From contig PKEB01000013.1 in the NCBI GenBank assembly GCA_002863125.1, positions 1-39,040 of the forward strand: a DNA stretch of 39,040 nucleotides. Reading direction: 5' to 3'. Source of the stretch: Flavobacteriales bacterium. GTDB taxonomy: Bacteria; Bacteroidota; Bacteroidia; Flavobacteriales_D; Sanyastnellaceae. Below the pieces are notes generated by a model. That model ran no database searches, had not been told where the DNA came from, and worked only from the letters and a program-made list of their open reading frames with translations. Positions 1 through 39,040 of this stretch are shown in pieces. Numbering within the stretch: the first letter of the stretch is position 1; each line of letters opens with the position of its first letter. The translations under genes and the position numbers were made by a program.

Positions 1-857
1 GCGGTGGCGATGTTGCCACAGACCACGTCAATGGACGGGAATGCGGCTTTGACTTTCTTCAGTGTTTCGAGTACGCCGCGGCTGTGGCCATGGGCCGTAT
101 CGATGATGACCGCGTCGACTCCGGCATTGACGAGCGCCTCGGTTCGGTCGATGGTGTCGTGTGTCACCCCAACAGCTGCTGCCACTCGCAGTCGTCCCCA
201 CTGGTCCTTGCACGAGTTGGGGAAGGTGCTAAGCTTGATGATGTCGCGGTAGGTGATGAGGCCGACGAGCTTGCTGTCGCCGTCTACTACTGGCAGCTTT
301 TCGATGCGGTGGGCGCGTAGGAGTTGCTCGGCCTTTTCAAAATCTGATCCGTCCTGCGTGACGATGAGGTTGCTGTCCGTCATGACGTCAGCTACGGCGC
401 GGTCGTAATTCTTTTCAAAACGGAGGTCGCGGTTGGTGACGATACCGACCAACGTATTGGTCTCGTCCACCACCGGAATGCCTCCGATGCGGTGTTCCTT
501 CATGATGGCCAGCGCGTCTCCTACGGAGGCCTCGCGGGAGAGGGTCACCGGGTCTTGAATCATGCCGCTTTCCGATCGCTTGACGCGGCGCACTTCGGCG
601 GCCTGCTCGGCGATGGTCATGTTTTTGTGGATGACCCCGATTCCCCCTTGGCGGGCCATAGCGATGGCCATTGCGCTGCCCGTCACCGTATCCATGGCCG
701 CGGAGATGACCGGGGTTTGCAGGGTGATGTTCCGGGAGAAGTTGCTCGCGAGTTGGACGTCGCGCGGGAGCACTTCTGAGTAGGCGGGAATGAGGAGGAC
801 ATCGTCGTAGGTCAAGCCTTCGCCGACGATTTTTGGTTTTTGTGAATTGGTGGCCAT
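1..857 (-). CDS. guaB: IMP dehydrogenase, N-terminal part (cut by window edge)
   Basis: IMP dehydrogenase oxidises IMP to XMP with NAD+, the committed step of GMP synthesis in the cytosol. The 285 visible residues begin MATNSQKPKIVGEGLTYDDV and show the family's TYDDVLLIPAYSEVLPRDV opening. A tandem CBS (Bateman) region follows at about residues 95-215, with MTDSNLIVT and GLITYRDI. After it comes the barrel strand DAVIIDTAHGHS, then VVCGNIAT at the window edge. The catalytic Cys loop lies beyond the edge, so only about 60% of the protein is present. The start is the ATG at 857-855, directly before the conserved N-terminus. A perfect -7 box lies about 65 nt upstream. The reading frame is open with no defects. 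Confidence 0.95.
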   Translation of the reverse strand, partial: MATNSQKPKIVGEGLTYDDVLLIPAYSEVLPRDVQLASNFSRNITLQTPVISAAMDTVTGSAMAIAMARQGGIGVIHKNMTIAEQAAEVRRVKRSESGMIQDPVTLSREASVGDALAIMKEHRIGGIPVVDETNTLVGIVTNRDLRFEKNYDRAVADVMTDSNLIVTQDGSDFEKAEQLLRAHRIEKLPVVDGDSKLVGLITYRDIIKLSTFPNSCKDQWGRLRVAAAVGVTHDTIDRTEALVNAGVDAVIIDTAHGHSRGVLETLKKVKAAFPSIDVVCGNIAT

Positions 858-921
858 TGTGGTCAATTGAATCGGGGGCCGAAACCTTTCAATCGTGTGG
901 ATTTACAGGTTACGATTCGCG

Positions 922-929
922 CAAAATTA
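922..929 (-). promoter_or_regulatory. Putative -7 element for guaB
   Basis: On the minus strand this reads TAATTTTG, a perfect match to the Bacteroidota -7 consensus TAnnTTTG. It would give a leader of about 58 nt before guaB. No TTG is seen at the usual -33 distance, so the promoter is only half supported. Confidence 0.45.
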
Positions 930-931
930 GG

Positions 932-956
932 AAAAATACAGACTCCCGCCGAGCCC
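932..956 (-). terminator. Weak possible terminator after the type-B secreted protein gene
   Basis: On the minus strand GGGCTC and GAGTCT can form a 6-bp stem, two pairs of it G-T, around GGCGG. The stem is followed within a few bases by TTTTT. It lies just after the stop at 968. The stem is short, so this is tentative. Confidence 0.3.
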
Positions 957-967
957 GATTTGCCAAC

Positions 968-3097
968 TTATTCTCCGTTGAGCACGTGCACCAATCCCTG
1001 CCGGTCGTAGTAGCGTCCCGACCCGTCTTGGATGGTGATGACATACCCATACGTGCCTTCCGGCACATATTGGTCCTTGTAGGTGCCGTCCCAACCGGTT
1101 GCAAAATCCGCCGTGGAGAATAGTACGTCGCCCCAGCGGTTGAGAATTTCCATGCGGTAATTGGCAAAATCTGCGAAGCTCACCACCGGTTGGAAGGTAT
1201 GATTGACCCCGCCGATGAGGATGGTATTGGGGATCCACACCACCGGCTCTTGCTGAAGGCACAGCTCGTTTGAGAATGCGTAGTTGATACTGCCGGCCGG
1301 CCCGGGGAGGGCGTCTGTGGCCTCAATCAGGTAGCAAAAGTCACCTGGACTGTAGAGCAGCGAGCTCACGTCGTCTTCCCACGTGAACACCGTATTGGGC
1401 AGGGTCGTCAATAACTCCGTGGCGTTGCCCAAATTGTACTTGCGGTAGATGCGGTAACCGGCAGTGGCCCCGGGAAATTCCGCATAAGGCGTCCAGTGGA
1501 GGGTGTTTTTGAGCAGCTGAAAATCAGAGATGCCCCGCAACCACACCGTCTCCGCTGTGTTTGACATGCCGACCGAATCGCTGCAGAAATTCTCTACTCG
1601 TACGCGGTAGCTGTAGCTGGATTCGTTGGTCTTGGCGGTGTAATCCGTGTAGGTCAGGGTCATGCCACCCACGCCATCTTGGGTCTCGATGTCGGTAAAC
1701 TCGGCTTCGCTGGAGCGTTTGCGTTGCAGGGTATAGGCGTGTGTGTCGTTCGAGCTGGGGTCGAGGTCGACAATGATGTTGACCGTCCCACTGTCCGAAA
1801 CGGAAGCCCGGCGCAACGACGTGAAACTTGGGGCTCCAGGGTAGCTGAACTCGAGGGTCCGGGCGTTGGAGAGGATCTCGAGGCCTGACGCCATTTCCGC
1901 GACGATGTGGTATTTGTAGGTCGCTCCAAACGTCGCCCCTTCGTGCACAAACGCATTGGTGTTGGCATCGACCACTCCTACCTCCTGCAGTCCGGACCAG
2001 TTGCCGCTGCCCGTGGGCATTTCCTCGTCGATCCGGATGTGGTAACTCGCGACTTCCGAGTCGAGGTTGTACGCACCCGCCCACGTTAGGGTGGCCTGGT
2101 CGGAGCACAATGCCGTCGAGGCATTCAGAAACAGGCTCGAAGCGCAGTAGGGACTCGCTGCACCTGGATCGGGCTCGCCGTTGATGAAGCACTCATCAAA
2201 CGCCGCCACGTTGTACGATTCGATGTACGACTGGACATTCGAGTTCATGTCGATGTACCACGTTACCGCTGGGTCGTAAATGGTGTCGATGGCCATTTGA
2301 AAACCGCCGTTGCAGAGGTAGATGATGTACCCGGCGAGGTCGTCGGCGTCACTTGGTTCCCAGGATAAAACGGCTTCTTGCAAGGCATAATCCACTTGCA
2401 CCGCCGTGATGACCGGCGGGTCCGGATCCAATTCGTCTGATAGCTGGGAGCCCGCGACATTGGATACGTGGGAGCAATCGCCTGTTGGGTTGAGTTGGGT
2501 CACTCGAAACGACAAGTCGCCCTCGCATTCTTGCAGTGCATACTGCGCCGTCATCATGCCACCGTTGTCGGCAATGGAATTGATTTGCAGCCAATTGCCG
2601 TCCGCATCCAAAAATTCGACCGCAAGTGGCTCCGGGAACGGCACACCACTCGAACCGATGCGGGGGCTGTTGAAGTTCAGGTCGACCAGCCCGGGCGTCA
2701 ACGAGGGGTCCGCCGTAAGATGAATGCTGCAAAGCGTGTCGGACGATGGACCAAACACGCCGGCCGGCCCTTCGGTCACCACGAAGTAACACAACTCGGT
2801 GGTCTCCGCGCTGTATGTGGTGTTTACGAAGGCCGGAGCCGCTGGGTCGGTGGGGTCGGGGATGCTGTAGGTTTCGAGGACGAGGCCGGCGGACGGTTCG
2901 AACAGGTGCAGAACGTACTGCTCAAAGTCGCCGGCGGGATCCGCTGCCTGATTCCATGTCACTGCCGCGTAGCCCTGGTCGTTCACCTGAACGCACGACA
3001 TGTCTACCGCCAACTGGCCCAGTCCAGCCGTGCAAACCAGGGTGCCAAGCAACAGCGCAACTGCGCTCCAACGCCATGTCTGTGTGCGGTTTACCAT
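968..3097 (-). CDS. Secreted protein with Fn3-like modules and type-B T9SS sorting domain
   Basis: This is a 709-residue exported protein. Residues 1-28 from MVNRTQTW are a signal peptide with a hydrophobic core ending AGLGQ. Several beta-sandwich modules that look like fibronectin type III follow; YRIYRKYNLGNATELL and YSYRVRVENFC are typical strand patterns. The last ~90 residues hold the gliding-motility-associated C-terminal pattern: WIPNTI, then ILNRWGDVLFST, GWDGTYK, and PEGTYGYVI. That is the type-B signal for the type IX secretion system, which would place the protein on the cell surface or outside. An in-frame ATG at 3190 would bury the signal peptide behind 31 residues, so I chose 3097. 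The specific function is not recognisable; adhesion is only a guess. Confidence 0.85.
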   Translation of the reverse strand: MVNRTQTWRWSAVALLLGTLVCTAGLGQLAVDMSCVQVNDQGYAAVTWNQAADPAGDFEQYVLHLFEPSAGLVLETYSIPDPTDPAAPAFVNTTYSAETTELCYFVVTEGPAGVFGPSSDTLCSIHLTADPSLTPGLVDLNFNSPRIGSSGVPFPEPLAVEFLDADGNWLQINSIADNGGMMTAQYALQECEGDLSFRVTQLNPTGDCSHVSNVAGSQLSDELDPDPPVITAVQVDYALQEAVLSWEPSDADDLAGYIIYLCNGGFQMAIDTIYDPAVTWYIDMNSNVQSYIESYNVAAFDECFINGEPDPGAASPYCASSLFLNASTALCSDQATLTWAGAYNLDSEVASYHIRIDEEMPTGSGNWSGLQEVGVVDANTNAFVHEGATFGATYKYHIVAEMASGLEILSNARTLEFSYPGAPSFTSLRRASVSDSGTVNIIVDLDPSSNDTHAYTLQRKRSSEAEFTDIETQDGVGGMTLTYTDYTAKTNESSYSYRVRVENFCSDSVGMSNTAETVWLRGISDFQLLKNTLHWTPYAEFPGATAGYRIYRKYNLGNATELLTTLPNTVFTWEDDVSSLLYSPGDFCYLIEATDALPGPAGSINYAFSNELCLQQEPVVWIPNTILIGGVNHTFQPVVSFADFANYRMEILNRWGDVLFSTADFATGWDGTYKDQYVPEGTYGYVITIQDGSGRYYDRQGLVHVLNGE

Positions 3098-3102
3098 TGA
3101 AA

Positions 3103-3110
3103 CAAAATTA
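3103..3110 (-). promoter_or_regulatory. TAATTTTG box just before the start at 3097
   Basis: This is a perfect TAnnTTTG match on the minus strand, ending only 5 nt before the chosen ATG. If it is a real -7 box, the transcript would be essentially leaderless. The match may also be fortuitous. Confidence 0.25.
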
Positions 3111-3196
3111 CAAAGCGAAACGGATGCCGCCGCTCTAAACCAAGACGTTACGAACAGGTCGTTTGTTGCATCCACAGGCCACAAAATCACGGATGT

Positions 3197-5662
3197 CTAC
3201 CCTTGCGTTTCGGGTTCATCGCCGTATTTCGCCCCGCCGTAGCTGCCGTAGCCACCGTAGCCGTACCCATAGCCGTACCCATAGCCGTACCCGTATCCGT
3301 ATTTATAAGCGTACTTGGCGTAGTACATGCGAACCCGGGAGGTCTGGATGTTGTTCATCACGAGCGATGCGTGGCTCAAGTTGTTCTGGTTGAGCAGATC
3401 CTCGAGGTGTTCAATGCCGCGTTTGGTGGCCTTTTGGGTATTCGTGACCAACAAGCCGGTATCCACTTTGCTCATGAGCAGCAAGGCATCGGTGATGAGC
3501 AGCATCGGCGGCGTATCGAGGATGACGAAATCATAATCGGCGCGCAACGTCTGCAAGAACGGGTCAAGCCGGTCGTTCATGACCAACTCGGACGCGTTGG
3601 GCGGAACGGGTCCTGCCGTGATGACCGTCAGGGTATCTACAGGCCCGGTTTGCTTCATTTCCTCGATTTCGCACCGGCCGATGAGGTATGTGCTCAGGCC
3701 GATTTGATTCGAAAGCTTGAAGTTTTTGTGCACCTTGGGTTTGTGCATGTCAAAGTCTACGAGTACTACCTTCTTCCCAGTTTTGGCCAAAACGGCAGCC
3801 AAGTTGGACGAGACGAATGACTTTCCTTCCCCCGGGTGCAGGGAACTCACTAGGATGGTGTTGGCTCCTTCTTGAGCTAGCAGGTACTGCAAGTTGGTTC
3901 GGAGGCTTCGGAAGGCTTCTGTGATCTGCGCTCGGGAGTCGGCGAGGATAGCAAGCGGGTGCTCCTCAATCTCAGCGTAGTGAGGCAGTCCGGCCACAAC
4001 CGGCAACTGGGTGATTTCACGCAGCTCCTGCGTGGATTCCAATCGATTGAAGAGCACCATACGCAGGAAGGCAATGGCCAGTGCAATGATCACCCCATAC
4101 AGCGTGAAGTTGCGAATGGTTTGCCGCTTGTTCGGACCGACAATCCCGTTGTTACGCGCGACCTCAATAATGGACGCCTGCGGCGCGATGCCAGCGCGCG
4201 CAATAACGTTCTGGGCGCGTGCTTCAAGCAGGAAAACGTAAAGCTTTTCGTTGACCTGAAGCTTCCGTTCCATGACGACAATGTCGCGCTGGGTGGCTGG
4301 GATACCGCTTAATCGGTCTTCGAGGCTGTTGATTTGGCCGCGCACATTGGAACGCTGGTCCCCGATGGCCTCACGTGTGTCCTCGATGTACTTAGTGATG
4401 GTGAAGCGCGCATTACTGATGGCGCTGTCGAGCCTGCGGATCTGGTAACTATCCTCGGTGACGTCGAGCAAGGCGCTAGCCCGCTTATTTCGCATTTCGA
4501 AAAGCTGACTGACCTGCTCAATCAGCAGCGGATCTTCTTCAATTAGGTAGGAGGTAGGAGGTAAACTATTGTCCTCCAGCCCGGAACCAAGATAATTTCG
4601 CAATGAACTCAGCGCTTCCAAGCGGAACTCCAATTCGCGTTCCTGCGTCTCCAATTGTACGAGTGCATCAAAAAACTCTGTTTGCTCACGACTGAGATCG
4701 AGGATTTCGTTGCGTTTCTTGAAGCCATCTACCTGCATTTCGAGGCTATCCATGATGGTGACTAGTTCGTCCAATTGGATGTTGATGAACTTTTCGGTTT
4801 TGAGGCTCGATTCCAGGCGCGATTCTTTGGTGAACTCTATGTACTCGTCGCTGAGAATGCGCAGAAATTCATGGGCACGGCCTACCAGGGTACTGCTGGA
4901 TTGAAGCGTCAAAATGTTGGTCCCGACTACGTTATCAACCTGCAGTGCACCCCGCATTTCCTCAATGCGCTGTTCACGATTGTAGACACGGAATTGAAAA
5001 TGCTGCTTGCGGGCCTGTTCAAGAACAGCAGTGTTTACTTTGGTCCCGGAAGGATTGTTGAAGTTGGCCAGAAGGAGGTCGGAGTAGGTTATCGTGATGG
5101 CCAATTCAGGGCCTTCAATCGGTATTCCAAACGGGTGGACCAGTTCCTTGACCTCACCGTTCTTTAACGTATAACGCAAACGATAATGCGCTTCGTCTTC
5201 GATGAACAGGTCGATGTTGCATCCAAGGTAGGCGGGATTGAAGAGATCAGGCGAGGCGTCGATGGCGAAGTTGCTGAATCCGCCCACCTGGCTCGTCTTC
5301 AATCGCCCAACTAGAAAATAATCGATATTCAACGCCATGCGGTCCACGGCTCGTCCAACCAAATCGAACGAACTCAAAATACGCTGTTGGTCTTTCGTGT
5401 CCGTATTTGCTAATCGCCAGGGACTGAAATTCTGACCTGAAAGTCTTTTTTGGTAATCCAACGCCTCACCGCCTTGGTCCAGCAAAATTTCCGCTGAAGC
5501 GGCGTAAATGTCTAGCTGTCGGTGGGTAATGATGCGGCCGGCTGCATAACCAGTTGCTGAAAGCACCACAATCAACCACCAATTTTTCAGGAGTAGTTTG
5601 AGGTAAGGCCGTATTTGGCTCATCGAGATGAGCTCGTTGGATTGCTTTTGTGAATCAGCCAT
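3197..5662 (-). CDS. BY-kinase / Wzz-Wzc exopolysaccharide chain-length and tyrosine kinase protein
   Basis: This 821-residue inner-membrane protein belongs to the bacterial tyrosine kinase family that controls polysaccharide polymerisation and export. The N-terminus has a Wzz-type transmembrane segment (about residues 24-45, NWWLIVVLSATGYAAG), a long periplasmic coiled-coil region, and a second transmembrane helix in FTLYGVIIALAIAFL. The cytoplasmic kinase domain shows Walker A HPGEGKS (609-615), Walker A' VVLVDFDMHKP (about 632-642) and Walker B VILDTPP (713-719). The tail (about 780-813) is a Tyr-Gly cluster, the site where BY-kinases autophosphorylate. The start at 5662 (MADSQKQS) is preferred over the ATG at 5770, which adds a non-family extension. 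No Wza exporter or glycosyltransferase lies beside it here. Confidence 0.9.
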   Translation of the reverse strand: MADSQKQSNELISMSQIRPYLKLLLKNWWLIVVLSATGYAAGRIITHRQLDIYAASAEILLDQGGEALDYQKRLSGQNFSPWRLANTDTKDQQRILSSFDLVGRAVDRMALNIDYFLVGRLKTSQVGGFSNFAIDASPDLFNPAYLGCNIDLFIEDEAHYRLRYTLKNGEVKELVHPFGIPIEGPELAITITYSDLLLANFNNPSGTKVNTAVLEQARKQHFQFRVYNREQRIEEMRGALQVDNVVGTNILTLQSSSTLVGRAHEFLRILSDEYIEFTKESRLESSLKTEKFINIQLDELVTIMDSLEMQVDGFKKRNEILDLSREQTEFFDALVQLETQERELEFRLEALSSLRNYLGSGLEDNSLPPTSYLIEEDPLLIEQVSQLFEMRNKRASALLDVTEDSYQIRRLDSAISNARFTITKYIEDTREAIGDQRSNVRGQINSLEDRLSGIPATQRDIVVMERKLQVNEKLYVFLLEARAQNVIARAGIAPQASIIEVARNNGIVGPNKRQTIRNFTLYGVIIALAIAFLRMVLFNRLESTQELREITQLPVVAGLPHYAEIEEHPLAILADSRAQITEAFRSLRTNLQYLLAQEGANTILVSSLHPGEGKSFVSSNLAAVLAKTGKKVVLVDFDMHKPKVHKNFKLSNQIGLSTYLIGRCEIEEMKQTGPVDTLTVITAGPVPPNASELVMNDRLDPFLQTLRADYDFVILDTPPMLLITDALLLMSKVDTGLLVTNTQKATKRGIEHLEDLLNQNNLSHASLVMNNIQTSRVRMYYAKYAYKYGYGYGYGYGYGYGYGGYGSYGGAKYGDEPETQG
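3246..3307 (-). repeat. 12-bp tandem repeat coding the Tyr-Gly tail
   Basis: The plus-strand unit CCGTACCCATAG occurs perfectly at 3261-3272 and 3273-3284, flanked by imperfect copies. It encodes alternating Gly-Tyr. The repeats sit exactly where the kinase's autophosphorylation cluster is, so copy-number change would alter the number of tyrosines without a frameshift. Confidence 0.85.
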
Positions 5663-5716
5663 GCGCAGGCAATTTCGCAATTTTCGTCTGAGAAATTCAA
5701 ATAAAGAGTCGAAACG

Positions 5717-5724
5717 TAATTTTG
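5717..5724 (+). promoter_or_regulatory. Putative -7 element for the conserved protein at 5783
   Basis: TAATTTTG matches TAnnTTTG perfectly. It places transcription start near 5731, upstream of the ATG at 5783 but on top of the in-frame ATG at 5729, which supports the later start. No clear -33 TTG is present. Confidence 0.4.
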
Positions 5725-5782
5725 AAACATGGATGGAATACCAACTACAGATAAAGCGCAGGTTTGGCAAGAAGGAACATGC

Positions 5783-6277
5783 ATGGAGGGAGGAGCGTGG
5801 GGGTCTCTTCCCGGTTCTTCACGCGCATGGCTTTACACGGCCGATCGCGTCTTGACAGTTGAAGAGCAAAATGCGCTCCGTGCAGGCATCGAATCCTTTC
5901 TCACCGAATGGGTCGCCCACGGTCAGTCCCTCCAGGCAAGCTGGCGATTGGAAGGAGGGCGCAGCTTGATCATTGCGCTTGACGACCGCAGCCCAAACGC
6001 CACAGGATGCTCCATCGATGCCAAAGTGCATTGGCTGCAGGCATTTGGGCAGCAATGGGGAGTGGATTGGATGAAGCGCAACACCGTTACTTATTATGAC
6101 GAAGAAGCCAGCGCGTGGAGCGAAGTGCCGCTGGCATCGTTTTGGGCAGCGCGAAAAGCGGGGGTTGTGGGTGAAGACACGCGTTTGGTCAACGCGGTGG
6201 TTTCCAGGAAGTTGGAATGTGAGCCGACCCTAGTGTGTGCATTTAGCATAAGCTGGCACGAAGCGATGTGGCGCTAA
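5783..6277 (+). CDS. Conserved Bacteroidota protein, often mislabelled 'ABC transporter ATPase'
   Basis: This 164-residue soluble protein has no signal peptide, no P-loop and no membrane segment. It matches, from memory, a small Bacteroidota-specific family whose members read xxLPxxSRxWxYxxxRxLT near the start and carry a central SGCSID-like motif; here these are GSLPGSSRAWLYTADRVLT and TGCSIDAKVHWLQ. The Trp/His-rich C-terminus (SISWHEAMW) also fits. The family is commonly named 'ABC transporter ATPase' although nothing in the sequence supports ATPase activity; its function is unknown. I chose 5783 over the in-frame ATG at 5729 because it matches the family N-terminus and sits downstream of the -7 box. 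It is divergent from the BY-kinase gene. Confidence 0.75.
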   Translation: MEGGAWGSLPGSSRAWLYTADRVLTVEEQNALRAGIESFLTEWVAHGQSLQASWRLEGGRSLIIALDDRSPNATGCSIDAKVHWLQAFGQQWGVDWMKRNTVTYYDEEASAWSEVPLASFWAARKAGVVGEDTRLVNAVVSRKLECEPTLVCAFSISWHEAMWR

Positions 6278-6425
6278 CCCGGTGAATGTGCAATTTGTTC
6301 ATTATCAGAGGGTTTAGTTTAGGCAGGGATTTACACTTTTCGGTCAATTGGGTTGAAATTCGGGTGAGAACAAGGAATTAACCGACCAATTCAGGTTTGC
6401 CGGGAAAAATTTCTTTTGTGAAATA

Positions 6426-6456
6426 TTGGATTTCAGAAAAGACTCGACTACATTTA
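6426..6456 (+). promoter_or_regulatory. Putative promoter TTG-N20-TACATTTA
   Basis: TTG at 6426-6428 and TACATTTA at 6449-6456 are separated by exactly 20 nt. The same spacing and a near-identical -7 box precede the three downstream paralogues. Three of the four -7 boxes end in TTTA rather than the consensus TTTG. Confidence 0.5.
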
Positions 6457-6509
6457 TGGCGATATTGTAGAGTCTCCTCGATGAGAGCTACGGTTCTGCT
6501 GTTGGATAT

Positions 6510-6539
6510 GTGGCAAATTCGCCATCGTCTGATTGCCAC
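6510..6539 (+). repeat. Inverted repeat in the presumed 5' leader
   Basis: GTGGCAA (6510-6516) and TTGCCAC (6533-6539) form a perfect 7-bp stem with a 16-nt loop about 65 nt before the start codon. It could be an RNA hairpin in the leader or a protein-binding palindrome. No T-run follows, so it is not a terminator. Confidence 0.35.
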
Positions 6540-6602
6540 TTAAAGTCCTCGAAACGTCGGGGCATCCAAATTGTCTGAGAATTCTAACCAAAACCAAATC
6601 AA

Positions 6603-9600
6603 ATGTTTAACACGTTTAAAAAGTGTTGTGGCATCGTAGCGATGTTCGCACTTTATTTCTATTCGGCTCCCGCCGCCTTCGCGCAGTGTGATGCCAACGA
6701 GGTCACACTGACCTTGGTTTTTGACAACTATCCCAGCGAGACAGGCTGGTCCATCACGGATGCGGATGGTAATGAGGTTGCTGGTGCTCCACAGGGCACC
6801 GCTACTGAATCAGCTGTCGCCTGCCTGGCAGACGGTTGCTACACGCTGACCATGACAGACCAGTACAGCGACGGTATGTGCTGCTCTTATGGCGAGGGTA
6901 GTTACACGCTGACAGATGCAGACGGAAACGTGTTGGCATCCGGAGGTGACTTCGGTGCAAGCGAGTCGACTGATTTCTGCTTCGGCGATGCACCAGTTTC
7001 AGGCTGCACCGACGAGACTGCGTGTAACTACAACGCGGCAGCGACGGAAGACGACGGGTCTTGCGCTACCATCTCTATGACATTCACAGCTGCTGGAGAT
7101 TTCTTCACCAGCGAAACTGGTTACAACTTAGTTAATAATGATACCGGTGAAATCGTAGCTAGCATGGCAATCGGGACTTATGGTAACGGTGCTACCATCG
7201 TTGAAGACATGTGCGTCGCGGACAATGCATGCTACTACATTGTGGTTCTCGACGACTGGGGTGATGGATTCACCTCTGGTGAGTGGGACCTCTCGTACAA
7301 CGGAGCGGCTGTTGCAACAGGTGGAGGAAACTTCGGTACTTCTGAGACCTCGGACACCTTCTGCTTCGGACCTGGTTGTGATGATCCTGGAGCATCTAAC
7401 TTCTCTCCAACTGCTACAAGTAATGACGGATCTTGCGAATACTTCGGTTGCACCGACACAGCTGCTTGTAACTACAATGAAGCTGCAACAAATGACGATG
7501 GCTCTTGTGCCTACCAAGGCTTGACAATTGCTATTACGCCCGATAACTGGCCTGGTGAGACGTCCTGGACTTTGGTCAACGACTCTCTCGAGACGGTTGC
7601 TTCAGGTGATGTTGCAGGTGGGTATCTCTGTTTGCCAGAAGCGTGCTACACATTTACGATTTTCGATTCATTTGGTGACGGTATCTGCTGTGGCTTCGGT
7701 CAAGGTAGCTACACAGTTACGGATGGTGCAGGTCAAACATTGGCTGCTGGCGGAGAATTCGGTGCCTCTGAAGCTACTGACTTCTGCTTGCCTGCAATAA
7801 TCGGCTGTACAGACGAAATGGCGTGTAACTATGAGGGAGCCAATACAGATGACGGTTCTTGCGACTATTCATGCATTGGTTGCATGGATCAGACAGCCGC
7901 GAACTACGATCCAACAGCAACACAAGAGAACGAAGGTTCTTGTATCTATTGTGAAGCAGGTACATATGTTGCCATTGTTGAGATGTACGACTTAGGAGGT
8001 GACGGCTGGAACGGTGCTTCCTACTTCATGGATTCGTTCGATGGTGCGACTTCGGTGACCGGTACATGGGACGATGCTGACACGTACATTGCTGACGTAG
8101 CGATCGATTTCCACTGCATTCCTCTTGGTTGTTACCTCTTTACTACTGGTGGCGGTGCTGCAGATAATGAAATTGCAGTCGTGATTACTGACCAGTTTGG
8201 AACCGTCTACGGTGACCAGGTTGCTTCTGGCTACTACGGTCCACTTCCTCCCCCAATTGGATTCCCAAGCGGTGGATGGTTTGTTGACTTCGGTCTGCTC
8301 GGCACCTGTGATTTCGAAGGTTGCACAGATCCAGACTGTTTCAACTATAATATCTCAGCTACTGTCGACGACGGATCTTGTATCTGTCCTCCGCCAAACA
8401 ACGAAATCGCTGACGCGGAAGCTGTCGCTTGTGGTATGGAAGTTTCAGGTTCTTTAGCGAACGCATCAGATGAGGAAGGCGTTACCGGCGCATTTGCTGG
8501 AACAGTCGTCTCGACACCAGGTGTCTGGTACGAATTCAACGCTGATTCAGATTACCAAGTGTTTGCGAGCACATGTAATACTCCAACATCCATTTCTGGC
8601 TTCGCTGATCCTGTTGGAGACACAAAACTCCACGTTTTCGTATACAATGACGAGGGCGAATTGGAACCAATCGTTGGAAATGATGATGCGTGTGGTTTGT
8701 ACTCTTCAGTTGCCTTCTTGGCAGAAACTGGACAGAACTACTACATCTACGTTTCTAAGTTCTCTGCATTTGGTGCCGGTACGGAATTCTTGCTCGACAT
8801 CACTTGCGAGGTTTGTGATGACTTCCCATCTAATGATTACTGTGCAGATGCAACTCCACAATTGGACGATGTAACCTTCACAGGATCAGTATGCTGCTCG
8901 AACCCTGCATTGATTCCTGCCTTTGGTGGCACCGTCTACGGTGTATGGTTCACATTCAACAGCACAGATTTGGCTACAGGTTTGGATTACGATACATTCT
9001 ACTTTGACTTGACAAATGTTGATTCAGGTAACTTGTCGTTGACTATTTACCTAGATGGTGGTGATTGCGAAAGCATCGGTGCTTTTGTCGGTTGCTTGTT
9101 TACGGGCACATGTGCCGGTTCGATTGAATCGTTCATTGACCTCGTACCAAACACAGATTACTACTTCTTCGTGGGTACGACTGATCCTGCTGAATGCGGA
9201 ACGTTCGAATTCACTACAACGGGTATCTTCCTTGGCTGTACAGATCCAGCTGCGGATAACTACTTAGACTATGCGAACCAAGACGACGGTTCATGTGAGT
9301 ACTCAGTCGTTCCTGACAACGATTTGTGTGAAAACGCATTCGATCTTCCATGTAACGCAGGTTACCAGGAAGGTTCAATGGGTGGAGCAACGGGTACTGG
9401 CTCGCCAGTGGATTTGGGTAACCCTTGTGAAGCAGATGAGACCTCAGCGTATGTATACGCCGGCGGTGGAAGCTGGGACGGTGAAGTGTCTTGGAACATC
9501 ACGGATGCTGCGGGTAACATTTACAGCGGCGTAGCCGGTGAAACGTGGATTTGTGGCATGGCCGCAGGTGAATTCACTTTCGATGGCTTAGATTCCTTCG

Positions 9601-11237
9601 GCGACGGATGGAATGGTGCAGTAGCTAATGTGTTCTTCGAGAATAACCAAGTTATTGATAGCTTCACCTTCACAACTGGTAGCTCTGCTTCAACGACAGC
9701 TGTTGCTGAAGCCGATGGTACAGACGACCTCTCACCAGCAGGCGTGTGGTGGACGTTCGCGGGTACAGGTGAATACCACACGTTGAACACGTGCGGTTCT
9801 ATTATCGATACGCGTGTATGGGTGTACTCATCTCCATCTGCGTCTTGCGGAGTGTACGACCTCATCAACGACGTCAACGGCAACCCTGCCGATGTCGCTG
9901 CTTCATTCGAGGGCTGTGGATTCTTCGATCAAGACGACGCTTACGTCGAATTCATCTCTGATCCATCGTTGTACTACTTCGTATATGTCGGGTGGGACCC
10001 ATCGGCGTTCAACGGCAACGGTACGTACCAGGTTGAGTTGACTTGCGACCCTGTGGTCGAAGGTTGTACCATCACTGCGGCTTGTAACTATAATCCTGAT
10101 GTGAACGTTGAAACAAACGAAATGTGTGATTACGTTTCGTGTGCATGCGACGATAACCCAGGTGGTACAACTCTGTTGGTGAACATGTACGACTCGTTCG
10201 GTGACGGATGGACAGGAAGCAACTCTGGTTCTCCCGGTGGATACGAAATCTTCGATGCTGATGGTAACTCCGTTGCTGCGAACTACATCGACAACGCCTT
10301 CTACCAAGTGGATGAAGACAACGTCACTGGTCCGGAATACGGATTGGATGTATTGTGTGTCGACCCAGGTTGTTACACTTATGCGTTCACAGGGGCCTTC
10401 ATTTGGTTCGGTGAGCAGACATGGAGCTTGACAGATGGAGAAGGAAACCCAATCCTCGAAGGAGGCGCGAGCGGTTCTTTGGCTGTTGATATCTACCCCT
10501 TCTCTGCAGGTCCAGACGTCTTGTGTGGCTGCACGGATGACTTCGCTTGTAACTACGATCCGGATGCCACTACAGAAAACGGAACGTGTGAGTACGAAAC
10601 ATGTGCTGGATGTATGGATCCAGAGGCTTGTGATTACGACGAGACTGCGACCATCGATGACGGCTCTTGCTGCTACGGCACATGTGTTACCATCACGATG
10701 GAAGACAGCTTCGGTGACGGCTGGACAGGCTGCGACATTGTAATCACGGATCTCGATGGAAACGTCGTCATCAACACGTCCTTGACTTTGGATAATAGCG
10801 ACGGCTCGTTCTTGCAGGAGGTATACTGCATGGATGCAGGATGTTACATTTTGACAACAGGCGACGATACCTTCAACTCGGAACCTACATGGACGATTTC
10901 AGGTATCTTCGGCGGCGTAGTCTCCGGTGGTGAGCTCTACGGTCCTGAGTACATTAGTGTCGGTGGCAACAACTGTATCGAGGGTTGTGACGTTGCATGT
11001 GCATGTAACTACGATCCAGCTGCGAACATTCTCGTCATCGAGGAGTGTAACTTCGACGATTGTGCAGGATGTACGTATCCTGATGCAAGTAACTACGATT
11101 CAACTGCAAGCGTGGACGACGGAACATGTGAGTTCGACTTGTCGAACCCATGTCCAGCGGACATCAACGAAGATGGTTCTGTAACGACTGCTGACCTCCT
11201 GGTATTCTTGGGAGCGTTCGGTACGGTTTGCGAATAA
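6603..11237 (+). CDS. Giant secreted Cys-rich repeat protein with C-terminal dockerin-like tag
   Basis: This 1544-residue protein starts with a signal peptide ending APAAFAQ (about residue 28). It is built from three kinds of module. First, twelve Cys-rich units of about 21 residues of the form GCT-D-x-x-ACNY...DDGSC, from residue 134 to about 1509. Second, beta-rich modules with a DSFGDGW / SDGMCCSYG acidic loop, possibly Ca-binding, near 97, 365, 1025, 1200 and 1380. Third, three longer modules resembling pre-peptidase C-terminal domains (about 595-735, 740-875 and 905-1150). The end (about 1517-1544) reads PADINEDGSVTTADLLVFLG plus a final Cys: one EF-hand/dockerin-like loop-helix. No catalytic domain is visible. 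Codons favour GGT, AAC and TAC, as in highly expressed genes. It is probably a surface or matrix protein; the role is unknown. Confidence 0.85.
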   Translation: MFNTFKKCCGIVAMFALYFYSAPAAFAQCDANEVTLTLVFDNYPSETGWSITDADGNEVAGAPQGTATESAVACLADGCYTLTMTDQYSDGMCCSYGEGSYTLTDADGNVLASGGDFGASESTDFCFGDAPVSGCTDETACNYNAAATEDDGSCATISMTFTAAGDFFTSETGYNLVNNDTGEIVASMAIGTYGNGATIVEDMCVADNACYYIVVLDDWGDGFTSGEWDLSYNGAAVATGGGNFGTSETSDTFCFGPGCDDPGASNFSPTATSNDGSCEYFGCTDTAACNYNEAATNDDGSCAYQGLTIAITPDNWPGETSWTLVNDSLETVASGDVAGGYLCLPEACYTFTIFDSFGDGICCGFGQGSYTVTDGAGQTLAAGGEFGASEATDFCLPAIIGCTDEMACNYEGANTDDGSCDYSCIGCMDQTAANYDPTATQENEGSCIYCEAGTYVAIVEMYDLGGDGWNGASYFMDSFDGATSVTGTWDDADTYIADVAIDFHCIPLGCYLFTTGGGAADNEIAVVITDQFGTVYGDQVASGYYGPLPPPIGFPSGGWFVDFGLLGTCDFEGCTDPDCFNYNISATVDDGSCICPPPNNEIADAEAVACGMEVSGSLANASDEEGVTGAFAGTVVSTPGVWYEFNADSDYQVFASTCNTPTSISGFADPVGDTKLHVFVYNDEGELEPIVGNDDACGLYSSVAFLAETGQNYYIYVSKFSAFGAGTEFLLDITCEVCDDFPSNDYCADATPQLDDVTFTGSVCCSNPALIPAFGGTVYGVWFTFNSTDLATGLDYDTFYFDLTNVDSGNLSLTIYLDGGDCESIGAFVGCLFTGTCAGSIESFIDLVPNTDYYFFVGTTDPAECGTFEFTTTGIFLGCTDPAADNYLDYANQDDGSCEYSVVPDNDLCENAFDLPCNAGYQEGSMGGATGTGSPVDLGNPCEADETSAYVYAGGGSWDGEVSWNITDAAGNIYSGVAGETWICGMAAGEFTFDGLDSFGDGWNGAVANVFFENNQVIDSFTFTTGSSASTTAVAEADGTDDLSPAGVWWTFAGTGEYHTLNTCGSIIDTRVWVYSSPSASCGVYDLINDVNGNPADVAASFEGCGFFDQDDAYVEFISDPSLYYFVYVGWDPSAFNGNGTYQVELTCDPVVEGCTITAACNYNPDVNVETNEMCDYVSCACDDNPGGTTLLVNMYDSFGDGWTGSNSGSPGGYEIFDADGNSVAANYIDNAFYQVDEDNVTGPEYGLDVLCVDPGCYTYAFTGAFIWFGEQTWSLTDGEGNPILEGGASGSLAVDIYPFSAGPDVLCGCTDDFACNYDPDATTENGTCEYETCAGCMDPEACDYDETATIDDGSCCYGTCVTITMEDSFGDGWTGCDIVITDLDGNVVINTSLTLDNSDGSFLQEVYCMDAGCYILTTGDDTFNSEPTWTISGIFGGVVSGGELYGPEYISVGGNNCIEGCDVACACNYDPAANILVIEECNFDDCAGCTYPDASNYDSTASVDDGTCEFDLSNPCPADINEDGSVTTADLLVFLGAFGTVCE
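7002..11129 (+). repeat. Twelve dispersed Cys-rich GCT...DDGSC repeat units within the giant protein
   Basis: Units of 60-66 bp begin at 7002, 7374, 7446, 7803, 7878, 8319, 9234, 10062, 10527, 10608, 10983 and 11067. Each starts Gly-Cys and most end Gly-Ser/Thr-Cys. The units at 10062 and 10983 are degenerate (ending NEMC and IEEC). Several come as close pairs: 7374/7446, 7803/7878, 10527/10608 and 10983/11067. Two cysteines bracket each unit and many have a third inside, suggesting disulfide-locked acidic loops. Confidence 0.9.
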
Positions 11238-11258
11238 TCGCTTAATATCGAATAGTGA

Positions 11259-11288
11259 AAGGGCTCGGCTTCGGTCGGGCCCTTTTTT
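11259..11288 (+). terminator. Strong intrinsic terminator after the giant repeat protein
   Basis: AAGGGCTCGGC and GTCGGGCCCTT pair over 11 bp, including two G-T pairs, around a TTCG tetraloop. The stem is followed by an unbroken T-run to 11288. It ends transcription of the 6603 gene before the next promoter. Confidence 0.9.
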
Positions 11289-11317
11289 GTTCATGTCTCT
11301 TGCCTGTCGTATCTTAA
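11286..11317 (+). promoter_or_regulatory. Putative promoter TTTG-N20-TATCTTAA
   Basis: TTTG (11286-11289) overlaps the terminator T-run and is followed 20 nt later by TATCTTAA (11310-11317). Transcription would start near 11324, favouring the ATG at 11354 as the start codon. Confidence 0.45.
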
Positions 11318-11353
11318 AATGAGATGGACTACAATAGCGGATACAGCCGAAAG

Positions 11354-13087
11354 ATGCATGTAAGGTGTTTTCTGATGGTGTTTGCAGTTATCATACACGG
11401 CGTTGGATTCGCGCAGCTTGTGGTCGATAGCATTGGCTCCAATTTGGTTTCCGATCATACCGGGGGGTATTTGGGTACAGGAGTGAGCTTTGCTGATTTT
11501 AATGGCGACGGTATTGACGATTTGAGTTTTGGCCACCACAGCGGGGACTTGAAGTTCTACATCGGTGAGAACGATGGTTTCGTCCCTATTGACCTGAACT
11601 TGGAGACGCCGAATGCAGAATCAAAAGGCCTGCTCTGGGCCGATATTGACAATGATGGCGATCAGGATCTATTTACTACGTTCCGTATGGCTCCAAATAA
11701 ACTATGGATCAACCAAGGTGATATGGTCATGGTCGACGTCAGTGCGACGTGTGGTATCGCACAAGACAATCGCCGGAGTTTTGGCCCGGCCTTCGGGGAC
11801 TTTGACAGGGATGGGCTCTTGGACCTGTTTGTATCTACATACGGGTATCCAGTGGATATGCCGCAAGGCAACGAATTGTACCGGAATTTGGGTGATGGCC
11901 AATTTGAAGACGTTACGGAAGCCATGGGGATGGGCGGAATGAATTTGCAGAGTTTTCAGGCATCATGGATAGATGCAGACCGCGACGGCTGGTTGGACCT
12001 GCATGTGGTGCGCGATCGACTTATTTACCCGAACCTGTTCTACCATAACAAAGGATTAGAAACGGGGGAAGCAACATTCGTGGAAGAGGCCGCATTGCGG
12101 GGGGTGGACGTTGCGATCAATTGTATGTCCACGAGCCCGCATGATTTTGATCGCGATGGCGACTTAGATTTGTTCGTAGCCGGGGGGTTGGAGGGCAACG
12201 AACTCCTCGAAAACACTGGCGATGGATTTTACACCAACGTGACGACTGAGCTGGTAGCCATGTATGAGGTGTGCTGGTCGGGTCAATGGTTGGATATCAA
12301 TGCAGATGGCTGGGAAGAACTGCACGTAGCGACAGGCCTAGCGGATTATGTCGATTACCCAGCGGTGTTGATGAATAACCCCAATGAACCGGACGAGTTG
12401 TTTCTAAATGCAGGAGGAAATTTTATGCCGCCGGGTACCTTGTTCCAAGCGGAAAGTACCCTTACATATGCAACGGCCACGGGGGACTATAACGGCGATG
12501 GTTTCATTGATTTTGTGTCCCATAAGATTGGTACGTCACCAGAAATCCGCCAGAGCATCCCCAATGGCAATAACGCCATGCTCATCCTGCTGCACGGCAC
12601 GGAAAGTAATGCTGACGCGGTAGGTTCGAAGATTGAATTGTGGGCCGGATCTGATTACTGGTACCGGGAGACTTATTGTGGAGAAGGCTATCTGGCCCAA
12701 AACAGCCGCTGGGAACACTTCGGCTTGGCGAATCACACAACCGTTGATTCCATCAAGGTCCACTGGCCCCAAGGGTCCATGGAAACGTGGTACAATGTTG
12801 AGGTGCAAGCCACATTGGAACTGACCGAAGGTATTTCATGTGCGCCGAATTGTTTGGGTTGCACGTACCAAGGGGCGTGCAACTATGACCCCGATGCCTC
12901 TACCGATGATGGTTCGTGTGATGTGTCCTGCCTCATCGCCGACTTGGTGTGCGGTACAGGCTTGATTTGGAATCTGGAGACAGCCCAATGCGAAAGTCCC
13001 TGCCCAGCTGATCTCACCGGCGATAATCAGGTGGACGTGGCCGATTTGTTGGTGATGCTTGGTGCGTTTGCTTCGTTCTGCCCCTAA
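11354..13087 (+). CDS. CRTAC1-like beta-propeller secreted protein, paralogue 1
   Basis: This 577-residue secreted protein starts with signal peptide MHVRCFLMVFAVIIHGVGFAQ. FG-GAP/VCBS-type propeller repeats follow, each with a Ca-loop of the form DxDxDGxxDL: DFNGDGIDDL, DIDNDGDQDLF, DFDRDGLLDLF, DADRDGWLDLH, DFDRDGDLDLF, DYNGDGFIDF. Next comes an ASPIC/UnbV domain (GSKIELW, GEGYLAQNSRWEHFGL, DSIKVHWPQG), one Cys-rich GCTYQGACNY...DDGSC unit, and a terminal dockerin-like segment CPADLTGDNQVDVADLLVML. An in-frame ATG at 11324 would add 10 residues before the signal peptide. It is the first of three tandem homologues. Such propellers usually bind ligands or partners; no enzyme motif is visible. 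Confidence 0.85.
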   Translation: MHVRCFLMVFAVIIHGVGFAQLVVDSIGSNLVSDHTGGYLGTGVSFADFNGDGIDDLSFGHHSGDLKFYIGENDGFVPIDLNLETPNAESKGLLWADIDNDGDQDLFTTFRMAPNKLWINQGDMVMVDVSATCGIAQDNRRSFGPAFGDFDRDGLLDLFVSTYGYPVDMPQGNELYRNLGDGQFEDVTEAMGMGGMNLQSFQASWIDADRDGWLDLHVVRDRLIYPNLFYHNKGLETGEATFVEEAALRGVDVAINCMSTSPHDFDRDGDLDLFVAGGLEGNELLENTGDGFYTNVTTELVAMYEVCWSGQWLDINADGWEELHVATGLADYVDYPAVLMNNPNEPDELFLNAGGNFMPPGTLFQAESTLTYATATGDYNGDGFIDFVSHKIGTSPEIRQSIPNGNNAMLILLHGTESNADAVGSKIELWAGSDYWYRETYCGEGYLAQNSRWEHFGLANHTTVDSIKVHWPQGSMETWYNVEVQATLELTEGISCAPNCLGCTYQGACNYDPDASTDDGSCDVSCLIADLVCGTGLIWNLETAQCESPCPADLTGDNQVDVADLLVMLGAFASFCP

Positions 13088-13109
13088 AGATGTAGCTCGA
13101 GACTTTCAG

Positions 13110-13140
13110 TTGGAAATATTGGCATTACGGGTTATTTTTA
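13110..13140 (+). promoter_or_regulatory. Putative promoter TTG-N20-TATTTTTA
   Basis: TTG (13110-13112) and TATTTTTA (13133-13140) are exactly 20 nt apart in the short gap between paralogues 1 and 2. The leader ends in GGTTTCCA one base before the ATG, as it does for paralogue 3. Confidence 0.5.
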
Positions 13141-13177
13141 ATATACCTGTGAGTAATGCAACCAAACTGGTTTCCAT

Positions 13178-14992
13178 ATGCTGCATGCTCAAAAAATAGC
13201 GACGCTCTTCAATTTGTTTCAGCACTCCCAAGGGAGGATGCTGGCGGCTATGTCGCTATTGGGGATGCTCACAGCGTTGAACAGTGCAGCCCAAGCCCCT
13301 TTTGTGGACGTGAGCAATGAGCTGGACATTTGGACGGACCACACGGGTGGTTACCTAGGAGCTGGCCTGAGCATGGCGGACTTCAACGGCGATGGACTGG
13401 ACGATTTGAGCATTGCCCACCATTTGGGCGAACTGCAATTTTACTTAGGCGATGGAGTAGGATTCACTCCACACGATATGGAGCTGCCCTACTACCCACA
13501 CGAAGCTAAGTGCATACTTTGGGCGGACATCGACAACGATGGGGACCAAGACTTGTTCATCACGTACCGATTAGCGGCTAATAAGCTCTACATCAATCAA
13601 GGGGACCTCGTTATGACAGATGTGAGCGCCGAATGCGGCATTGACCAAACTATTCGACGTAGCTATGGTGCGTGCTTCGGTGATTACGACAATGATGGAC
13701 TGCTCGATCTTTTTATTGCTAACTACGTCAGTGGCCAAGATCCGCCGTTCAATGAATTTTATCGTAATCTGGGTAGCGGGAATTTTGAAGAGGTAACTTT
13801 TGACTTTCCGATGGGAGAGCCTCTGCATCAGAATTTTCAGGGCCAATGGGTGGACTTCGATGAGGACGGTTTGTTGGATTTGAATCTCATAAGGGATCGA
13901 TTGTGTTTCGAGAACAAGTATTACAAGCAGACGGAGGACGGTAACTTCTTCAACGATGCGCCCGATATGGGATTGGATTATTCCATCAATGCCATGTGCA
14001 CGGCCACCACGGATTTTGACCGAGATAACGACCAAGACTTGTACATTTCCGCAGGGATGTTTGAAGGCAACCACTTCGTCGTGAATGATGGGACAGGGGC
14101 GTTTGAATTGCACGAACCTGTCGAAGGGGATAGCTTAACTGTCAATCTTACTAGCTGGGCGGGGACGTGGTTTGACATGGATAATGATGGCTGGGAGGAC
14201 CTGCACGTATGCACCGGATTTTCGACCTACACGATATGGCCAGGAGTTTTCGAGAGTTACCCTTCTATACCCGACAAATTCTTCCACAACGAGGGTGGTG
14301 TTTTCTACGAAGATGCTTCCGGATTCTTTGATGTAGCGGCCTTGTCGTTTGCGGCGGTAACGGGTGATTACAACCTCGACGGATTCCCAGATTTGGTTAA
14401 TAACCACGTGGGAGTATACGCCCAAGTGTTAAAAGCCATCCCTAATGATAACGGGTGGATCAAAATCAGGCTTGAAGGCACAGTTAGCAACCGGGACGGC
14501 ATCGGAGCGAAAATCCGCGTGTACCGAAATGGTCTGCTAGGGTACCACATGACCACATGCGGAGAGAATTATTTAGGTCAAAACAGCCGTTGGGAGCACT
14601 TTGGATTAGGTCTTGCGACCGGCATTGACAGCATCACAGTCCATTGGCCCTCCGGTATTCTCGATAAGTACTACTATCTGCAACCTAACCAAAGTCTTGT
14701 CTTTGTGGAAGGGGAAGGGGAGTCTGGGCTGAATCCGTGTGCATTGGGAGCTTGCTCTGGATGCACGTACCCGGAGGCTTGCAATTTCGACAGCAGCGCT
14801 AACGAAGAGGATGGTTCATGTGACTTTTCATGCCTGATTCAGCAATGGGCCTGCGGAGATGGGTTGATATGGGATGCGGCGATAGCTCGATGTGTGCCGT
14901 CGTGTTCGGCTGATCTGAATGGTGATGAAATGGTCGGCGTGGAAGATTTGTTGCTTTTACTGCAAGCCTTTGGAGTTCCCTGCCCCGACTGA
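13178..14992 (+). CDS. CRTAC1-like beta-propeller secreted protein, paralogue 2
   Basis: This 604-residue protein is homologous along its length to its neighbours. The signal peptide is long, with a hydrophobic core AAMSLLGMLTALNSAAQA at about residues 23-40. Propeller repeats carry DFNGDGLDDL, DIDNDGDQDLF, DYDNDGLLDLF, DFDEDGLLDLN, DFDRDNDQDLY, DMDNDGWEDLH and DYNLDGFPDL. The ASPIC/UnbV domain shows GAKIRVY, GENYLGQNSRWEHFGLG and DSITVHWPSG. The tail has GCTYPEACNF...EDGSC, a CGDGLIW...C linker, and the terminal CSADLNGDEMVGVEDLLLLL. The start is supported by the promoter and by a GGTTTCCA leader shared with paralogue 3. An internal ATG nearer the hydrophobic core is an alternative. The function is unknown beyond secreted propeller. 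Confidence 0.85.
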   Translation: MLHAQKIATLFNLFQHSQGRMLAAMSLLGMLTALNSAAQAPFVDVSNELDIWTDHTGGYLGAGLSMADFNGDGLDDLSIAHHLGELQFYLGDGVGFTPHDMELPYYPHEAKCILWADIDNDGDQDLFITYRLAANKLYINQGDLVMTDVSAECGIDQTIRRSYGACFGDYDNDGLLDLFIANYVSGQDPPFNEFYRNLGSGNFEEVTFDFPMGEPLHQNFQGQWVDFDEDGLLDLNLIRDRLCFENKYYKQTEDGNFFNDAPDMGLDYSINAMCTATTDFDRDNDQDLYISAGMFEGNHFVVNDGTGAFELHEPVEGDSLTVNLTSWAGTWFDMDNDGWEDLHVCTGFSTYTIWPGVFESYPSIPDKFFHNEGGVFYEDASGFFDVAALSFAAVTGDYNLDGFPDLVNNHVGVYAQVLKAIPNDNGWIKIRLEGTVSNRDGIGAKIRVYRNGLLGYHMTTCGENYLGQNSRWEHFGLGLATGIDSITVHWPSGILDKYYYLQPNQSLVFVEGEGESGLNPCALGACSGCTYPEACNFDSSANEEDGSCDFSCLIQQWACGDGLIWDAAIARCVPSCSADLNGDEMVGVEDLLLLLQAFGVPCPD

Positions 14993-15013
14993 AGACGTTC
15001 GCAAAGAGCCATA

Positions 15014-15044
15014 TTGGAATTGATGTGCTTCCGCGTTATATTTA
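15014..15044 (+). promoter_or_regulatory. Putative promoter TTG-N20-TATATTTA
   Basis: TTG (15014-15016) and TATATTTA (15037-15044) are exactly 20 nt apart. This gives a leader of about 35 nt to the ATG at 15086. Confidence 0.5.
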
Positions 15045-15085
15045 ATTAATCAGTGTTTTGAAAGTGCTCCTCTCAAGGTTTCCAC

Positions 15086-16981
15086 ATGAATCGTACCTTT
15101 CAATTTGCTTCAAATGGCAACTGGTGGACGTTGCTCTATCGGATGAAGGGTCGCGCCCGATTGTCGGGAGTAATTAGGAAGACTGTTTCTTTCATAGGGG
15201 CGACCATTCTGGCTTTCGGGGGCTATGCACAATTTACCGATGTAAGTAATCAGTTGTCCCTTGCGACCCATCACTATGGCGGGTTCTTAGGTGCGGGTGT
15301 CAGTTTTGCCGATTTCAATGGCGATTACATCGATGACTTGACCTTTGCACATCACGAAGGCAATCTGAAATTCTATGCCGGTACAGGTGATGAATCGGGT
15401 TTTGTTGAGGTAGATTTTGGGTTAAGCGACTACGAGGAGGAGGCTAAAATGGTGCTTTGGGGTGACGTCGATAATGATGGCGATCAGGATTTGTTTGTAT
15501 CGTACCGGCACGCCTCGAACAAGCTTTACCTAAACAATGGGGATGGATTTCTGCAGGACGTCAGCACGACATCAGGACTATCTCAGTCAGAATTCAAGAG
15601 TTTTGGGGCGTGTTTTGGAGATTACAATAACGACGGCTACCTTGACTTATTCGTCAGCAATTACGCAGGCCCTGGTGATACAAACCAACAAAATGAACTC
15701 TACGCGAACAATGGCGATGGAACGTTTACGGAAGTGGCTGCTGCTGCCGGGCTAATCGAAAGTGGAGTGCAGTCCTTCCAAGGCCAATGGACAGATTTCG
15801 ACGGCAATAATTTGCTCGACTTACATGTCATTCGAGATCGTCCGCAATACGCGAATTATTGGTACGAGCAGCAGCCTGACGGGGCGATATTTTTGTTCGT
15901 CGAAAAGGCGGAGCAAATTGGACTTGATATTGGGATTAATTGCATGTCCACGTCGGTCGGTGACTTTGATAACGACTTAGACCCAGACGTTTATCTCACG
16001 GCGTTTCCCGGCGATTTGAATTGGCTCATGATCAATGATGGGTATGGGTTTTTCGGCACAGAAGATTTGAATGGCAATGAGCCAATGAACGATCTGCAAG
16101 TGGATGCTACCTGCTGGGCGGCGAATTGGCTCGATGTCGACAACAACGGATGGGAGGACCTTCACGTAGCCGCCAGCTACAGTGTTTTCACCAATTACCC
16201 GGCTATCCTTGAGATGTTTCCAGATGTGCCAGATGCTTTTTTTTACAATACGGATGGCATGTTTACCGCTTCGGAAGAGGCCTTGTTTCAAACAGAAAGC
16301 ACCCTATCCTTTTCCACGGCAACGGGTGATTACGACCGCGATGGCTTCCCAGACCTTGTCTCGCACTGCGTGGGCGAATTTGCTCAGGTCTTGCGGGGAA
16401 CACCGAATGACAATCACTGGATCAAAGTCCACTTAGAAGGCACCGTAAGCAACCGAGACGGCACAGGAGCCAAAATCATCCTGCATCCGACCACAGGGCC
16501 TTCCCAATTGCGAACAACATATGCAGGAGAGAATTACCTCGGCCAAAACAGCCGGTGGGAAAGTTTCGGGCTGGGCGAAACGGCCTCCATCCTTTCCATG
16601 GAGGTGCACTGGCCAAGCGGCATTGTGACATCCCACAGCAACTTAGCGGTGGACGCCCACTGGGCCCTGAAAGAGGACGGAACAGCCGTGCAACTTTGGG
16701 AACAAACAGTAGACCCATGTGAGACCGGAGGCACCTGTCCCGGATGCACGTATGAAGAAGCATGCAATTATTCTTCAGCAGCGACCTTGGACGACGGTTC
16801 GTGCACGTTCGGCTGCTACGCCACTCCGGCTGCCTGCGGACCGGGAACGGCTTGGGAGGATGCCCTCGAAATGTGTATTGCAGATTCCTCGTGTCCGTAC
16901 GATTTCGACAACAGCGGTACGGTGACCATTGCCGATCTGCTCATCTTCCTGGTGAACTTCAATCAAACGTGCCCGGAGTAG
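15086..16981 (+). CDS. CRTAC1-like beta-propeller secreted protein, paralogue 3
   Basis: This 631-residue protein has an unusually long N-terminal region before the hydrophobic signal core (SFIGATILAFGGYAQ, about residues 35-50). The in-frame ATG at codon 20 (MKGRARL) would give a more ordinary signal peptide. Propeller Ca-loops include DFNGDYIDDL, DVDNDGDQDLF, DYNNDGYLDLF, DFDGNNLLDLH, DFDNDLDPDVY, DVDNNGWEDLH and DYDRDGFPDL. The ASPIC/UnbV region has GAKIILH, GENYLGQNSRWESFGLG and EVHWPSG. The tail carries GCTYEEACNY...DDGSC and the dockerin-like end CPYDFDNSGTVTIADLLIFL. Its last 23 bp overlap, tail to tail, the 3' end of the M28 peptidase gene on the other strand. It is the third tandem copy. 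Confidence 0.85.
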   Translation: MNRTFQFASNGNWWTLLYRMKGRARLSGVIRKTVSFIGATILAFGGYAQFTDVSNQLSLATHHYGGFLGAGVSFADFNGDYIDDLTFAHHEGNLKFYAGTGDESGFVEVDFGLSDYEEEAKMVLWGDVDNDGDQDLFVSYRHASNKLYLNNGDGFLQDVSTTSGLSQSEFKSFGACFGDYNNDGYLDLFVSNYAGPGDTNQQNELYANNGDGTFTEVAAAAGLIESGVQSFQGQWTDFDGNNLLDLHVIRDRPQYANYWYEQQPDGAIFLFVEKAEQIGLDIGINCMSTSVGDFDNDLDPDVYLTAFPGDLNWLMINDGYGFFGTEDLNGNEPMNDLQVDATCWAANWLDVDNNGWEDLHVAASYSVFTNYPAILEMFPDVPDAFFYNTDGMFTASEEALFQTESTLSFSTATGDYDRDGFPDLVSHCVGEFAQVLRGTPNDNHWIKVHLEGTVSNRDGTGAKIILHPTTGPSQLRTTYAGENYLGQNSRWESFGLGETASILSMEVHWPSGIVTSHSNLAVDAHWALKEDGTAVQLWEQTVDPCETGGTCPGCTYEEACNYSSAATLDDGSCTFGCYATPAACGPGTAWEDALEMCIADSSCPYDFDNSGTVTIADLLIFLVNFNQTCPE

Positions 16982-18392
16982 GCAGGTGCTGGTCGAGCAT
17001 GTAGACCGCGGCAGCAAAGGTGGCGGCCCCGAGTTCGAGCTCGCGCTTGTGCACGTTCTCAAAGACATCCTGCGAGCTGTGGTGAAAATCAAAATACCGC
17101 TGCCCGTCGGGACTCAATCCCATCATCGCCGGCCGGGGCTCCAGTACCTTCAATGGTCCAATGTCCACACCTGCACCCCCGCGTCGAAACTGATGAATAT
17201 TGTAAGGGTCAAACAACGAGTTCCATGATTGGATGAGCGCTGTGGCTTCGTCGCCGGCATCTATGCGGAATCCCCTCGGGACGAATCCCCCGGCATCTGA
17301 TTCGAGCGCTGCGAGGTACCGCAAATTGGTCGTAGTGTGGTCTTCTTGGGCGCGCGCAGCGTAGGTCTTGCCGCCGCGATTGCCGTTTTCTTCATTGATG
17401 AACAAAACGAATCGAATGGTCCGTCGTGGGGTGTAGCCGAGCGCCTTCAAGATGCGTAGCACCTCAAGTGTGTGCACAATGCCTGCGCCGTCGTCGTGGG
17501 CGCCTTCCCCGATGTCCCAGGAGTCGAGGTGACCACCCAGCGTGATGATTTCATTGGGCAACTCGCTTCCGCGCCATTCGCCGATGACATTGCCTTGTTC
17601 CACGTCGGGGAAGGCCCGACAGTTCATTTCCAGCACCACTTCCAAGTCCGGGTTCCCTTTGAGCTGATTCGCGAGCCAGCTGGCGTCCACCGTTGAAATG
17701 GCCGCACTGGGGACGCTGTCGATGCCTTCTTCGTAGTACATGGCGCCTGTATGCGGCAACGTATCCAATGCGTGTGTCATGGAGCGGACCAGTGCGCCAA
17801 TGGCACCAGCCTTCGCCGCAGCGATGGCGCCACGGCCGCGCTGATCCACGGCACCCCCATAGGCGGCTCCGGTGTTTATGAGCACGGGATCCATGGGGCG
17901 ATTGAACAGCACCAACCGCCCTTCCACTTCGTCCGGCGGCAATTGACTGAGCTGTTCCAACGATTTGACGTGCACAAGGCGCGCGCGCAGAGGTTGGTCA
18001 TTCGGGGTGCTGACTGATCCGCCGAGTGCTGTGACGCGCAGCGGGTGCTCCTCCCCATTGATGATGGCCGTGGCTTGCGCCACAGTCCCCCGTGTCCAAC
18101 TCGGGACCATCACGGGCATGACCCAGACGGAATCGGCACCGTACCGTTCGAGCACGCCTTGGCCCCATTGCATCGCGTCGAAGGCGCTTTGTGAGCCGCT
18201 CAGCCGATGGCCAACGTCCTTGGTCAACTGGCGCAAGTTCGCATGCGCCTCCCCTCGGGCGAGTGCTTCGTCATAAATCGCTCGGATGTAGGTGCTGTCA
18301 CCGGTGTGCTGCAGGTGCAGTTCTGGAGTTTGTCCATGGGTGAAAGGGGTGAGGCCGCCGAGAACAGCCAAGAAGATGAGGATGCTGCGCAT
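16959..18392 (-). CDS. Secreted M28-family zinc metallopeptidase
   Basis: This 477-residue exported aminopeptidase/carboxypeptidase-type enzyme starts with signal peptide MRSILIFLAVLGGLTPFTHG. A protease-associated (PA)-like insert lies at about 130-250, followed by the M28 catalytic domain. Zinc-site residues are visible in order: H288 (LGGHLDSWD), D300 (GAHDDGAG), E334-E335 (FINEENG; the first Glu is the likely base), D366 (ESDAGG), and H437 or H438 (FDFHHSSQD). All ligands are present, so it should be active on peptides in the periplasm or outside. It lacks a T9SS C-terminal domain and the dockerin-like tag of its neighbours. It is divergent from the nitroreductase gene and overlaps paralogue 3 by 23 bp at the 3' end. 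Confidence 0.92.
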   Translation of the reverse strand: MRSILIFLAVLGGLTPFTHGQTPELHLQHTGDSTYIRAIYDEALARGEAHANLRQLTKDVGHRLSGSQSAFDAMQWGQGVLERYGADSVWVMPVMVPSWTRGTVAQATAIINGEEHPLRVTALGGSVSTPNDQPLRARLVHVKSLEQLSQLPPDEVEGRLVLFNRPMDPVLINTGAAYGGAVDQRGRGAIAAAKAGAIGALVRSMTHALDTLPHTGAMYYEEGIDSVPSAAISTVDASWLANQLKGNPDLEVVLEMNCRAFPDVEQGNVIGEWRGSELPNEIITLGGHLDSWDIGEGAHDDGAGIVHTLEVLRILKALGYTPRRTIRFVLFINEENGNRGGKTYAARAQEDHTTTNLRYLAALESDAGGFVPRGFRIDAGDEATALIQSWNSLFDPYNIHQFRRGGAGVDIGPLKVLEPRPAMMGLSPDGQRYFDFHHSSQDVFENVHKRELELGAATFAAAVYMLDQHLPTPGTFD

Positions 18393-18436
18393 GCCCGAAA
18401 ATACGCCAAAGGACAGGCCCTACTCAAGCGTTGCTG

Positions 18437-18444
18437 TACCTTTG
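18437..18444 (+). promoter_or_regulatory. Putative -7 element for the nitroreductase gene
   Basis: TACCTTTG matches TAnnTTTG perfectly. It predicts a start near 18451 and a 12-nt leader to the ATG at 18463. No obvious -33 TTG is present. Confidence 0.45.
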
Positions 18445-18462
18445 CTTCACATTCATTTTACC

Positions 18463-19047
18463 ATGCGCCACAACCTTTCCGAAACCACCCAGTTGCTGCG
18501 GGACCGCCGCAGCATAAGTCCCGAGCGTTACTCGTCGCGCAAGGTGCACAAGGAAATTGTTGAGCAGGTCTTGACCAACGCTACGTGGGCACCGACCCAC
18601 GGCATGACCCAACCGTGGCGCTTCAAGGCATACGTTGGGGAGGGAATGAAACTTGTCGGACCCAAACTGGCTGAATGGTATGCTCAGCACGCAGGGGAAC
18701 AAGCCTCGCCAAGCAAGGTGGCCAAGTTGGAGGCACGGGGCGAAAGGGTGACTGCGCTGGTGGTATTGGGCTTGGAACCGGATCCCAACGGACGCATCTC
18801 CATCGAAGATGAGCGAATGGCTGTGGCCTGTGCTGCGCAAAACATGTATTTGACCTGCACCGCTCATGGCATCGGTGGGTTTTGGTCCACGCCGAAGTTT
18901 TTGCAGTTGCCGGAGGTTAAGGTGTTTGTCGGGTTGCCAGATAACGGCGAAGTCTTGGGGATATTCTACATGGGTTACCCGGAAGATGGCGCATGGCCAA
19001 AGAGCCACCGGAAGCCGTTGGAGTATGTGACCGATTGGAACGAGTGA
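18463..19047 (+). CDS. Nitroreductase-family flavoprotein
   Basis: This 194-residue protein, starting MRHNLSETTQLLRDRRSISP, is a probable FMN-dependent NAD(P)H oxidoreductase. It shows the family's N-terminal RRSISPERY phosphate-binding Arg pattern, then ATWAPTHGMTQPWRF (active-site loop and flavin contact). The central helix reads DERMAVACAAQNMYLTCTAHGIGGFW, split here by position only. The end has GIFYMGYPED. The length is normal for the family. The upstream in-frame extension to 18292 lies over the peptidase gene and is not used. The substrate cannot be read from sequence; quinones or nitroaromatics are typical of the family. It converges with the membrane/barrel gene 12 bp away. Confidence 0.88.
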   Translation: MRHNLSETTQLLRDRRSISPERYSSRKVHKEIVEQVLTNATWAPTHGMTQPWRFKAYVGEGMKLVGPKLAEWYAQHAGEQASPSKVAKLEARGERVTALVVLGLEPDPNGRISIEDERMAVACAAQNMYLTCTAHGIGGFWSTPKFLQLPEVKVFVGLPDNGEVLGIFYMGYPEDGAWPKSHRKPLEYVTDWNE

Positions 19048-19059
19048 CTTTGACTCCTG

Positions 19060-20085
19060 CTATTGAGGCAGGATGATCCGGAACTCCAAGGCAAATCCAG
19101 CCTGGGGCATGAAGAGCCGAACGTCGGCTTTTTCGAGGTCGCGCTCCCATTGCGCTTCACCCCATCGGTTGGTTGACCATTCCCGCCACCAGATGCACCC
19201 GATGTAAAGCCCCGCCTTTGTGGCATCCGACGGTCGATGGAGCGCACCGATCTCAGCGCGCAAGGGCACTCCCCAGCGCCGTTGCCGGTTTTCTTCAACC
19301 TGGTATTCGTGGTAGACGGTCCCAATTTGCTGGTACCCCGTGGTGAACACGTCGCTCAACAAAAAGTCCACGCACACCCCACTTCCGGCGAGCAATTCCC
19401 ACCGTTGGTTCAATGGCACCTTGGTTTGTGCCAGCAGCGGCAAGCGGTAGCGCCCTGCTCGCAAAGAAAGCGTGTCCGAAGTCTCTTCGCCGCTGATTTC
19501 CGAAGCGAACACCAGGCCCCAATTCGATCGCATGCGTAAGGTTTCGAGGCCGGTTTCAATGCTCCAGCTGCTGCCTTTGAAATTTCGGTGCAGCCGCAAC
19601 CCGAATCCGCTCCCCACTTGTGGCTGCCATTGCAATGTGAGCCCCTCGTCAAACGCTTCTATGGGCTCGTAACCGACAGCTTCTAAGGGCAACACCCCAA
19701 CAGAACTCAATCCGAGTTCCCATTCGGGCGTTCGTTCCTGCGCCGACCCCGTGGCGCTCAGCGCCCCGACCAACGCGACTACAAGCACTGCTCCGGTGAT
19801 CAGGAGCAGGGCATTGCGCAAGCCAGCTACCGGTATGAATTTGGTGCGGTGGTGGGCGTGCACGAGGTGGTTGCAATGCAGGGCTTCACGGAAATGGGTG
19901 CGGGGCACACCAAAAAGCCATTGTCCCCCTTCTTGATGCCGTTCGAATGGGACCTCGGCAGTGCGCAGCATCTCCTCGTATTCTTCAGCATGGGCTATTT
20001 CCCGAAAGGAAAAGACGTAGTACCGGTTGTCTCCGGGGTGGATGAAGTAGTTGGTCCAACGCATGCCGCATACGAAGGTATGCAT
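19060..20085 (-). CDS. Uncharacterised protein: small N-terminal domain, membrane helix, outer-membrane beta-barrel-like C-terminus
   Basis: This is a 341-residue frame with two distinct parts. Residues 1-80 form a soluble, charged domain (NRYYVFSFREIAHAEEYEEM, then GGQWLFGVPRTHF) that I do not recognise by name. Residues 89-116 are a strong hydrophobic stretch ending ALSATGSAQ, which looks exactly like a signal peptide with a cleavage site. The rest (about 117-341) alternates in beta-barrel fashion (GSGFGLRLHR, SIETGLETLRM, AGFALEF) and resembles small Bacteroidota outer-membrane proteins. ATG starts exist at 20085 and 20064. A TTG at 19821 would start the barrel exactly at its signal peptide. 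It may therefore be two proteins in one frame or a true fusion. Confidence 0.6.
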   Translation of the reverse strand: MHTFVCGMRWTNYFIHPGDNRYYVFSFREIAHAEEYEEMLRTAEVPFERHQEGGQWLFGVPRTHFREALHCNHLVHAHHRTKFIPVAGLRNALLLITGAVLVVALVGALSATGSAQERTPEWELGLSSVGVLPLEAVGYEPIEAFDEGLTLQWQPQVGSGFGLRLHRNFKGSSWSIETGLETLRMRSNWGLVFASEISGEETSDTLSLRAGRYRLPLLAQTKVPLNQRWELLAGSGVCVDFLLSDVFTTGYQQIGTVYHEYQVEENRQRRWGVPLRAEIGALHRPSDATKAGLYIGCIWWREWSTNRWGEAQWERDLEKADVRLFMPQAGFALEFRIILPQ

Positions 20086-20107
20086 TCCTTTCGGCCCGTT
20101 GAAAACG

Positions 20108-20135
20108 AAAAAGGCCCGGGACGAGCCCAGGCCTT
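20108..20135 (-). terminator. Intrinsic terminator after the YceI lipoprotein gene
   Basis: On the minus strand AAGGCCTGGG and CCCGGGCCTT form a 10-bp stem with one G-T pair and a 5-nt loop. TTTTT runs from the end of the stem. It lies 23 nt past the stop at 20158. Confidence 0.85.
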
Positions 20136-20157
20136 GGTTTCAATTTCTCACTTGACG

Positions 20158-20832
20158 TCACATCGTTGCTACAATGTGTACGTCGAGTTCGATGTCATCG
20201 TTGATGAGTTTGTCGCCCAAGTCGGGGAACAAATCAGGAAACGCCCCCGATCGGAATTTGACGTCGTGCTTGGAGCGGTCAAAGGTGAGGGAAGCATCCA
20301 CGGTGATGGTGCCATCTTCCTCGCTGAGGGTAACTGGGAAGTGAATCGGCTGGGGGATACTGCGGATGATGATCTTACCAAAAACATGGGGCACACCGTC
20401 CTTTTCCTTAACGCCTTCGATGAACATTTGGGAGTCGGGAAATTTTTCGACACCGAAGAAATCCTCCGACTTGAGGTGGCCGAGTAACCTTTCTTTCGCA
20501 CGGTCGCTCATATCTTCATCCGTGACCACGATGGTGTTCATGTCCATGGAGACAAAAGCCTTGGCAATGGTTTCGTCAATCACTTCGAGGTTACCCTTGT
20601 AAATACCGACTGTGCCAACATGTGATTCTCCGGTGATTTCTGTGCCTTTCCAGTTGACTGTGCTTGCATCGGAATCAATGGTGTATCGACCACCGGTTAA
20701 GCTCACCGGGTCGTTTTCTAGTGGTTTTTCTTTCTTGGAGGCCTCTGTTGAGGCGTTGTCTTCCCCGGGGGTTCCGCACGAGGCGAGCGCAATGGCAATG
20801 GCACATGCGGCCCAAGTGAATGTGTTCTTCAT
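20158..20832 (-). CDS. YceI-like lipoprotein
   Basis: This 224-residue lipoprotein starts MKNTFTWAACAIAIALASCG with lipobox LASC (Cys about 19). A charged linker follows (about 22-45) and then a YceI domain. YceI proteins are lipocalin-like periplasmic barrels that bind long isoprenoid or fatty-acid-like lipids. Typical family strings here are YTIDSDASTVNWKGTEITGESHVGTV (split by position), KGNLEVIDETIAKAFVSMDM, and LKSEDFFGVEKFP, the conserved KSxDFFxVxxFP segment. An upstream in-frame ATG at 20871 overlaps the yqeY stop and would hide the lipobox, so it was not used. It is followed by a strong terminator and is probably the last gene on its transcript. Confidence 0.9.
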   Translation of the reverse strand: MKNTFTWAACAIAIALASCGTPGEDNASTEASKKEKPLENDPVSLTGGRYTIDSDASTVNWKGTEITGESHVGTVGIYKGNLEVIDETIAKAFVSMDMNTIVVTDEDMSDRAKERLLGHLKSEDFFGVEKFPDSQMFIEGVKEKDGVPHVFGKIIIRSIPQPIHFPVTLSEEDGTITVDASLTFDRSKHDVKFRSGAFPDLFPDLGDKLINDDIELDVHIVATM

Positions 20833-20867
20833 AGGTGTTGATTTCAACGATTTAACAAGCGGTGCGC

Positions 20868-21323
20868 TCAACTGTTCAAGGCTGCGCGCACAATTCCGGC
20901 GATGACCTTGCCGTCGGCCTTGCCTGCCATGCGGCTGGAGGCGATGCCCATCACCTTGCCCATGTCGGCCATGCTCGCTGCGCCGGTCTCGGCGATGATG
21001 GCAGCCACTTCCGCCTTGATCTCCTCTTCTGTCAAAGGTTGGGGCAAGAATTCGACAATTACCGCGGCCTGGGCCCGTTCCTCTGCTTCGAGGTCGGCGC
21101 GTCCTTGCTCGGCATAGAGGTCGGCGGTTTCACTGCGTTGCTTGAAGAGCTTGGTTAGAATGGCCAGCACGGTCGCATCCGGGATGTCGTCACCGTCTGC
21201 TCCTGTTTTGGTGGCCTCGAGCATGAGCTTGCTTTTCACATCGCGCAAAGCTGCCAACCGCTCGCGGTCCTTGTTGCGCATGGCATCCTTGATGCCATCC
21301 GAAATGGTGCTGTACATGCTCAT
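20868..21323 (-). CDS. yqeY: GatB/YqeY domain protein
   Basis: This 151-residue cytosolic protein matches the stand-alone YqeY family, related to the tail domain of GatB of the tRNA-dependent amidotransferase. Visible family features are the start MYSTISDGIKDAMRNKD with ALRDVKSKL, the middle FKQRSETADLYAEQGR, and EFLPQPLTEEEI, MGKVMGI and GKADGKVI. The fold is all-helical and likely binds tRNA or translation factors, but the exact role is unclear. The start lies 2 nt past the ftsZ stop, so it is translated as the last gene of the division operon. A second Met at codon 3 is an equally good start. Confidence 0.92.
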   Translation of the reverse strand: MSMYSTISDGIKDAMRNKDRERLAALRDVKSKLMLEATKTGADGDDIPDATVLAILTKLFKQRSETADLYAEQGRADLEAEERAQAAVIVEFLPQPLTEEEIKAEVAAIIAETGAASMADMGKVMGIASSRMAGKADGKVIAGIVRAALNS

Positions 21324-21325
21324 GT

Positions 21326-23050
21326 TCAGTCGACGTTGTCGTGCAGGAAGGGGTTGTCGTTTCGCAATTCAATGGTGCGTTCGCCCTCCTCATCCGTTTC
21401 CTCGTGCAGCGTGAATCGGCTGACTTGGGATTTCGATGAGTGATCGATGTCATCGAGGATGACCTGGCGACGCTTATATGCCGGCTCGGCTTCGAGGTCC
21501 GCCAGTCCGCCGGGTGTTTTCAGCTTGCGCGTGAATTGCGAGATGCGCTGGTTTCGCGCTTGCAAGTCGCCCTCCGTGGTTCGCGCCACCGGTTCAATGA
21601 CCTCGCGGGATGCATTCGGTGCGAGATCCGGTGTTTGGGACAACGGCTGTTCAATCGGAGGTTGTGCCGGCGTGATGGGCTGCGAAGGAGGCGTTTCCGT
21701 GAATCGGATGCCGCCGAGGTTGGGCTCATCGCTGGTCGCTGGAAGTGGCTCGCTTTCGAGGGTGTACACCGTGACCGATGGCGGTTCGCCGTTGGTTCCG
21801 GTCACCGGTGGAGCGTCGTCCGCAGCAGCGGGTTCCGCTTCAGGCGTCTCTGCCGACTCCGCTTCATCTGTGACGAGGTCGAACAATTGACCGGTGGCCG
21901 CAGGAGCGGGTTCCTCCGTGGCCTCAACTTGCTTGATGTACGGCATTTCCTCCTCTGAGAGTGCCTCAACAGGAGGGGTTTGCGTATGCTGGGTGGGCTG
22001 AACGGGTGCTTTGATTTCCTTGGGCTCTTCTTCCAATGTAAATACCGTTGTCCGCGGTTGGGCCGGGGATTCGAGTTGGTCTTGTGCCTGGAAACCAGTA
22101 GCGATGACCGTTACGCACAGGTCCTCATCCAATTTTTCGTCTACACCGTAGCCCCAGATGACCTCGGCAGATTGGCCAGCGGCGTCTTGGATGAAGTCCG
22201 TGATTTCCATGATCTCATCCATGAGGATTTCCTCGGTGCCAAAGGTGATGTTGAGTAGGACAAAATTGGCGCCCGTGATGTCGCAATCGTTGAGCAGGGG
22301 TGATTCCAATGCTTCGGTTACGGCCGTGCGCGCCCGGCCTTCGCCGCTCGCTTTGCCGGAACCCATGATGGCCCGACCTGAATTGCGCATGACGGTGTTG
22401 ACGTCGTTCATGTCAACGTTGATTTCACCAGTGAGCGTGATGACTTCCGCGATGCCTTTCGCGGCGGTGCAGAGGATTTCGTCGGCGTTGTTGAAGGCCG
22501 CCCGGATCGTCAGGTTGCCATACAGTTCTCGCAGTTTGTCGTTACGGATGATGAGTAACGTGTCAACGGCTTCGCGCATTTTCTCCAGTCCTTCAGTGGC
22601 CTGCGCACTGCGGCGACGGCCCTCGAATTGAAAGGGAATCGTGACGATGCCTACTGTCAGGATGTCCATCTCGCGGGCCGCTTGAGCGATGACAGGTGCT
22701 GCACCGGTTCCGGTTCCGCCGCCCATTCCCGCGGTGATAAAGACCATACTAGTCTTGTTGCCGATCAGTTCTTTGACTTCTTCCAGCGTTTCAATGGCGG
22801 CGTTTCGGCCAACATCGGGAAGAGAGCCTGCGCCTTGGCCTCCCGTGAGGGTGGCGCCGAGCTGGACTTTTACAGGAACCGGGCTTGCGTCAAGGGCTTG
22901 GGCATCGGTGTTGCACACGATGAAATCCACGCCTTGGATACCGCGGTCGTACATCGTGTTCACCGCATTCGAACCGCCGCCGCCTACGCCGATGACTTTG
23001 ATCGGAGAGGTGAGGGACGGGTAGGGGTTGGGAGTGCTCATATCGTTCAT
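21326..23050 (-). CDS. ftsZ: Cell division GTPase FtsZ
   Basis: This 574-residue tubulin homologue polymerises into the division ring. The GTPase domain shows IKVIGVGGGGSNAVN (about 17-31), the tubulin signature GGGTGTGA (110-117) and the T7-loop residues N211, D213 and D216 in NVDMNDVN. The globular core ends near residue 325. A long acidic, Pro-rich disordered linker (about 330-500) leads to a C-terminal peptide ending NPFLHDNVD, the Bacteroidota form of the tail that contacts FtsA. The linker explains the length above the usual ~400. It follows ftsA by 20 nt in the operon. Met4 is an alternative start. Confidence 0.97.
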   Translation of the reverse strand: MNDMSTPNPYPSLTSPIKVIGVGGGGSNAVNTMYDRGIQGVDFIVCNTDAQALDASPVPVKVQLGATLTGGQGAGSLPDVGRNAAIETLEEVKELIGNKTSMVFITAGMGGGTGTGAAPVIAQAAREMDILTVGIVTIPFQFEGRRRSAQATEGLEKMREAVDTLLIIRNDKLRELYGNLTIRAAFNNADEILCTAAKGIAEVITLTGEINVDMNDVNTVMRNSGRAIMGSGKASGEGRARTAVTEALESPLLNDCDITGANFVLLNITFGTEEILMDEIMEITDFIQDAAGQSAEVIWGYGVDEKLDEDLCVTVIATGFQAQDQLESPAQPRTTVFTLEEEPKEIKAPVQPTQHTQTPPVEALSEEEMPYIKQVEATEEPAPAATGQLFDLVTDEAESAETPEAEPAAADDAPPVTGTNGEPPSVTVYTLESEPLPATSDEPNLGGIRFTETPPSQPITPAQPPIEQPLSQTPDLAPNASREVIEPVARTTEGDLQARNQRISQFTRKLKTPGGLADLEAEPAYKRRQVILDDIDHSSKSQVSRFTLHEETDEEGERTIELRNDNPFLHDNVD

Positions 23051-23070
23051 CTCAATTCGGGTTCCTGTGG

Positions 23071-24342
23071 TTATTGAATTTCTTCGTCTTCAACGAAGTA
23101 CTTGCGCATGCGTTCGAGGATGCCAATCCGTTCTGAACCGGCGGCGTCATCAGTGGTTGCATCGCCGTTGCTGGCCATGCGGTCGAAGCCTTTGATCACG
23201 AGGCCGACGCCGGTCGCAAAACTCGGGGCCGTGACCTCTTGGTTCGGTGCTTCGGCCAAGTGCTCGCTTGGGTAACCCACGCGGCAATCCATGCCCGTCA
23301 CGTATTGGAAGAGCTGGGTGATGTGGCGCAATTGCGAACCGCCACCCGTTAAGACCACGCCGCCAATCAACTGATCAGCGAAGCCGGAGTTGCGGATTTC
23401 GAAATGCACGTGCTCGATGATTTCGGTCATGCGCGCCTCGATGATGCTCGCGAGGTTTTTCAAGCTGATTTCGCGTGGGTTGCGTCCCTGCAAACCGGGG
23501 ATGCACACAATCTCGTTGTCCTTCATTTCGGTGGCGATGGCCGACCCGAAACGTTGCTTCAGCAACTCCGCTTGCTTCTTCATGATTTGGCACCCCTGGC
23601 GGATGTCCTCGGTCAACACATTGCCGCCAAACGGAATGACCGCCGTGTGGCGGATGATGCCGTCTTGGAAAATCGCGATGTCGGTGGTGCCACCTCCTAT
23701 ATCCACCAAGGCCACACCGGCCTCCTGCTCTTCTGCACTCAATACCGAAGCCGAAGAGGCGAGGGGCTCCAGGATTAATTGATCGACGTTGAGTTCCGCT
23801 TTCTCGATGCACCGGTTGATGTTGCGGATGGCAGCGATCTGGCCGATGATGACGTGGAAGTTGGCTTCCAAACGAATGCCGCTCATGCCCACCGGCTCTT
23901 TGATGCCCCCCTCGTTGTCCACGGTGTATTCCTGCGGCAAGACGTGCAGGATTTCCTCGCCGGGCTGCATCACCTGGCGGTACATGTCCTGGATCAGCGC
24001 ATCGATGTCGATCTGGCTGATTTCCGATTCAAGGTTGTCGCGGGTGCGTTGGCCGCGCGTCTGCTGGCTCTTGATGTGCTGGCCGGCGATGCCGACGTTC
24101 ACGTCCACAAAGACCGCCCCGGACGTGCGCTTGGCTTCTTCAATGGCCGTGCGGATGGAATCCACGGTTTTTTCAATGTTCGCAACGACCCCGCGGGATA
24201 CCCCGACGGATTCGCTCTTCCCGTAACCGAGGATTTCGATTTTTCCGTGTTCATTGCGACGCCCGACGAAGCAGGCGATTTTCGTCGTGCCGATGTCCAG
24301 GCCAACGACGATTTTTTCTTGGTTGTTTGATGCAGAATCCAT
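23071..24342 (-). CDS. ftsA: Cell division protein FtsA
   Basis: This 423-residue actin-like ATPase anchors FtsZ to the membrane. Phosphate-binding loop 1 is VVGLDIGTTKIACFVG (about 12-27). The 1C/SHS2 insertion follows (VFVDVNVGIAGQHIKS and onward). Phosphate loop 2 is VALVDIGGGTTDIAIF (about 217-232) and the adenosine motif is GGVVLTGGGSQL. The C-terminal segment GILERMRKYFVEDEE is the amphipathic membrane-targeting helix. The length is typical. The gene sits between ftsQ and ftsZ with gaps of 15 and 20 nt. Confidence 0.97.
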   Translation of the reverse strand: MDSASNNQEKIVVGLDIGTTKIACFVGRRNEHGKIEILGYGKSESVGVSRGVVANIEKTVDSIRTAIEEAKRTSGAVFVDVNVGIAGQHIKSQQTRGQRTRDNLESEISQIDIDALIQDMYRQVMQPGEEILHVLPQEYTVDNEGGIKEPVGMSGIRLEANFHVIIGQIAAIRNINRCIEKAELNVDQLILEPLASSASVLSAEEQEAGVALVDIGGGTTDIAIFQDGIIRHTAVIPFGGNVLTEDIRQGCQIMKKQAELLKQRFGSAIATEMKDNEIVCIPGLQGRNPREISLKNLASIIEARMTEIIEHVHFEIRNSGFADQLIGGVVLTGGGSQLRHITQLFQYVTGMDCRVGYPSEHLAEAPNQEVTAPSFATGVGLVIKGFDRMASNGDATTDDAAGSERIGILERMRKYFVEDEEIQ

Positions 24343-24357
24343 GGACGTAGAGGTTGC

Positions 24358-25089
24358 TTAGTAATACCGTTGGGCGACTACTTGACCCGCATAGGTCAAG
24401 TCGATGCGCTTGTAGACGTTCAGGTTGCCCCTTTCGACGTGTTCGGTGTAGAATACAAGGAGTTTGTTCAGTTTATCTTCAAGTTGCTGGGCGTCGCCAA
24501 AAGCAATGCGCGCCGCTCCAATCCGAGGTACCACATCGAGCGCGCCGGCGCCGTTGACTTCAATCTGGTCGATGAAGGCCGACCAAAGCGGGTCGTTTGC
24601 GGTGGCCTGGACCAAAGCAAATGCTTCAGACGCGGCCTCGAATGATGGCGCGTGAATGACCGGGACCCGTGCAGTGTAGTAAGGCGAGAGCGGAAGCAGT
24701 TCACCTTCGTCGTCGATGTAGAAGTCCGGCTCGTCCTCGGAAGTGTGCACCCGAGCCAGTGGCTTGCGTTGGGTGACCTGTACGTGCAGGGTGCGGTTGA
24801 GCCCAGGGTAAATTTCCACCCCATCGATGGCAGGGATGTCACGCACCCAGCGCTCCACGTCGTGAAGGGATAAATCCGCGACGAAGGTGCCGGAGATGCT
24901 GTCGTTGGCGAAGATGAGATCGCGAACCCCTGCGGCATCGACAAAAAACATGCCGTCGATTTCGACGACGTCGACTTCCAATCCTGTGTAACGAGCGTTC
25001 GACTCGCGCTCCACCGAAAACCCAACCAAGGCTCCACTACCGGCAATCAGCAAAACGGCTGAGGCGATGGAGAGGATGGTTCGAATCAT
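24358..25089 (-). CDS. ftsQ: Cell division protein FtsQ/DivIB
   Basis: This 243-residue protein has a single N-terminal membrane helix (about 4-25, ILSIASAVLLIAGSGALVGF) and a periplasmic POTRA-like domain (VVEIDGMFFVDAAGVRDLI, about 41-59). The beta region has the family's YPGLNRTLHVQVTQRKPLARV and FYIDDEGELLPLS strings. It scaffolds the FtsL/FtsB-type subcomplex at the septum. The C-terminus ends YAGQVVAQRYY. Identification rests on these motifs and its place between murC and ftsA. Confidence 0.92.
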   Translation of the reverse strand: MIRTILSIASAVLLIAGSGALVGFSVERESNARYTGLEVDVVEIDGMFFVDAAGVRDLIFANDSISGTFVADLSLHDVERWVRDIPAIDGVEIYPGLNRTLHVQVTQRKPLARVHTSEDEPDFYIDDEGELLPLSPYYTARVPVIHAPSFEAASEAFALVQATANDPLWSAFIDQIEVNGAGALDVVPRIGAARIAFGDAQQLEDKLNKLLVFYTEHVERGNLNVYKRIDLTYAGQVVAQRYY

Positions 25090-25096
25090 GGTGTGT

Positions 25097-26506
25097 TCAG
25101 GTGCGATCTTTGAATCTATGAGGGTCCTCCTTGAGCCATTGGGCGAGGGGTTGAACGCATCGGTCGATGTCGCCAGCCCCCAGGGTCATCAGCACGTCGG
25201 GAGGGTACGCCTTCAGGTTATCGAATATCTGATGCGATTCGATGAGGTATTTGTGGGGGTGGGGGATGTTTTCAAATAGGGCTTGTGAATCGATTCCCGG
25301 GATGGGCGCTTCACGCGCTGGGTAGATGGGCAACAAAAACACGCGGTCCAATTGGGCTAAGGCCCGACCAAATTCGACCAGGTTATCCCGCGTTCTCGTA
25401 AACAAATGCGGCTGGAAAATCCCGGTGATTTCCCGCCCCGGATGGTGCAACCGTACTGCCGCGATGGCCGCTTCCAATTCCACTGGATGGTGGGCGTAGT
25501 CGTCGATGTAAATGCCGTAATCCGCTCGGATGTGGTAAGCAAATCGCCGTTCAATGCCTTGGAACGCTCCGAGCCGTTGTAGACACGCTCCCACAGCTGC
25601 GCCCGCTGCTTCTGCGAGGCACAAAGCAGCCAATGCATTTTTCACGTTGTGCACCCCGGCGAGGGGAAAGCGCACGCCTTCGTGCCACCCCCCGCCAATC
25701 CAGACATCGCCGGTCAACCAGCCGTCTTCGATGCGCAGGGCGGTCGCTGCCGCATGCCAGGCTTCCGCCTCCTGCCGCGAAGTGGTTACGCCGTAGCGCT
25801 TGCCTGTTACGCCTTCAATGCGGACATCAGCCTCCAGGAACAGCGTGCCGCTGATGCGTTCCGCAAAGGTCTTGAACCCCTCGTGAAACGAAGCCACGTC
25901 CCCATATATGTCGAGGTGGTCGGGGTCGGCGCTTGTGATCGCCGCATGGGTTGGATGGAGGTGCAGAAAGCTCCGGTCAAATTCGTCCGCCTCGACCACG
26001 GTCCATTCGGCATTCGGCGACCACACGGTGTTCGATTGCGTTCCCACCAGGATGCCGCCGATGAAAGCCCGACATCCAGAAGGCTGACCGTTCATCAAAT
26101 GGGCAAGCAAAGCAGAAGTCGTGGTCTTGCCGTGGGTGCCGGCTACGGCCAAGGTGGGCGCGTTTTCGGTGAGCCAGCCGAGTACCTCGCTGCGCTTGCC
26201 CATGCGGCAGCCGCTTTCGCGGGCGCGAACCAACACGGGAAAATCGTCGGGGACAGCAGGCGTTCGAACGACAAGGGCGCGCTCGTGGGGCACTTCGTCC
26301 AACCAGCGATTGAAATGCGCCAAGGCCTCGGCCTCGGATGCTCCTGCGCTGATGGACATGCCGGAGGCCTTCAATTGTGCGATGAGCTCCGAATCCGTCC
26401 GGTCGTGCCCGGCCACGGCCACCCCCTCGGCATGGAGGTAGCGTGCAATGGCGCTCATGCCAATGCCGCCGATTCCGATGAAGTACGCGTGTGAGGTGCC
26501 GGTCAT
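25097..26506 (-). CDS. murC: UDP-N-acetylmuramate--L-alanine ligase MurC
   Basis: This 469-residue cytosolic ATP-dependent ligase adds L-Ala to UDP-MurNAc. The N-terminal UDP-binding Rossmann motif is FIGIGGIGMSAIA (about 9-21). The ATP loop is GTHGKTTT (123-130, K127). The Mur-ligase central EADEFDRSFLHLHP carries metal/ATP contacts. The C-terminal domain has DDYAHHPVE and GIFQPHLFTRT. The His in GTHGKT and IDDYAHHP are MurC-specific, unlike GTNGKT in MurE. Its start overlaps the murG stop by 4 nt (ATGA), suggesting translational coupling. Confidence 0.97.
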   Translation of the reverse strand: MTGTSHAYFIGIGGIGMSAIARYLHAEGVAVAGHDRTDSELIAQLKASGMSISAGASEAEALAHFNRWLDEVPHERALVVRTPAVPDDFPVLVRARESGCRMGKRSEVLGWLTENAPTLAVAGTHGKTTTSALLAHLMNGQPSGCRAFIGGILVGTQSNTVWSPNAEWTVVEADEFDRSFLHLHPTHAAITSADPDHLDIYGDVASFHEGFKTFAERISGTLFLEADVRIEGVTGKRYGVTTSRQEAEAWHAAATALRIEDGWLTGDVWIGGGWHEGVRFPLAGVHNVKNALAALCLAEAAGAAVGACLQRLGAFQGIERRFAYHIRADYGIYIDDYAHHPVELEAAIAAVRLHHPGREITGIFQPHLFTRTRDNLVEFGRALAQLDRVFLLPIYPAREAPIPGIDSQALFENIPHPHKYLIESHQIFDNLKAYPPDVLMTLGAGDIDRCVQPLAQWLKEDPHRFKDRT

Positions 26507-27657
26507 AAGAGCTTTTCCAATTCGCTGACAACGTCGTTGGCTGCTTCTGGACGTGCGGCGTTGAGGAGGTTGGTTTGCAGGGATTTTGCTCGGTCTGAAT
26601 CCTCCAATATACCCACAATTGCGGCCTCCAGGCCGTCAACCACCTCCGAATCCGGGAGCAGAATGGCTCCGTCGCGGTCGCTGAGGGAGCGGGCATTCTT
26701 GGTCTGGTGGTCTTCGGCGACCACAGGGGAGGGAACGAGGATGGTGGGCTTGCCCACCAAGGCCAATTCGGCAATGGACATGGCGCCGGCGCGGCTGGCG
26801 ATGACCGTGGCACAGCGGTACGCGAGGTCCATGCGGTCGATGAAGCCCAAACAACGGATGCCTGCTTGCACACCTTCAGGCCAGGTTTGCATGCGCACGC
26901 GCATTGAATCGTGGTACCGGGCGCCGGTTTGCCAGATGAGGTCAAACGGCAAAGCCTCGGTCGTTTCTTCGATCATACTACAGACCGCGGCATTCATGGA
27001 CGCGGCGCCGAGGCTGCCGCCCATGACAAACACCACCGGACGGCTTCCGTCAAATTCAAAGTGCTTCCATGCGGCCTCGGTTGATTGTCCGTGGTCAGAA
27101 ACGGCATCGAGCACTTGCATTCGCAGCGGATTCCCCGTCTCCACGATGCGGTCCGCTGGAAACCAACGCTCCAGACCGGGGAACCCGGCACAGATCAACC
27201 CGACGCGCTTCGCCAAAAACCGGTTGGTGATGCCGGGGAATGAGTTTTGTTCTTGAATGGCGGTGGGAATGCCTATCTGCGCGGCTTGGTGGAGCACCGG
27301 CCCGCTGGCAAATCCGCCTACGCCAACGACCAATTCCGGCCGAAAGCGGCGGAGGATGCGGCGGGCGTTCCACAGGGAGCTGATCAGTTTGAATGGAAAC
27401 AACCAATTGCGCAGGCTGCGCCAGTTGCGGTCCACCCCGGTGATCCAAAGCCCCTTAATGGCATACCCCGCTGCAGGTACTTTTTCCATTTCCATCCGGC
27501 CTTTGGCGCCCACAAACAGGATGTCGCACTGCGGATGCCGGCGTTTGATTTCGTCAGCAATGGCCAAAGCAGGGTGGATGTGGCCACCCGTTCCCCCTCC
27601 GGAGACAATAACGCGGTTGAGGGGATGCGAAGAATCAGCCATGGGGTTGGGGTTCAC
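26503..27657 (-). CDS. murG: UDP-GlcNAc transferase MurG
   Basis: This 384-residue GT28-type glycosyltransferase adds GlcNAc to lipid I, forming lipid II on the inner face of the membrane. The N-terminal Gly-rich loop is SGGGTGGHIHPA (about 19-30). GVGGFASGPVLHQA follows, then EQNSFPGITNRFL. In the C-terminal domain VVFVMGGSLGAASMN, ASRAGAMSIAELALVGKP and the sugar-nucleotide contact region fit the family. The first 23 nt overlap the 3' end of ftsW; starting at Met6 (27642) would still overlap by 8 nt. Confidence 0.97.
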   Translation of the reverse strand: MNPNPMADSSHPLNRVIVSGGGTGGHIHPALAIADEIKRRHPQCDILFVGAKGRMEMEKVPAAGYAIKGLWITGVDRNWRSLRNWLFPFKLISSLWNARRILRRFRPELVVGVGGFASGPVLHQAAQIGIPTAIQEQNSFPGITNRFLAKRVGLICAGFPGLERWFPADRIVETGNPLRMQVLDAVSDHGQSTEAAWKHFEFDGSRPVVFVMGGSLGAASMNAAVCSMIEETTEALPFDLIWQTGARYHDSMRVRMQTWPEGVQAGIRCLGFIDRMDLAYRCATVIASRAGAMSIAELALVGKPTILVPSPVVAEDHQTKNARSLSDRDGAILLPDSEVVDGLEAAIVGILEDSDRAKSLQTNLLNAARPEAANDVVSELEKLL

Positions 27658-28879
27658 GGACGATTCTGTTGCCCGCAGGCCGCGTTTTTTTGGGGGATTT
27701 TTCCCAATTATCGGGGTCGGTCACGGACCGGGATACGGCCAAAATCATGCCGATGGCGAGGCAGGTGAAAATCATGGAAGTTCCGCCGTAAGAGACCATG
27801 GGCAAGGGTTGCCCAGTCGTGGGGAACAGCCGAACCGCAACGGCCATATTGATCATGGCTTGGAAGACCAGCATGAAGCCAAGGCCCATCGCGAGCAACC
27901 CACCAAAATGCCGCGGACAGCGCGTCGCTGTGCGCATGGTCCGGTACAGCAGGATCAAATACGCCAGCACCAGCCCCAATCCGCCGATGACCGCCCCCCA
28001 TTCCTCAATGATGAAGGCGTAAATCATGTCCGAATAGGGGTGGGGCAAAAAGTTGCGGGACGTTCCGGTTCCCGGTCCTGTTGGCAGCAGGCCGCCCCGG
28101 TTGATGGCCACTTGGGCCAGTTCGATTTGGTATTCCAGGGCATCGCCTTCCTCAGCGGCCCCCACGCCGGCAAAACGTTCCAAACGCCCGGCCCACGTTC
28201 CGAAACGCGGCAGCGCCTCGGGCACAGCCTTTCCGATGCCGTATAGCAGCACGAGCCCCAGCACGCCGATCCCCGCTATGCGCGCCATGTGCCGCCACGG
28301 CACACCGCCGATGAACAGCATGCCCACGCACACCATACCGAGCAGTGCGGCGGTCGAAAAGTCGGCCGGCAGGATGAGCCCGCAGATGATTCCTATGGGG
28401 ATCAAAATCGGCAAGACACCCGCCCGGAAGTCGTGCAATTGGGTGCGCCGGTTGTTCAATTCCCGCGCCACATACGTCACCAATACCACCTTGGCAAAAT
28501 CGGACGTCTGCAGCGTCAGCCCCACGAAGGGTATGCGCAGCCAGCGTTTGGCGTCGTTGATGTCCGCCCCAAACGCCAGGGTCAAGATTAGCAGGACGGC
28601 AGCTACCCAGATGAGCACCTGCGAAATCCGGGAGAAGTACCGGAAGTTGACTTTGTGAATGAGGAGCATGACGCCCCACCCGAGGGCGAGCATGACCCCT
28701 TGTTTGAACAGGAAACGCAATGAACCGCCGTCCGACTTATACGCCAACGATGAAATGGCGCTGTATACCGCCAACAGCGACAACAGGCTGAGGATCAAGG
28801 TGACCATCCAGATGACCTTGTCCCCTTCCAACCAGGCGCCAATGCGCCGGTGCAGGTTCATGCTGCTCCCGTTGGACAT
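27635..28879 (-). CDS. ftsW: Septal peptidoglycan polymerase FtsW
   Basis: This 414-residue polytopic SEDS glycosyltransferase polymerises lipid II at the septum together with FtsI. About ten hydrophobic segments are visible. Family strings include AKRWLRIPFVGLTLQTSDFAKV (split by position, about 107-128) with the KRW..PFVGL..Q motif, and PADFSTAALLGMVC. Near the C-terminus are GLLPTGPGTGTSRNFLPHPYSDMIYAF and LPMVSYGGTS, with the conserved SYGG loop. The large extracellular loop includes an RLERFAG segment. The stop lies inside murG; the start lies 2 nt past the murD stop. Confidence 0.95.
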   Translation of the reverse strand: MSNGSSMNLHRRIGAWLEGDKVIWMVTLILSLLSLLAVYSAISSLAYKSDGGSLRFLFKQGVMLALGWGVMLLIHKVNFRYFSRISQVLIWVAAVLLILTLAFGADINDAKRWLRIPFVGLTLQTSDFAKVVLVTYVARELNNRRTQLHDFRAGVLPILIPIGIICGLILPADFSTAALLGMVCVGMLFIGGVPWRHMARIAGIGVLGLVLLYGIGKAVPEALPRFGTWAGRLERFAGVGAAEEGDALEYQIELAQVAINRGGLLPTGPGTGTSRNFLPHPYSDMIYAFIIEEWGAVIGGLGLVLAYLILLYRTMRTATRCPRHFGGLLAMGLGFMLVFQAMINMAVAVRLFPTTGQPLPMVSYGGTSMIFTCLAIGMILAVSRSVTDPDNWEKSPKKTRPAGNRIVREPQPHG

Positions 28880-28881
28880 GT

Positions 28882-30318
28882 TCAGAGGTTGCGTACCGCC
28901 GCCTTAAATTCGCGTCCGCGTTCTTCGTACGAGCCGAACAGATCAAAGCTCGCACACGCCGGAGACAACAGGGCTGTGTGGCCGGGCGTGCCCAATTGGT
29001 AGGCGAGCTGAACGGCTTCCGTGGCAGTGCTTACCTCGTGGCAGCTTTCCACTCGGTCGCCGAAGGCGTCGATGAGCTTCTTGTTGTTTTTACCGAGGCA
29101 AATGAGGTGGTCAACCTTGGCCGTAACGAGGTGCAACAGGGACGTATAGTCGTTGCCCTTGTCCACACCGCCAGTGATCCAGATGATGGGTCCTTCGGTG
29201 CTTTCGAGTGCGTACCAAGCACTGTTGACGTTGGTGGCTTTTGAGTCGTTGACAAACGTGATGCCGTTGGTCTCGACGACAAACTCCATGCGGTGCTCGA
29301 TGGCGTCAAATTGCGCGAGGCTGTCGCGGATGCCTTCTTTGCGGAGTTCGAGTGCGCGGGCAGCGACGCTGGCTGCCATGCTGTTGTACAGGTTGTGTTT
29401 GCCCTGCAATGCCAATTCTTGGATGGTCATGGTAAATGGGTTTTGATGAGGAATGTTGATTGTGAATTCGTTGGGTTGATCCGGGGTGTCGACCGAGGCC
29501 GTTCCCCAAGGATGGAGGCCGTGTGCGGCCAGGTTGTTTTGCAATTGAGATTCGGTCTGCCCGGTCGACACGGCCACCACGCGGGCGGCAAGCGTGCCCG
29601 CAGCCTGGCCGCGTTTCCAGCGGACCATCGACAGCGGGTCGTCGGCGTTGAGGATGAGGAGGTCCGAGTCGGTTTGGTGAGAAGCAATGCGCCACTTGGA
29701 ATCGGCGTATTGTTCGATGTCGTTGTTGTACCGGTCGAGGTGGTCCGGGGTGATGTTGAGGAGCACCGCGACGTCCGGTCGGAAGGAGTTGACCCCGTCC
29801 AGCTGAAAACTGCTCACCTCAACGACTTGGTAATCGGCGGGACGCGGGCGTTCGCTCAAATCGCGTGCCCAGCTCTTGCCGATGTTCCCCACGCAAGCCA
29901 CGTTGCAACCGGCGTCTTCGAACAACGCCGCGATGAGGGCCGTGGTGGTGGTTTTGCCGTTGGAACCGGTTATGGCGATGACGCGTTGTCCGTCGGTGCG
30001 TGCGTATCGGCTGGCAAATTCAATTTCGCTGATGAGCTCCCCGCCGGCCGCCTTGACGCGCTCCACGAGCGGAGCGGTTTCCGGGATGCCCGGACTTTTG
30101 ATGACCGGGGCACCGGCTTCGGCTGCGCCGATTATCCGTGCCTCGTCGTGCCCGTTGGCTTCCCACTCCACGCCAGCGGCATCCAACTCGGCGGCACGCT
30201 CAGCCGATACCGCACCCGCGTCGCTCACCCAAGGCTGCAAACCCTGGCGCACCGCGAGCAGGGCAGCACCTGTGCCGCTTTCGCCTGCTCCGAGGATGGG
30301 TACAATGGGGTGGGACAT
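28882..30318 (-). CDS. murD: UDP-MurNAc-L-alanine--D-glutamate ligase MurD
   Basis: This 478-residue ligase adds D-Glu to UDP-MurNAc-L-Ala. The N-terminal domain shows VPILGAGESGTGAAL. The ATP loop is GSNGKTTT (118-125, K122). Central VVEVSSFQLDG and LLNITPDHLDRYN are MurD signature strings. The C-terminal domain has FVNDSKATNVNSAWYAL and WITGGVDKGNDY. The end is LLSPACASFDLFGSYEERGREF, split by position, where SPACASFD is diagnostic. It lies 4 nt downstream of mraY. Confidence 0.97.
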   Translation of the reverse strand: MSHPIVPILGAGESGTGAALLAVRQGLQPWVSDAGAVSAERAAELDAAGVEWEANGHDEARIIGAAEAGAPVIKSPGIPETAPLVERVKAAGGELISEIEFASRYARTDGQRVIAITGSNGKTTTTALIAALFEDAGCNVACVGNIGKSWARDLSERPRPADYQVVEVSSFQLDGVNSFRPDVAVLLNITPDHLDRYNNDIEQYADSKWRIASHQTDSDLLILNADDPLSMVRWKRGQAAGTLAARVVAVSTGQTESQLQNNLAAHGLHPWGTASVDTPDQPNEFTINIPHQNPFTMTIQELALQGKHNLYNSMAASVAARALELRKEGIRDSLAQFDAIEHRMEFVVETNGITFVNDSKATNVNSAWYALESTEGPIIWITGGVDKGNDYTSLLHLVTAKVDHLICLGKNNKKLIDAFGDRVESCHEVSTATEAVQLAYQLGTPGHTALLSPACASFDLFGSYEERGREFKAAVRNL

Positions 30319-30322
30319 GGGT

Positions 30323-31591
30323 TTATCGAACTTTCAGGGTGACGATGGTGACGACGGCCAACAGAATGCCGACGATCCAGAACCGTGCGGTGATCTTGGA
30401 CTCGGGGATGTTTTGCTTTTGGTAGTGGTGGTGAAGCGGTGCCATCAAGAAGATGCGCCGGCCTTCACCGGTTTTGCGTTTGGTGTATTTGAACCACCCG
30501 ACCTGCAGCACGACCGACAGGTTTTCAATCAAGAAGATTCCACACAGCACGGGCAAGAGGAGCTCTTTGCGGATGGCAATGGCAAATGCAGCGATGATGC
30601 CGCCCAACGCCAAGCTTCCGGTGTCACCCATGAAGACTTGCGCCGGGAAGGCGTTGTACCAAAGGAAGGCGATGCACCCGCCCACAAAGGCGGCGATGAA
30701 GACCACCAGCTCCTCCGAGCGGGGGATGTAGTGGATGTTGAGGTAATCCGCCGTGACGATGTTGGAGCTCACGTATGCCAAAACCGCCAAGCCCAAGCCG
30801 ATGATGGCGCTGCTGCCGGTGGCCAAGCCGTCGATGCCATCCGTGAGGTTGGCGCCGTTGCTGACCGCTGTAACAATCAGAATGACCAAGGGAATGAACG
30901 CCAACCAGCCCCAACCCACAGCCCAGTCGCCCATCCAGGCCACCAATCGCTCGTAATCAAAGCTGTTGTCCTTCATGAACGGCACGGTGGTTTCAGAGGA
31001 CTTCTTCGCTTCCCAAATGGGGAGGCCACTGTCGGCTTCAAACACCTCAAAAACGGTCCCGTCGGTCGCTGTCATTTCGACAACTTGACCAGAGTACTCG
31101 CGGTCGGCGGGGTCTTTGATGGTCACGTCAGGGTGCCACCACATGATGGAGCCGACGATGATGCCCACGCCGACTTGGCCGATGACCTTGAAGCGTCCCG
31201 CGAGTCCTTCCTTGTTTTTCTTGAAGACCTTGATGTAGTCGTCGATGAAGCCGATGGCGCCCAGCCACACCGTGACGAGCAACATCATTTGGGTGTAGAT
31301 ATTGGTCAAGTCGGCAAAGAGCAACGTCGGAATCAGGATGGCCGCGAGGATGATGAGGCCGCCCATGGTCGGGGTGCCTTGCTTGTTCATTTGGCCTTCC
31401 AACCCGAGGTCGCGTACGATTTCACCCACCTGCTTCAACTGCAGCCATTCGATGATGCGCTTACCAAAGAGGATGCCAATGACCAGCGACGTGATCAGGC
31501 TCATGCCCGCGCGGAACGAGATGTATTGGAACAGGCCTGCGCCGGGCACGTCCATCACGGAGTCGAGGTAGGTGAAGAGGTGGTACAGCAT
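30323..31591 (-). CDS. mraY: Phospho-MurNAc-pentapeptide transferase MraY
   Basis: This 422-residue integral membrane enzyme makes lipid I from UDP-MurNAc-pentapeptide and undecaprenyl phosphate. Key segments are QGTPTMGG (about 71-78), the Asp pair [17 protein letters not shown] (D117-D118), [12 protein letters not shown] (248-259), and the His motif [10 protein letters not shown] near the end. It is longer than the ~360-residue E. coli enzyme because of an extramembrane insert (about 152-215), common in Bacteroidota as I recall. Its ATG shares one base with the murE stop (TGATG), a coupling arrangement. Confidence 0.97.
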
Positions 31592-33048
31592 CAGGCGGGG
31601 TTAAAAGCGTTCAGGAGTTCTTCGCGGTCATCGAAATCGTGGCGGACGCCCTTGATTTCTTGGTAGGTTTCGTGGCCCTTGCCGGCGACCAATACGATGT
31701 CGCCTTCCCCGGCGAGTTGGGCGGCCATGCGAATGGCTTCGCGTCGGTCGGAGATTGCGATGCATTTCTTCGCATCAATGGGGTCGAGGCCCGCACGCAT
31801 GTCATCGATGATGGCGTCGGGTTCTTCATCCCGGGGGTTGTCCGAGGTGAGGAACACCCGGTCGCTCCATTGCGCAGCCACGCGCGCCATGACGGGCCGC
31901 TTGGTTTTGTCGCGGTTGCCCCCGCAACCGACCACCGTGATGACCTGTGTCTCGCCGGCTCGGAAGGTATCGATGGTCTTCAGCACGTTGTCCAAGGCAT
32001 CAGGCGTGTGGGCGTAATCCACAATGGCCGTGATGCCCTCGGGAGCTTGCACGCGCTCGAAACGACCGGCTGGCGGCTTGAGGAGCGACAGGTGGGTGAG
32101 CACGTCGAGTTGGTCCATGCCCAATTCCACTGCGACCGCATACACGGCCAAGAGGTTGTAGGCATTGAAATCGCCAATCAATTGGCTGTAGAGGTCGTGG
32201 CCATTGAGGTGCAGCTGCAAACCCTCGAGGGTGTTCTCCACCACCCGCCCACGGTAGTCTGCCATGGAGGTCAAGGCGTAGTCTTTGACGCGCCCCTTGC
32301 AATCCAGTACCATGTCGGGACCGTGCGAATCGTCTTGATTGTAGAGGGCAAAAGCGTCCGCACCGACCAAGTCAAAGAGGCCTTTCTTGGCTTGGATGTA
32401 AGCGTTGAAGTCCCCGTGGTAATCGAGGTGGTCGTGCGTGATGTTGGTGAAAACAGCTCCGGCCAACTTGGTGCCTGCGAAGCGGTGCTGGTGGATGCTG
32501 TGGGAACTCGCTTCCATGAAAACGTACTTGCAACCGGCGTCTGCCATGCGACGGAACAGCTGCTGCATCTGCAGGGCGTCGGGCGTGGTGTGGCTGGCCG
32601 GGACAACTTCGTCGAGTACGCGGTTTTCAACCGTCGAAAGCATCCCGGCTCGGCGGTCCATGGAACGGAACAAGCGGTGGAGCAAGCTGACCGTTGTCGT
32701 TTTCCCGTTGGTTCCCGTGACCGCGACCACCTTCATCGAGGCACTGGGGTCGTCGTAAAATTTCGAAGCGATGTTGCCCAATGCAATCCGCGCGTCCATG
32801 ACCCGGACGTAGGTGATGTGCTCGGCGCGTTGCTCGGGCAGGCGTTCGCAGACAATCGCCGTTGCGCCTTGGGCGGCCGCTTGTTCGATGAAGTCATGTC
32901 CGTCAACGCTCACGCCAGGAATGGCGACAAACAGACTGAAGGCCTTCACCTTGCGGCTGTCAAACGCCAGGTCCTCAATGGCCACGTGGGTGTTGCCCAA
33001 GATGTCTTGGATGCGCGTGCCGTAGAGGATTTCTTTCAGGAGTTTCAT
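31591..33048 (-). CDS. murE: UDP-MurNAc-tripeptide ligase MurE (meso-DAP type)
   Basis: This 485-residue ligase adds the third residue of the stem peptide. The ATP loop is GTNGKTTT (112-119, K116). [14 protein letters not shown] and the presumed carbamylated Lys (K221 in QAKKGLF) follow. The specificity motif DNPR (403-406) marks meso-diaminopimelate-adding enzymes rather than Lys-adding ones. I therefore infer a DAP-type peptidoglycan. The start at 33048 (MKLLKEIL) is 4 nt past the ftsI stop and matches the family. The longer frame to 33183 overlaps ftsI and is not used. Confidence 0.96.
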
Positions 33049-33052
33049 GCGT

Positions 33053-35179
33053 TCAAGACAATTCGATGGTGATGGATGAAGTGCGGTTGATGGCGGACCC
33101 CGGCGCCAAGCTTTGCCGGCGAACGGTGCCCGATCCTTTGGTCTGTACCTGCAACCCAGCGTTTTCGAGTAAGTAAAGTGCATCGCGCAACCCCATGCCG
33201 CGTACGTCCGGGACGTGCGATGGTTGAATGGCGCGGGGGGTGAGGGCGGCAGCGCTGTCGCCGGTCGTAACGGTCACCCAGTCGCTGGTGTTATCGCCCG
33301 TGTAGGGCACGCCAAAAGCGGTGTACAGGCTGATCAATTCTTCTCGGGCTCCGTCTTTCGCACCCGGCAAGCGGTGCGCCTCGGTCAGCAGGCCTTGGCT
33401 GCTTTCGTGGAACGTGGGGTTGGTGGCGTAGACCTTGTTGGCCAATTCGCGGAACACCGGACCGGCGATGCTCGAGCCGTAGTACACACCGCTGCGGGTG
33501 TCGGCAATCACGACGATGCAGGAGTAGCGCGGAGCTTCGGCGGGGAAGTAGCCAGCGAACGAAGCGCGGTAACGCCCGTCGTAACCGTTCGGTCCTGCGA
33601 TGCGCGCCGTGCCTGTCTTGCCAGCGACGGTGTACGGGCTCTTGGCAAAAATGAACTGGGCCGTTCCCTGGCCATCCGGGTCGGCTACACGACGCATCAT
33701 GCGCTGGCAGGCTTCGAGGGTGACGGCCGAGCAAATGCGTCGCTTCACCACTTCGGGTGCGATGGTGCGGACGACCGTCCCGTTTGATTCCAGCCGCTCG
33801 ACCAATTGAGGACGCATGAGGGTGCCGCCGTTTGCGATGGCATTGTAGAGGTTCAGGATTTGGAGCGGGGTCTGGGTCACCTCATAGCCGATGGACATTT
33901 GCGTCAGCGAAAGCCCTGACCAACGGCCGCTTCCCACTTCCGTGTAGACTTGCGGCTGCGACTCACCGGCGAGGCGAATGCCAGTGGGTTCATGCACACC
34001 CAACCGCTGTAGGCCGTCCAAAAACGCTTGAGGTTCCTCCCCGAATGCGCCTTTCAACGTGAGGGCCGTGCCGACGTTCGAACTGACCTCGAAAATCTCC
34101 TCGGTGGTCAGAACGCCGTGCCCGCCTTGGTCGGCGTTGGAATCCGACATGCGTCTGCCGTAGAACCAAACGACGCCATTGCCCGTGTCGATTTCATCGT
34201 TGGGTTTCACGCCACCGCTTTCCATGGCGGTAATCAAGGACGCCAATTTGAACGTGGATCCGGGCTCGACGGCCGTGCCGATGGCGTGGTTGAATGACTC
34301 TTGGTACACCGATGGGGTGTCGTCCGTGCCTTCCTGGGTCCGGGTCAAGTTGGCCATGGCGCGGATTTTGCCTGTCGCCACCTCCATCAAAATGACGGTG
34401 CCCCACGCGGCGTCGTGTTCCTGAAGTTGCCGACGGAGGGCATTGCTCGCGACGTCCTGCAAATGCATGTCGATGCTGCTGATGACGTCGTACCCGGCCA
34501 CGGGCTCGACGATGTAGTCATCCGAGACAGGCATCCATTGCCCTCCGGCGACGCGGCGTTGCAGCTGGCTACCGGTCACGCCGGCGAGCTCATCGTTCCA
34601 GCTGGCCTCCAAGCCGACCCGGTTTTCATCGCGGTCGATGCCGATGGTTCGGCCGGCCAAGTCGCCAAACGGCTTGCGGCGCTGCTCAATGCGCGCGAAG
34701 GTGAAGCCGCTCTTGAACCGGCCACGTCGGATGAAAGGCAGCTCGACCAGTTGCTTCTGTTTGATGTACGAAACGCGGCGTGCGACCAGGGTATTCCGGC
34801 GGCCCATGTTGCGTCCGTTGCGCAAAATTTCCCGGTATTCAGCGGGGCTTTTGTCGCCCAGTACTTCGCTCAGCCCAGCGCACAAGTCGTCGAGCTCGCG
34901 GTCGAAGGTGTCCCAATTGATGGCTTCGCTTTTGCTGTCCCACCGCACTTCAAAGACGGGTACTGAAGTCGCCAAGACACTTCCGTTGGCCGCGTAAATC
35001 TGTCCGCGCGCAGGAGCGATGGATTGGACGCTCGACTCAAACCGCTCGCCAATGGCGTTCCATTGTTCGTGTTCCGCGCCTTGGATCCACAGGATGCGGC
35101 CAAAAATGGCCAGTCCCAAGACCACGAACAGTCCGAATGAGAGCCAGGTGCGGTTGCTGAATTCCCGTTGGTTCTTCAT
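33053..35179 (-). CDS. ftsI: Division transpeptidase FtsI/PBP3 with C-terminal PASTA domain
   Basis: This 708-residue septal penicillin-binding protein crosslinks peptidoglycan with FtsW. One N-terminal helix (about 12-31, WLSFGLFVVLGLAIFGRIL) is followed by the pedestal domain (RGQIYAANGSVLA at 58-70). The transpeptidase domain has S308-x-x-K311 (GSTFKL), S366-S367-N368 and KTG (521-523), so all catalytic motifs are intact. Residues ~645-708 form one PASTA domain (VPDVRGMGLRDALYLLENAG), which binds cell-wall or beta-lactam-like ligands in other families. The size is normal for Bacteroidota. It overlaps ftsL by 4 nt. Confidence 0.96.
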   Translation of the reverse strand: MKNQREFSNRTWLSFGLFVVLGLAIFGRILWIQGAEHEQWNAIGERFESSVQSIAPARGQIYAANGSVLATSVPVFEVRWDSKSEAINWDTFDRELDDLCAGLSEVLGDKSPAEYREILRNGRNMGRRNTLVARRVSYIKQKQLVELPFIRRGRFKSGFTFARIEQRRKPFGDLAGRTIGIDRDENRVGLEASWNDELAGVTGSQLQRRVAGGQWMPVSDDYIVEPVAGYDVISSIDMHLQDVASNALRRQLQEHDAAWGTVILMEVATGKIRAMANLTRTQEGTDDTPSVYQESFNHAIGTAVEPGSTFKLASLITAMESGGVKPNDEIDTGNGVVWFYGRRMSDSNADQGGHGVLTTEEIFEVSSNVGTALTLKGAFGEEPQAFLDGLQRLGVHEPTGIRLAGESQPQVYTEVGSGRWSGLSLTQMSIGYEVTQTPLQILNLYNAIANGGTLMRPQLVERLESNGTVVRTIAPEVVKRRICSAVTLEACQRMMRRVADPDGQGTAQFIFAKSPYTVAGKTGTARIAGPNGYDGRYRASFAGYFPAEAPRYSCIVVIADTRSGVYYGSSIAGPVFRELANKVYATNPTFHESSQGLLTEAHRLPGAKDGAREELISLYTAFGVPYTGDNTSDWVTVTTGDSAAALTPRAIQPSHVPDVRGMGLRDALYLLENAGLQVQTKGSGTVRRQSLAPGSAINRTSSITIELS

Positions 35180-35805
35180 GGCTCAACGGATTGGTATTCC
35201 AGCAGGAACGGGGGTTCGACATTCTGGCGCAGGCCCAACTCGGCAATGTTTTGTTCGACCGTACTCTGCTGAAGCTGGGTTTCAAATTCTGCCTTGAGGG
35301 TCTTGTACTCAGCGCTGAGTTCTTCGAGTTGGCGCTTGGTTTGAAGCTTTTCGCGTTCCAACCGCTCAAACTGGTAGCCCATGGCGATGTACGCGATGAA
35401 CAGGACGCTCACGAAGATGAGGTAGGGGATGTGGCGGGTCACGCCTTCGCGGGTTAGGAATTCGCCGCTTAGGATGTCCCGAACAATGGGGCCGATCGAA
35501 TTCTGTGTGCGGCGCGCGGCACGCTCTTGCGGGCTGCGTTGCTTGCGGCGTTTGAACCAGCGGGTGCGTGTTGGGCGAGCGCCGGTGGTAGCCGACTCGC
35601 CTTCCGTCAGGATGCGGTTGCGCGGTTTGGCGGCCTTGGCGGTACGTTGGGCTTTTTTGCGGGAAGCCGCTTTGGCTTGCTGTTCCGCCAGCTTGCGCTT
35701 TTGCTCCTCTTGAGCGGTGATTTCCGCAGCCGTCAGTACGCGGTTGCGTGGGCCGGAATTTGGCTTGGCCTTCGGTTTGCGGAGGAAGGAGAACAACTTC
35801 TTCAT
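35176..35805 (-). CDS. ftsL: FtsL-like division protein with long basic N-terminal extension
   Basis: This is a 209-residue bitopic protein. Residues 1-120 are a Lys/Arg/Ala-rich cytoplasmic region. Residues ~125-141 (IPYLIFVSVLFIAYIA) are the single membrane helix. Residues 146-185 form a short coiled coil (ERLEREKLQTKRQLEELSAE), the interaction module of FtsL. The fold pattern and the position between rsmH and ftsI identify it. The N-terminal extension is much longer than the short tail of classical FtsL and contains two copies of PRNR(V/I)LT followed by A/E-rich sequence. The start MKKLFSFLRK at 35805 overlaps the rsmH stop by 4 nt; the longer frame to 35946 is a shadow of rsmH. Confidence 0.88.
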   Translation of the reverse strand: MKKLFSFLRKPKAKPNSGPRNRVLTAAEITAQEEQKRKLAEQQAKAASRKKAQRTAKAAKPRNRILTEGESATTGARPTRTRWFKRRKQRSPQERAARRTQNSIGPIVRDILSGEFLTREGVTRHIPYLIFVSVLFIAYIAMGYQFERLEREKLQTKRQLEELSAEYKTLKAEFETQLQQSTVEQNIAELGLRQNVEPPFLLEYQSVEP

Positions 35806-36752
35806 GCGGCCAAAGAATTGATCTCGTCCAAGGACAAGGCGGTTCGGGTAGCCACCCGCAAGCGAGCGCTGCGCGATCGGGGGTTGCGGGCCTGTTCTTC
35901 TTCGTCGGCGACAACGGCTTTGCGGTTGAGCGGGGCAAATGGGCACAAGGCGGCGCCCTTGAGGTCGCGTTTGACGTGGTCTTCGAAGTTGCCAGAACGC
36001 ATGAAGTGCTTCACCAGGCGGTCTTCCAGGCTGTGGTAGGAGATGACCGCCAACCGACCGCCTTCTTCCATCAGGTGAATCGTGGATTCGAGCAGTGCCT
36101 TGAGGGCGCCCAGTTCATCGTTGACTTCGATGCGAAACGCTTGAAAGACCTGAGCATGGAACTGGTTCTCCTTGCCTCTGGGGGCGAGGTGTTGGGTGGC
36201 TTCCATCAAATCGCCTGTCCGGGCAATGCGCCGGTCTTCGCGTACGCGGGCAATGGCGTGGGCGACTTTATCGGGCCGCTTCAGTTCGCCGTACAAGCGG
36301 AAAATCCGTGTCAAATCTTCGACGGTATAAGTCGCCGCGATATCAGCAGCGGACAGCCCGTCTTGCTGGTTCATTCGCATGTCCAAAGGCGCATCGAACC
36401 GGGTGGAGAATCCGCGCGCGCCCTCGTCGAATTGGTGGGAGCTAACGCCCAGGTCGGCCAGCAATCCATCGATGCGGCGGACACCGTTGAGGCGGAGGAA
36501 GTTGCGCGCGTGCCGGAAGTTTTCGGGGATTAGCGTGAACCGTTCGTCCGGCAACGCGTTGGCGTGTGCATCGGCGTCTTGATCAAATCCGAACAGGCGA
36601 CCGTTCGCGTCCAGCGCATCGAGGATGAGGCGGGAATGACCGCCACCGCCGAACGTCGCGTCCACGTAGATTCCGCTCGGAAGCTGAGGGGCACCAATCC
36701 CTGCGATGCTAGCGTCGGCCAAAACAGGAACGTGGTAGGTGCCGGGATTCAT
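35802..36752 (-). CDS. rsmH: 16S rRNA (cytosine-1402-N4)-methyltransferase RsmH
   Basis: This 316-residue SAM-dependent methyltransferase, formerly MraW, modifies C1402 in the ribosomal decoding centre. It opens YHVPVLADASIAGI. The SAM-binding DATFGGGGHSRLIL (about 31-44) is followed by GFDQDADAHANA, then DGLLADLGVSSHQFDEGARGFS (split by position), which is diagnostic. The end shows LAVISYHSLEDRLVKHFM, then NPRSRSARLRVATR. The length is normal. It follows mraZ by 3 nt. Confidence 0.97.
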   Translation of the reverse strand: MNPGTYHVPVLADASIAGIGAPQLPSGIYVDATFGGGGHSRLILDALDANGRLFGFDQDADAHANALPDERFTLIPENFRHARNFLRLNGVRRIDGLLADLGVSSHQFDEGARGFSTRFDAPLDMRMNQQDGLSAADIAATYTVEDLTRIFRLYGELKRPDKVAHAIARVREDRRIARTGDLMEATQHLAPRGKENQFHAQVFQAFRIEVNDELGALKALLESTIHLMEEGGRLAVISYHSLEDRLVKHFMRSGNFEDHVKRDLKGAALCPFAPLNRKAVVADEEEQARNPRSRSARLRVATRTALSLDEINSLAA

Positions 36753-36755
36753 GGA

Positions 36756-37241
36756 TTAATTCTCGTTGTTGGGTTCGAGGTCCTGGCGGACTTCTTCGGC
36801 GAGGGTGCCGAAATCAAAATCTTCGGCGTCATCGAGGACGCTCTTGTCGTAGCGGGCCTTGCTCCAGAGTTCAATCTTCTCGCCGAGGCCGGATACGATG
36901 ATCTCGTTGTCAGCAGGCAGTTGAATGCCGGCGTGCTCGAGCAGCAGGGCGGGAATGTTGATGCGGCCGGATCCGTCGAGTTCGACGTGGGTGGCCCCCT
37001 TCATGAATTTGCGTTGGAACAGCTGGTGCTTGCGGTTGTACCGGCTCAACCGGGACATCTCGCGGTTCACTTTATCCCATTCGGGCTGCGGGTAAACCAC
37101 CAAGCACCCTTCAAAAATGTCGCGGTTAATGACCAGCCCATTGTGCAGCACGGTTTCCAGCTGCTTTCGCAAGCGCGCAGGGAACATCAGGCGCCCTTTG
37201 GCGTCGATTTTACACGTGTATTCTCCGAGCAGATTGAGCAT
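36756..37241 (-). CDS. mraZ: Transcriptional regulator MraZ
   Basis: This 161-residue regulator of the dcw operon has two SpoVT-AbrB-like DNA-binding modules: GEYTCKIDAKGRLMFPA (about 6-22) and HVELDGSGRINIPALLLEHA (about 83-102), each with the Dxx(K)GR core. MraZ forms a ring-shaped oligomer that binds tandem boxes upstream of its own gene. The start at 37241 (MLNLLGEYT) matches the family; the upstream ATG at 37289 lies inside the operator and is not used. It is the first gene of the operon, so it probably represses its own promoter (see the operator at 37265-37309). Confidence 0.96.
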   Translation of the reverse strand: MLNLLGEYTCKIDAKGRLMFPARLRKQLETVLHNGLVINRDIFEGCLVVYPQPEWDKVNREMSRLSRYNRKHQLFQRKFMKGATHVELDGSGRINIPALLLEHAGIQLPADNEIIVSGLGEKIELWSKARYDKSVLDDAEDFDFGTLAEEVRQDLEPNNEN

Positions 37242-37256
37242 GATCGTTTGGAATAT

Positions 37257-37264
37257 CAAAATTA
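37257..37264 (-). promoter_or_regulatory. -7 element of the mraZ/dcw promoter
   Basis: On the minus strand this is TAATTTTG, a perfect TAnnTTTG, 15 nt before the mraZ ATG. It directly abuts MraZ box 5, so bound MraZ would cover the polymerase site. Confidence 0.6.
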
Positions 37265-37309
37265 CCCAAGATTTCCCACTTTCTCCCACCTTATGACACT
37301 TTCTCCCAC
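37265..37309 (-). promoter_or_regulatory. MraZ operator: five boxes with exact 10-bp period
   Basis: Read on the minus strand from 37309: GTGGG, GTGTC (degenerate), GTGGG, GTGGG, TTGGG. They start exactly 10 bp apart, so they lie on one face of the helix. Tandem GTGGG-type boxes with this period are the known MraZ targets in other bacteria. Three of the five are perfect. The spacer AGAAA is repeated after two of them. Confidence 0.85.
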
Positions 37310-37468
37310 TTTGTGGAAAAGTTTTGAAGACGGAAGTAGGGATAAGTCAATTGGGCCGGGGATTTGCCGGATTCTGGCTTCTACGGCGGATTTTCGCTAT
37401 CAATACGTTTTCAACAGGTGATGTGAACAGCGTGCAGGGGCCTGTGGGCGAATGCGCTCGGTTTGTTC

Positions 37469-37476
37469 GACCTTTG
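37469..37476 (+). promoter_or_regulatory. Weak -7-like element for the hydrolase gene
   Basis: GACCTTTG differs at one base from TAnnTTTG, and TTTGC follows the same pattern as at 18437. It lies 17 nt before the ATG at 37494. It is weak without a -33 element. Confidence 0.25.
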
Positions 37477-37493
37477 CCTCCTAATTGGAATCC

Positions 37494-37727
37494 ATGGATC
37501 AACCTGCCATCATTGAACGCGGCCCGTACAAGTATGTCGAAGCCGGCGAGGGCGAGCCCCTGATTGTGCTCCACGGTTTGTTCGGCGCCTTGAGCAATTT
37601 CAAGGACGTCTTCAGCCATTTCTCCGGTCGCTTCCGGGTCATCATCCCGATGCTGCCCATTTATGAATTGCCCATGCGCAAGACGAGCGCCAAAAGTTTG
37701 TCCGAGCACATCGAAGGGTTCGTGGCG
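37494..37727 (+). pseudogene. Alpha/beta hydrolase, N-terminal fragment cut by chimeric junction
   Basis: From the ATG at 37494 (MDQPAIIERGPYKYVEAGEG) about 78 residues read as the start of an alpha/beta-hydrolase: the strand EGEPLIVLHGLFG with the oxyanion HG, then SNFKDVFSHFSGRFRVIIPMLP and PIYELPM, each split by position. The family would continue into the nucleophile elbow G-x-S-x-G. That motif is absent because the frame passes, around 37727, into unrelated eukaryote-like sequence. I therefore regard this as the 5' part of an intact bacterial gene whose remainder is missing from the assembly, not a genuine broken gene. It is divergent from mraZ. In-frame TTG at 37485 is an inferior start. 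Confidence 0.7.
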
Positions 37728-37752
37728 ATATCGGACAGCGGAAGGTCGGGCG
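37722..37752. other. Inferred chimeric junction, bacterial to eukaryotic sequence
   Basis: On the left, the protein frame is alpha/beta hydrolase (SLSEHIEGFVA). On the right, from about ARKVLLTHPSGATCEIYTKG, it is a mutarotase-family protein. GC content, codon choice and low-complexity content change across the same point. The exact base cannot be fixed from one sequence. Confidence 0.7.
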
Positions 37753-38972
37753 CGAGGAAAGTTTTATTGACGCACCCATCCGGAGCGACGTGCGAGATTT
37801 ACACGAAAGGCGCGTCGGTCGCGTCGTGGACGTTACCGAACGGAGGGGAAGTTTTGTTCACGCCAGACTTTTCAGACTTTAAGAACGAAGCGCCGAGAGA
37901 CGCCGGGTTGAGCTATAACTTCCCGCACTGGGACGGGTTCGATTTGCATTCGATGAAGAAAAAAGGAGAAGGAGAAAACGAAGAAGAAGAAAACAAAGGA
38001 GATGCAAACGAAATCGACTCGAAAGAAGATTTTAACATTCGACAGATGAACTTTGATATTTTGGATACCGGGATAAGAGAGTTGTGGAATCCGGAAGACA
38101 ACACGTACACGGCGAACCCGTACGTGACGATTTATACGACGGACGACGACCAATCGAGGAAGAAGTGGAACGACAACGCGTTTCAAGTCACTCTTACTTT
38201 TACTCTCGAGTTTGACGCGTTGAATATATCTCACTCGGTTGAGAACAAGAATAATAACATAGATAATGGAGAGAGCAGCAGCACTAGTAGCAACAACAAC
38301 AACAACGTAGACGAATCATCATCAAATCTCGATTTCGAGTACGCGAGCGGGTATCGAGGCCACGTGAGAGTGGCAGATTTAACCGCGGTTCCACCGCGAG
38401 CGTATTATTTAGGCTTAGACGATTGCGTGTATTTCGACATGACCGACACCGAGAAAACTGGAGGAGATCCGCAGGTTAAGTTTACAAAAGATTTGGACGA
38501 GTACGACGAAAAGTGTTTCACTCTGAAAGAGAAAACGGAAAGAGTGTACGCCAACGTGAAGAGAGACTCGACGATGTTGGAAATAGGAACGGGCTCATCC
38601 ATCGTCATCGAAGATTACGATAGATTTGCCATTGGATACGACTTTCCGGACGAAGAAACTGCGATGAAGCAAACGGGAAACTGGCACGATCGCGCGGTAT
38701 TTTCGTACTGGAAAAGTAAAGAGAAGAAGAACGACGAGTCGTACCGATGGTTCTCCGGTCTCGGGTTTGGGAACATCACAAAGTTGGTCAAATTAAAAGC
38801 TGGGCAAACGCAAACGCACACGGCGCGATTAGTCGTTCGGGATGCAACGTTGTCTGAAAACATCATCAAAGAGCGGGACGCAAAACGATCGTACGAAGCA
38901 GTGGAGAGAGAATTTTCCAAGAGAGAAGGTTACAACATGGAAGGCTCGGAGCTACCGCAAGACTTTCAATAA
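37728..38972 (+). CDS. Eukaryote-like glucose-6-phosphate 1-epimerase family protein, N-terminus missing
   Basis: About 414 residues read as a galactose-mutarotase-superfamily protein of the glucose-6-phosphate 1-epimerase (YMR099c/YeaD, plant apospory-associated C) type. Matching strings are KVLLTHPSGATCEIYTKGAS (family: KVVLxxxxGxxAEVYxxGAxVxSW), SWTLPNGGEVLF, RGHVRVADLTAVPPRAYYLG, DEKCFTLKEKTERVYANV, DRAVFSYWKSKEKK and VKLKAGQTQTHTARL. Two low-complexity inserts (Glu/Lys-rich coding 37963-38010; Asn/Ser-rich 38245-38325) are typical of protists. The His expected in the H-T-Y motif and the late catalytic Glu are not seen where I align them, so activity is doubtful. The frame is intronless to the TAA at 38972. 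No bacterial start is needed if it is the 3' part of an algal gene. Confidence 0.65.
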   Translation: MSDSGRSGARKVLLTHPSGATCEIYTKGASVASWTLPNGGEVLFTPDFSDFKNEAPRDAGLSYNFPHWDGFDLHSMKKKGEGENEEEENKGDANEIDSKEDFNIRQMNFDILDTGIRELWNPEDNTYTANPYVTIYTTDDDQSRKKWNDNAFQVTLTFTLEFDALNISHSVENKNNNIDNGESSSTSSNNNNNVDESSSNLDFEYASGYRGHVRVADLTAVPPRAYYLGLDDCVYFDMTDTEKTGGDPQVKFTKDLDEYDEKCFTLKEKTERVYANVKRDSTMLEIGTGSSIVIEDYDRFAIGYDFPDEETAMKQTGNWHDRAVFSYWKSKEKKNDESYRWFSGLGFGNITKLVKLKAGQTQTHTARLVVRDATLSENIIKERDAKRSYEAVEREFSKREGYNMEGSELPQDFQ

Positions 38973-39040
38973 TATTATATAACTAATAATAAGAATACAT
39001 TATGTGTGCTATACGTAAAAGCATCGTCGTCATCGTTAGC
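38973..39040 (+). other. AT-rich 3' flank of the eukaryote-like gene
   Basis: After the TAA the sequence is rich in TAATA/ATTAT. It has no coding potential that I can support and no bacterial hairpin terminator. It looks like a 3' untranslated region or intergenic DNA of the second organism. Confidence 0.5.

Follow-up and report, generated by a model that had tools for sequence, protein, structure and literature searches.

Chimerism has been described in marine MAGs. Those portions of the GUNC paper considered here deal with chimeric contigs and bins, in which distant taxa occur within one published bin (PMC8201837). In the sections we draw on from a second study, GUNC at its default settings flags about 11% of that study's MAGs as chimeric, and CheckM, which misses much of the chimerism, differs widely from other tools (PMC11247762). 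Here we analyze the end of a contig from a marine Flavobacteriales MAG (G000), where a piece of a bacterial gene is almost certainly joined to a foreign piece inside one open reading frame.

The window is the whole of this contig, C20, with a length of 39,040 bp; the MAG has 35 contigs and 2.27 Mb, with a listed completeness of 98.72% and a listed contamination of 0.02%. The features around the join are collected in Table 1. Farther inside C20 lie frames that we take to encode FtsZ, FtsA, Mur proteins, MraY, and a penicillin-binding protein. The window also has a stretch of lower GC (5800-17000) that encodes a 1544-aa protein and several secreted-type proteins of about 600 aa, in which ACNYxxxAxxDDGSC-like repeats are abundant. 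Judging from the window alone, we did not count this low-GC stretch (about 5-16 kb) as foreign.

Table 1 Features at the end of contig C20 and at the tip of contig C15.
Feature	Position	Strand	Evidence or remark
rsmH/mraW methyltransferase gene	35802..36752	-	Pfam Methyltransf_5 (MraW family), 288.9 bits
mraZ gene	36756..37289	-	Pfam MraZ, 94.8 bits; listed GTG start is provisional
Alpha/beta hydrolase gene, 5' 234 nt (78 codons)	37494..37727	+	98% DNA identity to L003/L004
Chimeric join (almost certain)	37727..37728		Similarity to relatives ends; gene resumes (nt 462) at C13 base 1
Foreign frame, 414 codons + stop, probable aldose-epimerase fold	37728..38972	+	Pfam match below cut-off; hhalign E 1e-5
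AT-rich foreign flank, 68 nt, reaching the contig end	38973..39040		Sequence; contig end
Probable second chimeric end	G000:C15:59145-61932 (L071:213-3000; L178:11146-13933)		GC down to 0.37

The reading frame in question opens with an ATG at 37494 and runs uninterrupted for 492 codons, its stop ending at 38972; a TTG upstream, at 37485, is the alternative listed start. From 36701 onward, including the mraZ region, the DNA is 98% identical to the loci of the two nearest relatives, L003 and L004 (97.96% over 1,027 bp, 36701-37727), and the match to them ends at 37727. In a base-by-base alignment, the match breaks directly after GTGGCG, that is, after the residues ...HIEGFVA. An earlier note, written from the sequence of this DNA, had claimed that the frame begins as a bacterial hydrolase beside mraZ and loses its hydrolase identity after HIEGFVA. 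The first claim agrees with the DNA match to relatives and with the Pfam assignment of MraZ, and the second now has an exact boundary, with 37727 as the last base common to L003 and L004. Residues 1-79 alone score 13.9 bits against a Pfam cut-off of 25.8, the fragment being too short to pass; we assign it to the alpha/beta hydrolases, as a likely member, because the full-length protein of the relative L004 matches Abhydrolase_1 (64.2 bits vs a cut-off of 25.8).

The join cuts the hydrolase ahead of its nucleophile motif. Indeed, the GNSLGG of the relatives is missing from the 492-aa ORF, which has no GxSxG-type motif at the family position, and the mutarotase-like part has no start codon of its own at the join; both losses had been pointed out in the note. 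It had also described a sharp drop in GC. Lower GC is present, but the join is not where it sets in: GC content is still 55.6% over the initial 223 foreign bases, and only from 37951 does it fall, to 44.6% in the remainder. At third codon positions, the foreign frame has a GC of 0.59, compared with 0.72-0.77 in four bacterial frames.

A search with the whole ORF matched the hydrolase part in 54 of 60 relatives. These matches start within the first 15 hydrolase residues, and none of the 54 relatives has a match past residue 114. The longest matches end at residues 114 (G030), 92 (G024), and 87 (G035), which we take to be alignment spill-over; some of the weaker matches, spanning about 40-50 residues, are probably to other hydrolases. 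A second genome with the same fused gene, the observation that would have favored a real gene in the view of the note, was found nowhere among the 54 matching relatives, and the foreign part is present in 0 of 21 genus mates.

The named near relatives that carry the hydrolase are themselves marine Flavobacteriales MAGs. Protein identity over residues 1-79 is 96-99% in the nearest three and 99% for G003 and G013. The hydrolase part matches in 18 of the 21 genus mates, and in all 18 loci (L003-L020) the frame continues through GNSLGG, with L013 cut later by the end of its contig; in each of the seven genus loci displayed in full, the intact hydrolase has 258 aa. The hydrolases near mraZ in two marine MAGs (L091, CALGDB010000209.1; L092, DJYV01000079.1) correspond to C20 over the first 78 residues and run on to 258 aa with GNSLGG, whereas the C20 copy is cut, with its remainder on another contig. 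Three genus mates (G004, G011, and G015, the last listed as 96% complete) gave no hydrolase match in the whole-ORF search, so the locus is established in only part of the genus, which counts against reading the join as an artefact. A hydrolase of this Flavobacteriales group also occurs, at 78% and 70% identity, on two contigs (L108 and L127) titled as a 'Chryseobacterium gleum' MAG, a species label that looks doubtful.

Where is the rest of the gene? We searched the MAG's own contigs with the intact locus of a relative (L004:1501-2700) and found two places: C20:37494-37727, which matches query positions 1-234 at 98%, and C13:1-739, which matches positions 462-1200 at 96%. Base 1 of C13 falls inside the hydrolase gene. 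At an offset of 461, 290 of the first 300 bases of C13 agree with the relative's gene, and the contig stays collinear with L004 across the 739 bp; the gene ends in ...DARGIGKAG and is followed by a GTPase gene (Pfam MMR_HSR1), the same neighbor as in the relative, which we take to be EngB/YihA-like. C13 is bacterial from base 1 and carries no foreign base. Most of the bacterial gene is thus recovered in two pieces, on C20 and on C13, and C20 carries the mutarotase-like part as an extension of its loose end. The remaining 227 bp of the hydrolase gene are in neither C20 nor C13, and a DNA search of the MAG, in which C35 reads as N, did not find them. The chromosome would most likely run from C20 (to 37727) through about 227 unassembled bp of the hydrolase gene into base 1 of C13. 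The note had judged an assembly or library join to be the most likely origin of the frame, and finding the remainder of the hydrolase and its downstream neighbor on C13, in the same MAG, strengthens that judgment.

The order of C20, foreign piece, gap, and C13 would by itself be equally compatible with a genuine insertion accompanied by the loss of 227 bp, and this compatibility counts against the artefact reading. The failure of the DNA search (C35 being N) to find those bases elsewhere in the MAG speaks for such an insertion. On such an account, foreign, eukaryotic DNA entered the hydrolase gene in one population with a 227-bp target deletion, leaving the gene broken and the insert inert. 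We consider this very unlikely: the assembly must then have broken twice, once within the insert and once precisely at its far edge, such that C13 has no foreign base; nothing similar is seen in the 21 genus mates; and the probable, unrelated join on C15 described below suggests that the assembly is prone to errors of this kind. We likewise give very little credence to its biological corollary, a living marine Flavobacteriales population in which nuclear DNA of eukaryotic picoplankton has recently disrupted the mraZ-adjacent hydrolase.

What does the foreign part encode? The 414 residues encoded by 37728-38969 include acidic and Asn/Ser-rich low-complexity inserts. Pfam Aldose_epim (PF01263) matches residues 11-53 only, with 26.3 bits (E 5.9e-6; 25.6 bits for the whole ORF), under the cut-off of 27, and in NCBIfam neither the ORF nor either of its parts has a match over cut-off, the matches present being far below. 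AlphaFold2, run on the 414-aa part with no alignment, gave a mean pLDDT of 32.5. We also compared the foreign part by profile with four sequences of the glucose-6-phosphate (G6P)-epimerase type from the same phylum; hhalign aligned 254 columns with an E-value of 1e-5 and a probability of 82%. One of the four, L210 (L207 carries this protein too), matches the yeast hexose-6-phosphate mutarotase 2ciq with an E-value of 3.9e-36. Its invariant H148 and E251, which we take to be the catalytic pair of hexose-6-phosphate mutarotase, are paired with Arg and Gly of the foreign part, in an alignment whose register is uncertain at 17-24% identity.

These comparisons point to a divergent protein of the aldose-epimerase fold, for which 'epimerase' would be valid at the fold level only. 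The foreign part resembles the hexose-6-phosphate mutarotase/aldose 1-epimerase family (yeast YMR099C, 2ciq; PF01263) in fold along most of its length; unlike that family, it has long low-complexity inserts, a Pfam score below cut-off, and replacements of the His and Glu. Because these conserved residues are replaced (at 17-24% identity), the foreign part is probably not an active epimerase. The description 'glucose-6-phosphate-epimerase-like' in the earlier note therefore holds for the fold, given the hhalign result, but not beyond it, given the sub-threshold Pfam score, the lack of an NCBIfam match, and the replaced His and Glu. A profile including the foreign part and the G6P-epimerase-type sequences found PnsB2, a photosynthetic NDH subunit (PDB 7eu3, 9grx) and mutarotase-related chloroplast protein, which may be a member of the mutarotase family that is not an enzyme. 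PnsB2 is also found by one G6P-epimerase-type sequence alone and is not found by the foreign part alone in a phmmer search of the PDB; we make no case that the foreign part is PnsB2. A search of G000 for the Aldose_epim family gave no match at E <= 0.001. At the same threshold, a PF01263 aldose epimerase turned up in just one of the 20 relatives searched (G009:C15:23434-24414, L090), at a locus that also has what we take to be a galactokinase-like frame.

A single uninterrupted frame with a start codon is what one would expect of a functional fusion, in which inter-domain transfer linked a hydrolase N-terminus to a mutarotase domain and the two are made as a single protein. Against it, 180 of the 258 hydrolase residues are missing, as is the nucleophile motif, the conserved family His and Glu are absent from the epimerase part, the fusion is found in no other genome searched, and the rest of the hydrolase gene is on C13; such a fusion is extremely improbable. 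Most likely, the fused ORF does not correspond to a real protein, and it should not be annotated as one because the end of the hydrolase gene sits on another contig in the same bin.

We return to the join as a chimeric contig end. At the gap in the hydrolase gene, the loose end of C20 would have been joined to an unrelated piece of 1,313 bp from the same sample, either through an error of the assembler or through a chimeric molecule in the library. That the frame stays open across the join may be luck, with a chance of about one in three for two coding stretches in the same direction. The donor was probably a eukaryotic genome. Judged by eye, the Asn/Ser/Glu-rich inserts within the domain and the AT-rich flank past the stop resemble protist coding sequence, which makes a eukaryotic or algal origin plausible. 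The same kind of join with a giant virus or another microbe as donor, in place of an alga, would be compatible with the lack of homologues of the foreign part in genome_contigs, in viral_contigs, in the PDB (phmmer, nothing at E <= 1; at E <= 10, three weak, unrelated chains), and in the genus mates. The scans of genome_contigs and viral_contigs returned 27 and 13 pattern stretches, respectively, none of them confirmed, with a reach of close relatives only. We think such a donor unlikely, given the protist-like look of the inserts and flank and, within that reach, the absence of a viral match.

The ends of the other contigs bear on how the assembly was made. We examined 69 contig tips, 68 of them readable (C35 is all N). 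Five tip pairs share 93 31-mers each, meaning identical or reverse-complement ends; other pairs share 176, 77, 37, 13, and 2. In this comparison, the two tips of C33 overlap each other because the contig is so short, and the same holds for C34. The two 123-bp ends of C22 (37,461 bp; L043, L077) are exact reverse complements of each other, a match that does not extend to 124 bp, and represent either a terminal inverted repeat or a fold-back in the assembly graph, not a circular overlap. The other four pairs, compared at 123 bp only, are C1/C16, C12/C26, the starts of C28/C29, and the ends of C25/C29, as is expected of de Bruijn edges; these shared tips hint at a short-read de Bruijn assembly. 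In such an assembly, unrelated sequences can be united only by a read that is itself chimeric or when sequences are merged at a later stage.

When the 68 readable tips are ranked by tetranucleotide deviation, the end of C15 comes first, the start of C23 second, and the end of C20 third. The C23 tip is only slightly more deviant than that of C20, and we set it aside as a foreign candidate, given Cys/Asp repeats that look, by eye, like those of the large secreted-type proteins in the window. The last 1,200 bp of C15 have a GC of 0.366. Upstream in this contig, DNA homology to the genus ends at about 58850, and the last 3 kb have a DNA-level match in 0 of 21 genus mates. A 363-aa frame begins there as a secreted-type protein, its residues 1-64 being 41% identical to the start of a 598-aa frame in G013, on a contig collinear with C15. 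From about residue 58-80 it becomes an SLC13-type permease (Pfam CitMHS, TrkA_C, Na_sulph_symp): residues 58-363 are 54% identical to SLC13 permeases in Vibrio plasmid copies, and in two further Vibrio records the alignment starts at residue 28, with 49.6% identity. Across 13 order-level relatives, the best-matching place in each genome reaches 28-38% identity. The permease is followed by an APS kinase (Pfam) whose best matches in the plasmid collection are 57-68% identical, several of them in Gammaproteobacteria; the last frame has no Pfam match and is related to fliB of Salmonella and Pantoea (19.5-22.5% identity). By these protein similarities, the C15 tip is probably another join that keeps the frame, here with a gammaproteobacterium-like piece. 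This case is less certain than that of C20, where the remainder of the interrupted gene was located. That both joins are in frame counts against the artefact reading.

The importance of these observations lies mainly in clean annotation. In a MAG with the completeness and contamination listed above, one contig is clearly, and a second probably, joined internally to sequence from another organism, and each join gives an open, in-frame 'fusion protein' that is liable to be read as an inter-domain fusion or transfer. Like the cases in the portions of the literature considered here, C20 brings sequences from distant taxa together inside one published bin (PMC8201837; PMC11247762). In contrast to the example given in the latter, where an entire archaeal contig of 16 kbp sits among bacterial ones (PMC11247762), the join in C20 lies within one contig and within one reading frame, and the foreign piece is 1.3 kb long.
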